A DNA stretch of 61,595 bases. It comes from a bacterium (GTDB lineage: Bacteria > UBP14 > UBA6098 > JAFGQG01). The translations under genes and the position numbers were made by a program. The notes under the pieces were generated by a model that was given only the letters and a program-made list of their open reading frames with translations, had not been told where the DNA came from and did not search any database. Positions 1-61,595 of this stretch are shown in pieces (within the stretch, counting starts at the first letter, position 1; the number at the start of each line of letters is the position of its first letter). The stretch is from positions 1 to 61,595 of the forward strand of contig JAFGGQ010000148.1 of assembly GCA_016930435.1 (NCBI GenBank). Reading direction: 5' to 3'.

Positions 1-2
1 AT

Positions 3-197
3 TTTAAGGGCCAGACCTTTAACCTGAACGAACAGGGGAATATCCATGGTAACCTGTCACTGCCGGCCCAACTTGTGGTTATTAAGGGCTCTGTGAAGGA
101 CAACATTACCGGTCAGTGCCAGACGCTGGTTATCCCTGAAGATTTTCAGGGGCATGTGAATCTCATTTACGGTTCGGTAACCTATACTAATTATTGA
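3..197 (+). CDS. C-terminal end of an unrecognised beta-strand-rich protein (partial)
   Basis: An open frame enters from the left edge and stops at TGA 195-197, giving 64 residues. The visible part alternates hydrophobic and polar residues with regularly spaced glycines (GNIHGNLSLPAQL, then VVIKGSVKDNI, then HVNLIYGSVTY). This looks like a short-rung beta-solenoid, loosely bactofilin-like, but it is too short to assign. The start lies outside the window. It converges on the 5'-nucleotidase gene, with about 100 bases between the two stops, and I see no convincing terminator there. The reading frame is well supported; the function is unknown. Confidence 0.55.
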   Translation, partial: FKGQTFNLNEQGNIHGNLSLPAQLVVIKGSVKDNITGQCQTLVIPEDFQGHVNLIYGSVTYTNY

Positions 198-301
198 GTT
201 CTGATAAGGTTCTGTTCTATGATGAGCCTGCTGGTTTGTCCGGAAGAAAAATCAAAAATCAGCATGGAAGTTATTTAAAAAAACTCCAAAATATGAGAGC
301 A

Positions 302-1918
302 TTAATCGGAGATGATCTTCCAACGGGGGCTTACTTCCGGTGAAAGCGGTGAGTGTTTTCGAAAATATTCGGTCAGGGCGTCCCGGATAGTAACATAGGT
401 GTGATTCATTATCTCGTGCGAGAATCCCTCCAGGTAGCGGAGGTTGTAGGCATCGATGAGGTAATCGGAAACGGCAAGGGTATAAATGATGTCATCTTTC
501 ATAGTCTGGCCTTCCACCTCCACTTTGACTATACTGGCTTCCTGATGGGCTTTTGGGTCGAAGAAGAGCTTGCCTCCGGAGATCAGCAATCCCTGGTGCT
601 TGGAGGCTACCCGGGAGAATATTTTCACCATCAGTGAACCTGGCGCGGCAACCACAACGATGGAATTATCAAAGGGCATGACGTTGAAGAGGTCCCGGAG
701 GGTGACCTCTCCACCCGGGATTTCAGCTCGAACACCGCCCAGGTTGGAAATAGCGAAGTCGGTACCCGCGTTTTCACGCATGGCATCACAGACCAGGTAT
801 CCCGCATAGTTGGAAGCGGCATCCCCTCGTGTAATGATTCCCGTGGTATAACCGACGACCTCGTCGAACCCGGCTTCAACCTCGCCCTGAAGGGTGTTCA
901 GAAGACTGTCTAAGACCGGGTCAGGCCAGAACTCCTCCTCAAAATAAGTTACTATTTCGCTTTGGTATTCGGGGAATTCATAACCTACGATGGCTTTGGC
1001 TTCGAAATCCACTTTCAGCATCAGGGTTCCAATGCTTCCTCCGTTGGCGTAGTTCTGAACGACAAGTGTATGCTTCTCGGGGTGCTCCCAGGGTTGGCGG
1101 TGACCGATATGAATATGACCCCCGATGATAAGGTCCACTCCCTCGGTAAAATGGGCGACTTCCACGGCATTCAAGCGTTTGTCGGTGGATTTTAACTCAC
1201 CCGCATCGATCTTCCGGAGCATCTCCCGGTAGGCTTCGTCGGGATCCCAGGGCAGTCCCAGGTGCGCCAGGAGGATCACTATTTCGGCGCCCTCTGCGCG
1301 AACCTTATCAATATATTTCTGAGCAGTTTCGGCCTCCGGGAGAAATTGAACATTGGCAACATTTTCGGAGAAGGTGGTGATCTCGGTCTCCGCAGTGGTC
1401 AATCCAATTATGGCCACTTTAACTCCAAAGAAATATTTTATGATATACGGCTTGACATAGCTTACCAATTCTTTGGTATCTTTGTCAATTATATTACAGG
1501 AGAGAAATGGAAAATGGGCTATCTGTGAGAGGGTTTTTAGGTTTTCCTCGCCTGCATCGAATTCATGATTGCCCACCGCCATGGCGTCGAACCCCATCTG
1601 GTTCATCAACCTGATCACTGCTTCGCCTTTTGAAAGGGAGCCGATAGGGGTTCCGGTGAAGCAATCGCCGGCATCCAGAAAAAGCAATCCGTCCCCTTTT
1701 TCCTTATACCTTTCCCGCAATCTTTTCAGGTATGTAAGCTGAGATGCGATACTCCCCATTTCAGGGGGAAAATCGGGGTTGATAAAGGTTGCCGGACGGC
1801 TGGTTACTCCGCCGTGCACATCGTTGGTATGAACGATGATTAACTTGCGGGTTTCATTGGCATCAACAAATACCGCAGTTATTAAAACCAGGAGTAAGAT
1901 TATCGCTACTTTTTTCAT
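302..1918 (-). CDS. Secreted 5'-nucleotidase / UshA-family metallophosphoesterase
   Basis: Probably a periplasmic enzyme that removes phosphate from nucleotides or related phosphodiesters with two metal ions. Residues 1-20 form a signal peptide (MKK, then a hydrophobic run to VDA). The metallophosphoesterase domain shows the family motifs in order: D33-x-H35 (HTNDVHGG), G84-D85 (LDAGDCF), G116-N-H-E119, H219 (LLAHLG) and G266-G-H-x-H270. The C-terminal 5_nucleotid_C domain is at about 350-500 (GIITRGDAASNYAGYL, ISNLGGVRAEIPGG, NVMPFDNSIVVV). The length of 538 is normal for UshA/CpdB relatives. The ATG has no good Shine-Dalgarno sequence. The gene is divergent from the 2896-residue gene across 144 bases. 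The family is secure; the substrate (nucleotides, UDP-sugars or cyclic nucleotides) cannot be told from sequence. Confidence 0.9.
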   Translation of the reverse strand: MKKVAIILLLVLITAVFVDANETRKLIIVHTNDVHGGVTSRPATFINPDFPPEMGSIASQLTYLKRLRERYKEKGDGLLFLDAGDCFTGTPIGSLSKGEAVIRLMNQMGFDAMAVGNHEFDAGEENLKTLSQIAHFPFLSCNIIDKDTKELVSYVKPYIIKYFFGVKVAIIGLTTAETEITTFSENVANVQFLPEAETAQKYIDKVRAEGAEIVILLAHLGLPWDPDEAYREMLRKIDAGELKSTDKRLNAVEVAHFTEGVDLIIGGHIHIGHRQPWEHPEKHTLVVQNYANGGSIGTLMLKVDFEAKAIVGYEFPEYQSEIVTYFEEEFWPDPVLDSLLNTLQGEVEAGFDEVVGYTTGIITRGDAASNYAGYLVCDAMRENAGTDFAISNLGGVRAEIPGGEVTLRDLFNVMPFDNSIVVVAAPGSLMVKIFSRVASKHQGLLISGGKLFFDPKAHQEASIVKVEVEGQTMKDDIIYTLAVSDYLIDAYNLRYLEGFSHEIMNHTYVTIRDALTEYFRKHSPLSPEVSPRWKIISD

Positions 1919-2062
1919 ATTTGGAACTTAATTAATGATAGTTAAAGGGTAAAGTCAAGTTTTTTTGAGAATGCGGTCTTTTGGTTACCCACAATAGACC
2001 TTGACTTTTATGAAATATAGTATTTATTAAATTATTGGTTAGAAATTAAAAGGGGATTAAAT

Positions 2063-5000
2063 GTGGGTAAAAAATTTCTATTAATAATGGTTATTGTAGG
2101 GTTTTGCGCAAATATTTGCCTGGCTGAACGCTGCAATATTCTAATCTACACCACGGGGGGGATGTATGCTGGCGACCGTTTTGATTCTCTAAAAGCTGTA
2201 CTCGAAGATATGGGCAATACGGTGCGATTAGAGGATCGCACTTCGATCTCCGATCTATCAAGTCTGTTACCGGGTGATTACTCCCAATGTTGGTTTATCA
2301 ACGGGGATACCAATCGCGCGGTTTCATTAAACACAGAGGAGCGAGATTCAATAATCCTGTTTGCCGAAAGCGGGGGTGGACTGGTTATTTTAGCGGATCA
2401 TGTATCTGGTTTAGCCTCTTATCATGCCGACGCTAATTTTATCTGTCAGGAATGGTTGCTTCAATTTAGCGGAAACCGTAATCACTCCTTTGGAGGAAGT
2501 CATACATGTAATCCTTATATACTGTTTTCAGACCACCCTATTTCTGAGTCGATCACAACATTATTCACCACAATCTCGGAAGCTGAAATACATTTCAGTG
2601 GATTGGATACAGATTGTCATCCTATAGCTATTTATGCTGAAGATACTTTACAATGCAGCTTTGAGATGGATGATGCTAAAATATTTTTGGATGGGTGTTT
2701 TGAAAGGTACCTGGATGAATTTATTCACGAGTGTGGGGGCGATAGTCTGGTCCGAAATATATCATGCTGGCTAGAACCTCATGGTTGTGGTTGTGAAGAA
2801 TTATATGTTTCTTCCATCGATTACCTCTGGTTCTGGGAGGAAACTGATTGCAACGATAGCAACATCGTCCATATCTGCTACCTTCTCAGCGGTGACACCA
2901 GCAATATTACGATCTCCCTGAGTAGTGATGGCGGTTTGACCTGGGAGGTTCCTTTATTCACTCTGCTGGATACCGTGGGTGACCTGGGAAGCGAAGTCGC
3001 TCCCGGGGAGCATTGTTTTCAATGGCTGATGAATGAAGACCTGCCGGATAGTGAAGGGATGAACTGGATGCTGGAGATTGCCACCGGTTATTCCCGGGGA
3101 TCCTGTTCGGATAGTGTACTCTATATCCTGGCTGATTCTTTTTACATAGGATACAGGGAGGGGCAGGATCTGGCGCATACGGATTCCACTATGCTGTTAG
3201 TGGCTAATCCCTATTCATCCATTATCTCAATCTATGAATTTTCGAAATGTACCAGTGCTCTGCTTCGCTCTGCGGAGATCCCGGTTGCCGCGTCATCTCC
3301 ACACCAGGGAATAACCTATGCTTTTGGTTTTATCTGGGTAACCGGTCATGACGGAGTAATCTATAAAGTTGACCATTCCACTTTAATGGTGGAAGGAAGA
3401 TATGCCCTGGACCGCTCAGGGTTGGCAGGTTCGCCTTATTATGAAGGTTTGACCTATGATGATAGTCTGCTTTATGTGATCGAGGATTGGAGCGCGGTCG
3501 GTGGGGCAAGTATGATCTTCGGCTTCGACCCTGATTCTGCTCTATCCTGTTCTGTCGCGTTACTGCCACGGGCTATAGACATTGATGTGCCAGATTATAA
3601 CTATGAAGGTTTTACTATGGCCGGGGGGGTGTTCTGGTGCACCTGTCCCGGTGATCATTCGATCAAGGGCATCGATCTGAGCGGCGCGGTGGTGGAAGAC
3701 TATCCGGCTCCGGGCCCCCTTACTAACGGAGCAGCCTGGGATGGCTGTTATCTTTTCCTCTCCGATCGGAACAGCCCCTGGGTTTTTATCTATGGAGACG
3801 GGGCAAGGTTATGGGAATGGTTGTGCCCATCCTCCTTAAGGGCTAATGCAAATCTGGATTCCCGGCCACCTGAAATCAACCTATTCTGTCCCGAGGGTAC
3901 ATTTGTAGAAGGAGATACGATCATATTCGATTGGTCGGTATCGGATTCCTTCTGGGTAAATGAGCCTTGCAGTCTGCATATCTATGGTTCTGGAAGGGAC
4001 CTTCATTTCGAAGTATCCGATACTTATTTTATCTGGGAGAGTTCGTTTGCCTGCTCCTCCTGCACGGTGGTTGTTGCCGCCCGGGATTCATTCTGCAACT
4101 GGGGATATGATAGTTGTGTAGTTATTATTGAACCTGCAGTTACAAGCCCTCGTATCGATTCTCTCTGGTTCTGGGAAGAAACGGAATGTGATGATACTAA
4201 CCGAGTACACATTTGTTATCATCTTAGTGGGGGTATTAGTGATGTTTATATAGAAGCAAGTACAAATGGGGGAATGACATGGGATGTTCCATTAGAAACC
4301 TTGGAAGATACAACAGGTGATATTGGATCAGATATACTTACTGGTTACCATTGTTTTACCTGGATTTTAAGTGAAGATCTGCCTAATTGGGAGGGGGAAT
4401 TATTACTTTCTATCTGCGCACCAATTGGAGATAGTATTGAATACTTTTATGATTTTGAAGATGGAACCTATAGCGATTTCGAAGAGTATGTTCCAGGAAG
4501 GTTTTTCGTAGTAGATGACGAAGCATATACAGGGTCTCTTTCTGTATATTGTGCTCATACAACTGGTGGTGATCATGATCGCATAATACACTTTGATCAC
4601 CGTTTTTCGAAAGGAAGAATAACCTGTTGGTTTAAGTGCATGGGCCCCAGTGCAGATGGTGATCTCTATATAAATTATGATACAAGTGCTATGTCAGGTT
4701 ACAGATGCAGCTATAGGCCCCGTTACACGGACGACCATGATTTTTTTGTAGCGTCTTTGGTGGATGGCCGACCAGATGAATATCTTCTATGGCATGATCC
4801 CATCCATGTGGACAGATACGAATGGTTCAAAGGGGAAATGGTTAGGGATGATGATTGGATATATATTAATGTTTATGATTCTTTCAATGTGCTAGTTGAT
4901 GAAGATTCGATAAGAGACTGTCGTTATTGTACTTATTGCCCTGGCCAGGCTACCGGTGTAGGGCTTTTTAATGGAGGCTATTTGGACGATGTTCTAATTA

Positions 5001-8000
5001 AATTTATCCCTTTGGATACTATAGGGATTTCTAACTACATTGATTCTTATCCACCAAGGGTATTCGTAAGATGCCCAGTTGAATCGATGAGCCCAGGAGA
5101 TACTGTAGAAATATCCTGGCATGTTGATGATCTCTTCTGGGCCAATGACCCTTGCAGTTTGCATATCTATGGTTCTGGAAGGGACCTTCATTTCGAAGTA
5201 TCCGATACTTATTTTATTTGGGAAAGTTCGTTTGCCTGCTCCTCCTGCACGGTGGTTGTTGCCGCCCGTGATTCCTTCTGCAACTGGGGATATGATAGCT
5301 GTGTAGTTATTATTGAACCTGCAGTTACAAGCCCTCGTATCGATTCTCTTTGGTTCTGGGAAGAAACGGAATGTGATAGGATCAATATTGTGAATATATG
5401 CTACATATTATCAGGAGACAGTGCTGATATTTCGTTTAGAATGAGTGCCGATTCCGGTTTGACCTGGTCAGTACCACTAGATAGTTTAATCAATATGGAG
5501 AATGACTTAGGGTGGGTTGATACCGGTGTACATTGCTTCGAATGGGTTATAAGCAGCGACCTGCCGGATACTGAAACTTGCAGATTTACTGTTGAAATTA
5601 TATCACGCTCCACTATGGTGGGTGAATTGTCCAACAGCAGCTTTGATGATTTTAGCGAGGGAGATACTACTTCAAATGTGAAAATAATGTCACCGGATCC
5701 TGATGGTACGGATGATGGCGCTTTATGGATACCTCCTGGAGAGGACACTATTAAGGTTCTTCAGATAGAGGCTGGTGGACCCTACTACACCCCATGTATC
5801 CCTGAAGCGATATACGCATACATGCTGGAGGGGGATCCACCACTGAGCATTAAGATATACCAGATCAACATATCTGCTTTTAATGCCTCCGCAGTTTCTC
5901 CATCGAGTATGCTTGAAGTGAGTTATGTCGATTACAGTGGTCTTTTAAGTCCTCCCGAATCGATCAGTCTAGCCAGTTTTGATCTGCTAATCTTTGGAAC
6001 CAGGGATTGCTACGGACACTATGATCTTACACTTTCCTCCGCTGATGCAGTAAGGTCGGTTGTGATTGGAGGTTCTGGATTAATGCTGACTCATGATACT
6101 GCTACTCCGCATGCGCCCTGTGGAGACCACAGTAATTTTTGCTCGTTGTATGATATAACCGGAATAACTTGTGATCCGGATATCCCCACAGACGATTGGG
6201 AGGGTTTTACCTCCGTTATACGAGTAGTCGAAACAGACCTTCCAATATTGAATACCCCTTTCGATATACCGGATACCTTCGATGTTATGCTGACCCATTG
6301 GTTGGGTCAAGGTGTTAGCGCTGGTTGGATTTTATACACGGGTCTTGATGCTCCTTATTCTGCTTTTGATAATGGTCTGTACTGGCAAGCTTATCACAAC
6401 CCTTTATACAATTCATTTTCCACCTTCTTCAGCTACGGGCATCGCCCTTTAGTGCCAGAAGAGTGGGAATCGAAAGCCATGATCAATTCCCTATTCTTTT
6501 CCCTGAACGGAGGAATTGGCACTGGGGTTTACAATAGTCCCGTCTATGAATATTGTGAGGGTACTTCAATTGATACCGTTGTATGGTCACTCACTGTTCC
6601 CCCTTGCGGCGGAGAATTGAATATTCAAATTGCCGTCGATACCTCGATCGGTATTACGGAATCCTGGACAGATTGGATACCGGTAATCACTGCAATCCAT
6701 GATCTCCCGGCTTTCGATCAATTACGCTATAGGGTAGGGATAACTGTCCAGCCGGGGTGTGAAAGCCCCATTTTGCACTGGATAAGGTTTAGGTTAACTG
6801 AACCTGATTATAGCAGTTACCATTATACTGGTTGTTTGGATTCCCGATCCCCCGAAGTTGTACTCCGGTGTCCCGAATCCCTATTTTTGGAAAGAGATAT
6901 GATCATATTCGATTGGTCGGTATCGGATTCCTTCTGGGTAAATGACCCTTGCAGTTTGCATATCTTTGGCTGTGGAACTGAACTTCACACCGAGGTTTCC
7001 GATACTTATTTTATTTGGGAAAGTTCGTTTGCCTGCTCCTCCTGTACGGTGGTTGTTGCCGCCCGGGATTCATTCTGCAACTGGGGGTACGATAGTTGTA
7101 TTATAAATATTGAAGCTTCGGTGCCCATAACCGCCTCTATCATTGAGCCTCTCCCAAACACCTGGACCAGTTGCGCAGACCAATTTATCGGTATCGTTTT
7201 GCATCCCGGCAGCATTATGGGTTGGATCTGTGAGGGAGAGACCTTGAACAGCCGTGGTGAATTGCCGGCAGCCCTGATCATTGGGACCTGGGATGGAGAT
7301 ACAACACCCTTTAGAGGGGAGATTTCTCCTTCACCGGGAGACAGCTATGGGGGCAGAACCTGGCTCACCCAGGAGGCCAATTACTGCACTACTTATTGTT
7401 ATTTTACTTGCGGGATCTCACCAGCAGCTGTCTGGCCGGAAGAGTATGCCACTGCCTATATGCATTTCTATATCTGCTCCCCGGATAACCGGGAAGCAGT
7501 CCTTTATATCGATGAGCACGATAATGCTCTTACTATCTGGCATAACGGAGATAGTATTTATTACTATGATCGGCAAAGGCTTTGTACAGAGGTCTCAGTT
7601 CATCTTGAAGCCTGCTGGAACCGGTTTCTTTTCAAGGTTTACAATACTACCATGACTACTTCCGCTGCCTGGAATGTTACCTGGGCTTTCTGGGATTCCA
7701 CCGGAAGTCCCATGACCGACCTGAGATATATTCTGGAAGTACCGGATACTTCCTATAGATCTCACTGCCCCATTGATCCGGGGAGTATCGATCTTACGCT
7801 GAATGGAGAACACTTTTCTGTTGGGGATGGTTATTTAGACCTGGTCGAGGATACGATACTTAGTTGGATACCAATGATTCCAGATTTTTTTGAAGATGGT
7901 GATACTGTGGAGGCGTGCTTGCTTTATGCCGGGGATTCCTGCGGTGGAACCTTAGAGGCCCCATTATGCTGGAATTTCTGGGTAGATCTCAGCGCGCCCC

Positions 8001-10753
8001 TCATAACTGACATCCTACCTTTACCAGGATCCACTATAGAGGATACCTCGCCGTTCATAGGATTTAGAATCGTCGACCCTCTATCCGGGGCCGATACAAG
8101 TTCCATGCAAATGACCGTGGACGGATGTCCGGTGAGTCCTTTTTTTTCCTGGTCGGGAACCGACTGGGAGGCCGGTTGGGAAGCCGCTGGGCCATTTATA
8201 CCCGGCGACAGCGTATTAGTATGTATTACCATAACAGACAGCACAGATTATTGTGAGGATAATCGACTGGATAGTTGTTGGGTTTTTTATATCCAGGATA
8301 CATGGCCCGAGATGAATGCCTCTATCATTGAGCCTCTCCCAAATACCTGGACCAGTTGCGCCGATCAGGCTATTATAATGCATCTTTTTGAAGGCGAAGG
8401 GGGGTGCACCGGTGCTCTAATTACAGAAGATGGAGAAATCCCGGAAGTATTGATCCTGGGTCCATTTGATTCCTCCGAAGAGCCATTGACCGACGCCGGA
8501 CTTTCAGAAATTCGGCCTTCCGAAGGGGATACTACTCTTGGCTATGCATGGTTTGCTGAAAATCCCTATCATTTCAGCTCGGATTACCATTGTGACTTGC
8601 CCTACATAGGGTTCGATTTCTATGATCTGGGTACGGAATGGAGTTCTATTCATGGATCATGTTATATACTTTTTTATCTTTGTACTCCCGAGGAACGAGA
8701 CATCTGTATGGCCTGGTGTATCGATGATGATATCATGATCTGGCTAAACGGCAGTCTTATATATTCTGATCGCGATGGTTCTGCCGAGTATGATTATACT
8801 TGTGATTTTCACCTTACTCCTGGTTATAATACGGTGCTTTTATGGGCTTCAAACTCCGGGGGGTTGAGAGCCTGGGATTTTAAATGGCATTTCGAAGATA
8901 GCCTCGGTGAATCTATTACAGATCTTTACTATTCTATTACATCGCCAGCCAGTGGGGCTTTAAGTTGCCCCATTGATCCTTCTTCCATACTCTTTACTGT
9001 AGAAAGTCTTCTTTATTCGGTGGGTGACGGTTTCTTGTCCTTTAGTGACGATTCAGTATTAACCTGGATTCCTATTTTACCGGATACTTTCCATAATGGT
9101 GATACTATAACAGCTTGCTTAGTAGCAGCAGATGACAGTTGTGGAGGAACCATACCCGATCTACCAATATGCTGGAATTTTTATGTTGATCTTACTCCCC
9201 CAGCTGTATTTAATATTTACCCACCCCCTGATACTACGCTATTTTATTACTTAACTGAATGGACATTTTACCTAGTGGATTCCTTATCAGGGCTTAACAC
9301 AGCTTCATTAACCCTAAATGCAAATGGTATTGAGATAGACCCTTGGATGGAATGGAGGGAAGAAGGATTGTGGATATCATGGAACCCGGACTCTGAAATG
9401 CTTTTTACTGACTCGGTGGCAGTCTGTTTATCCCTATCTGATACTACGGACTATTGTCCAGATAACTGGCTGGATACTTGCTGGAGCATCTATTTAGAAA
9501 ATCCCTGCAGCTTATTTCTAGCCTTACCTGAAACGCTTGCCTATCCAGGTGATACTTTGATTATACCTTTATTTTATAGTACTGTTGGAGCTTTTTCTAC
9601 TGATAACTTTCAATGTATCATCCAATTTAGAGAGGAGATTATCCAAATATTGACTTTGGAATTTGAAGATAGTCGAATGGATGATTGGACAATGGTAGAT
9701 TTCGATACCAGTATCAGTGGATTTTTAACTATTAGCGGGTCAGGAGATTTTATTCCCGAGGATTCCATTTTATGCTGGATAAAGCTATTGATAAGATTCA
9801 CTGCTTCAGAAGGCTGTTATACGGAACTCAGCTTCGGTTCGATAGATCTCTTTGACAGGGATTGTTACTTGACCTGGGAGAATGGTTTCATAAGCTTGCT
9901 TATAAGGGAGAGGGAGTGGTTGTTTGATCTGGTTTTTAGAAGCATTCAATTTAGAAATTCTACCATACTTACCATGGGCATGAACAGTTTTGGGTCGGAA
10001 GCCTATGATTCCGGCTTGGATATTATATATTTACCGGTACCCAGCTCCCCGCCCACCTGGTTCACCCTGGATGATTCCTCCGCTCCGCATATAACGAAAC
10101 TATCCAGGGATATTAGAAATGTTTCAGAAGTCCCTCAAATATGGACTGTCCATACTACTGATTATGAAGGTGATTTATCATGGATACCGGAACTACTGCC
10201 ACCAGGGGATTTTCTTATTAACGAACTTGTTGATATGCGAGCTAATGATGAATATCACTATGAAGCTTTTGAAGTACTGACTATTGAATATGATCGTCCC
10301 GAATTGGGACGATATACCTTTTCTCTGGAAGAAGGCTGGAATATGATATCATTCCCGGTTATCCCAACTTGCGGGGATTGGTATGACTGGTTTCCCGAAA
10401 TGTTAGGTGCAGCTTATTACTACGATCCTGAAAGCAGATGTTACGGTACAGCAACGTTACCCGAAAGGGGCAAAGGATATTGGGTTTATTTAAGAAGTGA
10501 TACTATAATCGAAATTGTAGGCTATCTTATAGACAGCTATAATTTGGAGATTGCTGAAGGTTGGAATATCATTGGCGGGACCACTGATACGGTGATAGCG
10601 GATTATATCGGATACGATCCGCCGGTTATAATAATTACGCCTCTTTATTTCTATTCTATGGGGTATTACTTGGATTCCTACGAATTAATTCCAACAAAAG
10701 CCTATTGGTTGTTTAGTATGGGAAATTCCCTTATTTCTGTAAGTGCTCCATAA
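2063..10753 (+). CDS. Giant Cys-rich secreted multidomain protein, 2896 residues
   Basis: No family is recognised for the whole chain. The start is GTG 2063, placed 7 bases after GGGG; the overlapping ATG at 2061 stops within eight codons. Residues 1-21 are a signal peptide. Residues 22-235 resemble a ThuA/amidotransferase-like fold. Three cassettes follow at about 246-1690. Each is bracketed by an Ig-like domain with WFWEET (at about 256, 702, 1097) and another with PCSLHI (at about 635, 1030, 1632). The fillings differ: propeller-like (375-605), concanavalin-like (790-985) and a longer unknown one (1190-1600). Residues 1691-2085 and 2086-2480 are tandem copies of a three-domain cassette (jelly-roll/PA14-like, then two Ig-like domains with a WxFxVDL motif). 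Residues 2480-2620 look cohesin-like. Residues 2750-2896 carry two EGWN(M/I)I repeats. Many paired cysteines suggest disulfides outside the cytoplasm. No T9SS-type tail is seen. The methyltransferase gene follows after 77 bases. Confidence 0.85.
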   Translation: MGKKFLLIMVIVGFCANICLAERCNILIYTTGGMYAGDRFDSLKAVLEDMGNTVRLEDRTSISDLSSLLPGDYSQCWFINGDTNRAVSLNTEERDSIILFAESGGGLVILADHVSGLASYHADANFICQEWLLQFSGNRNHSFGGSHTCNPYILFSDHPISESITTLFTTISEAEIHFSGLDTDCHPIAIYAEDTLQCSFEMDDAKIFLDGCFERYLDEFIHECGGDSLVRNISCWLEPHGCGCEELYVSSIDYLWFWEETDCNDSNIVHICYLLSGDTSNITISLSSDGGLTWEVPLFTLLDTVGDLGSEVAPGEHCFQWLMNEDLPDSEGMNWMLEIATGYSRGSCSDSVLYILADSFYIGYREGQDLAHTDSTMLLVANPYSSIISIYEFSKCTSALLRSAEIPVAASSPHQGITYAFGFIWVTGHDGVIYKVDHSTLMVEGRYALDRSGLAGSPYYEGLTYDDSLLYVIEDWSAVGGASMIFGFDPDSALSCSVALLPRAIDIDVPDYNYEGFTMAGGVFWCTCPGDHSIKGIDLSGAVVEDYPAPGPLTNGAAWDGCYLFLSDRNSPWVFIYGDGARLWEWLCPSSLRANANLDSRPPEINLFCPEGTFVEGDTIIFDWSVSDSFWVNEPCSLHIYGSGRDLHFEVSDTYFIWESSFACSSCTVVVAARDSFCNWGYDSCVVIIEPAVTSPRIDSLWFWEETECDDTNRVHICYHLSGGISDVYIEASTNGGMTWDVPLETLEDTTGDIGSDILTGYHCFTWILSEDLPNWEGELLLSICAPIGDSIEYFYDFEDGTYSDFEEYVPGRFFVVDDEAYTGSLSVYCAHTTGGDHDRIIHFDHRFSKGRITCWFKCMGPSADGDLYINYDTSAMSGYRCSYRPRYTDDHDFFVASLVDGRPDEYLLWHDPIHVDRYEWFKGEMVRDDDWIYINVYDSFNVLVDEDSIRDCRYCTYCPGQATGVGLFNGGYLDDVLIKFIPLDTIGISNYIDSYPPRVFVRCPVESMSPGDTVEISWHVDDLFWANDPCSLHIYGSGRDLHFEVSDTYFIWESSFACSSCTVVVAARDSFCNWGYDSCVVIIEPAVTSPRIDSLWFWEETECDRINIVNICYILSGDSADISFRMSADSGLTWSVPLDSLINMENDLGWVDTGVHCFEWVISSDLPDTETCRFTVEIISRSTMVGELSNSSFDDFSEGDTTSNVKIMSPDPDGTDDGALWIPPGEDTIKVLQIEAGGPYYTPCIPEAIYAYMLEGDPPLSIKIYQINISAFNASAVSPSSMLEVSYVDYSGLLSPPESISLASFDLLIFGTRDCYGHYDLTLSSADAVRSVVIGGSGLMLTHDTATPHAPCGDHSNFCSLYDITGITCDPDIPTDDWEGFTSVIRVVETDLPILNTPFDIPDTFDVMLTHWLGQGVSAGWILYTGLDAPYSAFDNGLYWQAYHNPLYNSFSTFFSYGHRPLVPEEWESKAMINSLFFSLNGGIGTGVYNSPVYEYCEGTSIDTVVWSLTVPPCGGELNIQIAVDTSIGITESWTDWIPVITAIHDLPAFDQLRYRVGITVQPGCESPILHWIRFRLTEPDYSSYHYTGCLDSRSPEVVLRCPESLFLERDMIIFDWSVSDSFWVNDPCSLHIFGCGTELHTEVSDTYFIWESSFACSSCTVVVAARDSFCNWGYDSCIINIEASVPITASIIEPLPNTWTSCADQFIGIVLHPGSIMGWICEGETLNSRGELPAALIIGTWDGDTTPFRGEISPSPGDSYGGRTWLTQEANYCTTYCYFTCGISPAAVWPEEYATAYMHFYICSPDNREAVLYIDEHDNALTIWHNGDSIYYYDRQRLCTEVSVHLEACWNRFLFKVYNTTMTTSAAWNVTWAFWDSTGSPMTDLRYILEVPDTSYRSHCPIDPGSIDLTLNGEHFSVGDGYLDLVEDTILSWIPMIPDFFEDGDTVEACLLYAGDSCGGTLEAPLCWNFWVDLSAPLITDILPLPGSTIEDTSPFIGFRIVDPLSGADTSSMQMTVDGCPVSPFFSWSGTDWEAGWEAAGPFIPGDSVLVCITITDSTDYCEDNRLDSCWVFYIQDTWPEMNASIIEPLPNTWTSCADQAIIMHLFEGEGGCTGALITEDGEIPEVLILGPFDSSEEPLTDAGLSEIRPSEGDTTLGYAWFAENPYHFSSDYHCDLPYIGFDFYDLGTEWSSIHGSCYILFYLCTPEERDICMAWCIDDDIMIWLNGSLIYSDRDGSAEYDYTCDFHLTPGYNTVLLWASNSGGLRAWDFKWHFEDSLGESITDLYYSITSPASGALSCPIDPSSILFTVESLLYSVGDGFLSFSDDSVLTWIPILPDTFHNGDTITACLVAADDSCGGTIPDLPICWNFYVDLTPPAVFNIYPPPDTTLFYYLTEWTFYLVDSLSGLNTASLTLNANGIEIDPWMEWREEGLWISWNPDSEMLFTDSVAVCLSLSDTTDYCPDNWLDTCWSIYLENPCSLFLALPETLAYPGDTLIIPLFYSTVGAFSTDNFQCIIQFREEIIQILTLEFEDSRMDDWTMVDFDTSISGFLTISGSGDFIPEDSILCWIKLLIRFTASEGCYTELSFGSIDLFDRDCYLTWENGFISLLIREREWLFDLVFRSIQFRNSTILTMGMNSFGSEAYDSGLDIIYLPVPSSPPTWFTLDDSSAPHITKLSRDIRNVSEVPQIWTVHTTDYEGDLSWIPELLPPGDFLINELVDMRANDEYHYEAFEVLTIEYDRPELGRYTFSLEEGWNMISFPVIPTCGDWYDWFPEMLGAAYYYDPESRCYGTATLPERGKGYWVYLRSDTIIEIVGYLIDSYNLEIAEGWNIIGGTTDTVIADYIGYDPPVIIITPLYFYSMGYYLDSYELIPTKAYWLFSMGNSLISVSAP
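3965..5377 (+). repeat. Near-identical 228-bp direct repeats with only silent differences (copies at 3965-4192 and 5150-5377)
   Basis: The two copies encode the same 76 residues, from PCSLHIYGSG through DSLWFWEETECD. By eye they differ at 7 of 228 bases, all at third codon positions. A third, more diverged copy runs from about 6896 to 7105. Its first 57 bases (6896-6952) match copy 1's upstream flank (3908-3967 region, DWSVSDSFWVN) almost perfectly, while copy 2 differs there. The set is therefore mosaic, as expected from gene conversion or unequal exchange inside the gene. Confidence 0.85.
7133..9505 (+). repeat. Tandem duplication of a three-domain cassette of about 395 codons (7133-8317 and 8318-9505)
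   Basis: Both units open with the same 17 residues, ASIIEPLPNTWTSCADQ, with only a few silent base differences. They continue with a jelly-roll-like part (a WxNG-type motif, then a GxN-LL/LF strand), an Ig-like part ending CWNF(W/Y)VDL, and an Ig-like part ending in DSCW or DTCW. Beyond the opening stretch the copies are clearly diverged in protein, so the duplication is old and the conserved opening may be kept by conversion. Confidence 0.75.
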
Positions 10754-10830
10754 AAGCATAGAGAAATCAGTCAATTATTGAATAGTATTCAGAAGCAAAA
10801 TCAATAAGTGCAATTACTCGGAAGGATCTA

Positions 10831-11700
10831 ATGTATTGTCCAATATGTGGGGGGAAATTTAAGGAAATCAACATTGGCAAGTCCTGTCTCCTTTTAAAAT
10901 GCAAGCAATGTGGATTACTAAAAAGGGATTTAGATAAATGTTTTGCCCATGCTAGGGCTTTTCAAGATTTTGGAGGAAATTCTCAGCTCGATAAGTGGCG
11001 CTTGGCAAATGTAAAGCTTTTAGTGGACAGGATTATAAATAAATATTTCAGTAATAGGAAACAGAGTATTCTCGATATAGGTTTCGGAAGGGGATTTTTA
11101 TTAAAGGCTTTTATACGAGAAGGACATTCAGTCTGGGGGATAGACCACGATCAAAGAATGGTTGATAAAGTCTCTATGGATCTCGAACGTTCTTATAGAT
11201 CGAATATCATCCATTCCGAACTAGAAAAATTTGAGGTCCCCTCAGGTTGTTTTGATATAGCTTATATGGTACATGTTATAGAGCATTTAAAGAACCCCAG
11301 CATCGTTTTGGGAAGGCTCTACGAAGCTCTTAAACCAGGTGGAATATTATTAATCATCACTCCAAATGGGGATAGTGCAAGTTTGAGATTATTTAAAGAA
11401 AACTGGTGGTTTCTGGAGGACCCCACGCATTACTACTTCTATAATCATACTTCTATGCATATTCTATTAGAAAGCGCAGGATTTAAAATTATTAGCAGGC
11501 AGCCAGTCTTGGGGGAAAGTTTTACACTGGAAGCAAACAGTGCTCTCAGGTGGTTGGGCTTTTACAATCTTAATAATCCTACCTTGACTTTCTCTTCCTT
11601 GGGACTATCGCTCTTATTTAACCTTATCAGAATTGCTTACCCTGATCTTCATCCCTCTATTACTGCTATAGCACGAAAAAAGGATGATAATAATCATTAA
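10831..11700 (+). CDS. SAM-dependent methyltransferase with N-terminal zinc ribbon (Methyltransf_23 type)
   Basis: The protein has 289 residues. The N-terminus has a four-cysteine zinc ribbon, C3-x2-C6 and C24-x2-C27. The Rossmann-type SAM fold starts at about 78 with motif I DIGFGRG (82-88) and acidic D105 (WGIDHD). It continues with the post-motif strand FDIAYMVHVIEHLKNP and the LKPGGILLIITPNG strand. The WWFLEDPTHYYFYN segment is typical of methyltransferases in sugar and cell-wall glycan clusters. GGAAGG lies 5 bases before the ATG. It converges with the dehydratase gene, and both genes share the palindromic TTAA at 11697-11700 as their stops. The likely role is methylation of a sugar or lipid intermediate; the substrate is unknown. 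Confidence 0.8.
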   Translation: MYCPICGGKFKEINIGKSCLLLKCKQCGLLKRDLDKCFAHARAFQDFGGNSQLDKWRLANVKLLVDRIINKYFSNRKQSILDIGFGRGFLLKAFIREGHSVWGIDHDQRMVDKVSMDLERSYRSNIIHSELEKFEVPSGCFDIAYMVHVIEHLKNPSIVLGRLYEALKPGGILLIITPNGDSASLRLFKENWWFLEDPTHYYFYNHTSMHILLESAGFKIISRQPVLGESFTLEANSALRWLGFYNLNNPTLTFSSLGLSLLFNLIRIAYPDLHPSITAIARKKDDNNH

Positions 11701-12674
11701 CTCAGCTTTTTTACCCAATAATCCAGCAGATCTTTCATGGTTTGGTCAAGAGGTATCTCAGGTTTCCAACCTGTAGCTTCTTGAACTTTCGTTATATCTG
11801 GTATCTGGATCTGGATGTCGATTTTTCGATAAAGATTTGGATGAACGTACATTTCTACTTTCTCCAGGCCGGAAAGCTCAAGAAGTTTTTCGGTGAACCA
11901 ACGCATTTTCTTTACTTCGTTTCCACCAACGTTATAAGCTTCTCCGCTTTTGCCTTTTAACATCAGCAGATAATAGGCCTTAACGCAATCACGGACGTCG
12001 ATTACCACCCTTTCAGTATCAAGATTCCCAATATTCAGGACTTTATCTTGAATGCCTAACATCATTCGGGCAATCTGGTAGGCATCGGAAGATATTGAAA
12101 AATTCTTGCCCCTTCGGGGTCCTGTATGTGAGAATGCTCGGGTTATAAAACCATCAATAAACCCATTATTGACTCTTTCTTGAAGATAAAGGTCAATAGC
12201 GGCTTTGCTTGCTCCGTATGGATTAACAGGCATGATCTCAGTAGTCTCATCAATTTTCCCGTAAGTTTCACTTGCCCGGCCATAAACCTCAGAAGTGGAA
12301 CAGAACATCAGGCGACATTTGTTCTGAAATGATTGAATAGCATCTATTAAATTCACAGAACCCTGCACATTATCTGCAAATGTCTCAACTGGGTCAGTAA
12401 AACTGGTAGGGGGGTGACTTTGAGCAGCAAGATGGAAGACTCCATCATATTGGTTTTCAGTGAATATTTTATAAAGGCTTCTTAAATCTTTAAGATCCCC
12501 GAATAGCCATTTCATCTTTTTAAAAGCCTCATCCTCCATAACATCAATCGTATCCACTTCCCTTCCATTGCATACCCTTATCAATCCATAAACTTCATGA
12601 CCCTCTGCAACCAACAGATTAGCTAAGTGGGGCCCTACAAAACCTGTAGCACCGGTTATTAAATATCTGCTCAC
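11697..12674 (-). CDS. GDP-mannose 4,6-dehydratase-family short-chain dehydrogenase
   Basis: An NAD(P)-dependent extended SDR of 325 residues. I start it at GTG 12674 because GGGAGG lies 5 bases upstream and the fold then begins directly with SRYLITGATGFVGPHL; a longer frame to 12746 adds 24 residues that fit nothing. It has the dinucleotide motif G8-x2-G11-x2-G14, STSE at 126-129, the catalytic Y153-x3-K157 (NPYGASKAA), and the substrate-side segment RAFSHTGPRRG. These fit GDP-mannose 4,6-dehydratase or the related GDP-4-keto-6-deoxymannose reductase, which make deoxyhexoses such as rhamnose or fucose. No partner synthase lies beside it. The exact reaction is uncertain; the family is clear. 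Confidence 0.85.
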   Translation of the reverse strand: MSRYLITGATGFVGPHLANLLVAEGHEVYGLIRVCNGREVDTIDVMEDEAFKKMKWLFGDLKDLRSLYKIFTENQYDGVFHLAAQSHPPTSFTDPVETFADNVQGSVNLIDAIQSFQNKCRLMFCSTSEVYGRASETYGKIDETTEIMPVNPYGASKAAIDLYLQERVNNGFIDGFITRAFSHTGPRRGKNFSISSDAYQIARMMLGIQDKVLNIGNLDTERVVIDVRDCVKAYYLLMLKGKSGEAYNVGGNEVKKMRWFTEKLLELSGLEKVEMYVHPNLYRKIDIQIQIPDITKVQEATGWKPEIPLDQTMKDLLDYWVKKLS

Positions 12675-12780
12675 ATTGTCCTCCCTTTTACAAAATCTTT
12701 CATTATTTAATTCAATTTGAATTTTTAATATAAATTTATATTTCATTCAGTCAATATAATTTATGAATTTGGCTTTTAAC

Positions 12781-12808
12781 TTGACTTTGTATCTGCTCCG
12801 TTTATAAT
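12781..12808 (+). promoter_or_regulatory. Sigma-70 type promoter for mutS2
   Basis: TTGACT (12781-12786), a 16-base spacer and TATAAT (12803-12808) lie 41 bases before the mutS2 ATG. The site is in the divergent gap between the dehydratase and mutS2, and it reads toward mutS2. Confidence 0.7.
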
Positions 12809-12849
12809 TTGGGCTTCAGAATTACTAAATTCTATATTATACTTTAATT

Positions 12850-15204
12850 ATGGATAACTGGTATCTACATAGCTCTTCGGTTCTGGAACTGCTGAAGGTA
12901 AAAGGTCTTCTGCAGGAATATTGTGTTTCACCCATGGCTAAGCAAAGAGCAGCAGACTTGAGCCCTTTGAACTCCCGGGAAGAGGCCGGGTGGTCCTTCT
13001 CCTTTATCAGCGAGATAAAAAGGATGCTCCAGCAAAGCCATAATCCCAATCTTCACGGGCTTCATGATATCAGGGAATATTGTTCCAAAGCCGCCAAGCA
13101 GGGGATATTGAACGAGGAACAGCTATGGAAGGTCATGGAGGTACTCTGCCTCACCGAGCAACTGATCAGACTCATCCGGAAGAGCAACGATGAATACCCG
13201 ATGCTGCGGGTTTTTTTATCAAATCTGATCACCCTCATCCCCCTGGATTCTCAGATCGAACGCTTTCTCCAGGCGCCCGGGGAGATCAGGGAAAATGCCA
13301 CCCCCACCCTTGTAAACCTCAATAAACAGTACGAGATAGTCCGGGAAAGGATACAGGGTAAACTTGAAGGATATCTGAATTCCCGTAAATTCTCCGGATA
13401 TCTCCAGGAGCCACTGGTTACTTTCAGGCAGGGGCGGTTTGTTATTCCGGTTCAGGCGGTTCACAAAGAACGGATACCGGGTGTTATTCATGACCGTTCC
13501 GCCAGCGGGGCTACGCTCTTCGTGGAGCCTTTTACCGTGGTTAGTTTCAACAATGAGCTCAGGGAGATAGAGCTCAAGATCAAGGCCGAAAAAGAGCGAA
13601 TATTGCGATTTCTTTCCCAGTTGATCGGGGCCAAAGCAGATACGATTAATTCCAATGTGGATTATCTTGCAACCCTGGATTTCTACACCGCCGCTGCCCA
13701 TCTCTCACAACGCTACGATGCTGGAGCCCCGGATTTTAGCAAGAATGGCGACTTTATCCTTAAGCGAGCTTATCATCCCCTGCTCCTTGAAGAGCGATAC
13801 AAGGACCCTGAATTTAAACCAATTCACCTGGATCTGGAGCTTAAAGGAGCTATAAATGCCCTGATAATTACCGGCCCTAATATGGGTGGCAAGACGGTCA
13901 CCCTGAAGACTATCGGTCTGCTTTCCATGATGGCGGTGATGGGGCTTCATATCCCTGCGGCTAACGGGACCACTATGCCCTTCTTTAAAAAAATATTTGC
14001 CGATATAGGAGATGAGCAGTCCATTGAGTTCTCACTGTCCAGTTTTGCTTCCCATATCAAGCACTGGTGTGAGGCTCTGGATGGGGCCGGCCCCGACAGC
14101 CTGGTGTTGTTGGATGAATTGGGTTCCTCAACCGCCCCGGAGGAAGGCGCTCCGCTTTCCATCGCCCTACTGAATAAACTGGTTAAAAAAAAGGCCCGGA
14201 TAATAGCGACAACACATCTGGGTACACTGAAAACACTTGCGGCCCAACGCCCGGAGTTTGATAACGCCGCCATGGAATTCGACCCGGATAACCTCAATCC
14301 CACATACCAGTTAAGGATGGGTGCTCCCGGAAGAAGCTGGGCATTCCAAATCGCTCAGGTGCTGGGACTCCCACAGGAAATAATAACCAGCGGTTACCAA
14401 CTGCTCTCACAGGAAGAAGTTAAGATCGATAACCTTACCCGGGAATTGGAAGAACAGATTACTACCCTTCAGAAAAAGAATGACCAGGTTAGTGGATACC
14501 TGCAGGAACTCGAAGGCCAGAAAATGATGCTGGAAGGGCTGCTTAAAAGCAATAAGGAGAAAGAAGAAATACTTCTGAGATTAAAAAAGAGATATGAAAA
14601 GGAAAAAAACGAGATGCTCAAGGATTTTCTGGAAAAAGAACGGCATCGCCTAAGGATATTGCTTCCCGACAGTAATGATAAGGAGACCCTTCATAGAGCG
14701 ATTGAAACCGTCGAAGATAACCTTAAGAAAGTGAAGAAGAAGCAGGATCGGTTTCGAAAGATAAATTATGAATTCCGTGAGGGGCAGCACGTTAATATTA
14801 TCTTTATGGATAAAGAGGGCGAAATTCTCAGTCTCCCGGATAAATCTGGATACCTGAAGATACTGGTGGATGGATACCAGATGAATATTCACGGCAGCGA
14901 ATTGGAGCCTTTAAAGGAGGATAAGAAACCACAGCAGAAGCAGATTTTTTATAAGGAAAGGAAGCCTCCTGAATCCCTTAATCTATTGGGGCTGCATTTT
15001 GCGGAAGCTCAGGAGAAGATCGATCAGTATATTGATGATGCTATCGTGAAGGAAAAGAACGATCTACTGATAATCCACGGGAAAAAGGTGCTCAAGGATA
15101 AAGTCCGGGCATACCTGCGTAATAACAAGAGGGTTGAATCTATTGAACCGGCTGAGCTTTGGGAAGGTGGTGATGGCGCTACGGTCGTTAAATTGAAAAT
15201 ATGA
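12850..15204 (+). CDS. mutS2: MutS2 family ATPase with degenerate Smr domain
   Basis: A DNA-structure or ribosome-acting MutS paralogue of 784 residues, the usual length. The N-terminal clamp/core region is at 1-330. Walker A GPNMGGKT is at about 342-349, followed by the LKTIGLL helix. Walker B LVLLDELGSS is at about 418-427, followed by TAPEEGAPL and the ATTHLG switch. A long charged coiled-coil lies at about 515-640. The Smr domain occupies about 705-784. The usual LDLRG of Smr reads LNLLG here, and the usual HGxGxG loop reads HGKKVLK and is shorter, so the nuclease residues appear to be lost. The C-terminal EGGDGATVV strand is intact. The ATG has no clear Shine-Dalgarno sequence but sits 41 bases from a consensus promoter. 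Confidence 0.95.
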   Translation: MDNWYLHSSSVLELLKVKGLLQEYCVSPMAKQRAADLSPLNSREEAGWSFSFISEIKRMLQQSHNPNLHGLHDIREYCSKAAKQGILNEEQLWKVMEVLCLTEQLIRLIRKSNDEYPMLRVFLSNLITLIPLDSQIERFLQAPGEIRENATPTLVNLNKQYEIVRERIQGKLEGYLNSRKFSGYLQEPLVTFRQGRFVIPVQAVHKERIPGVIHDRSASGATLFVEPFTVVSFNNELREIELKIKAEKERILRFLSQLIGAKADTINSNVDYLATLDFYTAAAHLSQRYDAGAPDFSKNGDFILKRAYHPLLLEERYKDPEFKPIHLDLELKGAINALIITGPNMGGKTVTLKTIGLLSMMAVMGLHIPAANGTTMPFFKKIFADIGDEQSIEFSLSSFASHIKHWCEALDGAGPDSLVLLDELGSSTAPEEGAPLSIALLNKLVKKKARIIATTHLGTLKTLAAQRPEFDNAAMEFDPDNLNPTYQLRMGAPGRSWAFQIAQVLGLPQEIITSGYQLLSQEEVKIDNLTRELEEQITTLQKKNDQVSGYLQELEGQKMMLEGLLKSNKEKEEILLRLKKRYEKEKNEMLKDFLEKERHRLRILLPDSNDKETLHRAIETVEDNLKKVKKKQDRFRKINYEFREGQHVNIIFMDKEGEILSLPDKSGYLKILVDGYQMNIHGSELEPLKEDKKPQQKQIFYKERKPPESLNLLGLHFAEAQEKIDQYIDDAIVKEKNDLLIIHGKKVLKDKVRAYLRNNKRVESIEPAELWEGGDGATVVKLKI

Positions 15205-15222
15205 ACTGAAAACCGGTACAAT

Positions 15223-15252
15223 TTGAAATGTTAATATTTGGAGTTTTATAAA
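15223..15252 (+). promoter_or_regulatory. Possible promoter for the heptose gene pair
   Basis: TTGAAA (15223-15228), an 18-base spacer and TATAAA (15247-15252) lie about 80 bases before the adenylyltransferase ATG. The match is moderate, and the AT-rich background makes chance occurrence possible. Confidence 0.35.
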
Positions 15253-15334
15253 TAATGGAATTAAGTTTGAAAATATAAGGTATGATCAAAAAAAGGTTGC
15301 CTAAAAACACCATATATAACTATATTGAACCGTT

Positions 15335-15844
15335 ATGAATAAGCTAAGGGAACTTAATGAATTAATATTTTTAAGGAACAAGTGGAGGTCCGAGGGGAAG
15401 AGGGTCGTTTTCACCAATGGGTGCTTTGATCTCATCCATAGCGGCCATATTGAGTTACTGACCAGTGCCAAAGCTCAGGGCGAGCTGTTGATCGTAGGCT
15501 TGAATTCGGACAGCTCGGTACGGAAGATAAAGGATAAGGGCCGCCCGATCGTGGACGAGACAAACAGGGTGATCGTGTTATCCGCCCTTGAAATGATAGA
15601 CTATATTGTTTTGTTTGAGGAGACCACCCCTGAAAAACTGATCTCAGCCCTGCTCCCGGATGTTTTGGTGAAGGGCAGTGATTGGGCTATCAGTGAAGTA
15701 GTGGGCAGGGAAGAAGTAGAGAAGAATGGGGGCAAGGTTATGTTGGTAGATCTTTTGAAAGGGTTCTCCACCAGTAATATCATTAAAAATATAATCAGCA
15801 ATTATTGTCCCCCTGATAATGAACATGAAGAAGCTGCAGATTGA
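15335..15844 (+). CDS. rfaE2: D-glycero-beta-D-manno-heptose 1-phosphate adenylyltransferase
   Basis: Makes ADP-D-glycero-beta-D-manno-heptose from the heptose 1-phosphate and ATP in the cytoplasm, the last activation step for the LPS inner core before epimerisation. The protein has 169 residues. The nucleotidyltransferase signature is TNGCFDLIHSGH with H35-x-G-H38. It continues with KDKGRPIVDE and the C-terminal GFSTSNII motif (143-150), the adenylate-binding stretch. Only the adenylyltransferase half is present; in E. coli it is fused to the kinase as HldE, so a separate kinase should exist elsewhere. No Shine-Dalgarno sequence is visible before the ATG. Its last 26 bases overlap the next gene, suggesting coupled translation. 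Confidence 0.9.
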   Translation: MNKLRELNELIFLRNKWRSEGKRVVFTNGCFDLIHSGHIELLTSAKAQGELLIVGLNSDSSVRKIKDKGRPIVDETNRVIVLSALEMIDYIVLFEETTPEKLISALLPDVLVKGSDWAISEVVGREEVEKNGGKVMLVDLLKGFSTSNIIKNIISNYCPPDNEHEEAAD

Positions 15845-16919
15845 CCGTTCAAAAATAGATAAAATATTGCTCTTAGCCCTGCCGGGTATCGGGGATACCT
15901 TGTTATTTACTCCTGCAATCGAAGTTATAAGGCGTAATTTCCCCGAATCTAAAATAACTGTGGTGGTAATGATTAAGGGATCCTTTACGGTCCTTGACGC
16001 CAATCCGGATATTGATGAGGTTATTTATTGGAATTTTGTTAAGGAGGGAATATGGAGATCCCTTAAATTTGTACTCCAATTAAGAAGAAAAAAATTTCCA
16101 ATTACCATTGTAGCCTATCCTGCAAACCGGATTGAGTATAATATGATTAACTTTATGATCGGGTCCAGGTGGCGTCCAACCCATAAATATAATCATCTTG
16201 ATTTTCGTTGTGGTGGTTTTCTTAATCATCAGGTGATCCGGGAGGATGACAATCGCCACAATGTTCTGGAGAATCTTTTACTGCTCAGGGATATTGGATT
16301 GCAAATAGAGCCCGTTCCAGAACGCTTATCAGTCTATCTTGCAGACTCTGACTACGAATGTGCTGATTCATTTTTAAAAAAGCATGGTCTTTTCAATAAA
16401 TCTCTGATAGGATTTCATCCGGGATGTTCCGAGCTTAAAAGCCACTATAAACGGAGATGGGAAGCTTTCAAATATGGTGAATTAGGTACTGTTCTAAAAC
16501 AGAAACATGGGTATGAAATTCTTGTTTTCGGGGGACCTGATGAAGCTGAATTAAAAGAAGAGGTGGCTTCACTTATAAAACCATGTGGTATCGTGGTGGA
16601 GGGGACTACTATGTTAGGAACTGCTGCTTTAATGAAAAAATGCAGATTGTTTGTAACTAATATTTCTTCTTTAATGCATATGGCTTCTGCTGTTCAAATA
16701 CCCACTGTTGCAATTTTTGGACCTACAAGCCATATCTATGAAGCCCCTTATGGTACCCGATTCATTATAGCCCGAACCGATCTTCCTTGCAGTCCCTGTT
16801 TCTATTATTCCCCGCGGCACCTCAAATGCGGCACTAACCGCGATTTCGAATGCCTGAAAAAACTCACGGTTGAACAGGTCTATAAAGCCTGTCTGGAACT
16901 CCTCAACGAAAGCTCTTAA
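15819..16919 (+). CDS. ADP-heptose:LPS heptosyltransferase family glycosyltransferase (GT9)
   Basis: Likely transfers heptose from ADP-heptose to the growing LPS core at the inner membrane. The protein has 366 residues. The N-terminal GT-B half starts with LPGIGDTLLFTPAIEVIRR, the typical GxGD...TP.(i/l) acceptor-site segment. The C-terminal half has IGFHPGCSELK, then the KRRWEAF stretch, the LVFGGPDEAEL strand, and NISSLMHMASA followed by IPTVAIFGPT, which is the donor-binding core. A cysteine-rich patch (DLPCSPCFYYS to LKCG) is also common in this family. ATGs at 15819 and 15825 are both possible, and both overlap the preceding rfaE2 gene. Whether it adds heptose I, II or III is not decidable. 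Confidence 0.88.
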   Translation: MNMKKLQIDRSKIDKILLLALPGIGDTLLFTPAIEVIRRNFPESKITVVVMIKGSFTVLDANPDIDEVIYWNFVKEGIWRSLKFVLQLRRKKFPITIVAYPANRIEYNMINFMIGSRWRPTHKYNHLDFRCGGFLNHQVIREDDNRHNVLENLLLLRDIGLQIEPVPERLSVYLADSDYECADSFLKKHGLFNKSLIGFHPGCSELKSHYKRRWEAFKYGELGTVLKQKHGYEILVFGGPDEAELKEEVASLIKPCGIVVEGTTMLGTAALMKKCRLFVTNISSLMHMASAVQIPTVAIFGPTSHIYEAPYGTRFIIARTDLPCSPCFYYSPRHLKCGTNRDFECLKKLTVEQVYKACLELLNESS

Positions 16920-16954
16920 AATAATATGATGTTTTTGTAAAGTTGTATTTAATA

Positions 16955-18097
16955 CTACCCCACCACCGAGGGTTCCAGGATCAATTTCCCGGTTTGGAAG
17001 CGTTTATAGGTAAGCGGAGAAACATCGATCTCCGGGGGTTGTCCGGCTATCATCTGAGCTAATACTTTGGATGTGCTGGGTCCGATCATAAAACCATGCC
17101 CTGAAAACCCAACCGCCTGGAAGAACCCGGGTAGATCTTCTGCCTCTCCGACTATAGGTTGAGCATCGGGTGTTTTGTTGTATGAACCGGCCCATTGGCG
17201 AACCACCCTAAGTCTCTTGAAAATAGGGAGTATTTGTACGGCTTGTCCTACCATATATTCCAGAAAATGCCAACTGGCATTGATATTGTGGCTGGGTTCC
17301 TCCTTCTCACTGATCCCCATAATGAAACTGCCATGCGGCACCTGCTGGGTGTAGATCCCTATCTGGAAGGAGATTACCATGGTCTGGAATAGCGGCTCAA
17401 TAGGCTCTGTAACCAGTATCTGATGACGCTCAGAATAGGTTGGTATTGTTATCCCGGCCATTGCCGCTACCTCCCTGGAATATCCGCCTGCAGCATTAAC
17501 TACAATGGAAGTCCGAATAGTCCCCTGATCGGTCACCACTCCAGTAATACGGCCTTTCTCTATCAGTATTTCCCGGGCTTCAGTGAACTTGTTAATCTCT
17601 ACCCCCAATCGGCTGGCCGCATTGGCGTAGGCATAATTGGTCAGGAATGGATTAGCATGACCATCCGTAGGACAAAAAGTGGCGGCTATAAAACGGGAAG
17701 TGTCCAGATACGGGCAGATCTCCAGTGCTTCCTTTACACTGATCAGCCGGGAAGGAATATTGTATTTAGCCTGTACCGACAGGTTACGCTTGAACTGCTC
17801 TACCTGGGTCTCGTTATGAGCCAGGACCAAATAGCCCCCCTGCCGGTATTCTATGTCATAATCCAGCTCTTCCCTCAAGTTCTCAAATATATCAACGCTG
17901 GCCTTGGCCAGCTGACAGTTCATGTCCAAACCCCACTGCTGCCTGACCCCAGCTCCGCATCGGCCTGTAGCACCCGAAGAGAGGTAACTCCTCTCCAGGA
18001 TAACAATATCCTTGATACCTAACCCCGCTAAATAATAGGCAGTGGCTGATCCTATTATCCCCCCACCTATGATTACTACATTAGCGCTACTCCTCAC
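16955..18097 (-). CDS. FAD-dependent amine/amino-acid oxidoreductase (DAO family, sarcosine oxidase beta-like)
   Basis: The protein has 380 residues. The start is GTG 18097, which overlaps the end of the 2Fe-2S gene by 11 bases. It has the FAD-binding motif G11-x-G-x2-G16 with E35 ending the second strand, then SSGATGRCGAGVRQQWG, a DAO-family flavin-attachment-side segment. The C-terminus has RQWAGSYNKTPDAQPIVG and VGFSGHGFMIGPSTSK, the second FAD-contacting motif of DadA/SoxB-type proteins. It probably oxidises a secondary amine such as sarcosine, proline or hydroxyproline, or an amino acid, passing electrons to its small partner. In known multi-subunit oxidases of this kind a third, large FAD/NAD subunit is present; it is absent here. 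The substrate is unknown. Confidence 0.85.
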   Translation of the reverse strand: MRSSANVVIIGGGIIGSATAYYLAGLGIKDIVILERSYLSSGATGRCGAGVRQQWGLDMNCQLAKASVDIFENLREELDYDIEYRQGGYLVLAHNETQVEQFKRNLSVQAKYNIPSRLISVKEALEICPYLDTSRFIAATFCPTDGHANPFLTNYAYANAASRLGVEINKFTEAREILIEKGRITGVVTDQGTIRTSIVVNAAGGYSREVAAMAGITIPTYSERHQILVTEPIEPLFQTMVISFQIGIYTQQVPHGSFIMGISEKEEPSHNINASWHFLEYMVGQAVQILPIFKRLRVVRQWAGSYNKTPDAQPIVGEAEDLPGFFQAVGFSGHGFMIGPSTSKVLAQMIAGQPPEIDVSPLTYKRFQTGKLILEPSVVG

Positions 18098-18371
18098 CTT
18101 CTACCCCCTCTAATATGGTCTCAAATTTTGTCACAAGTAATGGAGGGCGCTTGGTTGGCATTTCAATCTCGTCAATACTCACCCCAAGATAACGGGCTAA
18201 TTCCTTTCTGATCAAGGGCATACAGGTTGTTCCCTGGCAAGGTCCCATCCCACAACGGAGCGTCCTCTTGATCTCCTCCAGATTGTCAGCCCCATTACGA
18301 ATACATTCCCGGATCATATCCAGGGTGATATCCTCACACCTGCAGATAACAATATCCTTTTTTTCCTCCAT
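18087..18371 (-). CDS. BFD-like (2Fe-2S)-binding small subunit of the FAD oxidoreductase
   Basis: The protein has 94 residues from ATG 18371; a TTG four codons earlier is a less likely start. Cysteines C10-x-C12 and C40-x4-C45, plus C50 (RCGMGPCQGTTC), form the Cys pattern of bacterioferritin-associated-ferredoxin-like small subunits found with sarcosine, opine, proline and cyanide-forming oxidases. It probably holds a 2Fe-2S cluster and relays electrons from the flavoprotein encoded just downstream. The tail after about residue 75 is longer than a minimal BFD domain. The 11-base overlap with the flavoprotein gene argues for a two-gene operon. Confidence 0.82.
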   Translation of the reverse strand: MEEKKDIVICRCEDITLDMIRECIRNGADNLEEIKRTLRCGMGPCQGTTCMPLIRKELARYLGVSIDEIEMPTKRPPLLVTKFETILEGVEGEE

Positions 18372-18504
18372 TGGTCCTTTCAATTTTATTTTAATTTGTT
18401 TTTTTCCCTTATCCTTTTCCGTTGTTTGTAGCCTTAGTATAAAAGTGGTTATTTATATATCTCTAACCTTATTAGCTTATTAAAATGTTTATCCCTACTC
18501 CGAA

Positions 18505-19254
18505 TCATATTTCCTTAAGCCAGAATAATATTTTAGTTAAAAGTGCCAGGGCGGCGGTCTCCGTCCTCAAACGCCGGTTGCCCAGCATCAATGGGATGCA
18601 GCCCCATTCTCTGAGCAGAACGATCTCCCGGCTGGAAAACCCGCCCTCAGGACCCACCGCCAAAAACAGATCCTGGTTGGCTTCGAAAGTATGTGATTTT
18701 AAATTGGGAAAGCCATCCAAATCGGCGTAAACCTTGAGATCGAAACTATGCTCTTTAAAAAATTCATCGATTGTTATTGCGGGATGAATCACCGGGAATC
18801 GGGTTCGAAGGGATTGCTTCATAGCTTTTATAGCAATTTTTTCCAGGCGGCCCAAAATATTTGATTGATGATCCCCGCTTTTAAATTCAAAAACATTAAA
18901 ATCTACCAGTAAAGGAACGAATTGGCTGATCCCCAGTTGAGTGGCCTGGTCCAGAATCAACTCCATATTCTTCTGACGCACCATCCCCACTGCCAGCGTA
19001 ATATTAAAGGGTAATTCGGAAAATGTAGCGGGGGTTTCCAATACCTCACATTTCACCGAATTATGCTCTATGCCGATGATCTTGCACTTGTAAAGCCCGC
19101 CCACTCCATCTACTACATAGATGGTCTTACCCTTCTTGTTCCTCAGTACGACTGTAGCATGTTTAGCCTCTTCATCCTTCAATTTAAGGGTATCCTGTTT
19201 CACCAGACTTGGGGGGGTATAAAAATATGTGGTAAGATGATCTAACATGGACAT
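18505..19254 (-). CDS. rsmE: 16S rRNA (uracil1498-N3)-methyltransferase RsmE
   Basis: A SPOUT-class methyltransferase that modifies U1498 of 16S rRNA. The 249-residue length fits the family. The N-terminal PUA-like part includes EEAKHATVVLRNKKGK. The knotted C-terminal domain has MELILDQATQLGI, the SAM-binding loop VGPEGGFS and the final knot motif LGNRRLRTETAAL. It lies 22 bases downstream of dnaJ, the same arrangement seen in many bacteria where rsmE follows the chaperone operon. Two ATGs six bases apart (19254, 19248) are both possible. No Shine-Dalgarno sequence is seen. Confidence 0.93.
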   Translation of the reverse strand: MSMLDHLTTYFYTPPSLVKQDTLKLKDEEAKHATVVLRNKKGKTIYVVDGVGGLYKCKIIGIEHNSVKCEVLETPATFSELPFNITLAVGMVRQKNMELILDQATQLGISQFVPLLVDFNVFEFKSGDHQSNILGRLEKIAIKAMKQSLRTRFPVIHPAITIDEFFKEHSFDLKVYADLDGFPNLKSHTFEANQDLFLAVGPEGGFSSREIVLLREWGCIPLMLGNRRLRTETAALALLTKILFWLKEI

Positions 19255-19276
19255 TGAATTTTGTAAACTTCTGCTT

Positions 19277-20422
19277 CTATATTCCGAAAAAATCTCTTAT
19301 TTTTTCCAGGTAATCACCTTTAAGCTGGGGCTCTTTATCGCCCTGAACCTGTTTTAATTTTTCAAGGAGCTTCTTTTCCTCGGGGTTCAGTTTTTCAGGG
19401 GTCACGACGATGGTCCGGACCAGCAAATCACCCCTGCCATGGCCTTTTAAATGGGGCAATCCCTGGTTACTGAAAGAAAATACTTCCCCTGACTGGGTGC
19501 CTTTGGGAATCTTTAATTCCACTTTTCCATTCAGGGTTGGAATCTTGATCTTGTCCCCCAGGGCGGCCTGGCTGAAAGTGATACCCTGTTGAAAGAGCAG
19601 ATTGTCTTCACGGCGCATGAACAAAGGATGTTTTTTCTCGTGTACGAATACAAGCAGAGAACCCGGGGGACCGTTATTCGGCCCTACATCACCCTTGCCC
19701 TCAAGAACAACATAATTCCCTTCTTTAACCCCCGCCGGGAATTTTACCGGAATTGTCTCCTCCTCTTGAACCCTCCCACTGCCACGGCAAATATCACAGG
19801 TCTCTGTTGCAACCTTGCCTTTACCGCCACAATCAGGACAGGTGATGATCTGGATTGAATGACCCAGCAGAAACTGAGATACCTTTCTAACCTGGCCCCT
19901 GCCCTGACAGGTCTGACAGGTCTTGACCTCCGCCCCCGGTGGCACACCGCCTCCACCACAATTCGAACAGGGAACATAGCGCTTGACCTTCAGGGTCTTT
20001 TCAACACCAGTATTGATCTCCTCCAGAGTAAGATTTACAGATGCCTTCAAGTCCTTGCCCCGATAAACCTGATTACGGGCAGCCGAACCGGTTGAACCAA
20101 ATCCGAACCCGCCGAAACCATTCATTACATTCCTGAAAAGGTCGAAGGGATTAGTCATATTTATGCCAAATCCAAAAATATCCTCCAGGCTGCTGAAACC
20201 CCCGCTATCGTAACGGGCACGTTTCTCGGGATCGGAGAGTACCGCATAAGCCTCAGAGATTTCCTTGAAACGCTTTTCCGCCTCCGGCTGGTCCGGGTTG
20301 CGGTCCGGATGCCATTTCATGGCTAATTTACGGTATGAAGCCTTGATCTCCTCCAGGGTTGCACTCTCGGAAACCTCAAGCAACTCGTAGTAATCCTGCT
20401 TGTTAGAAGCGTTAAATGGCAT
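19277..20422 (-). CDS. dnaJ: Chaperone DnaJ (Hsp40)
   Basis: Co-chaperone that delivers unfolded clients to DnaK and stimulates its ATPase. The protein has 381 residues with the full type I layout. The J domain is at 8-73 with H38-P-D40, followed by a Gly/Phe-rich linker (about 78-115). Four zinc-finger motifs of CxxCxGxG type lie at about 153-215 (CSNCGGGG, CQTCQGRG, CPDCGGKG, CDICRGSG), followed by the client-binding C-terminal barrels. Its ATG shares one base with the grpE stop (TGATG), so the two are translationally coupled. dnaK is not adjacent. Confidence 0.97.
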   Translation of the reverse strand: MPFNASNKQDYYELLEVSESATLEEIKASYRKLAMKWHPDRNPDQPEAEKRFKEISEAYAVLSDPEKRARYDSGGFSSLEDIFGFGINMTNPFDLFRNVMNGFGGFGFGSTGSAARNQVYRGKDLKASVNLTLEEINTGVEKTLKVKRYVPCSNCGGGGVPPGAEVKTCQTCQGRGQVRKVSQFLLGHSIQIITCPDCGGKGKVATETCDICRGSGRVQEEETIPVKFPAGVKEGNYVVLEGKGDVGPNNGPPGSLLVFVHEKKHPLFMRREDNLLFQQGITFSQAALGDKIKIPTLNGKVELKIPKGTQSGEVFSFSNQGLPHLKGHGRGDLLVRTIVVTPEKLNPEEKKLLEKLKQVQGDKEPQLKGDYLEKIRDFFGI

Positions 20423-20964
20423 CAGTTCGCGGACTCCTTATCATCATCTTTGCTAATTCCTACAACCACCCTGGAAGGCCTTATCAAACGGTCCTTACGA
20501 CGGTAACCCTTCTGTATCTCCTCGATAACCATACCATCCTTATCCGGTTCCGCAGGCATCTGACTAACCGCCTCATGCACCAGGGGGTCAAATGGCATTC
20601 CCATACATTCTAACTCCTCTACACCTTCCTGACGGAGCATCTCACAGTAGTGCTTATAGGTCAATTCGATCCCCTTATAGAATGATTCATAGCATTCCGA
20701 TTCCTCTGCGGCTTTCAAAGCCCGTTCTAAATTATCCTTGATTTCCAGGAAACGGGCCAGCATAGCATCCTGCATAGAATTCAAAATATCCCCGGTGAAT
20801 TTCTGCTGGCGCTTTTTGTAATTTTCAAAATCAGCCGCCAAACGAAGATATTTGTCTTCCAACGCCTTGTATTCCGCTTCATAATCCCGCTCCGGGGTAT
20901 TTTCCGGTTCATCAGTTAAGGGAATCTTTTTTTTCTTATCAGGATTTTCTTTGGGACTGCTCAT
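20422..20964 (-). CDS. grpE: Nucleotide exchange factor GrpE
   Basis: Releases ADP from DnaK. The protein has 180 residues. A charged, disordered N-terminus is followed by a long coiled-coil (about 28-85, with RLAADFENYKKRQQK) and the C-terminal beta wing containing GVEELECMGMPFDPLVHEA, a GrpE signature. AAGGAG lies 4 bases before the ATG. The gene heads the grpE-dnaJ-rsmE unit, behind the consensus promoter at 21028-21055. No CIRCE (HrcA operator) palindrome is visible in the leader. Confidence 0.96.
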   Translation of the reverse strand: MSSPKENPDKKKKIPLTDEPENTPERDYEAEYKALEDKYLRLAADFENYKKRQQKFTGDILNSMQDAMLARFLEIKDNLERALKAAEESECYESFYKGIELTYKHYCEMLRQEGVEELECMGMPFDPLVHEAVSQMPAEPDKDGMVIEEIQKGYRRKDRLIRPSRVVVGISKDDDKESAN

Positions 20965-21027
20965 TGTGCTCCTTAAACAACATTTATTTTAGGTATAAAT
21001 AGGTTTTATTTTAAAAGGTAATTAAGA

Positions 21028-21055
21028 ATTATAAAAATATTCTCTGTTTTGTCAA
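21028..21055 (-). promoter_or_regulatory. Perfect-consensus sigma-70 promoter of grpE-dnaJ-rsmE
   Basis: Reading the minus strand: TTGACA (21055-21050), a 16-base spacer and TATAAT (21033-21028), about 64 bases upstream of the grpE ATG. Both hexamers match consensus exactly, so a vegetative rather than heat-shock sigma factor probably drives the operon. No HrcA-type inverted repeat overlaps it. Confidence 0.8.
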
Positions 21056-21201
21056 GTTACAACCGGGATTTTTTAAAAAGTTTGAGGATAATAGGGTATG
21101 AATGTAGGAGTGTAATGGCAGAACTGTATTGGAATCCGGGGGAAAAACCCCGCTTCTATCTTAAGGCAAAAATGGGGCAATCGAATTCTTCTGCCTATAT
21201 A

Positions 21202-24200
21202 CTAACGGATCAACGTAACGGAACCATTACAGACTATTTCATCCTCGAAGACGATGATCCAGATATAAATACCCCGTGGCGCAGGATTTCCGCGATTATT
21301 AGTCCCGTCCCAAACAAGGAAGTCGCCAGCCTCTCCGTGCACAGTGCGTATCTCCTCCTCATCAAGTGTAAAGATGGTAAGGGTGCCTCCGCCCAGATAC
21401 ATGTGAGGGTAGGTGAAGGTTACCACATCGTTATACCCGTCGCCGTTAGGCGTAAAGACATTGGGAGAATAACTGCATACCGATATAGACGGGATAAAGC
21501 ACCAGCGCAGGATTTCATAGAGGGGATTTGGAAGACCGTAATCAGGGGTCAGGTCGTCCGCGGCCTCCAGGGTAACGCAGGCGCTTTCGCCATCCACAAA
21601 AGACAGCGGGATGTCCTCGGGGATAAAGGATAGGGTATGGGAAGCAAGGTCCCAGTGAATGCCCGGATCTCCGATAATGTAAAGGGTTTCGTTTATGCGC
21701 AATTGAATAGTGCTGATATTGACTTCCCGCAATTCATCCTCCACCGTCAGGATGATATCCTGTTGATAATCTTCGGTTACAGAACCTGCCGGCGGAAGGA
21801 TGGTAGTTCCTACCGGGCCGGTCAGATCAACCCGGAACGTCCAGCCGAACGGGTTTTGAAGCTCATTGCCAACATTGTCGTCGGCTGCAATCAATTGGCA
21901 GTTGACTGTCTGCCCATCGGTGAAAAGGTTGGGTGATTCCGGGTAATACCATAGTATGCTATCCGCATCATAAATGACCGTAGTGCCATTGACATAAAGG
22001 TTCAGTCCGGCTACATTCAAGTGAATTGTAGAGGGATCCACACCATTGGCATCATCCACTATCCTGATAGCGATGGACTGGTTCGCATTGGTGGTCCATG
22101 TGCTGGAATCAGGCTGGATCAGGGTGGCGATAGGTCCGGTGATATTGCGGAAGCTTATGCGCTGAGTGTCACTGCAGCAGAAAGAACGGTCGATACTGAG
22201 AGAATCGTCAAAGTCGTCATCGTACGCGCATACCCGATAGATGAAAGAGGCATTTTCATCCTGTCCGGGGATGAGTGCACGGAAGATATCTCCGCCAAAT
22301 CTTTCCATCTGTTCCTCGTAATTATCTGTCATATCCTCCAGGCTGCCATCGGGAGTCCATTCAAGGTAAACTCCATAGCCTTCCGAGCCGGTAAGATCAT
22401 CATATACTCCGGATGCATCCTCTATGGCGCACTGTATGTAGAATTGCAGGTTTTCCTCTACATGCTGGGGTGAAAAATCGGTGAATTCCGGGCAGAGTGT
22501 ATCATCATCCTGGATGTAAAAACACCATTCATAGGGGATCATGGAATTGGGGTCGCCATAGTCGGGGTTATCGACGGCCCGGATGACCCGAACGCAAACG
22601 GTGTCCCGCTCCAGGAAATGAAGGTTAACCTCTTCCGGGTCGATCACGAAAGTGGTTCCATTCCAGGCAATACCATCCGAGTAAACCGAGAAGTTGACAT
22701 CTATCCCGGATAGTGGTGCGGTAATTTTAATCAGGATAGAAGCCTCTCTGACCCCGGCCAGATCGTCAGTGATATCCATTCGGATAATGGGGGTCTGTCG
22801 GTCCGGGCCGTTCAGTACGGTGTCAGGCAGGGGACTGACATTGGATACTACCGGTCCCCTTAAATCGACGTAGAATTCCCATTCGATGGGTCCGGAGAAG
22901 GGGCTGTGCCCATTGCCGTCCAGTACCTGAGCCAGAATAACGTTCACCTCTTGCCTGTGGGTGAAAGGAACGGATGGATAAAAATAAAGGGTATCATCGG
23001 AAAATGATAGTTCGGGTGAGCCATATACGGTATAGAGGACCTCCTCCACCACAAACTGGATGGTGGTGTCATTGATCCCTTCGTGCGGCTCGTTGAGAAC
23101 CATAAGTATTTCTTGCCGGGAATTAGAGCTATTGGTGCCGTTGAGCGGTTTTATGATCTCACCGGCGGGTCCGCATGGTGCCATGAATGGGGTTTCATCA
23201 TCATCGTCCAGTCCCACGAATTGAACTTCCAGGTTGAGGTGGCGGATGCCGCAATCGGCAACCGAATTAGATGTGGTGTAGGATACATAGTAACCACCGC
23301 GAATAAATTCAGATATCTGCTCTAATATCTCGTCGAATGGGTAGTCCAGATCGTACCAGGTGCCGCCGGTTTCATCGGTCAGGGTCCCGGGCCCGGTATA
23401 AAAGGAAGAATAATAATCACTGCTAACCACGAAGCAAACCGAATTATAAGAGAGCAGTGAGTCCACGCATTCATCCAGTGTAATATCCGAGTATGTAGTG
23501 CCATCACCCCTGTAATGGGGGTTATTATCGGTGATCATAATAATCACGATCCTTGCCCCCGGTCGGAATTCCAGAAAATGGAGGGCATCGGCGATCGCAT
23601 CGAGAGAAGTTTCCGGTCCGTCCCCGCCTCCGGATGCCACTACACCATCCACCATATCCTGAAACAGGTCGATATCAGAGGTCAGTTCATAACCCAGCCC
23701 AAAGCGGGTACCATCAAAATCTGTTTCGTCCTTAAAGGTAACCAGTCCCAACCGATAGTTGATACCGATCATCGCCAATGAATCAGCAAAGGCTCCCACT
23801 CGTGCCTGAACATCGGAGATGATCCAGCCCATGCTTCCGGTGTCATCGATTACGAATACGATATCAGCCATGCCCCCGCCGCCCAGATTGCGAACGATCA
23901 GGGGATATTGACGGGTGCCATCTTCGTGTGCAATAAAGTTCCGGGCGGTCAAGCCCTCTACGGTGCGGTCGTCCTCATCGGTAACGTAAACCAGTGACTG
24001 GATGAGGGGGAAGTTATCCGGTGCCACCTGACGAATGGAGAGGTTGATATCAGATGGGGGCGGTATATATATGACAAAGGACCAGCAGGTGTCGGTAATA
24101 GAATTAGCACCGCAGTATTCTGACCGATCGGAAACTGAATCCAGGCATACAACAACGGTATCACCGATGTAGAATTCCCTGCCGGCCATGGAGGCAGTCC

Positions 24201-25050
24201 ATACCAGGCTGTCTCCGCCCCAACGAAGCGATGGATGCCCCCAACTGTAAGTAATGCCGCCGATAGTTATGGTGATGGAACTTGTATCCAGTCCGGAACC
24301 GGAATCAGCAACATAGAAGGATATTCGAGGATAGGTTTCCCGGGTAGTTCCCCCGGGATCGGGATGTATATTCCAGAGCACAGGTGGAGTCAGGTCCACC
24401 CAGAAAGAGCAGTTGATCAGGGGTAGCCCGATTGAATTTCCCAATGTATCGGCTAACTCGGTAATGGCATAGTGATACTCACCGTCTTCAGCGGGGAGCG
24501 AGGGGCGGAATATCAACAGGGTTTCAGTAGGCGAGGAGAAGAAGGTCAGTTCAGGCGATGATATATCGAAAATGAATCCATTTACCACTACTTCGATAGA
24601 GAGAGTATCGATCTCGTGTTCGTCCCAGAGAGCTACAATTATAGCGGTGTCCGCACAACTGATATAGGAACTGCAGGGTGGAAAGATCATCCTTCCAACC
24701 GGGGGGTAAACATCATCATCTATGATCCAGAATCCATCAAAGAGTGTATCGGCAGCTCCGCTGGGGTTTGTAACGATAACGTCCCTGGTCCCCAGTGGGG
24801 CGGCGATATCGATATCGATATTTGCCCGTAGAAAAGCGGAAGTGATATAAACCAGGCTGGTTACAGTTATCCCGGCGCCAAAATCTGTTGAAAGTGCGGG
24901 TCCGGAAACGAAATTGGTACCGGACAGCAGGATGGTCAAGCTGCTTCCCTGCGCCCCGGTGTCGGGGCTGACACTATACAACGTTGGGGTTTGGGCCCAT
25001 AGCGCAAAGGGAATAATTATTAACAAAGCAAAAAATAACCTATATTTCAC
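21202..25050 (-). CDS. Secreted VWA / Ig-repeat protein with CHU_C-like C-terminal tail
   Basis: The protein has 1282 residues. The start is GTG 25050, with AAGGAGG 5 bases upstream. The signal peptide is at 1-19 (to LWAQ). An IPT/TIG-like domain is at 20-110. Ig-like domains ending in a (W/C)xFxVDL motif follow. A von Willebrand A domain lies at about 390-570, with MIDAS start DIVFVIDDTGSMG and downstream FRPGARIVIIMITDN. More Ig-like domains follow (WEFYVDL, WTFRVDL). The C-terminus at about 1195-1282 starts PNVFTPNGDGYND, contains WDGTNNRG and GIYIWII, and matches the gliding-motility/CHU_C (T9SS type B-like) tail. It is probably exported across the outer membrane and binds a protein or metal ligand. 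Its Ig modules resemble those of the 2896-residue protein. Confidence 0.88.
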   Translation of the reverse strand: MKYRLFFALLIIIPFALWAQTPTLYSVSPDTGAQGSSLTILLSGTNFVSGPALSTDFGAGITVTSLVYITSAFLRANIDIDIAAPLGTRDVIVTNPSGAADTLFDGFWIIDDDVYPPVGRMIFPPCSSYISCADTAIIVALWDEHEIDTLSIEVVVNGFIFDISSPELTFFSSPTETLLIFRPSLPAEDGEYHYAITELADTLGNSIGLPLINCSFWVDLTPPVLWNIHPDPGGTTRETYPRISFYVADSGSGLDTSSITITIGGITYSWGHPSLRWGGDSLVWTASMAGREFYIGDTVVVCLDSVSDRSEYCGANSITDTCWSFVIYIPPPSDINLSIRQVAPDNFPLIQSLVYVTDEDDRTVEGLTARNFIAHEDGTRQYPLIVRNLGGGGMADIVFVIDDTGSMGWIISDVQARVGAFADSLAMIGINYRLGLVTFKDETDFDGTRFGLGYELTSDIDLFQDMVDGVVASGGGDGPETSLDAIADALHFLEFRPGARIVIIMITDNNPHYRGDGTTYSDITLDECVDSLLSYNSVCFVVSSDYYSSFYTGPGTLTDETGGTWYDLDYPFDEILEQISEFIRGGYYVSYTTSNSVADCGIRHLNLEVQFVGLDDDDETPFMAPCGPAGEIIKPLNGTNSSNSRQEILMVLNEPHEGINDTTIQFVVEEVLYTVYGSPELSFSDDTLYFYPSVPFTHRQEVNVILAQVLDGNGHSPFSGPIEWEFYVDLRGPVVSNVSPLPDTVLNGPDRQTPIIRMDITDDLAGVREASILIKITAPLSGIDVNFSVYSDGIAWNGTTFVIDPEEVNLHFLERDTVCVRVIRAVDNPDYGDPNSMIPYEWCFYIQDDDTLCPEFTDFSPQHVEENLQFYIQCAIEDASGVYDDLTGSEGYGVYLEWTPDGSLEDMTDNYEEQMERFGGDIFRALIPGQDENASFIYRVCAYDDDFDDSLSIDRSFCCSDTQRISFRNITGPIATLIQPDSSTWTTNANQSIAIRIVDDANGVDPSTIHLNVAGLNLYVNGTTVIYDADSILWYYPESPNLFTDGQTVNCQLIAADDNVGNELQNPFGWTFRVDLTGPVGTTILPPAGSVTEDYQQDIILTVEDELREVNISTIQLRINETLYIIGDPGIHWDLASHTLSFIPEDIPLSFVDGESACVTLEAADDLTPDYGLPNPLYEILRWCFIPSISVCSYSPNVFTPNGDGYNDVVTFTYPHMYLGGGTLTIFTLDEEEIRTVHGEAGDFLVWDGTNNRGNPAPRGIYIWIIVFEDEIVCNGSVTLIR

Positions 25051-25077
25051 AGAAGCCTCCTTGATAATTACTACTAT

Positions 25078-25106
25078 AATTTAAGCTATTATAATATCTT
25101 TTTCAA
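25078..25106 (-). promoter_or_regulatory. Possible promoter of the VWA protein gene
   Basis: On the minus strand, TTGAAA (25106-25101), a 17-base spacer and TAAATT (25083-25078) lie about 28 bases before the GTG start, followed by the AAGGAGG ribosome binding site. The match is moderate in an AT-rich stretch. The rest of the 236-base gap up to lon (25107-25286) holds no gene that I can see. Confidence 0.4.
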
Positions 25107-25286
25107 AGTATAATGCAAGGATATAAAAGTCAACTATTATTTTGCAACTGCATTAAACAGGATAATATTGCAAAGCATTTCAAACAGTTTTTCTTGATAA
25201 ACAGCCAGAGTCCAGCCGCTTATGAAATGTTTGAAATATAATCACCAAAGCAGATGAAAATCCGGATAGGTGGGTCAGTTATTCTT

Positions 25287-27641
25287 TTACTGCGGCTGTT
25301 TTCCCGGGGGTGAGACAAGATCCAGATAATAGAGTACTTCATCCATATTTTCGAATAGTTGAAGGTCCAATCCTTTTTTGATTTGGGGATCGATCTCCAC
25401 TAGTTTTTCCTGGTTTCGTTTGGGCAGGATGACCTTGTTTATTTTGTTGCGTTTGGCAGCCAGTAGTTTTTCAGGCAATCCGCCAATGGGCAGCAACCGT
25501 CCGTTAAGGGTTACTTCTCCGGTAAAAGCGATATCTTCAGGGAGGCTTTTTCTGGTAAATGCGGATATGATGCTCAGGGCAAGTGTAATACCTGCGGAAG
25601 GCCCGTCCTTGGGTATTCCGCCTTCGGGGACATGTATATGAATCTCTTTGCGGCGAAAGAGGGCTGGGTCGATACCCAGCATCTTGGTTCTGGATCGAAC
25701 GTATGAGAGTGCTGCCGCGGCTGATTCCTTCATCACATCGCCCAGCGAACCGGTTAGGGAAAGCTTAAAGGGAGCATCCATAAGGGCTGTTTCGATAACC
25801 ATGATGTCGCCGCCACTGGCTGTCCAGGCAAGGCCGATGGTTTCGCCGGGGAGAAGCGTTTCGGGCTTCTTGCTCTCAAGAAAGGTGTGTTGGCCTAAAT
25901 ATTTGACAAGATTCTGCTTGCTGATAAAAAGTGGTTTCTGGTTCTGTGGCTCCAGACCCTTTTCGACTAATTGTGTAGCGATTACCCGGAATACCTTGTG
26001 GATTTTACGCTCCAACTCCCGTACTCCGGCTTCCTGAGTATAATTGGTGATTATACTGAGTATAGAACTGTCGGAGAAGGTTATTCTCAGTTTTTCCAAA
26101 CCATGCGCTTTGAGACCCTTAGGGATCAGGAATTCTTTGGCTATGGCTAATTTTTCATTGTCCAGATAACCGGGGAACCTCAGTATCTCCATCCTGTCCA
26201 GAAGCGGGGGAGGAATACCCGGCAAGGTATTTGCCGTTGTGATGAACAGCACATTGGAGAGGTCGTAATCCACTTCCAGAAAATGGTCGCAGAATGCGTT
26301 ATTTTGTTCGGGATCAAGTACTTCCAGGAGGGCGCTTGCGGGGTCTCCGCGAATATCCTGACCCATCTTGTCCACTTCGTCGAGCAGGAAGACCGGATTA
26401 ATGGAACCCGCTTTTCGAAGGGATTCGATAACCTTTCCGGGTATCGCCCCGATATAAGTGCGGCGATGCCCACGGATCTGAGCTTCATCATGTACTCCGC
26501 CCAGGGATGTACGGACAAAATTCCGCCCCAGACACCGTGCAATAGACTTCCCCAGTGAGGTCTTGCCAACTCCCGGCGGACCTACAAAGCAGAGTATCTG
26601 TCCTTTAATACTCCGGGAAATTCGCATTACTGAAAGATATTCGATAATCCGGTTCTTCACTTCCTTTAGACCATAATGATCCTCATCCAGTATCTTGCGA
26701 GCTTTCTTGATGTCCAGATTGTCCCTGGTTTTGAGTGTCCAGGGGATATCCAGTAACCAGTCCAGATAATTACGAACTACCGCTGCCTCAGCGGATACCG
26801 GATGCATCCTGGTTAACCGGTTGAACTCGCGCTCTGCAACCTCCCGGATATTTTCCGGAAAATCCGCCACTTCAATGCGCTCGAAAAGCTCCCGGTATTC
26901 ATCGGATTCAAAGTTATTCTCCCCTAATTCATCCTGGATGGTCTTGAGCTGCTGCTGAAGATATAATCTGCGCTGAGAATCGGTGATCTGCTGCTTGACC
27001 TCACCATCTAACTGCTGCTCGATCTTGGAGATCTCTATCTCCTTGGTAAGATAACCTATGAGCAGTTTGAACTGGTCCAGCAAAGTTTCAGATTCAAGCA
27101 GCTTCTGCTGTTCGTTTACCCTGAGCAGAAGATGCGCGGAAAGAAGGTCGGCAAACCTCTGGGGATTATCGATCCGTAATACACTGGATGAAACTTCCAG
27201 TGGAATCCCCTCGTTATAGCGGGAATAATTCTCGAACAGGGCAGTAGCTTTTCTACGCAGAGCTTCTAAAAGGGGGGAAGTGGGATCATCGTTACGGCGA
27301 ATAACCGAGATCTTTGCCTCCAAATGATCGTCAGCCCGTAAAAACCTGATCACCTTAGCACGGTGCAAACCCTCCACCAGTACCTTTAATTCACCTTTGG
27401 GTAATCTCATTATCTGGAGTAAATTTGCAAGGGTGCCTACCCGGTAAAGCTTTCGGGAAGAGGGGTCCTCTGCCTCGGGGTCCTTCTGGGTGACCAATAA
27501 GATCTTTTTTTTGCCCATCATGGATTCCTCCAGGGCATTTATTGAATTGGTCCTGCCCACTAAAATGGGGAATACCATATTGGGAAAGACCACCAGATCG
27601 CGAAGTGGTACCAGTGGGATCTGTAAGATTTCTTCTTTCAA
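25287..27641 (-). CDS. lon: ATP-dependent Lon protease
   Basis: Cytoplasmic AAA+ protease that degrades misfolded and regulatory proteins. The protein has 784 residues, the same length as E. coli Lon. The N-terminal substrate-binding domain (IPLVPLRDLVVFPNMVFPI) is at 8-205, with a coiled-coil at about 205-260. The AAA+ core has Walker A GPPGVGKT at about 353-360 and Walker B VFLLDEVDKM. The S16 protease domain has PKDGPSAG with the catalytic Ser near 680 and the catalytic Lys near 722 (KLLAAKRNKI). The start is TTG, with AAAGG about 7 bases upstream. The next in-frame ATG would remove the conserved PLRD strand, so TTG is preferred. Confidence 0.96.
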   Translation of the reverse strand: MKEEILQIPLVPLRDLVVFPNMVFPILVGRTNSINALEESMMGKKKILLVTQKDPEAEDPSSRKLYRVGTLANLLQIMRLPKGELKVLVEGLHRAKVIRFLRADDHLEAKISVIRRNDDPTSPLLEALRRKATALFENYSRYNEGIPLEVSSSVLRIDNPQRFADLLSAHLLLRVNEQQKLLESETLLDQFKLLIGYLTKEIEISKIEQQLDGEVKQQITDSQRRLYLQQQLKTIQDELGENNFESDEYRELFERIEVADFPENIREVAEREFNRLTRMHPVSAEAAVVRNYLDWLLDIPWTLKTRDNLDIKKARKILDEDHYGLKEVKNRIIEYLSVMRISRSIKGQILCFVGPPGVGKTSLGKSIARCLGRNFVRTSLGGVHDEAQIRGHRRTYIGAIPGKVIESLRKAGSINPVFLLDEVDKMGQDIRGDPASALLEVLDPEQNNAFCDHFLEVDYDLSNVLFITTANTLPGIPPPLLDRMEILRFPGYLDNEKLAIAKEFLIPKGLKAHGLEKLRITFSDSSILSIITNYTQEAGVRELERKIHKVFRVIATQLVEKGLEPQNQKPLFISKQNLVKYLGQHTFLESKKPETLLPGETIGLAWTASGGDIMVIETALMDAPFKLSLTGSLGDVMKESAAAALSYVRSRTKMLGIDPALFRRKEIHIHVPEGGIPKDGPSAGITLALSIISAFTRKSLPEDIAFTGEVTLNGRLLPIGGLPEKLLAAKRNKINKVILPKRNQEKLVEIDPQIKKGLDLQLFENMDEVLYYLDLVSPPGKQPQ

Positions 27642-27793
27642 ATATCAGCCTTTGGTTAGGTTCTTAAAAATATAAATCGAAAAGCAGGGGACAAACTAAA
27701 TAAAAAAAAATATAATGCAAATTATTTTTAAAATTATAATTTCCGGATAGCCGTATTTGATTGTTGGGGGGGTTAATCGGGTATTACAACGAT

Positions 27794-29917
27794 TTAGAAC
27801 CAACCCTCCAATCCGATCATTGGTATCATAAACGGGGGCAGTACGCCGGTTTCTTTTAGAGATGCGCCCTCACCTTGAACCCTGGTAAGGTTCTTATTGC
27901 CGAAGAGATTCCTTATTTCCAGATAAGGCCGCAGGTGAAAATTGGCTATGTTCTTTTCCCAGGCTATTGCTATATCAGTACGGGAGTATGCCGGAAATCG
28001 TTTTTGCATAAGCTCTCCATAAGGCAGTCCGGATCCATATTGATACCCGAGTCCCATTGACCAATGTGATGACAGGGCGATCTGCAGCATCAACTCCAGT
28101 TTAAAGGGCCGATCTGACTTGGATGGAAAAGGGTCCTCCCCGAAATTCTGTTCGGCTTTTAAGAATGTTACTCCCAGCCAGCCTTTTGGATTTCCCCTGG
28201 AACGTTTCATAAAAAGCTCCAGACCGCGAGCATCCCCATCGCCCTCTATATATAGATCATCCAGGGAGATGGGATGGTCGTTCATCCTGATTATTCGCTG
28301 GCTTCTGATCCACCAGCCCTCCAGAGATAAACAATAATCATTGCCCAACCATTGTTCCAGGGAGAGAATGAAATGGTGAGCTGAAGCCGGTTCGGATTGA
28401 TCCGAAAAGACCCAAAGATTCAGGGGGAAATAGAGGTCATCATCAAAGAGAGAATGAATATACTGGTACTGTAAAACCCAACCGGCTTTCAAGGCCAGAT
28501 TATCATTAAGCATATATTTGACTTTTAGATTTGGCGACAGCAGGAGGGATTTGATCCGGGCGAAATATGTGCTACGTAATCCATATTCAAAGGTGATCTT
28601 CTGGCTGAAGTAGAATTTATCCTGACCATACAGGCTGATTTGATTTTCGGTACCGGAATCCTTAAGAAAAGGAACACCGTTAGCCTCGTAAAGATAATTA
28701 AAATAGTAGCCATTATATTGAAGGCCCCAATTTAACAGGTGTTTGGAAATACCAAAATACTCAATACCGCAGGAGATGGATAGATCACTGAGGGTGTCGA
28801 TAAGAAAGACGGTACTAATATTCTCGGTTTGGTCCATACGGGTTCCGAAACTGGAGTAGGATAGACTAAGCATGGAGAGCAATTTCCCTCCCAGCAAGAA
28901 TTGATTGTTCCAATAAAGCAGTTTGCTGCTCCAGTCAAAATCAATTTTCTGGGGGGTATTTTCAAGTGTCTCCGATTCATCGCCCTGAAAATTTATTTGG
29001 TCTCCGGAAAAGAGTATTCCCAGGCTATTATTCATCCAGTTTGCCGGTTTAAGGTGTAATTTCCCCCAGAAGTCGTAAAAGTCAAAGGGCAGTTGTTTTA
29101 GCAGGGCGGTTTTTCCGGTAAATATCAGGGATGCTTTACTTGTAATGGGACCTTCAAGCTGTGCGCTCCCCCATAAAGGGGAAAGGTTGAAATTTCCGGA
29201 ATAGTTGCTTTTTGAACCATCTTTAGGATAGAATTCCAAAACGCCTCCCAGTTTTTCGCCATAATGGGGTGGCAAACCTCCGGAAATTATCTTCAGGTTT
29301 CGGATAGATGAAGCATTGAGTGCAGAGACTAATCCTCCAAGGTGATAGGGATTATATAGAGGAGCCCGGTCGAAAATTATCCGGCTCTGATCGGAACTCC
29401 CTCCCCGAAAGAATGGCTGGCTGGCAAAATCATCCAGAAAATCGATGCCGGGAAGCTTCCTGGCGATGTTCAAGGCATCGCTTCCCTGAAAAAAAAGTCC
29501 ACCGGATATCTCATCCTGGTAAAGAATCCGCTCGGATAGGACTATCTCCCTCTCAAATATCTCCCTCTCAGGGGTCTTCTGTTCCGGAGCTTCCGCCCGG
29601 AAGGCTTCAGGATATAGAATTACCCTTACTTCTGTAATTTCATCCGCTTGAATCTCCACCTGGATAACGGTATCCCCGTAACCGATCCGGGTTATCTTCA
29701 GATCATGGGAACCAGCGGGAACGCCCTCCATAAAGAACAGGCCGTTTAACTCGGAAAAGGATTTTTTATTTGTGTTCAGCAGATCGATATGAGCATAAGA
29801 CAGTGGTTCTTCATGGTCATCCAGGATATTTCCCTGCAGAAAACCCGTTTCCCGGGCATAAAGAACACTGAATAATAACAACAGATTTATGAACAGAAAT
29901 TGAAGAATTTTCTTCAT
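27794..29917 (-). CDS. TonB-dependent outer-membrane receptor
   Basis: The protein has 707 residues. The signal peptide is at 1-21. A carboxypeptidase-regulatory-like (peptidase-associated, SusC-style) domain is at about 24-105 (GFLQGNILDDHEEPLSYAHI to KITRIGYGDTVIQV). The plug domain at about 125-235 has FLDDFASQPFFRGGSSDQ and APLYNPYHLGG. The rest is a 22-strand-type barrel ending in a terminal Phe (EGWF), the usual outer-membrane-protein ending. It probably imports a ligand using TonB energy. The gene lies 75 bases after the propeller lipoprotein on the same strand, suggesting a receptor and surface-lipoprotein pair. The ligand is unknown, and no TonB box is evident by eye. Confidence 0.88.
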   Translation of the reverse strand: MKKILQFLFINLLLLFSVLYARETGFLQGNILDDHEEPLSYAHIDLLNTNKKSFSELNGLFFMEGVPAGSHDLKITRIGYGDTVIQVEIQADEITEVRVILYPEAFRAEAPEQKTPEREIFEREIVLSERILYQDEISGGLFFQGSDALNIARKLPGIDFLDDFASQPFFRGGSSDQSRIIFDRAPLYNPYHLGGLVSALNASSIRNLKIISGGLPPHYGEKLGGVLEFYPKDGSKSNYSGNFNLSPLWGSAQLEGPITSKASLIFTGKTALLKQLPFDFYDFWGKLHLKPANWMNNSLGILFSGDQINFQGDESETLENTPQKIDFDWSSKLLYWNNQFLLGGKLLSMLSLSYSSFGTRMDQTENISTVFLIDTLSDLSISCGIEYFGISKHLLNWGLQYNGYYFNYLYEANGVPFLKDSGTENQISLYGQDKFYFSQKITFEYGLRSTYFARIKSLLLSPNLKVKYMLNDNLALKAGWVLQYQYIHSLFDDDLYFPLNLWVFSDQSEPASAHHFILSLEQWLGNDYCLSLEGWWIRSQRIIRMNDHPISLDDLYIEGDGDARGLELFMKRSRGNPKGWLGVTFLKAEQNFGEDPFPSKSDRPFKLELMLQIALSSHWSMGLGYQYGSGLPYGELMQKRFPAYSRTDIAIAWEKNIANFHLRPYLEIRNLFGNKNLTRVQGEGASLKETGVLPPFMIPMIGLEGWF

Positions 29918-29992
29918 TTCAAAAAAGGATAAGAACCCTTATCGGGCATATTGGAAGTATTTTTATTTGATGGTTCGGTAAAAGATTTCAGA

Positions 29993-32131
29993 TTACTCTT
30001 CCGGGTAATATCGTAAAATAGCTCCAGCTTCTCCCACTATGAATCCATAATCGGGATCGGAATTAATAAAGCTGATTTCGCTTAGATGCCCTGTATTTTC
30101 GCTATTCTGACGGTGCCAGTTGGCTCCTCCATCGTTAGTGTGGTAGATCATACCGTAAAGCCCGGTGACCCAGCCGTTATTGGCGTCGGTGAAGAACACA
30201 TCTGTCCACCAGATGGATTCGCCGGTATTCTGAAAGGTCCAGGTATCGCCGCCATCCTGAGTACTATAGATATGGCTTGTACCCCCTTCCATACTGCCTA
30301 CTACCCAACCTTGGTTAGCGCTGATAAAGTGCAGTCCCAGGAAATTAGCGATGGTGCCGCAATCCTGTTGTTCCCAGCTCTCTGCGCCATCGGTAGTATG
30401 AATAACGGTTCCGTTGTCCCCGCAGAGCCAGCCATTGTTCGGGTCTGCAAAGTACAGGTCTTTAAAATGAACTTTAGAAGGATAGACCTGAACTTCCCAG
30501 GAATCGCCTCCGTCTTCGGATTTAAGAATGGTTCCGCTATCTCCAACGGCATAACCGATGTTGTTGGTGGGGAAATAAACTTTGTGCAACCTTACCTGGA
30601 CCCCGGAGGAAACGGTGTTCCAATTCTCACCCCCGTCAGTCGTCTTGCGGATTACCCCGTCATTTCCCACTAGCCAGCCCAGGTTGTTATCCCGCATGTG
30701 AATGCTGTTAAGGTAACTGGTGGCACGGGAATTCTGATGCACCCAGATATTACCGCCGTCGGTTGTGTTTACACAAACCCCATCACTGCCAACAATCCAG
30801 CCATTATTTACATCGGTAAAGCATAGTCCGCTTAAATAACGGTTCACGCCATAGCTCTGAATGGTCCATTCTGTTCCATTGTCTTTAGTGAGCAGGATGG
30901 TACCTACCCGTGCGGAGGTTCGGTATCCCACTATCCAGCGGGTATCCAGGTCAATAATCCCGGTAGAATAAAGATCAGCATTTACTTCAGAATCATCGTT
31001 GGACCAGCTTGAGCCTCCGTTGGTAGTAAAAAGCACCTTGCTGGTTTTGCCCACAATCCAACCATTTTGCAGTGCTTCATGGAACCGGATTTCCAGTAAA
31101 TCCCTGATACAGCTTGAAACGTTGACTTCATTCCATGACTCACCGCCGTCCAGGGTTTTCAGGATCAGGCATTCGGAACCTACCGCCCAGCCATCGGTGG
31201 CACTGGTAAAATTAATATCCTCCAGGCGTATATCCGATTCCGGTTCCAGTTTCCGTACCCAATTTTGTCCCTGATTGCCGGAATACAGGATGCTCTTGTC
31301 CAGGCCGGAGATCCACCATTTGCTGTTGCCATAAGTACAGGCCCCAAGGAAATTGGTAGAGAAGATGGTCTTCTGGGTATAATAGGTAGTATCCCCAAGC
31401 ACTGTGTCTATAATGGTAGTATCTGTACCTACAATCAAAGTTTCCACGAAGGTTTTGTACCAGGGAATGGGAATAACGATAGTAGTATCAAGGGCATGGC
31501 GGCCCTCCCAGGATACCCCGCCATCGGAAGTAACGTAAACCACCCCTCCCGAACTGGCTATAAAACCCTGCTGGGGATCCGAAAATTCCACGTCGTTAAG
31601 GTCCTGATACCTGAATTGAACCTCCACGGTATCAAGGAAATAAAGTGTCGTATCCCGGGTGAATTGAAGGATATTATCGGGATCGGAAAAGTCAACCGAG
31701 TCAATGATCACACTGTCAACTATGGTGGAGTCAATAAAGATAAAATCATCGGCAGATATATCGGTCCAACTATCACCGCCGTCCTCAGACTTTAGCAATA
31801 GTCCTTTCTGGCCGCATGCCCAGATTACCCCACCAGGAATCCGGTCGATATCGAATAAGTCCTGCCAGATCCCGGCAAGGGGGATTGTATCCCAATCGGC
31901 CCCCTGATTAACTGTATGGGCGATGAAGCCCTCTTTCCCGGCGATAAAAGCCTCCTGGTCGCCAATTATCTCTATATCAAAAATACCGGGTACCTTGCTT
32001 CCCCCGACCCTTAACCATTGAGAATTATCCACGGGCTCAGGCTCGTTGGGGTCCTTATCACAGCTAATCATCAGTAAAGCCACTAAAATAATGGTAACGG
32101 GGCAAAACCATTTCATACTGTTTTTAAACAT
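29993..32131 (-). CDS. Surface lipoprotein with YCF48/BNR-type beta-propeller repeats
   Basis: The protein has 712 residues. A lipoprotein signal ends LMISC, so Cys24 is the lipidation site, followed by an acidic DKDPNEPEP tether. I count 14 blade motifs of the form GW(I/V)VG, then a short loop, then (T/S)xDGGxxW. Examples are GWIVGSDGV with TTDGGNIW, GWLVGNDGV with TTDGGENW, and GYAVGDSGT with SEDGGDSW. The last, GFIVGEAGA, lacks the Trp. Fourteen motifs fit two seven-bladed propellers. Two Thr/Asp/Val-rich insertions (after motifs 2 and 3) interrupt the first half. GAGGAGG lies 7 bases before the ATG. The related YCF48 family is known from photosystem assembly factors, but here a ligand-binding surface role next to the TonB receptor is more likely. 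Confidence 0.85.
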   Translation of the reverse strand: MFKNSMKWFCPVTIILVALLMISCDKDPNEPEPVDNSQWLRVGGSKVPGIFDIEIIGDQEAFIAGKEGFIAHTVNQGADWDTIPLAGIWQDLFDIDRIPGGVIWACGQKGLLLKSEDGGDSWTDISADDFIFIDSTIVDSVIIDSVDFSDPDNILQFTRDTTLYFLDTVEVQFRYQDLNDVEFSDPQQGFIASSGGVVYVTSDGGVSWEGRHALDTTIVIPIPWYKTFVETLIVGTDTTIIDTVLGDTTYYTQKTIFSTNFLGACTYGNSKWWISGLDKSILYSGNQGQNWVRKLEPESDIRLEDINFTSATDGWAVGSECLILKTLDGGESWNEVNVSSCIRDLLEIRFHEALQNGWIVGKTSKVLFTTNGGSSWSNDDSEVNADLYSTGIIDLDTRWIVGYRTSARVGTILLTKDNGTEWTIQSYGVNRYLSGLCFTDVNNGWIVGSDGVCVNTTDGGNIWVHQNSRATSYLNSIHMRDNNLGWLVGNDGVIRKTTDGGENWNTVSSGVQVRLHKVYFPTNNIGYAVGDSGTILKSEDGGDSWEVQVYPSKVHFKDLYFADPNNGWLCGDNGTVIHTTDGAESWEQQDCGTIANFLGLHFISANQGWVVGSMEGGTSHIYSTQDGGDTWTFQNTGESIWWTDVFFTDANNGWVTGLYGMIYHTNDGGANWHRQNSENTGHLSEISFINSDPDYGFIVGEAGAILRYYPEE

Positions 32132-32186
32132 TATATATCCTCCTCAGCTTTTTATTTTTTCAGTTATAATTACAAAATATTATTTC

Positions 32187-32214
32187 AAAATATAAACGTA
32201 CCCATAGTTGTCAA
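32187..32214 (-). promoter_or_regulatory. Promoter of the propeller lipoprotein / TonB receptor unit
   Basis: On the minus strand, TTGACA (32214-32209), a 16-base spacer and TATTTT (32192-32187) lie about 56 bases upstream of the lipoprotein ATG. The site is divergent from the tRNA promoter. Confidence 0.6.
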
Positions 32215-32246
32215 ATTAAATTTTACCAAATTTGTTTTTATTTTGT

Positions 32247-32275
32247 TTGACAAAGAGGCTCTAAATATTTATATT
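32247..32275 (+). promoter_or_regulatory. Strong sigma-70 promoter of tRNA-Gln (and probably prs)
   Basis: TTGACA (32247-32252), a 17-base spacer and TATATT (32270-32275) place the start of transcription near 32282, about 19 bases before the tRNA. The spacing is ideal and the -35 is perfect. Confidence 0.8.
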
Positions 32276-32300
32276 CTTCAAGATTTATTGCGCTCGGATT

Positions 32301-32372
32301 TGGGGCGTCGTCAAGCGGTAAGACACAGGATTTTGGATCCTGCATTCGGAGGTTCGAATCCTCCCGCCCCAG
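32301..32372 (+). tRNA. trnQ: tRNA-Gln (anticodon TTG)
   Basis: A 72-base cloverleaf. The acceptor arms TGGGGCG and CGCCCCA pair over 7 bp, with discriminator G32372. The D arm contains AAGCGGTAA. The anticodon stem CAGGA/TCCTG encloses loop TTTTGGA with anticodon TTG. The T arm has GGTTCGAATCC. The U1-A72 pair and overall sequence closely resemble E. coli tRNA-Gln. CCA is not encoded, so it must be added after transcription. The gene lies 39 bases upstream of prs with no terminator between them. Confidence 0.97.
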
Positions 32373-32411
32373 TACATTATTAATTTGCTGTTATAACAGG
32401 ATTTATTAAAA

Positions 32412-33413
32412 ATGGGAAACATAAAATTATTAGTAGGGCGTTCTAATCCTGGATTAGGTAATAGGATTGTTGAACTTTTTGGGGCTGAACCGGTAACCTC
32501 GGTTCTAAAAAATTTTGCGGATGGAGAGATCCGTTTTCAGATATGTGATAACATCAGGGGAAAGGATGTATTCATCATTCAATCCACAAATCCGCCAGGG
32601 GATAATATTCTTGAGCTGTTGCTGATGGTCGATGCGGCCAAACGAGCATCAGCCCGTCGGGTCACTGCGGTAATCCCATACTTTGGCTATGCCCGTCAGG
32701 ATCGGAAGGATAAACCAAGGGTGCCGATCAGCGCAAAACTGATAGCCAATCTTCTTGCAACAGCGGGGACTGACCGCATCCTTACCCTGGATTTGCATGC
32801 CCCGCAAATACAGGGATTTTTTGATATACCCACCGATAATCTGAGCTCGGAAGGCGTCTTTAAATGGTACCTGCGGGGAGAAGGGATAGTGCCCTCCAAA
32901 GCCGACCGGGATCATAAGGTGGTAGTTGCCTCCCCCGATGTAGGGGGTGTTAAAAGGATCGAAGATTTCGCGGAGGGCTTAGAAGTAGGCATAGCAGTAA
33001 TTTACAAGAGAAGAAATCAACCTAATCAGTCTGAAGCCATTGATCTGATTGGAGATGTAGAAGGTGCTACCGTGGTTCTTAAGGATGACATCATCGATAC
33101 CGGCGGCACTTTGGCCAAAGCAGCGGACCTTTTAGTCAAGAAAGGAGCAAAGGAGGTCTTTGCCTTTTGTACTCACGCATTACTATCCACCAAGGAGGTC
33201 GATGGCAAATTGGTTTCCGCACGGGAAGTAATTGAAAAATCAAGTATAAAACAACTGATAGTAACTGATACCATCCCTATAGAGGATAAAAAGCGCTCTG
33301 TTAAGCTGAAAGTAATCCCTATTGCCAGCCTTTTTGCAGCAGCGATTAACAATATACATCTGGAAAGGTCGGTAAGTGTGCTTTTTCAGGAAAGGCCAAT
33401 ATTGCACCTCTAA
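32412..33413 (+). CDS. prs: Ribose-phosphate pyrophosphokinase (PRPP synthetase)
   Basis: Makes PRPP from ribose 5-phosphate and ATP for purine, pyrimidine, His, Trp and NAD synthesis. The protein has 333 residues, slightly longer than the usual 310-320. FADGEIRFQICDNIRGKDVF is at about 36-55. The flexible-loop region has YFGYARQDRKDKPR. Also visible are the metal-binding segment DLHAPQIQGFFDIPTDNL and the PRPP loop VVLKDDIIDTGGTL at about 220-233. A short insertion (about 155-165, REGE-like KWYLRGEG) accounts for part of the extra length. The ATG has a weak AGGA 10 bases upstream. The gene is probably co-transcribed with tRNA-Gln before it and rplY after it. Confidence 0.96.
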   Translation: MGNIKLLVGRSNPGLGNRIVELFGAEPVTSVLKNFADGEIRFQICDNIRGKDVFIIQSTNPPGDNILELLLMVDAAKRASARRVTAVIPYFGYARQDRKDKPRVPISAKLIANLLATAGTDRILTLDLHAPQIQGFFDIPTDNLSSEGVFKWYLRGEGIVPSKADRDHKVVVASPDVGGVKRIEDFAEGLEVGIAVIYKRRNQPNQSEAIDLIGDVEGATVVLKDDIIDTGGTLAKAADLLVKKGAKEVFAFCTHALLSTKEVDGKLVSAREVIEKSSIKQLIVTDTIPIEDKKRSVKLKVIPIASLFAAAINNIHLERSVSVLFQERPILHL

Positions 33414-33447
33414 GATGCCATAAAAGAGAATAAAGGAGAATTTTGCC

Positions 33448-34098
33448 ATGAAAAAATTTCCATTAACTGTAAAGAAGAGAGAGAATCCCGGGAAGAAATC
33501 CGCCAAGAGTTACCGGGCTGAAGGATTGATCCCTGCGGTATTGTATGGACTGGATATTGAAAATCAGTTGCTTGCAGTACCCAAAATCGAGTTAGACAAC
33601 CTTTTAAAAGGAGTAGGATCCGAACACGCTCTTTTGGGTTTGAAGATCGGAACCCGTTCCCGCCAGGAGGTGTTAGCGGTGATCAAGGAAATCCAGCATG
33701 CTCCAGTTGATGAATCGATTCAGCATGTGGATTTTGAGCATATCAGCCCTAAACGGCCCATCACAATTGAGGTCGGCCTTGAGTTTGAAGGTGAAGCGGT
33801 GGGCCAGAAACAGGGGGGCATCGTTACCGGGCATCTCTGGGAGATTCCGGTAAAGGGTCTTATCCAGGATATCCCTGATATTATTAAGGTGAATATTACC
33901 GATCTGGAAATTGACCAATCAATACACATCAAAGACCTTAAAGTTGAAGGATTCGAGATATTGGTGGATCCTGACCGGACAGTAGTGACAATCTCTTCAC
34001 CTAAGAAGATCACCGTAGAGGAAAAGGCCGAAGAAGAGGTTGAAGAAGCCGAGGAGATTGGTGAGGAAGCGGCAATAAAAAAGGAAAGCAAAGAATAG
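33448..34098 (+). CDS. rplY: 50S ribosomal protein L25 (CTC/TL5 long form)
   Basis: Binds 5S rRNA. The protein has 216 residues, the long CTC-type form. The N-terminal L25 beta-barrel is at 1-92 (REN..KKSAKSYRAEGLIPAVLYG, then HVDFEHIS). The C-terminal TL5/CTC beta domain is at about 95-185 (GEAVGQKQGGIVTGHLWEIPVK). An acidic Glu-rich tail follows at 186-216. AAAGGAG lies about 9 bases before the ATG. The gene is 34 bases after prs, a common prs-rplY pairing. The peptidyl-tRNA hydrolase gene that often follows is missing, and a strong terminator closes the unit. Confidence 0.95.
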   Translation: MKKFPLTVKKRENPGKKSAKSYRAEGLIPAVLYGLDIENQLLAVPKIELDNLLKGVGSEHALLGLKIGTRSRQEVLAVIKEIQHAPVDESIQHVDFEHISPKRPITIEVGLEFEGEAVGQKQGGIVTGHLWEIPVKGLIQDIPDIIKVNITDLEIDQSIHIKDLKVEGFEILVDPDRTVVTISSPKKITVEEKAEEEVEEAEEIGEEAAIKKESKE

Positions 34099-34161
34099 CT
34101 GGATATATAGAAATCCTTTAAAGGATATTTGACCGATAAATGATATATTTACTGAAAAATG

Positions 34162-34194
34162 ATCCCGGTGTGAAAACGCGCCGGGATTTTTTTT
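34162..34194 (+). terminator. Rho-independent terminator after rplY
   Basis: An 11-bp stem (ATCCCGGTGTG with CGCGCCGGGAT, including two G-T pairs) and an AAAA loop are followed directly by eight T residues (34187-34194). It lies 64 bases after the rplY stop. Confidence 0.95.
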
Positions 34195-34219
34195 GCAGTT
34201 AAATTTTTTTAAAAAATAA

Positions 34220-34248
34220 TTGATTTTATTTAAGACTTAACTTATTAT
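34220..34248 (+). promoter_or_regulatory. Likely promoter of the P5C dehydrogenase gene
   Basis: TTGATT (34220-34225), a 17-base spacer and TATTAT (34243-34248) lie just after the rplY terminator and about 68 bases before the dehydrogenase ATG. Confidence 0.5.
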
Positions 34249-34315
34249 AAACTATATTTGCAAAAGAGAAAGTAAATCCAAAATAGTTCTATAAGTAAAG
34301 TAAAGGAGAGATGGA

Positions 34316-35863
34316 ATGATTCCAGAGTTTAAGACTATGCCTTATGTGGATTTTAATCAGCCGGGCCCTCGTGAAAAGATGGAAAAAGCGATAGCTTATG
34401 TTCAGTCACAAGTGGGTAAGGAATATGGTTTGATAATAGATGGGGAGGAGATATTTACGGAGGGCAAGATAAAATCAATAAATCCCGGGAATGTTGATGA
34501 AATAGTAGGAATTCATTCCAAATGTACCAAGGAGCTTGCAGAGAGGGCAATGCAAAGCGCCCTGAAGGCCTTCGATAAATGGAAGAAAGTACCCGGTAAG
34601 GTCCGCGCACGGTATCTTTGGAAGGCTGCCTCAATAATGAAGGAAAGGATCTATGAGCTTTCAGCATGGATGGTCTTTGAGGAGGGTAAAAACTGGCTGG
34701 AAGCCTATGCGGATACCTGTGAGGCAATCGATTTTCTGGAATTCTATGGACATCAGATGGTAAAGTTGGATAGTATCCAACCGTTGACCCGAATGGAAGG
34801 CGTGGATAATGAGCTTCACTATATTTCCCTCGGAGTCGGGGTGGTCATACCTCCATGGAATTTTCCTTGTGCTATTATGGCTGGAATGACAACCGCAGCG
34901 ATTGTTTCGGGTAATTCTGTATTGTTGAAACCGGCAAGTACGGCTCCCACCATAGCCCGGAAATTCGTGGATATCATGCGGGAAGTGATGTTACCTCCCG
35001 GAGTGCTCAATTTCATACCGGGTTCCGGAAGTGAGATCGGTGATTTTATCGTGGAACATCCCAAAACCCGTTTTATCGCTTTTACCGGTTCCATGGAGGT
35101 TGGTTTGAGGATACAGGAGCTGGCCTCTAAATGCTCCCCTGGTCAAATATGGGTAAAACGAACAATCCTGGAGATGGGGGGTAAGGATGCCATAGTGGTG
35201 GACAATAGCGCCAAATTAGATGAAGCGGCGACCGGTATAGTAGCAAGCGCATTCGGGTTCCAGGGTCAGAAGTGCTCGGCATGCTCACGGGCCATTGTAG
35301 TCAAAGAAGTATATGATGAACTGCTACAATTGATCATTGATAAGGCCAAGAAAATAACCGTCGGGAATGTAAAACAATGGGAAAACTATATGGGGCCGGT
35401 AATCGATAAGTCCGCCTACGCAAAGATAATGGAATATATCGAGATCGGGAAGGGTGAGGGTAGATTAGTACTGGGCGGCGAAAAAGCGTCCGGAAATGGC
35501 TACTATATCCAGCCTACTATTATCGCTGATGTAGATTCTAATGCCCGGATAGCCCAGGAAGAAATCTTTGGGCCGGTACTTGCTTACATAAAAGCAGATA
35601 ATTACGACCATGCTCTGGAAATAGCAAATGGTACTAAATACGGGTTGACCGGTGCGGTTTTTGCTATGGACCGCATGAAGCTCGAGAGGGCCAGGGAAGA
35701 ATTTCACGTGGGGAATCTCTACCTGAACCGGAAATGTACCGGGGCCCTGGTCGATGTGGAACCCTTTGGCGGATTTAATATGTCAGGCACCGACTCAAAA
35801 GCCGGCGGCCGGGACTACCTGCTGTTATTCACCCAGGCGAAATCTGTTTCTGAAAAGATTTAA
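34316..35863 (+). CDS. rocA: L-glutamate gamma-semialdehyde (P5C) dehydrogenase
   Basis: Oxidises glutamate 5-semialdehyde (from proline or arginine breakdown) to glutamate with NAD+. The protein has 515 residues, matching the RocA group. VVIPPWNFPCAIMAGM forms the NAD-binding neighbourhood (about 175-190), followed by GNSVLLKPAS and AFTGSMEVGLRI. The catalytic Glu is in TILEMGGKDAIVV and the catalytic Cys in GFQGQKCSACSR (about residue 322). EEIFGPVLAYI and FGGFNMSGTDSKAGG come near the end, and the latter segment is characteristic of P5C dehydrogenases. AAGGAGAG lies before the ATG. No proline dehydrogenase is adjacent; the FAD / 2Fe-2S pair at 16955-18371 is a distant candidate only. Confidence 0.93.
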   Translation: MIPEFKTMPYVDFNQPGPREKMEKAIAYVQSQVGKEYGLIIDGEEIFTEGKIKSINPGNVDEIVGIHSKCTKELAERAMQSALKAFDKWKKVPGKVRARYLWKAASIMKERIYELSAWMVFEEGKNWLEAYADTCEAIDFLEFYGHQMVKLDSIQPLTRMEGVDNELHYISLGVGVVIPPWNFPCAIMAGMTTAAIVSGNSVLLKPASTAPTIARKFVDIMREVMLPPGVLNFIPGSGSEIGDFIVEHPKTRFIAFTGSMEVGLRIQELASKCSPGQIWVKRTILEMGGKDAIVVDNSAKLDEAATGIVASAFGFQGQKCSACSRAIVVKEVYDELLQLIIDKAKKITVGNVKQWENYMGPVIDKSAYAKIMEYIEIGKGEGRLVLGGEKASGNGYYIQPTIIADVDSNARIAQEEIFGPVLAYIKADNYDHALEIANGTKYGLTGAVFAMDRMKLERAREEFHVGNLYLNRKCTGALVDVEPFGGFNMSGTDSKAGGRDYLLLFTQAKSVSEKI

Positions 35864-35957
35864 AGGGTAAACGCATATTGACTAAAAAGTGGATTCACCT
35901 CGTTCTAAAACAAAAGAGGAGAGTGTTCCCCCCCAGGCTGGAGATTTAAGTAATGCA

Positions 35958-35974
35958 GCATTTATACTAAATGC
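35958..35974. other. Small palindrome upstream of the pilin-like gene
   Basis: GCATTTA, TAC and TAAATGC form a 7-bp perfect inverted repeat with a 3-base centre, in the 182-base gap between rocA and the pilin gene. It is followed by an A-run rather than a T-run, so it is not a plus-strand terminator. It could be an operator or chance. The rest of this gap shows no gene. Confidence 0.3.
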
Positions 35975-36045
35975 CCGAAAAAAAATGTTGCTATTTTTTT
36001 GGAAAGCTATAAACTATAGTTGAGAGTTGCATAAATAACTTATAT

Positions 36046-36579
36046 ATGGATACGGTCATGAATAATTTTAAGAAAAAATTGGGTTTTACCCTGATTGAGT
36101 TGATGATCGTTATCGTTATTATCGGGGTTTTAGCGGCCATAAGTTTTACCAAATATAAGAGCCTGACCACTAAAGCCAAAATACGGGGACCCGCTACATT
36201 GCTAAAACACTTCTGGGAGCTTCAGATGACCTACTATTATGAGCATGGTAAAACTGCCACCAGCGATGGAGCTATCTGTTTTATGGGCCTGAAAGTGGGT
36301 GACGAGCTCGGTAGTTTGCCTATCTGGCAGCAGATCGAAGATGTTTCCCGGTTAAGGCTGCAATGGTTAGGCGTTGATGAACCCACGGAAACCTCCTACT
36401 TCTGGTTTATCTTCCGGCCCGATGGTGTGATCCATGCTTATTCCAAGTATAATCTGTCATCCTTCTATAATTTCAGCGATAAAGAATGCGATAAAAATCT
36501 GCGGGATATCGGAATGAGTATTGATCTTGACGGGCAAATCTACCTCTGGGGAGTCCGAGGGGAAGAAAAATGGCCCTAA
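36046..36579 (+). CDS. Type IV pilin / pseudopilin-like protein
   Basis: The protein has 177 residues from ATG 36046; an in-frame ATG at 36058 would give the more usual short leader MNNFKKKLG. The class III signal is KKKLG followed by FTLIELMIVIVIIGVLAAI: cleavage after Gly, Glu at mature position 5 and a hydrophobic helix, as in type IV pilins and type II secretion pseudopilins. The globular part is not recognised. It has two cysteines (AICFMG and KECDK) that could form the C-terminal disulfide loop. It is a single gene with no pilus-assembly neighbours, so the machinery must be elsewhere. No clear Shine-Dalgarno sequence is present for either ATG. Confidence 0.85.
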   Translation: MDTVMNNFKKKLGFTLIELMIVIVIIGVLAAISFTKYKSLTTKAKIRGPATLLKHFWELQMTYYYEHGKTATSDGAICFMGLKVGDELGSLPIWQQIEDVSRLRLQWLGVDEPTETSYFWFIFRPDGVIHAYSKYNLSSFYNFSDKECDKNLRDIGMSIDLDGQIYLWGVRGEEKWP

Positions 36580-36687
36580 AAAGACCATAACTCAGTTGTG
36601 ATCCCTGCCGTTACTGAAGATAATTACTCAAACAATCATAGTGAAAGAGGCTGCTTTCCCGGCTAATTTCTTAACCATCCCATAAAA

Positions 36688-37668
36688 ATGCTTAAATTTC
36701 CACTGATAGACCTGCATTGTGATGTTCTTTATGCCCTGAAGGATCCCCGGGATTTTATAAATGGTCGAAAAGAAGGACATTGCGATCTTCCCCGGATGAT
36801 AAAAGGGGAAGTTTCAGCTCAGGTATTTTCATTATTTGTTTCTCCCCGGGGAAAAAACACCGCTGAATTCCGCTCTGAAATCGACCGGCAACTGGAACTG
36901 CTTTACCATATCGTTGAAATCGGCGAAGGTAAGATAGCAATAGTAAAGGGCGTATCGGAATTGGGGGAAAATTTTGAGAATGGAATCATATCCGTGATCA
37001 TCGAGATAGAGGGCCTTCATCCCCTGGGAGACAATCTGGCAATGATCGAGGATTATTTTCACCGTGGAGTTCGTATGTTTACCCTGACCTGGAACAACAC
37101 CAATGCCTTTGCTAACGCGGGATGGGAGGTATCCAGGGGTCAAACTGACAGGGGCTTGACAGGGTTGGGCAGGGATGCGGTCAGGGAGATCGGCAGACTG
37201 GGAGGGATAATCGACCTCTCCCATGCCTCCGACAATACCTTTCAACAGGTTATGGAATTCAGCCCTTATCCCCCACTGGTCTCACATTCATGTATGAGAC
37301 ATTTCAAGTCATCCTCCCGAAATATTTCCGATACCATGCTGCATGATTTGGCCCAAAAGAGGGGGGTTTTGGGTCTTAATTTCTACCCCGGTTTTCTCTC
37401 CTCCCAAAAATGGAGCAGGATAAGTATTAAAGACATGGTGGTCCAGATGGATTATATAAAGGGAAACTCCGGGATAGGTGTGCTCGCCTTCGGTTCGGAC
37501 TTTGATGGTGTATCCAGGTTGCCCCAGGGGGTTAAGGATATCAGTTATTTTCCGGCAATCCTGAAGGCGATGGATGATTACGGTTTCAGTGAAAAGGAGA
37601 TAGCCCTGGTTGCGGGAGGTAATTTTATCCGCTTCTGGAAGGGTATTCAGGAGGGGGAAGGTTCTTGA
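36688..37668 (+). CDS. Membrane dipeptidase (renal dipeptidase, peptidase family M19)
   Basis: A zinc dipeptidase of the amidohydrolase fold, 326 residues. The first metal site is H-x-D in LIDLHCDVLYAL. The bridging Glu is in IIEIEGLHPLGD, followed by the typical TLTWNNTNAFANA. The metal-binding histidines are in IDLSHASDN and PLVSHSCMRHF. The substrate-side Asp is in FGSDFDGV. No signal peptide is seen, so it is probably cytoplasmic and acts on dipeptides, including D-amino-acid-containing ones. Its last 22 bases overlap the end of trmD on the other strand. The ATG at 36688 has no visible Shine-Dalgarno sequence. Confidence 0.92.
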   Translation: MLKFPLIDLHCDVLYALKDPRDFINGRKEGHCDLPRMIKGEVSAQVFSLFVSPRGKNTAEFRSEIDRQLELLYHIVEIGEGKIAIVKGVSELGENFENGIISVIIEIEGLHPLGDNLAMIEDYFHRGVRMFTLTWNNTNAFANAGWEVSRGQTDRGLTGLGRDAVREIGRLGGIIDLSHASDNTFQQVMEFSPYPPLVSHSCMRHFKSSSRNISDTMLHDLAQKRGVLGLNFYPGFLSSQKWSRISIKDMVVQMDYIKGNSGIGVLAFGSDFDGVSRLPQGVKDISYFPAILKAMDDYGFSEKEIALVAGGNFIRFWKGIQEGEGS

Positions 37669-38402
37669 TCCCCCTTGAAATCTTTTAACAGTTTTTTTTG
37701 AGTGGGGGTTAGGTCGCTATTTTGGAGGAGATCCGGCCGGTTTTTCAGGGTGGTAATCAAGGCTTGGGTTTCGCGCCATTTCTGGATTTCCTGGTGATTT
37801 CCGGAAAGCAGCACGGGGGGAACTGTCAGTCCCTGGAATTCTACTGGCCGGGAGTATGCAGGGGCACCCAGGAGATCAGGCGAGGAAGTGAAAGAGTCCG
37901 AAAGTGCGGAATCCAAATCCCCAAGCACTCCGGGAACAAAACGGGCAATGGCATTTAAAAGGATCAGTGCAGGAAGCTCGCCCCCGGTAAGGACATAATC
38001 ACCAATTGAAATTTCCTGGGCTCCAAGCAGTTTCTGAACCCTTTGGTCTATCCCTTTATATTGGCCACAGATGAAGATGAGGTTAGGTTCTTTGCTGAGA
38101 GCCATGGCTTTTTCCTGTTTGAATAGTACTCCGCGGGGTGATGGCAGAATTACCGTTGCGTTTTCCCGAACGGGCTTTGGTATGGCCTGATAAGCCCTCC
38201 ACAATGGCTCTACCTGGAGTACCATCCCCGACCCACCGCCATAGGGCAGGTCGTCCACCTTGGAATGCTTGTCCAGGCTGAAATCCCGAAAGTTCATCAG
38301 ATGAATATTCAGCAGCTTCTTCTGGATCGCCGTACCAAGAATGCTGTTCTCCAAAAAAGGATCAAAATAATGGGGAAATAAAGTAAGTATATATAGGTCC
38401 AT
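37647..38402 (-). CDS. trmD: tRNA (guanine37-N1)-methyltransferase TrmD
   Basis: Methylates G37 next to the anticodon and protects against frameshifting. The protein has 251 residues. Visible motifs are LTLFPHYFDPFLENSI at the N-terminus, HSKVDDLPYGGGSGMVL, IFICGQYKGIDQRV, and the trefoil-knot SAM loop IGDYVLTGGELPALILLNAI, followed by FVPGVLG. Its neighbours in the same direction are ffh, rpsP and khpA, the classical operon order. The rimM gene that normally separates khpA and trmD is missing: only 61 bases lie between them. rplS, which usually follows, is also absent; the gene ends inside the dipeptidase gene's end. Confidence 0.96.
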   Translation of the reverse strand: MDLYILTLFPHYFDPFLENSILGTAIQKKLLNIHLMNFRDFSLDKHSKVDDLPYGGGSGMVLQVEPLWRAYQAIPKPVRENATVILPSPRGVLFKQEKAMALSKEPNLIFICGQYKGIDQRVQKLLGAQEISIGDYVLTGGELPALILLNAIARFVPGVLGDLDSALSDSFTSSPDLLGAPAYSRPVEFQGLTVPPVLLSGNHQEIQKWRETQALITTLKNRPDLLQNSDLTPTQKKLLKDFKGDQEPSPS

Positions 38403-38463
38403 AATGGAAAGAAAAGACCATTCAAAGGATTTTGAAAAGGGGAGCGAGGTTACCTGTAAAGAC

Positions 38464-38694
38464 TTATTCCACGATTTCCAATACGGCTCTTTTACCCTGC
38501 TTCGCGGCTACTGCACCGAGTAATGTTCTGGTAGCCCGTGCAGTCTTACCACCTTTTCCAATTACTTTTCCCAGGTCACCTTCGCCCACTCGTAATTCAA
38601 AAACAGTGGTACGGTCACCGGAGATTTCTTTTACTTCTACCGAATCAGGATTGTCCACTAAGGCTCTCGCGATGAATTCGATGAACTCTTTCAT
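38464..38694 (-). CDS. khpA: KH-domain RNA-binding protein KhpA (YlqC)
   Basis: A small single-KH protein of 76 residues. The core has the RNA-binding loop [16 protein letters not shown] (the GxxG type, GKGG) followed by the final strand [13 protein letters not shown] lies 7 bases before the ATG. It sits between rpsP (81 bases upstream) and trmD (61 bases downstream), the conserved position of this gene. In other bacteria it partners KhpB and affects cell size or RNA binding; no KhpB is in the window. Confidence 0.94.
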
Positions 38695-38775
38695 TTTACT
38701 ACCTCCTTGCGCATACTAGGCGAATCTGGTATGGAGTATCAGATTCAATAGGGAACGTCCAACTAAGTGAACCAG

Positions 38776-39024
38776 TTAGGGCGTTGCTATTCCTTTTTTG
38801 TGTAGAAGTGACTTTACGGTATCCGTGGGTATAGCTCCCCTCTCCAGCCAATACCTTATTCTATCTTCCTTAATTTCAATTGTTGCCGGTGTGGACATGG
38901 GATTGTAAAATCCCAGGATCTCTAAAAATCTACCATCTCTTGGAGACCGTGAATCAGCAGCGATAATTCGATAGGATGGCTGCTTTATCTTACCGCCTCT
39001 CCTCAACCGTATTTTTACAGCCAA
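38776..39024 (-). CDS. rpsP: 30S ribosomal protein S16
   Basis: The protein has 82 residues. MAVKIRLRRGGKIKQPSYRI and the following AADSRSPRDGRFLEILGFYNP form the classic S16 N-terminus. The start codon is TTG at 39024, with AAGGAGG 5 bases upstream. Because S16 proteins begin exactly with MAVKIRL, the TTG start is well supported, and there is no ATG alternative. The next genes are khpA and trmD; ffh lies 92 bases upstream. Confidence 0.97.
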   Translation of the reverse strand: MAVKIRLRRGGKIKQPSYRIIAADSRSPRDGRFLEILGFYNPMSTPATIEIKEDRIRYWLERGAIPTDTVKSLLHKKGIATP

Positions 39025-39116
39025 AGTAACCTCCTTAGGTTATTAATTTTCTAAAACTTCCAATATAAAGAAGTGCCCAAAATAAAGCAATAAAAATCTA
39101 CTATTTTCTAAAAAAA

Positions 39117-40430
39117 CTAAAATCCCATCATCTTTGGACCTAACTTGCTCATTTTGCTCATCATCTTTTTGGTCATCTTGAATTGTTTCAGCAGTTTATT
39201 GACATCCTGTATCTGTGTCCCGCTGCCCGAAGCGATCCGTTTCCGGCGGCTGCCATCGAGAATATCCGGATTTTTGCGTTCGGCGGGGGTCATGGAACTG
39301 ATAATGGCTTCAATCTTGGAAAACTCCCGTTCGTCGAAACTGCCCTCGTTAATATTCATCTTTCTGAATCCCGGAATCATTTCCATCAAATTCTGCAGCG
39401 GTCCCATTTTCTTCAACTGCTGTAACTGATTGTAAAAGTCCTGTAAAGAGAGCTCATCCTTTCGGATCTTCTTCTCCAATTCCCGGGCTTTTTCCTCATC
39501 ATAAAGTTGTTCGGCTTTTTCAACCAGGGAGACGATATCGCCCATCCCCAGGATGCGGGAGGCCATTCGATCCGGATAAAAGGGTTCAAGTTGGCTTAAT
39601 TTTTCACCCACTCCGGCGAAGAGAATGGGTTTCATGGTGATTGCCCGTAGGGAAAGGGCGGCTCCTCCCCGGGCATCCCCATCCAGCTTGGTCAAAGCAA
39701 AACCATCCACCCCAAGTTCTTTTTCGAACTCAGAGGCTACCGCAACAGCTTCCTGTCCGGTCATGGAATCAACCACCAGGATTATTTTTTCGGGGGTCAG
39801 CTTATTCTTCAATTGTTTCAGTTCGGCCATCATTACGGTATCGATCTGGAGTCTTCCTGCGGTATCCATAATCAGAATGTCCCAGCCTCGCCGGGGGGCC
39901 TCCCGGGCGACCCTGAGGCAGGTTTCCAGGGGCTTTTCACCCGGCTCGAAAACTACTGTGGGAATACTGATACTCTTACCCAGTATGTTTAGCTGTTCAC
40001 CAGCTGCAGGACGGTATATATCGGCGGCTACCAGAACCGGCGACCAGTTCTTGCCCTTTAAATAAAGCGCCAGTTTACCAGCCAGCGTTGTCTTTCCCGA
40101 ACCCTGCAGACCAACCAGCATGATCTTCGAAGGTTCCCTGCGCGGGATATCAAAGGAAACCGCGGATCCCCCAAGCAGCTCTACCAACTTACTATGCACA
40201 ATCTTTATCACTTTCTGGCCCGGAGTGATAGAAGATATAACCTCTTCACCTAACGCTTCGGCTTCAACCTGGCTTATGAAATCCTTTGCGACTTTGTAAT
40301 TTACATCAGCCTCCAGCAGAACCCGCCTTATCTCACGGAGGGTCTCATGGATGTTGGCAGGAGTTAGTTTGCCCCGATTGGTCAGATTACGGAATATCTG
40401 ATCCAGTTTGTTGGTCAGTTGGTCGAACAT
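39117..40430 (-). CDS. ffh: Signal recognition particle GTPase Ffh (SRP54)
   Basis: Binds signal sequences on nascent membrane proteins and targets ribosomes to FtsY. The protein has 437 residues. The N domain is at 1-90. The G domain has G1 GLQGSGKTTLAGKLA (about 106-120), G3 DTAGRLQID, G4 TKLDGDARGG and G5 FAGVGEK. The Met-rich M domain runs from about 300, with SRRKRIASGSGTQIQDVNKL for 4.5S RNA binding and MTKKMMSKMSKL. Its ATG directly abuts the rpe stop (TAAATG), so it is translationally coupled to rpe. Confidence 0.97.
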   Translation of the reverse strand: MFDQLTNKLDQIFRNLTNRGKLTPANIHETLREIRRVLLEADVNYKVAKDFISQVEAEALGEEVISSITPGQKVIKIVHSKLVELLGGSAVSFDIPRREPSKIMLVGLQGSGKTTLAGKLALYLKGKNWSPVLVAADIYRPAAGEQLNILGKSISIPTVVFEPGEKPLETCLRVAREAPRRGWDILIMDTAGRLQIDTVMMAELKQLKNKLTPEKIILVVDSMTGQEAVAVASEFEKELGVDGFALTKLDGDARGGAALSLRAITMKPILFAGVGEKLSQLEPFYPDRMASRILGMGDIVSLVEKAEQLYDEEKARELEKKIRKDELSLQDFYNQLQQLKKMGPLQNLMEMIPGFRKMNINEGSFDEREFSKIEAIISSMTPAERKNPDILDGSRRKRIASGSGTQIQDVNKLLKQFKMTKKMMSKMSKLGPKMMGF

Positions 40431-41108
40431 TTAGGAACCCAGCAGTGTATTGGCAATTTCATTAAAATGGTCATAGCGGTATTCCCCTTGATCCTTAAAA
40501 AAGGCATTTCCGGCAACTATAACTTGTGCCCCCGCAGCGATAGCGAGGGGGGCGGTACGGGGATTAATTCCGCCATCAATAGAGATTATGAACGGCTCTT
40601 TCGCGGCTTTATTATATTCAGCAATTTTCTTAACTTTTGTCAATGTTTCCGGGATAAATTGCTGACCCCCAAAGCCTGGATGTACGCTCATAACAAGAAT
40701 TTCAGAACATATCCCCTCCAACTGTTCAAAGCCATCAATGGGGGTCTCCGGATTGTAGCTAATCCCAACCTTAACCCGGTAATTTGCCTCAGACTGAATG
40801 GCCCCCGCCAGTTCCACGGGATCAGTAGTTACTTCCCGGTGAAAGATTATGCTATCCGCACCGGCTTTATAGAATTGCGGGGTGTAAAGAAGGGGGTCAC
40901 GAATCATCAGATGGACGTTAAGGTGCATACGGGAGGTTGCCCGGCGAACAGCCTCTACAATCAGTGGCCCAAAACTTATATTCGGAACAAAATGACCATC
41001 CATTACATCCAGATGGAGGATCATTATACCCGCTTTCTCCACGGCACTGAGTGTTTCTCCCAGGCGATTGAAGTCTGCTGAAAGTATAGATGGAGCGAGT
41101 TTAACCAT
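40431..41108 (-). CDS. rpe: Ribulose-phosphate 3-epimerase
   Basis: Interconverts ribulose 5-phosphate and xylulose 5-phosphate in the pentose phosphate pathway. The protein has 225 residues in a TIM barrel. Motifs in order are LAPSILSADFNRLGE, the metal-binding LHLDVMDGHFVPNISFG, LNVHLMIRDP, MSVHPGFGGQQFIP, and the phosphate-binding ISIDGGINPRTA. AAGGA lies just before the ATG. It is the first gene of rpe-ffh-rpsP-khpA-trmD, read from the promoter at 41180-41153. Confidence 0.96.
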   Translation of the reverse strand: MVKLAPSILSADFNRLGETLSAVEKAGIMILHLDVMDGHFVPNISFGPLIVEAVRRATSRMHLNVHLMIRDPLLYTPQFYKAGADSIIFHREVTTDPVELAGAIQSEANYRVKVGISYNPETPIDGFEQLEGICSEILVMSVHPGFGGQQFIPETLTKVKKIAEYNKAAKEPFIISIDGGINPRTAPLAIAAGAQVIVAGNAFFKDQGEYRYDHFNEIANTLLGS

Positions 41109-41152
41109 ATTCCTTAAATATAAATCGAATCCTTGCTTTGATATTGAAACTC

Positions 41153-41180
41153 AAAATAAATGTAAAAAACTATTAGTCAA
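41153..41180 (-). promoter_or_regulatory. Likely promoter of rpe-ffh-rpsP-khpA-trmD
   Basis: On the minus strand, TTGACT (41180-41175), a 16-base spacer and TATTTT (41158-41153) lie about 45 bases upstream of the rpe ATG. Confidence 0.5.
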
Positions 41181-41258
41181 GTACAATAACTTATTCCGGA
41201 TAAACTCTTTTTCAATATAAAAAGCTCATATATTTGTTGGAAAGGTTGATTTTAAAAC

Positions 41259-41287
41259 TTGACTTACTGAAAAATTTTAGATATATT
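41259..41287 (+). promoter_or_regulatory. Promoter of the subtilase gene
   Basis: TTGACT (41259-41264), an ideal 17-base spacer and TATATT (41282-41287) lie about 84 bases before the subtilase ATG, divergent from the rpe promoter. Confidence 0.65.
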
Positions 41288-41370
41288 TTTCCAGCGTAAT
41301 ATATTGATAATTGATGGTTAATTAATGTAGATAGGAACAAGCTAAGATATTTTACTTGAAAGGAGATGGA

Positions 41371-43281
41371 ATGTCGAAGTACTTTGTAGCGCTGTTCATC
41401 TTATTGTTATTGGCAGGTACATTATTCGCCGCATATAACCGGCCTCCGGATGCCCAACAGGTACTTCGCCGGTTTTCCACCGGCTGCATACTAATCAAAG
41501 CGGATGAATCGGTACTCTCTTCCCTTGAAGGTTTCAATCTTGAGTATCAAACTACAATGCGCCCGATCTCGTCCCGTTTGGGAATTTATATTATTAAGTT
41601 TGAAACCGTTTTCCATCCTGCTGAGGTTGAAGAAGCAAAAAATGAACTGGATTGGGAAAGGTTCAATGAACTTTATTCGATGGCTGACGAGCAGGTTAAT
41701 GCCTTTGTGGAACTTTATCAGGGCAGCGGACTGGTAGAATGGGCGGAACCAAACTATATTTTATACACCCTTTATACTCCGAATGATCCGTATTTTGTCG
41801 ATGATGGAAATTACCTGGAAACAAGTTCACCGGACCAATACGGAGCTTTTATAATGAACTGCGAAGAGGGTTGGGGATTCACTACCGGCGCTCAGGATGT
41901 GCTGATCGCCGTTCTGGATTCAGGAGTGGATATTGACCATCCGGACCTTATGGGGAATATTTGGGTGAATCCGGGTGAGGATATCGATCACGATGGTGTA
42001 GTATATGATCTGGATGATATAAATGGGGTTGATGATGACGGTAATGGTTACGTTGATGATCTGAATGGTTATGATTTTGTTGGTGGGGTTACCGGTCATG
42101 AGTCGGATATGTCCGCAGTAGAATGGCAGCATGACTGGAATCCGGATATCCATTATGATGGTGATGATGGTTGGGGTGAGCCCGACCCATCGGTAGGAGA
42201 TGGGGTATCCTCCTTCCCCATACTACTGCCTGCCGACATGGGGGTGAGCCACGGCACCCATTGTGCAGGGATCATTGCGGCAGTGATGGACAATGCGTAT
42301 CAGTTTGCGGGAATGGCGGGAAACTGCACGGTAATGCCCGTTAGAGTAGGCCATGCCGAAGGGGGATTGACCGGTGAAGGGGATTTGATCATGGGTATTG
42401 AATATGCGGTTGATAATGGTGCCGATGTGCTCAGCATCAGTCTGGGATTGATGTTTGGTGATGTTCCTGCAGCTTTGGAGGCAGCTATAGACTGGGCTTA
42501 CGAACAGGGTGTAACTATTGTATGCGCTTCCGGTAATGTTACTTTTTTCCCTATGGGAGTGAGCTATCCTGCTTCTTCCCCGTATACCCTGGCAGTGGGT
42601 TCATTTAATTCCGACCGGGAGACCTCAAGTTTCACCGAATATGGCCCCGAACTGGATGTTTTGGCTGCCGGCGGGGAAGCCGGCGGAACCGGTTACAGCG
42701 AGGTTATATGGTCCACCTGGGTTGCCAGCGTGGCAGATGAGGACGAACATGGCTGGCCGGCAGGAAGCCACCAGGTGAAAGGTGAAGTGGGAACTTCAAT
42801 GGCCTGTCCCCATGCCGCCGGATTGGCTGGTTTGATCCTTTCAAGATCACCCGGGATATCTCCGGATAGCGTCTATAACCTTATCCGTAATACTGCCCAG
42901 GACATCGGACCCACCGGGTGGGATGAACAAACAGGCTATGGAATCGTCGATTTCGGGGCAGCCTTAAGCTCAACCGGAATCAACGAACATAATAAACCGA
43001 TCAGCTCTTTCCAATTAGGGAAAGCATACCCCAATCCCGTGAATATGGTTACTTCTATACCATACCAACTGGAAACTCCTGGACGGGTTCAACTCCAGGT
43101 CTATGACTGCCTTGGAAAAAGGGTGAAGGAGCTGGTTAACCAATATCAGGCTCCTGGAAAATACTCCGTAACCTGGCAGGGGCAGGACTCTGATGGCAAC
43201 TCCCTGAACTCTGGTGTCTATCTGTATCGTCTGAAGGTCAACGAGTCCGAACAATTCGGGAAATTGATGATTATGAAATAG
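41371..43281 (+). CDS. Secreted subtilisin-like serine protease (S8) with T9SS-type sorting tail
   Basis: The protein has 636 residues from ATG 41371, which follows AAAGGAG by 5 bases; an upstream TTG (41356) overlaps that site and is rejected. The signal peptide is at 1-20. A propeptide-like region is at about 25-130 (TTMRPISSRLGIYIIKF). The catalytic triad is D183 (VLDSGVDIDHPD), H294 (SHGTHCAG) and S476 (GTSMACPHAAG). An Asp/Gly-rich stretch at about 200-240 probably binds calcium. The C-terminal 85 residues (GKAYPNPVN to the final FGKLMIMK, with GVYLYRLKV) match the Por/T9SS type A-like sorting domain. It is probably secreted and surface-attached. It lies just upstream of the 5163-residue gene but is separated from it by a terminator. 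Confidence 0.94.
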   Translation: MSKYFVALFILLLLAGTLFAAYNRPPDAQQVLRRFSTGCILIKADESVLSSLEGFNLEYQTTMRPISSRLGIYIIKFETVFHPAEVEEAKNELDWERFNELYSMADEQVNAFVELYQGSGLVEWAEPNYILYTLYTPNDPYFVDDGNYLETSSPDQYGAFIMNCEEGWGFTTGAQDVLIAVLDSGVDIDHPDLMGNIWVNPGEDIDHDGVVYDLDDINGVDDDGNGYVDDLNGYDFVGGVTGHESDMSAVEWQHDWNPDIHYDGDDGWGEPDPSVGDGVSSFPILLPADMGVSHGTHCAGIIAAVMDNAYQFAGMAGNCTVMPVRVGHAEGGLTGEGDLIMGIEYAVDNGADVLSISLGLMFGDVPAALEAAIDWAYEQGVTIVCASGNVTFFPMGVSYPASSPYTLAVGSFNSDRETSSFTEYGPELDVLAAGGEAGGTGYSEVIWSTWVASVADEDEHGWPAGSHQVKGEVGTSMACPHAAGLAGLILSRSPGISPDSVYNLIRNTAQDIGPTGWDEQTGYGIVDFGAALSSTGINEHNKPISSFQLGKAYPNPVNMVTSIPYQLETPGRVQLQVYDCLGKRVKELVNQYQAPGKYSVTWQGQDSDGNSLNSGVYLYRLKVNESEQFGKLMIMK

Positions 43282-43332
43282 TCCCAGTGAGAGTTCTGAT
43301 CTGATTTCAGACCATCTCTGCGACTTTTTTTT
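43281..43332 (+). terminator. Terminator after the subtilase gene
   Basis: An imperfect stem begins at the last base of the stop codon. GTC, CAG, AGA and TCTGA segments pair with TCAGA, TCT, CTG and GAC, separated by small mismatches and a bulge. Eight T residues follow (43325-43332). Confidence 0.7.
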
Positions 43333-43350
43333 AATATTGACTTGGAATAA

Positions 43351-43378
43351 CGGGAAGTCCCGGGATCCGGGATTCCCG
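43351..43378. other. GC-rich hairpin in the leader of the giant Ig-repeat gene
   Basis: CGGGAA and TCCCGG pair with CCGGGA and TTCCCG, giving about 12 bp with one bulged G and a 3-base loop. No T-run follows in either direction. It lies 51 bases before the ATG of the 5163-residue gene. It could be a second insulating hairpin, an mRNA-stabilising leader or an operator. Confidence 0.5.
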
Positions 43379-43428
43379 CTTTAATAGATAGGTTGAATAA
43401 AGTTGTTTAGAATTAGGGAGTTGCAGTC

Positions 43429-46400
43429 ATGATAAATCATAAAAGGATCAATTTCCTTATAGTAGTTCTCCTTTCTGTTGCTTTACTGGCTTCGGTCTGG
43501 ATAGCCTGTCAGAAAACCGGGAATATGAGCCCTTATTCCCCCGAATTGCAATCTGTTGTGGACTCCATGTGGGCTTCTCCCCTGGAAATCAATGTAGGGA
43601 GTAGCAGTGATATTTATGCCAGGGTGGTCAATGAGAATACCGGAAACACCCAGAGTAATGTTGAAGTTAACTTTACTTGCGACAGCGGTTATGTAAGCCC
43701 TTCCAATTCGCGAACCAATGCCAACGGGATAGCCCGTGTACGCTATACCTATGCCGGCTATGATTCCGCCCGGTTTAATGCGAACATTGTAGGTGGCGTA
43801 TATGGGAGGGAGGATGCTACTACAATAGTAAAAGTATATCCCGCAGATTATCCCATTACTACCGTGGAGATCGAATCCATCTACGCAGACCCGTCCCAGA
43901 TAAATGCTGGCGAACAGAGCAAGATATACGTTAAGATCGTGGAGGAGGCTACCGGGGATCCCGTGGAAGGGATCACCATCAATTTTTCGGTAAGCAGTTT
44001 CCCGCCTTTCGGAGGTCTATCCCCGGAATATGTGAATACAGATTCCAATGGGTGGTGCCATACAACCTACAGCACCGATATCTCAGATACCGCCCGTTTT
44101 GTTGATATCAAGGCGGAAGTTGCAGGGTTGTTCAAGACGGTTCGAATCCTGGTCTATGAAACCGATTATTTGCCGGTGGAGATAGATACAATTTATGCTG
44201 TTCCTTCGGAGATTGTGGCTGGAGATAATTGCGAGGTATATGTGGTTATCGTGGATGAGGACACCCGGGAACCTTATCCCAATGCCCGGGTTTCCTTTTC
44301 GAGAGACTTCGGTACCCTGTCTCCTTCCAGCGACCTGAGCGATGCAGATGGTATTGCTCACACTACACTGAGCACCCCAAATTCTACCGTGGAAGTGATT
44401 GCCCATGTTACCGCTTTGATCAGCGGGTTGCAGCGTTCGGTATCCATTCTGGTACATGAAACCGGTTTTATCCCAGCCGGATATCTGACTCTGAGAGTGG
44501 TCAATGATTCGATGGAAGCGCTCCCTGCCGGGGATTCTATCCTGGTTGAGGCCAGACTGGAGAACATCCATCATTCGCCTTTACAGGGTGAAACAATCAA
44601 TTTCAGCTCGCCGGATATTACGATTATTACTGTTAATTCCGGGATAACGAACAGTATGGGCAAAGCCTGGGCTTATTTCCCCAATTCGGGAGATACCGTT
44701 ACCGCGCTTGCTATAGCCCGGTATGACACCCTTGCCGATACGGTTACAGTCCATTTTGTGGAACCTGCACCGCCTCCGGTTACCGATATAGTCATTACAA
44801 CAGATTCAACCCGGATGACCGCTAATGGGGTAAGTTATACACAAGTGCGAGCCATTGTATATACCGGGGAAGGATTGGCCAGGGACAGCACCCTGATTAA
44901 TTTTTATGCCTCTGCGGGAAGGCTGTTGCGCATAACCACATCCCGCGCCAAGGGTACTAACGCGCCAGGAATAGAAGCACTACGATCCCCATTTCGCAAG
45001 AATGACCAGCCTTCAAAGCCTCAATATAGCTTTACCGCTACCCTGGACGATTTCATCTCCGAATATACTGTCGGCGGGGTCGCTCAGGTTTACCTCCGCA
45101 GCACCACAACCGTCGATACCTCTATTTTGACCGCATCCAAAGACGGCGTTGTTGACAGTACCAGGGTACTGTTTGTCCCCGGCCCGCCAGATAATATCGA
45201 GTTGTTACCCGCCGAAATGCAGATGACCGCGGACGGCCGCGATACGATGACCGTAAAAGCCTTTCTCACGGATGCCTACGGGAACAGTGTGATCTCTGGC
45301 TATAATGTGGAATTCGAAATACTGGAAGGATTGGGATGTTCATTTATCCCTTCTGCATTTATCAATACCGATATTACCGGAATGGCAAAAGTCCTTCTGC
45401 GCAGCGGGAACATCTCCGGTTACGCTACTTTGAGAGCATCTTACGGGGTGATCTATGACCAGGTGGTGATATTTATTGCCAGTTCGGTACCTTATACAAT
45501 TTACCTTCAATCTTCACCCCCTTTCCTCACTGCAGACGGTGTCAGTTACAGTAATCTGCAGGCTCAGGTTCTCGATGAAAGTTCACTTCCGGTTACCGAT
45601 GGGGTACCGATAATGTTCTACTCTACCGAGGGAGTACTGATGTCTGCTTCCCGGGGACTTGCCCGGCCGCGGTCAGAGCGGGAAAAAATCCCGTTCGATC
45701 CATCATATCAGACATTGGCAGCCCTTGATTCCAGCGCTTTTATAGCTTATACAACAGGTGGGATCGCCACCCTGCGACTGATGAGTTCAACTGAATCCTG
45801 CACAGCCATGGTGGTTTCCTATGCTGAAACATCCAGGGTCATGGTTGCAGCCGATACCATTTATGTTCCTTTCCAGCCAGGTTCACCGGATGATATAACC
45901 CTCTTTGCTTCAAAGGATACGTTGACCGCTAATGAGGATGATACCTGCATCGTAACCGCACTGGTAGTTGATGGATTTGATAATCCAGTGGAAGATGATT
46001 ATCTGGTCAATTTCACGGTAACTTCCGGGAGGATAGTTTCCTCTGCTTATACCGATGAAAACGGCCGTGCCAGGGTTATACTGACCAGTTCACTGGATGT
46101 GGGTTCACAAACCATCGAAGCTACATGCGCGGGAGCAATGGCTCATCGTAACCTTTACTATCAGTATAATCTTCCTTCAGAGATCAATCTTTCGCTTTCG
46201 GCACTTCGTATCGTAGCCAATGGAACCAGCCGGGATACTATAACCGCCGAAATCTTCGATAGTGATAGAAACCATATCAGTAACGGAACCGATGTTCAAT
46301 TCAGATCGATGCTGGGCTCCCTGGAAATGGCTCGCAGCTTTGCGCGGCGAAGTAAATCCAGAACCATCATGGAACCCTTGCTGGATAATATTATTGTGGA

Positions 46401-49400
46401 ATCCGAGGGGGGATATGCACAGGCGGTTTTGATCAGTCCTACAACTGCGGGGATTGATACCGTGATTGTAACCGTCAGTGTGGATACAGTCTCCGTAGTT
46501 GATACTATTCTGGTTGAATATATCCCGGGCGCCCCGGGCCGATTGGTAGTTTCCGCAGACCCGGATACCATATTTGCCGATAACACGGCTACCTCCACGA
46601 TCACCATTCAGGTCTTCGATGAATTCGATAACAGGGTAGGAAGGGATATAGCTGTAAACGTCAATACTACCCTGGGTACCGTTTATCCGGGAGTCGCCTA
46701 TACCACCACCGGCGGAGTGGCGACGGCTACCTTGCGCAGTGGTTACGAGCCCGGAGTGGCTACGGTAGAAGCGAGCATCGGTGGGATCCGTCAACAGACC
46801 CAGGTCTTTTTTATTGAATCCGCGCCGGCTATAATCATCCTGACTACGGATCAGAATTATGTCCAGATCGGGAATACACTGGGCTTAAATGCTTTGGCAC
46901 TGGATGCCACCGGCCACATCGTTTCTGATGGTATGCCTATTAACTTCTCCTCTGTACTGGGCTTTACTGAACCGCCGATTGCATTTACCTTTTCCGGTGT
47001 TGCCACTTCCATTTTGCATCCCCAGACAGATGCAGGCTGGGACACGGTTATTGCATATTCCGGTGATGTTGCGGATACTGCGCTGGTTCAGATCAAAGCG
47101 GGGCTTTGCCAGTATATTGAATTATCGGCGAATCCGGATACCATCGCGGCGGATGGCCGCAGCCGGTCCACTATTACCGCCCGATGCCGTGATGAATACG
47201 GTAATATTGTGGGAGTTGGCCGTATGGTGTCATTCAGCACATCACTGGGAACCATTACCTCTACCGTCTCCACCGATTCACTGGGTATAGCTCAAGCGCT
47301 ATTGACCAGCGCTCCGGATATCGGAACCGCCCAGGTAAGAGCAATCTGTGAAAGCGGCTCCCAGATAGTCGAGGTGGAATTCGTAGCCACTGAAGCCGCA
47401 TTTATCTCGGTATCCGCAAATCCCTCCAAGATCGTAGCGGACGAAGATTCATTCTCAACAATCAGAGCACTGGTGCTAAACGACCGGGCAGAACCCGTAG
47501 CGGATGGCACCATAGTTATTTTCCACAGTTACCATGCTACAACCGGATTGCCCTTCGGTAGTATCGATTCCCTCACTTCGACCACGGGCGGGATAGCAAC
47601 TTCCCTGCTGTACGCTGAAAATATTACCGGTGACGCAGTAGTAGTGGCTTCGGTTATGGGGCTGTCCGACTCGGTAATCGTGGAATTTATACCCGGACCG
47701 GCCGCCCGGATTGACATCGAAGCGGTGCCGGATACAATTCCTGCGGATGGGGTAACCCTGGCCGAAATATCTGCCACACTATTCGACATCCATAATAATC
47801 GCTTGCCAGAAGGCAAGGCTGTTAATTTCCAGACTACATTGGGCGCGGTCAACCGCAGTTTCTCCCGTACCGATAGCACTGGCACCGCCCGTGTGAACCT
47901 GCGCAGCTCAACGGTCAGCGGTGAAGCCATCGTAACCGCATCATCGGGCGGGGTCGAGAATGATGTGGTGGTTTTCTTCAGCCCTCTCGAAGTTGTAACA
48001 CTCTTTCTGACTGCGGACTCCCTCTCGTTGGTCGCCGATGGCAGGGCATCAACCGTTATCAGGGCTTTGGCTTTGGATTCCTGGAGTAATCCCGTGTCCG
48101 ACAATACCCCCATCATCTTCTCTACATCCCTGGGAAATATCGTTCCGGGAGTTGCTTATACCGAAGATGGTTATGCTTTCACCACCCTGATCAGCGGCGA
48201 TAGTCCCGGTACTGCAATGGTTATCGGAAATGCCGGCGGCGGAGTGATGGATACCGTCTATGTCAATTTCGTAACCGGCCCTCCGGCTACTATCGATCTG
48301 ATTGCCGTCCCCAACGTTCTTCCTGCTGATGGAGACACTACTGCCCTGGTCTATGCCGCCGTTATGGATGCCAGCGGCAACCCAGTCCGGCCCGGATTTA
48401 TTATCAATTTCTCTACTACCCTGGGCAGTATCGATACCTTCGCTATAACCGATACACTGGGTGAAGCCGCTGTTACTTTTTACGCCGGGATAACCCCCGG
48501 TAACGCTCTGGTCATAGCCACCGCCGGTGAAGCAGTAGGTCAAACCCAAATTACATTGACAAATACAGAAGCCGGCGAGATCATCATGACCATCGATCCC
48601 GGTGAGATCGTTGCCGATGCACACAGCACCGGGACTATAACTGGCCAGGTATTGAACACCGTTGGTTTTCCCGTTACCGATGGCACGCCGGTAATCTTCT
48701 CGGTGGTTCCGGACAGCCTGGGCAGGGTATCCCCCCGGACTGCTTATACCCTGGGCGGCCAGTTCACAGCTACATTTACCAGCCGAACATATACCGGGTC
48801 TGCTTATATTTTCGCGAACGTGGGTTCTGCACTGGACTCGGTGCTGGTTGACCTCATCCCCGGCCCCGCCGACTATATCATTCTGGAAGCTGATACCTAC
48901 GAGATCCCGGCGGACAGCTCCAGTTTTGCTTCTATTACAGGGACGGTATATGACCGCTATGGCAATACTGTCCGGTCCGGAGTGCCCGTCTCATTTTCCA
49001 CTAATTTAGGGGAGCTTGTCCCTGCTTCCGAAGAGACCGACAGCAGGGGCCAGATATCCTTCATACTGCGCAGCGGTTATGAGCCCGGAGTTGCCAGGGT
49101 GCGCGCTCAATACGGGAGCGCAAGGGGTGAAATCGAAATCGTTATTACCAGTACTACCGCCCGGAGCATTACCCTTACCGCTACTCCTAACCAGATAACC
49201 GCTGATGGCTTTTCCACATCCACACTGGAAGCATTGGTACTGGACAGCCTGGGCAATTTTGTAAGTGATGGAACCCCGGTGCGCTTCTCTTCATTACCGG
49301 GAACAGCTTTCGTCCGGATAGACAGCCTCACTTTCGATACAACTTATATCCTGGATACCCTGGGCGCGGTGATCCCTACTATCAGCTATACCGAACTGGG

Positions 49401-52400
49401 TGTGGCAACGGCAATTTTCAGAGCCGGAACGATACCCGGAAATGCCCGGGTTCAGGCCTCTATCGATTCTATATATGACCGGGCAACCATTCGATTGAAA
49501 CCGGGACCCGTAGCTGCCATTATAGTTACCGCGGAACCGGAAACTATTGCAGCTAATGGCTTGGAGACATCTGTTATTACTGCCTGGCTTTACGATGAAT
49601 TTGACAATCCGGTATCCTCCGGTATCGGTGTAACCTTCGTAACCAGCATGGGCAATATTAATCCTACCTCCACCCTGACCAACAGCCTGGGAAGAGCTTA
49701 CACTATCCTCACCAGCACCGATGAACCCGGGATCGCCTTTGTTACGGTTTCTTCAGGAGGATTCTCGGAAATCGTAGAAGTTGTTTTCAAGGCTCCAATC
49801 GTTAATGATATCATTCTTACTGCCTACCCGAACAGGATTCAAATTGGGGAGGATGAAGTCATTCAACTAAGTGCGCTGGTGGTGGATTTTGCTGGAAGGC
49901 CTATATATGACGGAGTGCTGGTGAACTTCTCTTCGGCGATCGGGAATCTCACCCCGCCAACAGCTACCACCTCCGGCGGAGTAGCCCAAACAGATCTGCT
50001 GGCAGGGATTCGGGCGGGAACAGATACTGTTATCGCTACCGCGGATGGGATTTCGGATACTATTACTGTGCGTTTCCTTGCCGGGCTTACCTCCTATCTT
50101 ATCCTGACACCCGAGGACAGCATAATTGCCGCTAACGGGCGCGCCAGGACTAACATCATAGCCGAACTGCGTGATGAATATAATAATCTCGTGGGAGTAG
50201 GAAGGAGCGTTGCTTTTAGTACCGATCTGGGCACGATAACCACACCGGCTTACACCGATTCGATGGGGATCGCAATCGCGGTTCTCACCAGCGCCGAGGA
50301 GATCGGGGTTGCCAGTATAGAAGCTTCCTGTGAATTGGCTATCGGCCGAACTACTGTGGAGTTTGTGGATATCGATGTGGCTTATCTATTAGTACGGGCA
50401 ACTCCAAGGGATATTGTGGGCAATGGGATAGCTACCTCTACCATTTCCGCGAAAGCCCTGAATAGCCTTGGCAACCCGGTAGCTGACGGGACGGTTATCT
50501 ATTTTGAGAGTTTTGATTCAACCGGCGCTTCCTTCGGGGAAATAGAGGTCATGGGGATAACATCTGGCGGTACGGGTACTGCGACCGTAGAGTTAGTTAG
50601 CGCTGAAAGCCTGGGGCGCTGTTTTGTCCGCGCCTACCTGATGGGATTTGCCGACACTACTTATGTCGATTTTATTGCGGGGCCAGTAGCAACTATCGAT
50701 GTCTATGCCGACCCTGCTTCTATCTTTGCCAACGGTTACCGCACATCCCAGATCACCGCCTTTTTATACGACGATTATGGCAACCCGATCCCAGATGGCC
50801 AGGAGGTAACATTTGAAACCGACCTGGGTTCTATCTATCCGGGTCTCAGTTATACGGTAGCCGGTTCGGTACAAGCAACCCTGGTCAGCGCCGACAGCGC
50901 AGGGATAGCCCATGTTCTGGTTCGGTCCGGTGATGTCGTAGGATTCACCAGTGTGGTTTTCGTGTTCGTACCGGTTGGGAATCTGTTTATCTATAGCGAT
51001 TCTGTCAGTCTGGTCGCCAATGGATTCTCTACTACACAGATTTATGCTCTGGTTACCGATGATTCAGGAAGGGCGATCACTAATGGAACCCCAATTTACT
51101 TCGATTCGAATATTGGGCTGGTCATCCCGGGGGTGAGTTACACCAATGACGGCCAGGCTATTTCAGTCCTGCGGAGCACTACTCATTCTGGCGATACATG
51201 CTGGGTAAGGGTGGATGCAGGGGTCCTTTTGGATTCCATCGATATTCCTTTTGTGGCGGGTCCACCGGCAAAGGTGAATTTGACCGCGATCCCTACTTCT
51301 ATTCCAGCTAATGGTGATACTTTCTCTGAAATCGAGGCATTTATTACGGACATTAACGATAATCCTATCGGGGGAGGCTACATCGTTCGTTTCAGTAGCA
51401 GTTTAGGCAGCATCGATACAATGGGTATCACCGATGATTCTTCCCGGGCTTATGTGATCTTGAGAGCTGGCATAACACCGGGTACCGCTTTGGTATTAGC
51501 CTCTATCGAGGGCGCTTTGGGTCAGGTCCGGGTGAACTTTACCGATTCCACTACGGTTGAACAACTTCTGCTCTTTGCCGACCCACGGGAGATCGTCGCT
51601 GATGGCCGCAGTACCTCCTTGATCTCCGGTTTCGTTTATAATGATCTGGGCAATCCAATAGCGGATGGTTCACCAATTGAACTCTGGGTATCCCAGGATT
51701 CCATGGCTACTATTTCCCCGCGCACTGTTTATACTGATAGCGGGGCGTTCTCCGCTACACTTATGGCCGGGATACATGCCGGTAATGTGGCCGTAATAGC
51801 CCTTGCCGCCCCAGTCCAGGAAACAACTTATGTGGGACTTCAACCCGGTGAACCGGACAGTATTGAAGTATGGGCTACCGATAATGACACCATTATCCCC
51901 GCCGATTCATTTACTGCAGTCCAGATCAATGCCAGAATATATGACCGCTATGGCAATCCATTACGGTCGGGAGTAGATGTAAATTTTGAGACATTAATTG
52001 GAATTATGGACCCAATTTCAACCCGAACAAATAGCAATGGCATTGCCTACAGCTATCTGATGAGTGGTTTCCAGCCTGGCCGCACCACGGTCAGGGTGAC
52101 CTCCGGCGACGGTGTCGGGGAAATTGACATACTGTTCACCAATACCGAAGTCTTTACGGTGTCCCTGACCGCTGACCCAATGATCCTCGCCGCTGACGGA
52201 TTCTCCACTTCCTCTATCACAGCCTATGTTATGGATAGCCTGGGCAATGCGGTTAGCAACCGGACCCCTGTGTTCTTTACCGATACCCCTGATTCTTTGG
52301 GGAACCTCATCCCCAACATAGGCTTCACCGAGGGCGGGGAAGTAAATATTATATACCGGGTAGGGACGGACCGCGGAGATGTGGTTGTTAGAGCTTATAC

Positions 52401-55400
52401 TTTTGGTTCAAGCGTATTGGATACTATCGACGATAATATAACGCTGAGTATTGACCCGGGATCGGTGAATGAGATATTGCTCAGTGCGACGGACTCCACG
52501 ATAGATGCGAATGGTTACGCCACCACGGAGATTATTGCTGTCCTTCTGGATGAGTATGGAAATGGGGTTTTATCGGGCATTCCGGTAAATTTCTCCACCA
52601 GTATGGGGTCTATCGATCCCAATATCGTTTACACAAATAATAATGGCGAGGCGACCTCTATTTTGACCAGCGGGAATGTTCCCGGCCGGGCTCGGGTGAC
52701 CGTAAATTCTGGTTCTATTTACAGCCAGATAGAGATCACTTTCGATACCACGGATGTAGGTAATATTACGATAACGGCGAATCCCAGGACGCTCACTGCC
52801 GACGGGGTTTCCAATGCCGTGATCACGGTCAATGTTTATGACAGTTATGGCGCACCGGTGTCAGACCGCACGAGGGTGGACCTCAGGGTAAACCCGCCCG
52901 ACCGGGGTACCGTGATCAGTCCAAAGATGACCACAGACGGTACAGCCATTTCAGAGTATAATGCGGGGATCATTACCGGAGAGATTTGGGTGGTTGCTCA
53001 GGTAGAAACACTGCTCGACAGCGTGAGGATCCAGCAGAATCCAGGCAATCCGAATTCCATTACCCTGATACCGGACTCCGCTTCTATCCCTGCTGATGGA
53101 ATGGCTTCCACCTGGATCCATGCTACAATATTAGATGAATTTGGCAATCCGGTTCGCCCGGGAACCAGGGTTCTCTTTGAAACCGATCGGGGATCGATAA
53201 CTTCCTCCGCTATGACCGATACGTCCGGTAATGCCCAGGCCCTCCTGCAGGCAGGCATAGTACCCGGCAGAGCCATCGTGATAGGCACCTGTGGGGACGC
53301 AGTAGGATTCACCCAGGTGCTTTTCGATACCACGGTCGTTCAAAACATAATCCTAACCGCGGATACTAATTACCTGGTAACCGATGGTGTAAGTAGCATT
53401 AACCTTACGGCATACGTGATGACCTTGCGGGGCACTCCGGTATCGGATGGTACCGAGGTTAGTTTTTTTGTGGAGGGGGGTTATGGCGACCTGATGCCAA
53501 ATATTGCCTATACCGACAGCGGGTACGCTGAAGTCAAGTTGCGTTCAGACACTTCAGCGGTAGGTGGAAGGGAGGTCTATGCAGTTGCGGGTTCAGATAC
53601 CGCGACGATTACTGTCTATTTTGTTCCCGGTCCGCCCCTGGAAATCAAAGTAGTGATACTGGCTTTCCGGGATACGGTCATTATCGATGAGCTACCTGCT
53701 GACGGCGCGTCAAATGCCACGGTACAATGTACGGTCTGGGATCGCTTCGGAAATATAGTTACCCCTGGTACCCCGGTTACTTTCCAAACAGAGTTAGGTT
53801 CTATAACTCCAATTGATGTAACCGATATAACCGGCTCAGCGCAAGCGTTGTTAACCAGCGGAACTGAAACCGGATTATCACTGATAACGTTACGCAGTCA
53901 AAATGCGGTAGCCTATACCCAGATAGAATACACTGAACTGGTCGCCCATGAAATCATCTTGACCATTAATCCTCCTACTTTGCCGGCGGACGGGATCAGC
54001 TCAGCTCAAGTTATCGCCACTGTTTTTGATTCCTTGGGCATTCCGGTATCTGATGGTACCCCTATTAACTTCATACAGGATACCTCTTCGACATTTGTTA
54101 CAGGCCGGATCATCCCGGGTAGGGTACGCACCGAAGCGGGTCAGGCCCTGACTGAAATCTATTCGCCAATCGTGACCGGCACGGCCAGGGTAATAGCCAG
54201 CGCATCCGGTACCGTCGCCGATACATTCGATATGCGTTTTATCCCAGGCGATCCTGCGATTATAGTCCATGATACCACATTGGGAACCATTTTTTATGCC
54301 GATGGAGGTTCCTATGACATACGGGTCTTTGTCTATGATGCCTATTCGAATCCGGTACAACTGGGAACAGAGGTGCATTTTTCGGCTACCCGGGGAGATT
54401 TTATCGATGAGGATGTGATAGTATATACGGATTCCGGTGGAGCGATGGCTTCTATTGCCAGCAGTGAAGCCGGGATATCGGTGATCACGGTAACTTCGGG
54501 AATGGCCTCTACGGTTTTTTCAATTGATTTTATGCCTATTCAGGCCTACGTGCTATACTCAGTAGCAACTCCTTTCTCGCTCCCTGCGGATGGAATTTCC
54601 ATGTCAACTATCACTGCTACTGTTCTTGATTCCAATTATCGGCCCGTTTCGGATGGACTGCCTGTGTTCTTCAATATTTTCGGACCTGGTATATTATCGC
54701 CCCGGACAGTACTTACCGAAAATGGACTTGTTCAAAGTTATCTCACCTCCACAACTATTGCCGGAAGCACCTTAGTAGTCGTAAGTATTTCTGATAGCCT
54801 GGCGGATACCCTGACCATCACCTTCATGCCGGGGGAAGCTGCAAATCTGGAATTTGTGACTCCTATAAGGGATTTGTATGCCACCGGTATCGATACACAG
54901 ACCGTATGGGTTCATGTACGGGATGAATACGGTAATGATGTCAGGCCGGGTACACGGGTTGATTTCTCCATTTATCCGGAGGACCTGGCAACAGTGCTGC
55001 GTTATAACGCTACCAATGATTCTGGACATGCCCGTACCCTTATGACCAGCGGTACAAGGGAGGGAAGTGGCATATTATCCGCCGAATCGGGTGAGGCGAT
55101 AGGTTATGCGCTGGTCCGGTTTTTAACCTTCCCGGCAGGCTCTATAATCGTTATCACGGACTCAGTACGGTTGGTTGCTAATGGCAGAAGCAGTACCGAT
55201 ATAACCGCTACTGTGTTCGATGATACACTTGGTTTGCCTATTTCTGATGGCGCTATAGTGCGTTTTTCCGCAACCCGGGGAGCTATTAACCCGGTAATCG
55301 ATTATACAGAGGGAGGCGTTGCACGTTCCACCCTTACAAGTAATATCAGCCCCTTCGATACAGTATGGGTTTTCGCCAATATCGGCGCAGTTGAGGGATC

Positions 55401-58400
55401 TACTTCTGTGTCGTTTATTCCGGGTCCACCTCATTTCATAGAGATCTGGGCACGGGATAGCTCAATCCTGGCAAACGGAGTAGATACTACTACGATAACT
55501 GTGAGGGTCCTTGATGAATTTGGGAATCGGGTTGGACCCGGTGAGCGGATTAATTTTTCTGCGACGCTTGGAACTGTATCCCCTTCTTACGTTTATACCG
55601 ATACAAGTAGTGAGGCTTCAATAGTATTGATCAGCAGTCGGGATGCCGGATGGTCGGCTGTTAATGCTATTTCCACGGATGGCGACGGTAATGCGGCTAT
55701 CATTATACAATTTATGAGTACCGAGGTCGGGCATGTGGATCTCTCGGTTTCACCTACGCGTCTGACAGCGGATGGGTCAAGCTCAGCTATTGTCCGGGTA
55801 ACGGTTCTTGATATTGAAGATGCGCCTGTTGCCAATGGAACCCCCGTGCAGTTCAGCGGTTTGAACCTGGGCATAGTTGATCCCGTTTACACCACCACAA
55901 TGGATGGAGTAGCTACGGCTACCCTCTATGCCTTCACCGAAGTGGGCAAGGACAGTATTATCGCTTGCAGCGGGGGCATTTGCGATACTCAGCGGGTAGT
56001 TTTCGAATCTGGTGATCCGGCAGTAATCTGGCTGAGGGCGGCAAGGTCTCAGATCATCGCCAATCTTGTGGACCGGGATACCATATATGTTGTCGTTGAG
56101 GATGATTTTAATAACAGGGTGGGTCCAGGCCATATCGTAAATTTCGACCTTCTCCCGGATGACATCGGGGATATTACTCCTACTGCAGTAACTGATACCG
56201 CTGGTTCCTGTTTTGTGATGCTTCAAGCCGGGAGGAAACCGGGACTTGCTACCGTTTTAGCCTCATCAGGGTCTGCAACGGGGGTCGTTCAGGTTGAACT
56301 TCTGGCTACTATGGTGGGATCGGTTTCCCTTAATGTCCCCGATCGCTACCTGCCTGCTGACGGGGTTAGTAGTACTAACCTCATTGCCCTGGTGCTTGAT
56401 ACACTGGGCAATCCTATTACAGATGGCACCGGAGTTTATTTTATGGCTTACGGGAATCCGGCTATCCTTTACCCAACCTGGGCTTCAACTGACACCGGTT
56501 TCGCGGATGTGATTATGATGAGTTCGCACGTGGGTACTACTTTTGTTTATGCCCGTGTGGATACCGGGGGAGGATCAGGGATATTCAGTGATACGGTAGA
56601 GGTCTATTTTCACGCCGGGGATCCTGTTTCCATTACCTTTGATACTGCTGGAATAAGAATAAGCTCGGTTACGCTAATGGGCAATGGCGTTGACAGTATT
56701 GGGGTTACGGCTACGGTGAAGGATGCCTTCAGTAATCCCGCCCCGGGTGTTTACGTAACCTTTTCCCTTAGCCTTGGCCTGGTCGCGCCGATGGAGGGGA
56801 TCACCGACAGCGCAGGTCAGATCGATTTTAATATCTCTGCGCCCCGGCAGGTGGGGGTTACACAGATGAAAGCCCAGTGCGGCTCCGCTGTAGCATATCT
56901 TAGAGTAAGATTCCAGGCCCCACCGATTATGGATATCTCACTTACCGCATCTCCATCAGGATTGCCAGCGAATGGTATTGCAACTTCCCAGATTCGGGCA
57001 TTTGTCAGGGATTCTTCCGGCTACCCTATTTCCGATGGTTTAATGGTCTTCTTTACGGCGCAGTTGGGAGCAATAACCCCATTTGGTTACACCAGTTCCG
57101 GTTACGCGGATGCTATATTGATCAGTGCTGATTCAGCGGGTATTGATACTATTTCCGCAATTTGTATGGGGGAAAGCGCACTGGTAGTCGTTCGTTATGA
57201 GGCTGGTTCCCCCTCCCGTATCGAATTGTACACCTCCGCTGATACGGTTACGGTTGGCGCCAGTGAGATAGTTGCCTTTAGCGGCCAGGTACTGGATGAA
57301 GGGGATAATCCGGTAGTCGAGGGGACAATTGTCAGCCTAAGCATAAATGACCCCGACTTTGGCAGCCTTGCCGATTGGGTCGTTACTACCGACGATTCCG
57401 GCTGGTTCAGTACCGAATTCACACCCGGTCTGAAAGCCGGTTTAGCCTGGTTGAAAGCCAGTTCTTCAGGTATCCGGGACAGCATCAATATAATTTTATT
57501 TGCCCGTAGCCCAAATACTATGGAAATTGAGGTGTCCGATACTTTCATATATGTTATTGAATCAGGAGAGGTTGACCAGTCCGTTTTAATGGTCAGGGTT
57601 TACGATATTTACAATAATTACGTGGCGGACAGCACCAAGGTATGGTTTGAATTGGTGAATTATCCGGGGACCACTCCGACTCAAAGGCCTTCTTTCCAAC
57701 CCTCTAATCCTTTAAATCCGTTGGAATCGGACACTGTTTACATCCTGAATGGACGTGCTTCCGCTACTCTGAGAGCAGGTACCCACTCGGGTACAGTTAG
57801 GATCGATGCCCATACTTCAAGCATTTCCACTCGGGCTCCACGTATTGTGATCAGCAGCGGACTACCCTATACAATCTCTCTATCCCGGGCTGAATGCAAT
57901 GTTCGGGGTTGGGATATCGATGGGGTTCCAAACCAGATCACTGCGATAGTATCGGATACCTTTGCAAACCCTGTTGCGCCGGGTACCGCAGTATGGTTCA
58001 CCACTACCGAAGGAGTAGTGGTTGGGAATGCTACCACTGACGATTCCGGCTTTGCTTTTACCACCTGGTACAGCTCGGAACCCCGGGATAGTGGTTGGGC
58101 ATGTGTCATTGGCGAGAGCCGCGGTGCGGGTGGCCATGTAGCCATCGATACGACTTGTTTCTTCAACTCCGGACCAATATATAATTTGTCTGTCGTTGTA
58201 ACCCCTTCAAATGTCCTTGCTGATGGGATATCTGAAGCAGAAGTATATGTTGAAGTTCAGGATATTAATGGGAACCCGGTTATCGATGACTTTAGTATTA
58301 CCTTAGAGGCTGAAAAAGGCGATGTTACAAATGTAATAACTACGGTGAACGAGTGTTTTGGGAGTTATGCCGTAGGGACATATACCAGTACAACAGTGGA

Positions 58401-58920
58401 AGTTGATAGCGGATGTTCATTGCCATTGGTATATAGGGACGTAATTCGGGCAAGGGCGGGAATCGTTACGGGAAGCGCAACGGTGAATCTGTTAAACGGT
58501 CCCGCTTCCGAGACCAATTCCAGTATCAGCGCTCCGACCAGGGTGCCTTATGGAGCGACGGTTCCGGTTAGTACCAATATAGAGGACATTTTCGGTAATC
58601 CCATTTGCGGTGAGAACCTTACTTATAGCAGCAGTTACGGGACCATCTTACCCTTAAACAGCATTACTGATAATATAGGCCGGTCCTTCGTGAGTTATAC
58701 CGCGCCGGCGGTTCCCGCGGATAGCGCGGAACATATATCCGTTATTTCGGTAAGTTTCACCGGCGGGGTGTTATTCACCGAGATCACCTTGGTCATGGGC
58801 AAAGTGCTGCCGGAGGGGGCGTTGGATTTCGTCCCTAATGAAGGTCAGCGGGAACCCTCAAATATTCCGTTACTGCCTCTTAAGGAAGAAAAATACTTGG
58901 ACCCTCTGCTAAAAGAATAG
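43429..58920 (+). CDS. Giant Ig-like (Big_1/invasin-type) repeat surface protein, 5163 residues
   Basis: ATG follows GGGAG by 8 bases. The N-terminus (a Lys/Arg leader, then a hydrophobic helix, then ASVWIAC) looks like an export signal with a possible lipidation Cys27; Trp at -3 is atypical, so a lipoprotein is only likely. By my reading about 50 Ig-like domains of about 100 residues follow. Domains 1-3 (residues 40-345) are one sub-type. Domains 5-46 (451-4697) alternate strictly. Type A has (D/N)GTPV, an AYT-type strand and an ending such as FIPGPPA. Type B has DEYGNPV, RPG- or SGV-type loops, an LG(S/T)I strand and no PGPPA ending. Domains 47-50 diverge. A short charged tail ends KYLDPLLKE; no sorting domain is seen. 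Composition is Asp/Thr/Ser-rich and Lys-poor. It is probably a long rod-like adhesin or surface fibre. Confidence 0.9.
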   Translation: MINHKRINFLIVVLLSVALLASVWIACQKTGNMSPYSPELQSVVDSMWASPLEINVGSSSDIYARVVNENTGNTQSNVEVNFTCDSGYVSPSNSRTNANGIARVRYTYAGYDSARFNANIVGGVYGREDATTIVKVYPADYPITTVEIESIYADPSQINAGEQSKIYVKIVEEATGDPVEGITINFSVSSFPPFGGLSPEYVNTDSNGWCHTTYSTDISDTARFVDIKAEVAGLFKTVRILVYETDYLPVEIDTIYAVPSEIVAGDNCEVYVVIVDEDTREPYPNARVSFSRDFGTLSPSSDLSDADGIAHTTLSTPNSTVEVIAHVTALISGLQRSVSILVHETGFIPAGYLTLRVVNDSMEALPAGDSILVEARLENIHHSPLQGETINFSSPDITIITVNSGITNSMGKAWAYFPNSGDTVTALAIARYDTLADTVTVHFVEPAPPPVTDIVITTDSTRMTANGVSYTQVRAIVYTGEGLARDSTLINFYASAGRLLRITTSRAKGTNAPGIEALRSPFRKNDQPSKPQYSFTATLDDFISEYTVGGVAQVYLRSTTTVDTSILTASKDGVVDSTRVLFVPGPPDNIELLPAEMQMTADGRDTMTVKAFLTDAYGNSVISGYNVEFEILEGLGCSFIPSAFINTDITGMAKVLLRSGNISGYATLRASYGVIYDQVVIFIASSVPYTIYLQSSPPFLTADGVSYSNLQAQVLDESSLPVTDGVPIMFYSTEGVLMSASRGLARPRSEREKIPFDPSYQTLAALDSSAFIAYTTGGIATLRLMSSTESCTAMVVSYAETSRVMVAADTIYVPFQPGSPDDITLFASKDTLTANEDDTCIVTALVVDGFDNPVEDDYLVNFTVTSGRIVSSAYTDENGRARVILTSSLDVGSQTIEATCAGAMAHRNLYYQYNLPSEINLSLSALRIVANGTSRDTITAEIFDSDRNHISNGTDVQFRSMLGSLEMARSFARRSKSRTIMEPLLDNIIVESEGGYAQAVLISPTTAGIDTVIVTVSVDTVSVVDTILVEYIPGAPGRLVVSADPDTIFADNTATSTITIQVFDEFDNRVGRDIAVNVNTTLGTVYPGVAYTTTGGVATATLRSGYEPGVATVEASIGGIRQQTQVFFIESAPAIIILTTDQNYVQIGNTLGLNALALDATGHIVSDGMPINFSSVLGFTEPPIAFTFSGVATSILHPQTDAGWDTVIAYSGDVADTALVQIKAGLCQYIELSANPDTIAADGRSRSTITARCRDEYGNIVGVGRMVSFSTSLGTITSTVSTDSLGIAQALLTSAPDIGTAQVRAICESGSQIVEVEFVATEAAFISVSANPSKIVADEDSFSTIRALVLNDRAEPVADGTIVIFHSYHATTGLPFGSIDSLTSTTGGIATSLLYAENITGDAVVVASVMGLSDSVIVEFIPGPAARIDIEAVPDTIPADGVTLAEISATLFDIHNNRLPEGKAVNFQTTLGAVNRSFSRTDSTGTARVNLRSSTVSGEAIVTASSGGVENDVVVFFSPLEVVTLFLTADSLSLVADGRASTVIRALALDSWSNPVSDNTPIIFSTSLGNIVPGVAYTEDGYAFTTLISGDSPGTAMVIGNAGGGVMDTVYVNFVTGPPATIDLIAVPNVLPADGDTTALVYAAVMDASGNPVRPGFIINFSTTLGSIDTFAITDTLGEAAVTFYAGITPGNALVIATAGEAVGQTQITLTNTEAGEIIMTIDPGEIVADAHSTGTITGQVLNTVGFPVTDGTPVIFSVVPDSLGRVSPRTAYTLGGQFTATFTSRTYTGSAYIFANVGSALDSVLVDLIPGPADYIILEADTYEIPADSSSFASITGTVYDRYGNTVRSGVPVSFSTNLGELVPASEETDSRGQISFILRSGYEPGVARVRAQYGSARGEIEIVITSTTARSITLTATPNQITADGFSTSTLEALVLDSLGNFVSDGTPVRFSSLPGTAFVRIDSLTFDTTYILDTLGAVIPTISYTELGVATAIFRAGTIPGNARVQASIDSIYDRATIRLKPGPVAAIIVTAEPETIAANGLETSVITAWLYDEFDNPVSSGIGVTFVTSMGNINPTSTLTNSLGRAYTILTSTDEPGIAFVTVSSGGFSEIVEVVFKAPIVNDIILTAYPNRIQIGEDEVIQLSALVVDFAGRPIYDGVLVNFSSAIGNLTPPTATTSGGVAQTDLLAGIRAGTDTVIATADGISDTITVRFLAGLTSYLILTPEDSIIAANGRARTNIIAELRDEYNNLVGVGRSVAFSTDLGTITTPAYTDSMGIAIAVLTSAEEIGVASIEASCELAIGRTTVEFVDIDVAYLLVRATPRDIVGNGIATSTISAKALNSLGNPVADGTVIYFESFDSTGASFGEIEVMGITSGGTGTATVELVSAESLGRCFVRAYLMGFADTTYVDFIAGPVATIDVYADPASIFANGYRTSQITAFLYDDYGNPIPDGQEVTFETDLGSIYPGLSYTVAGSVQATLVSADSAGIAHVLVRSGDVVGFTSVVFVFVPVGNLFIYSDSVSLVANGFSTTQIYALVTDDSGRAITNGTPIYFDSNIGLVIPGVSYTNDGQAISVLRSTTHSGDTCWVRVDAGVLLDSIDIPFVAGPPAKVNLTAIPTSIPANGDTFSEIEAFITDINDNPIGGGYIVRFSSSLGSIDTMGITDDSSRAYVILRAGITPGTALVLASIEGALGQVRVNFTDSTTVEQLLLFADPREIVADGRSTSLISGFVYNDLGNPIADGSPIELWVSQDSMATISPRTVYTDSGAFSATLMAGIHAGNVAVIALAAPVQETTYVGLQPGEPDSIEVWATDNDTIIPADSFTAVQINARIYDRYGNPLRSGVDVNFETLIGIMDPISTRTNSNGIAYSYLMSGFQPGRTTVRVTSGDGVGEIDILFTNTEVFTVSLTADPMILAADGFSTSSITAYVMDSLGNAVSNRTPVFFTDTPDSLGNLIPNIGFTEGGEVNIIYRVGTDRGDVVVRAYTFGSSVLDTIDDNITLSIDPGSVNEILLSATDSTIDANGYATTEIIAVLLDEYGNGVLSGIPVNFSTSMGSIDPNIVYTNNNGEATSILTSGNVPGRARVTVNSGSIYSQIEITFDTTDVGNITITANPRTLTADGVSNAVITVNVYDSYGAPVSDRTRVDLRVNPPDRGTVISPKMTTDGTAISEYNAGIITGEIWVVAQVETLLDSVRIQQNPGNPNSITLIPDSASIPADGMASTWIHATILDEFGNPVRPGTRVLFETDRGSITSSAMTDTSGNAQALLQAGIVPGRAIVIGTCGDAVGFTQVLFDTTVVQNIILTADTNYLVTDGVSSINLTAYVMTLRGTPVSDGTEVSFFVEGGYGDLMPNIAYTDSGYAEVKLRSDTSAVGGREVYAVAGSDTATITVYFVPGPPLEIKVVILAFRDTVIIDELPADGASNATVQCTVWDRFGNIVTPGTPVTFQTELGSITPIDVTDITGSAQALLTSGTETGLSLITLRSQNAVAYTQIEYTELVAHEIILTINPPTLPADGISSAQVIATVFDSLGIPVSDGTPINFIQDTSSTFVTGRIIPGRVRTEAGQALTEIYSPIVTGTARVIASASGTVADTFDMRFIPGDPAIIVHDTTLGTIFYADGGSYDIRVFVYDAYSNPVQLGTEVHFSATRGDFIDEDVIVYTDSGGAMASIASSEAGISVITVTSGMASTVFSIDFMPIQAYVLYSVATPFSLPADGISMSTITATVLDSNYRPVSDGLPVFFNIFGPGILSPRTVLTENGLVQSYLTSTTIAGSTLVVVSISDSLADTLTITFMPGEAANLEFVTPIRDLYATGIDTQTVWVHVRDEYGNDVRPGTRVDFSIYPEDLATVLRYNATNDSGHARTLMTSGTREGSGILSAESGEAIGYALVRFLTFPAGSIIVITDSVRLVANGRSSTDITATVFDDTLGLPISDGAIVRFSATRGAINPVIDYTEGGVARSTLTSNISPFDTVWVFANIGAVEGSTSVSFIPGPPHFIEIWARDSSILANGVDTTTITVRVLDEFGNRVGPGERINFSATLGTVSPSYVYTDTSSEASIVLISSRDAGWSAVNAISTDGDGNAAIIIQFMSTEVGHVDLSVSPTRLTADGSSSAIVRVTVLDIEDAPVANGTPVQFSGLNLGIVDPVYTTTMDGVATATLYAFTEVGKDSIIACSGGICDTQRVVFESGDPAVIWLRAARSQIIANLVDRDTIYVVVEDDFNNRVGPGHIVNFDLLPDDIGDITPTAVTDTAGSCFVMLQAGRKPGLATVLASSGSATGVVQVELLATMVGSVSLNVPDRYLPADGVSSTNLIALVLDTLGNPITDGTGVYFMAYGNPAILYPTWASTDTGFADVIMMSSHVGTTFVYARVDTGGGSGIFSDTVEVYFHAGDPVSITFDTAGIRISSVTLMGNGVDSIGVTATVKDAFSNPAPGVYVTFSLSLGLVAPMEGITDSAGQIDFNISAPRQVGVTQMKAQCGSAVAYLRVRFQAPPIMDISLTASPSGLPANGIATSQIRAFVRDSSGYPISDGLMVFFTAQLGAITPFGYTSSGYADAILISADSAGIDTISAICMGESALVVVRYEAGSPSRIELYTSADTVTVGASEIVAFSGQVLDEGDNPVVEGTIVSLSINDPDFGSLADWVVTTDDSGWFSTEFTPGLKAGLAWLKASSSGIRDSINIILFARSPNTMEIEVSDTFIYVIESGEVDQSVLMVRVYDIYNNYVADSTKVWFELVNYPGTTPTQRPSFQPSNPLNPLESDTVYILNGRASATLRAGTHSGTVRIDAHTSSISTRAPRIVISSGLPYTISLSRAECNVRGWDIDGVPNQITAIVSDTFANPVAPGTAVWFTTTEGVVVGNATTDDSGFAFTTWYSSEPRDSGWACVIGESRGAGGHVAIDTTCFFNSGPIYNLSVVVTPSNVLADGISEAEVYVEVQDINGNPVIDDFSITLEAEKGDVTNVITTVNECFGSYAVGTYTSTTVEVDSGCSLPLVYRDVIRARAGIVTGSATVNLLNGPASETNSSISAPTRVPYGATVPVSTNIEDIFGNPICGENLTYSSSYGTILPLNSITDNIGRSFVSYTAPAVPADSAEHISVISVSFTGGVLFTEITLVMGKVLPEGALDFVPNEGQREPSNIPLLPLKEEKYLDPLLKE
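44779..57519 (+). repeat. 21 tandem two-domain (A-B) repeats inside the giant Ig gene
   Basis: Protein-level repeats of about 202 residues (about 606 bp). Every odd-numbered domain from 5 to 45 ends in a Pro-Gly linker or a close variant (VPGPPDN, IPGAPGR, IPGPAAR, IAGPVAT, QPGEPDS, MPGEAAN, HAGDPVS). Every even one ends without it (VATEAAF, TNTEAGE, KAPIVND, DTTDVGN, LATMVGS). DNA copies are well diverged, so the order is old and maintained. Confidence 0.8.
46831..52764 (+). repeat. Ten-domain block duplication (46831-49809 and 49810-52764)
   Basis: Domain n of the first block matches domain n+10 of the second by idiosyncratic residues. 11/21 share an (V/I)QIG opening and no ADG. 12/22 share GVGR plus a Cys in the last strands. 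13/23 share ADGT(I/V) with M-G-(L/F)-(S/A)-D. 15/25 share PGV(A/S)YT and SLVA(D/N)G. 16/26 share LGSIDT and AGITPG. 17/27 share SPRT. 18/28 share YDRYGN and RSGV. 19/29 share ADGFSTS and DSLGN. 20/30 share TSMG. The lengths are 993 and 985 codons. Confidence 0.78.
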
Positions 58921-59209
58921 GAATTGATTATAAACTAAAAAAATAAGGTTGTATAAACTAAGGCAGGTAATATTTTGGAAGCTAAACGGAGCTGATTTGG
59001 AATTTAGACCTGCTGTTTGACCCGTAAGATGAAGTTTTTAATGTTGAATAGGAAAGTTTAATTAACTGAGAAACATTCCAAAATGAATATTTTAACTTGT
59101 TCTTTGGGAGTAAAGTATAAAACATTGATAATCTAATTTCATAAAAACAAATGAGTTACTTAAATAGCAGAAGTCTAAAGAGGTTATCCTTATGATAAGG
59201 AGTTATGAT

Positions 59210-59992
59210 ATGTGGCGGCTTATCCTGGTTTTTAGTATATTAGTATCATTGGGAGTATCATCCACCTGGGGATATTCGCTTGCTAATCCCTCTCCTTCAA
59301 TGCTGGGAGGCAAACTACGGATTTCAGCGGATTATACTATTGCTCGCCGGGTGATCACCAGCGATTCCGGTCCCGATTTTAAGGTGGTTTCCAATCGATT
59401 ATTGTTGAAGCCCAGCTACAGTCCTCTCTCCGGTTGGGAGCTGTTTGGATTACTGGGATCGGCTGACCTTAATTTCAAATCCCCGGATCCTATTTACCTG
59501 GACAATTATGATGGGACCTGGGAGCTGGCCTTTGGTTTTGGCAGCAAAATACAATATTACAATGTTGCTCTGGATGCTAATGAGGAGTTTATTATCCGGT
59601 TCTACGCCACAGGTCTGTTCTTTTCACATTTCTCCAGGGGCGAAATAGATGAGGCAAGCATCTGGTTGTGGAAATCAAACTACCGCTGGCAGGAATATAT
59701 GATAGGAGCCTACTGGTCTATGCAATATAATAGACTGATTCCTTACCTGGGATTGGAGTGGTATTACATTAACGGAAGGGTTGACCGGGGTGCTTACCGT
59801 ATGGATAATACCAGCCAGAAGTATAACAAGTTTTTTGACCAAACCGCATATTTTGCGGATCCCACTCAATTCCCCAAACCGGTGATCGGGATCGATTACA
59901 TGCTTCCGGCTAAAATAATTCTCTCATTAGAGATAGTACCCTGGGTAAGGGATCAGACTACGGTTACAGTGGGAATTAGCCAGGCGCAGTAG
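59210..59992 (+). CDS. Secreted, probably outer-membrane beta-barrel protein
   Basis: The protein has 260 residues from ATG 59210, preceded by AAGGAG at 7 bases; an ATG at 59192 lies upstream of that site and is less likely. The signal peptide is at about 1-21 (to STWGYS). The rest is rich in amphipathic, aromatic-bounded strands (ELFGLLGSADLNF, WELAFGFGSKIQYYNV, EFIIRFYATGLFFSHF, RLIPYLGLEWYYINGRV, TTVTVGISQAQ), typical of a small porin-like barrel. No specific family is recognised. The upstream 289 bases after the giant gene (58921-59209) are AT-rich and hold no gene or clear promoter that I can see. Its TAG stop is directly followed by the ATG of the next gene, so the two are translationally linked. 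Confidence 0.72.
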   Translation: MWRLILVFSILVSLGVSSTWGYSLANPSPSMLGGKLRISADYTIARRVITSDSGPDFKVVSNRLLLKPSYSPLSGWELFGLLGSADLNFKSPDPIYLDNYDGTWELAFGFGSKIQYYNVALDANEEFIIRFYATGLFFSHFSRGEIDEASIWLWKSNYRWQEYMIGAYWSMQYNRLIPYLGLEWYYINGRVDRGAYRMDNTSQKYNKFFDQTAYFADPTQFPKPVIGIDYMLPAKIILSLEIVPWVRDQTTVTVGISQAQ

Positions 59993-61595
59993 ATGGATTT
60001 GAATTTAAGAACAAAAATATACCAGGTTGTTTTATTGTTATTATTATTACTGGTTTTTGCCGGAAATGTTAAGGCGGAGTCACCAGCAGAACTTGATTTC
60101 TTGCAGTACAAGGCTCTTAATATTCCCTTAAAAGCTTCACCGGGTTTCATTTATAATCTTGACCCCTTCGATCTGGACCCCGATTTTTGGGAATCTTATC
60201 AAATGATCTCGGGGTATTATTACTTCAAGGGGAAGGATTACCTGAATTCTGTATCCGCTTTCTCCAAGGTCATTCATTCGCAACTAAGCAACAATGAAAA
60301 AGAATGGCTTTTTTTCTGGAAGGGCTTAGCGCTCAGTGAGAGTAGAGATCATGAGCTTATCAGGGAGTATTTTGGTAAGCCGCAGGAATTGAACTGGGGG
60401 CAATTCTGGCATGCAAATTACCTCTTCAGCGTGGATAGCAGCGAGAAGGCGATTATTGCGCTTGAAGAACTTTTAGAGAGACCCAAACTTCATGATATGC
60501 TTAAACTGAAAGGGGGTTATCTCTTAGGGCTAACTTATTTTAAGTTGAAGGATTATAAAAAGTCAACAGAAATATTCAAGGATTGCTCTGAGCTTTATCC
60601 GGGAAATGTCTTAGAAGGTGAACTAAATTATAATCTTGGATTAATCAAGTTCAAGGAAGGGGATTATGATGAAGCAATGGTTTACCTCAATAATTCCATA
60701 GAGTTTTATGGAAGAAGCCGTCGTAAAGATGCTCATTGGTGGATCGATGAAACCCAGATCCTGTTGGCTATTGTATATTTTAAGTTGGGGGATTATGAGA
60801 GGTCGCTGGGTTTACTGGCGCAAATGGAGGATACCGGAAATAGGGATTCTCTTGAATATATGCAGGAGATAGAATACTATCAGAAGTTGATAGGGTTGAT
60901 TTCCCAAGCCGCCCCTCCGGAGAGCGTGATTGCCCAAATCGAAGGGCTGCGGGAAAGTTATGCATTTGATCTTTATTTTAAGACAGGGTATCAGTTTTAC
61001 CAAAGAGGCCTATTTAAACAGGCTCAGAATTACTGGCTGGAGAGCCTGATGTTTAATATTTCTGCCCCTTTGAAAGAGCAGGTACTATTTTTTCTGGGGG
61101 AAGCATTCTACCGTACCCGTGATTTCTCAACTGCCGAGGAATACTATAGGCTATCCTTGAATTATTCCCGGGATTATACCTACGATACCTATTATGGCTT
61201 AGCCTGGTCATTATACCGGCAAAGGGATTACAACGATGCTCGGGAGCTATTCAGGATAATCGCTGATTCTACTGAATGGCCATTAGCAGAATATTCGGGT
61301 TATATTTATGCCCGTAGCTTTTACATTACCAAATCTTATTCAAGAGCGATCCGGGAACTCGGTTCTTTTGAGAGGGCTTTCCCTGCGTCAAAATACAAAA
61401 ATGATGTTAGGTATCTTATTGCGGAATGCTGGAATCAATTGGGGGAATTTCAAGCAGCGGCGGAAGCCTATATGGATGTTTGTGAACAACTGGCTGATAA
61501 TAAACATTTAAATGATGCTTTTTTGAAAGCAGTGGGTCTTTTTTTCGACCTTGGTTACTATGGCAGGGTAATCAGCCTGGTGGATTCTCTGGCTA
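59993..61595 (+). CDS. Periplasmic or membrane-attached TPR-repeat protein (3' end outside window)
   Basis: The open frame runs from ATG 59993, immediately after the TAG of the barrel gene, to the window edge (534 codons, no stop). The N-terminal signal or anchor is about residues 8-27 (a Leu-rich run, then AGNVKA). The rest is helical repeats of TPR type. Examples are YYYFKGKDYLNSVSAFSKV, LGLTYFKLKDYKKSTEIFK, YNLGLIKFKEGDYDEAMVYL, AIVYFKLGDYERSLGLL, LGEAFYRTRDFSTAEEYYRL and IAECWNQLGEFQAAAEAYMD. It probably scaffolds protein assembly in the periplasm or at a membrane. Direct coupling to the barrel gene suggests a shared envelope role. The full length and C-terminal domains are unknown. Confidence 0.85.
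   Translation, partial: MDLNLRTKIYQVVLLLLLLLVFAGNVKAESPAELDFLQYKALNIPLKASPGFIYNLDPFDLDPDFWESYQMISGYYYFKGKDYLNSVSAFSKVIHSQLSNNEKEWLFFWKGLALSESRDHELIREYFGKPQELNWGQFWHANYLFSVDSSEKAIIALEELLERPKLHDMLKLKGGYLLGLTYFKLKDYKKSTEIFKDCSELYPGNVLEGELNYNLGLIKFKEGDYDEAMVYLNNSIEFYGRSRRKDAHWWIDETQILLAIVYFKLGDYERSLGLLAQMEDTGNRDSLEYMQEIEYYQKLIGLISQAAPPESVIAQIEGLRESYAFDLYFKTGYQFYQRGLFKQAQNYWLESLMFNISAPLKEQVLFFLGEAFYRTRDFSTAEEYYRLSLNYSRDYTYDTYYGLAWSLYRQRDYNDARELFRIIADSTEWPLAEYSGYIYARSFYITKSYSRAIRELGSFERAFPASKYKNDVRYLIAECWNQLGEFQAAAEAYMDVCEQLADNKHLNDAFLKAVGLFFDLGYYGRVISLVDSLA

Follow-up and report, generated by a model that had tools for sequence, protein, structure and literature searches.

The analyzed DNA, a contig stretch of 61,595 nucleotides referred to here as the window, encodes a protein of 2896 amino acids (P0001) in which two recurring outer domains enclose a different insert in each of three consecutive cassettes. 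The outer domains are termed A (containing the WFWEET motif) and B (containing PCSLHI), the insert is termed the filling, and the unit A-filling-B is termed a cassette. Comparison with related genomes suggests that P0001 is a secreted or surface fibre built on a two-domain A+B frame, whose disulfide-closed slot would accept exchangeable fillings that are swapped by recombination. We give this reading a probability of about three in four.

Cassette architecture of P0001

The preliminary description of this DNA had proposed three cassettes with alike outer domains and unlike middles, and this layout was borne out at the coordinates listed in Table 1. The three A copies are mutually homologous (54-60% relative to the first one), as are the three B copies (76-80%), while profile comparison found A and B to be unrelated (probability 1%). 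The three fillings fall into three separate BLAST clusters; the profiles of fillings 1 and 3 do not match, and filling 2 matches no other filling profile. A single fold shared by all fillings, or flanking domains lacking homology, was looked for by sequence and profile comparison and was not found. The unusual cysteine richness also held, as P0001 contains 3.6% Cys compared with 0-2.7% in 18 other ORFs of the window.

Table 1. Features of P0001 and its gene in the window.
Feature	Positions	Strand	Remarks
P0001 ORF, 2896 aa	2063..10753	+	GTG start, hydrophobic signal-like N-terminus, frame unbroken
N-terminal domain, aa 20-247	2120..2803	+	common to two paralogues of the same genome
A domain, cassette 1	2816..3079	+	clamp Cys C263 (base 2849)
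Filling 1, beta-propeller, PROP6 family (DUF6923 / glutaminyl-cyclase-like)	3080..3853	+	258 aa
B domain, cassette 1	3854..4129	+	clamp Cys C678 (base 4094)
Recombination-homogenised joint, B1 into A2	3944..4183	+	~95% nucleotide identity to 5129-5368 (~240 bases)
A domain, cassette 2	4154..4399	+	clamp Cys C709 (base 4187)
Filling 2	4400..5038	+	213 aa; concanavalin-like by eye
B domain, cassette 2	5039..5314	+	clamp Cys C1073 (base 5279)
A domain, cassette 3	5339..5599	+	clamp Cys C1104 (base 5372), neck Cys C1173 (base 5579)
Filling 3, GATL family	5600..6829	+	410 aa; sub-threshold DUF5057 match
B domain, cassette 3	6830..7111	+	clamp Cys C1672 (base 7076), neck Cys C1591 (base 6833)
Two sandwiches of second kind, Ig-like repeat (SIIEPLPNTWTSC...CPIDP), PA14-like filling of ~190 aa in loop	7133..9490	+	
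C-terminal tail, ~420 aa	9485..10750	+	common to many class members; not recognised as T9SS sorting domain

Scans of the whole protein against Pfam and NCBIfam gave almost no matches. When the frame profiles were compared with the PDB, the A profile hit nothing but the Asp-box motif of sialidases, and no match was obtained with the B profile. AlphaFold models built from shallow alignments (mean pLDDT 57 and 41) contained a usable propeller, but filling 2 and the third cassette were modelled poorly, and the Ig fold of the frame is suggested by strand-rich predictions only. In a fold search, a fragment of the Aureispira grappling-hook protein GhpA was a weak match to the P0001 model (9flw, E 4.5e-7, low TM-score).

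Filling 1 had been described as propeller-like, and three lines of evidence agree with this assignment. A surface-layer propeller and glutaminyl cyclases were retrieved with its family profile, DUF6923 is matched by a sister copy above the Pfam cut-off (2.5e-8), and alignment of the predicted model with the glutaminyl cyclase 3mbr gives a TM-score of 0.72 (target-normalised). Filling 2 stands alone, with nothing in Pfam, one meaningless PDB match and only itself returned from the 17 genomes of the class; its earlier concanavalin-like label is unproven. The size of filling 3, previously an unknown domain of about 400 residues, was correct, and the domain can now be placed in a recurrent family of ~400 aa with a DUF5057 match that stays below threshold. 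This family, for which the label GATL was coined in this analysis, has five members within the A-B frame and also occurs N-terminally, without the frame, in three other genes of the same genome.

Of the two paralogues that carry the N-terminal domain, the one on contig C77 matches this region of P0001 at 46% over 323 aa, the following A domain included, and the one on C74 does so at 42%. Downstream of the cassettes, residues ~1693-2475 contain two further sandwiches built on another Ig-like repeat that is unrelated to A and B and is the source of most of the 150+ matches of P0001 within its own genome. A 1282-aa protein (21202-25050, minus strand), which has a CHU_C type IX signal and a vWFA domain, also contains copies of this second repeat. 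The second giant surface protein of the window is a 5163-aa ORF (43429-58920) with dozens of Big_1/invasin D3 repeats and 0.5% Cys, and a subtilase with a Por_Secre_tail (41356-43281) is encoded immediately upstream of it.

The A-B frame and its fillings across the class

The A and B profiles had matches in each of the 17 genomes belonging to the window's class and hardly any in approximately 128 other genomes; by these searches, both domains appear nearly confined to this class of uncultured bacteria. A total of 69 loci around B matches in 19 further genomes was examined in addition to the loci of the own genome. Among the 92 B domains of the class, 83 are preceded by A in the same frame, seven are truncated at a contig end, one lies in a stop-broken gene and one is a true exception. 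The search for homologues that share the outer domains and differ in the filling thus returned 83 A-B pairs, of which 21 are empty (linker of 11-22 aa) and 62 are filled. The filled slots form 14 BLAST clusters, and profile comparison merged one singleton with the propellers to give about 13 families. Pfam named fillings above its cut-off as IgGFc_binding (8e-15), DUF6923 (given above for the sister copy of filling 1), FG-GAP (1.3e-22) and PQQ_2 (8.5e-17), and below its cut-off as L-type (legume-type) lectin (9e-7), DUF5122 (7e-6) and NIDO (8e-5). The PA14-like label is our own reading of the sequence.

Some filling families are also found elsewhere. The PA14-like filling of the second frame is related to an A-B filling in genome G003 (profile comparison, 93% probability, 163 columns), and a second family, the CBX filling present within A-B in G008 and G016, recurs outside A-B at the own-genome locus L020 (2e-70). 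As both families occur in A-B and in other contexts, filling families appear to move between frames. Recent blade duplication is suggested for the fillings at L129 and L104, a DUF5122-type and an FG-GAP propeller, by internal DNA repeats that are 78-83% identical. At L097 (3167-5450), a cassette gene is stop-broken inside its propeller, so that A and part of the filling are in one frame and B is in the next.

A tree calculated from A+B implies no fewer than 32 changes of filling type. Some filling types cluster, and PROP6 requires 15 changes compared with 25 for shuffled labels. Eight genomes share one orthologous gene that is alike in its N-terminal region and tail, and the tree of these flanks has strong support (starred) on every inner branch. 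On this flank-only tree the slot changes at least four times between an empty state, a GATL filling of ~400 aa and a PROP6 propeller. The pattern fits an ancestral GATL filling followed by three losses and one replacement, although some of the changes may be gains.

Individual pairs of orthologues display the same behaviour. The genes L110 and L126 (genomes G010 and G015) have 15 and 402 aa in the slot, respectively, with 77% amino acid identity from upstream through A and 76% in B and the tail. In the adjoining gene of these two genomes, a propeller in one corresponds to another domain in the other, and B plus tail are 75% identical. L117 and L099 likewise contain different fillings between conserved flanks on both sides. 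At the breakpoints examined, similarity stops at the last strand of A and restarts just before the 'DSR' of B; the single breakpoint pair that was read base by base revealed no obvious direct repeat, such as site-specific recombination (integron, invertase) might leave at the ends of a filling. Although the genomes are draft MAGs, the genes with exchanged fillings have uninterrupted reading frames, and their flanks are conserved. P0001 had originally been viewed as a display scaffold into which unrelated domains were exchanged. The homology of the A and B copies, the unrelated fillings and the orthologues that differ only in their filling support the scaffold and the exchange, and display is the part that we infer.

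Cysteine pairs and DNA identity of the frame

Two pairs of cysteines covary within cassettes. The clamp pair, consisting of the A cysteine in WFWEETDC and the B cysteine in DSFCNW, is complete in 66 of the 83 cassettes and entirely missing in 17, without a discordant case. It changes only about twice on the tree and common descent could therefore account for part of this agreement. The neck pair, located in the end strand of A and in 'GCLDSR' of B, is complete in 23 cassettes, missing in 59 and discordant in one (82/83 agree). It changes approximately ten times on the tree and all ten independent contrasts agree, only two of which lie on starred branches; as a control, four other cysteine columns of B agree in only 1 to 3 of 10 contrasts. 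In each of the eight multi-cassette proteins in which the neck trait differs (8/8), A matches the B domain of its own cassette. Within P0001 the neck pair is restricted to cassette 3 (C1173 and C1591). The neck pair is thus a stronger case for A-B contact than the clamp pair. Because the covariation occurs within cassettes, A and B of one cassette probably touch; most likely they are disulfide-bonded across the filling and close a loop around the insert. The disulfide stabilisation proposed in the preliminary description gains support from this perfect or near-perfect covariation, which includes the A-B pairs.

At the DNA level, the joint between cassettes 1 and 2 of P0001 was compared with the sequence 1185 bases further on. 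Over 3974-4183, 28-30 of 30 bases per window are identical, compared with 12-17 of 30 just outside, and identity directly outside the B1-A2 and B2-A3 joints drops to 40-60%. The near-identical DNA is therefore the inter-cassette joint, from inside B to the start of the next A, and not one whole outer domain. B3 shares with B1 a tract that has other boundaries. Recoding, i.e. repeats identical in protein and divergent in DNA, was considered and rejected, as a codon alignment shows the tract to be ~95% identical in DNA. Similar identity surrounds unrelated fillings in other genes. Within L122, the A and B domains around a propeller and around a PQQ propeller, unrelated by BLAST, have 88% and 90% DNA identity, and A and B are 81% and 87% identical between the lectin-containing L098 and the propeller-containing L134. 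Since the DNA of the frame is near-identical around unrelated fillings, frame sequences could serve as homology regions, and we infer that their homology guides the exchange of fillings.

The slot sits between the last strand of A and the 'LDSR' start of B. In the mechanism proposed here, a disulfide from 'EETDC' of A to 'DSFCNW' of B would shut the frame across the filling, and about 28% of the cassettes would possess a second disulfide at the neck, from the end strand of A to 'GCLDSR' of B. With A and B stapled across it, the filling would become a side domain at the neck that is projected off the fibre axis, probably binds ligands and could be removed or replaced without upsetting the fibre. 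Judging from the DNA, fillings and cassettes may change via recombination between near-identical frame sequences. As most identifiable fillings have binding-type folds, the likely role is that of a fibre displaying interchangeable binding domains. A broader proposal is offered tentatively, at somewhat less than even odds: a lineage-wide plug-in display with a cysteine-stapled clamp, in which frame DNA provides homology arms and unrelated binding domains are swapped at a fixed slot, giving rapidly changing surface specificities.

The cassettes could also be viewed as beads on a string, with A and B as independent Ig-like spacers and the cassette appearance as the product of ordinary domain shuffling of a B-A linker. 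Ig-like spacers are common in modular extracellular proteins, and such a view would accommodate the nearly identical B-A joint between neighbouring cassettes as well as the four proteins that end in an A-type domain without B. However, A precedes B almost always, 21 of the A-B pairs are empty, and the cysteines of A and B covary inside a cassette, over fillings of up to ~410 aa, and not with the adjacent cassette, which makes independent spacers unlikely. A different objection would deny exchange altogether, if the cassette types were ancient and inherited whole and the frames had become alike by later gene conversion of the frame alone. The frame tracts of the window gene are clearly homogenised and some filling types do cluster on the A+B tree, as described above for PROP6. 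Nevertheless, the flank tree of the eight genomes rests on the N-terminal region and the tail, far from the frame, and the filling still changes at least four times on it; together with L110/L126 and L117/L099, whose fillings differ between flanks conserved on both sides, this renders inheritance without exchange very improbable.

An alternative that disputes only the function, and leaves the exchangeable frame in place, regards the fillings as catalytic (propeller enzymes, GATase-like) and the proteins as modular extracellular enzymes. The resemblance of the propeller to glutaminyl cyclases and the weak DUF5057 match of filling 3 point in this direction, but the fillings that can be identified are mostly of binding type (L-type lectin, IgGFc-binding, FG-GAP, NIDO-like, PA14-like) and empty frames persist. 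A catalytic role is considered quite unlikely and the fibre of binding domains is preferred.

Secretion and comparison with known systems

The genome encodes SprA (TIGR04189, 646 bits over adjacent pieces of contig C77) and ~148 Por_Secre_tail domains (TIGR04183), and thus has a pathway by which large surface proteins can be secreted. Por_Secre_tail was found neither at the C-terminus of P0001 nor in the seven cassette proteins of the class that were scanned. P0001 is probably secreted, and the T9SS is a candidate route for its export, with the different ~420-aa region as its own tail.

In the full texts of one open-access library, no description of the A-B frame system was found. The published design that comes closest to it is the split Ig-like domain found in RTX adhesins. 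In AhLap, FrhA and MpIBP, such a domain projects an inserted ligand-binding domain off the fibre axis, and the inserts vary between adhesins to include CBM, peptide-binding, PA14, RTX roll and vWFA domains (PMC12077191, PMC10865825). The A-B proteins would likewise have a long extracellular fibre frame that is interrupted by an insert whose ends lie close together. However, RTX adhesins split one Ig-like domain, whereas the A-B slot lies between two non-homologous and apparently Cys-stapled domains; the A-B frame accepts about 13 families or stays empty, and swaps are visible among orthologues; and the lineage of P0001 has type IX secretion. Pfam and NCBIfam scans found no RTX family in P0001. 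Where RTX adhesins have a C-terminal Ca-binding beta-roll and type I secretion signal, P0001 has its different ~420-aa tail. The A-B system would work on the same principle and does not appear to belong to the RTX adhesins.

Two further systems are comparable in part. In phage proteins with ongoing domain shuffling (PMC10684548), unrelated functional domains are swapped as well while the remaining protein parts are conserved; the A-B proteins differ in being secreted by cells and in their single two-domain frame, which recurs with the insertion point always in the same place. The hypervariable Ig-containing module of Thermococcales (PMC8416519) likewise has a large, variable protein in which several Ig domains occur, but it is an archaeal gene module, and its published abstract does not mention fold exchange at a fixed slot.

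Domain shuffling is mostly inferred after the event. One frame with one slot, empty versions, many cargoes and differing orthologues within a single class opens the process to event-by-event study. The predicted clamp would be a natural way to insert arbitrary domains without breaking the fibre and could become a scaffold for protein engineering, and the A-B frame would carry the split-domain principle of RTX adhesins into a type IX secretion lineage.
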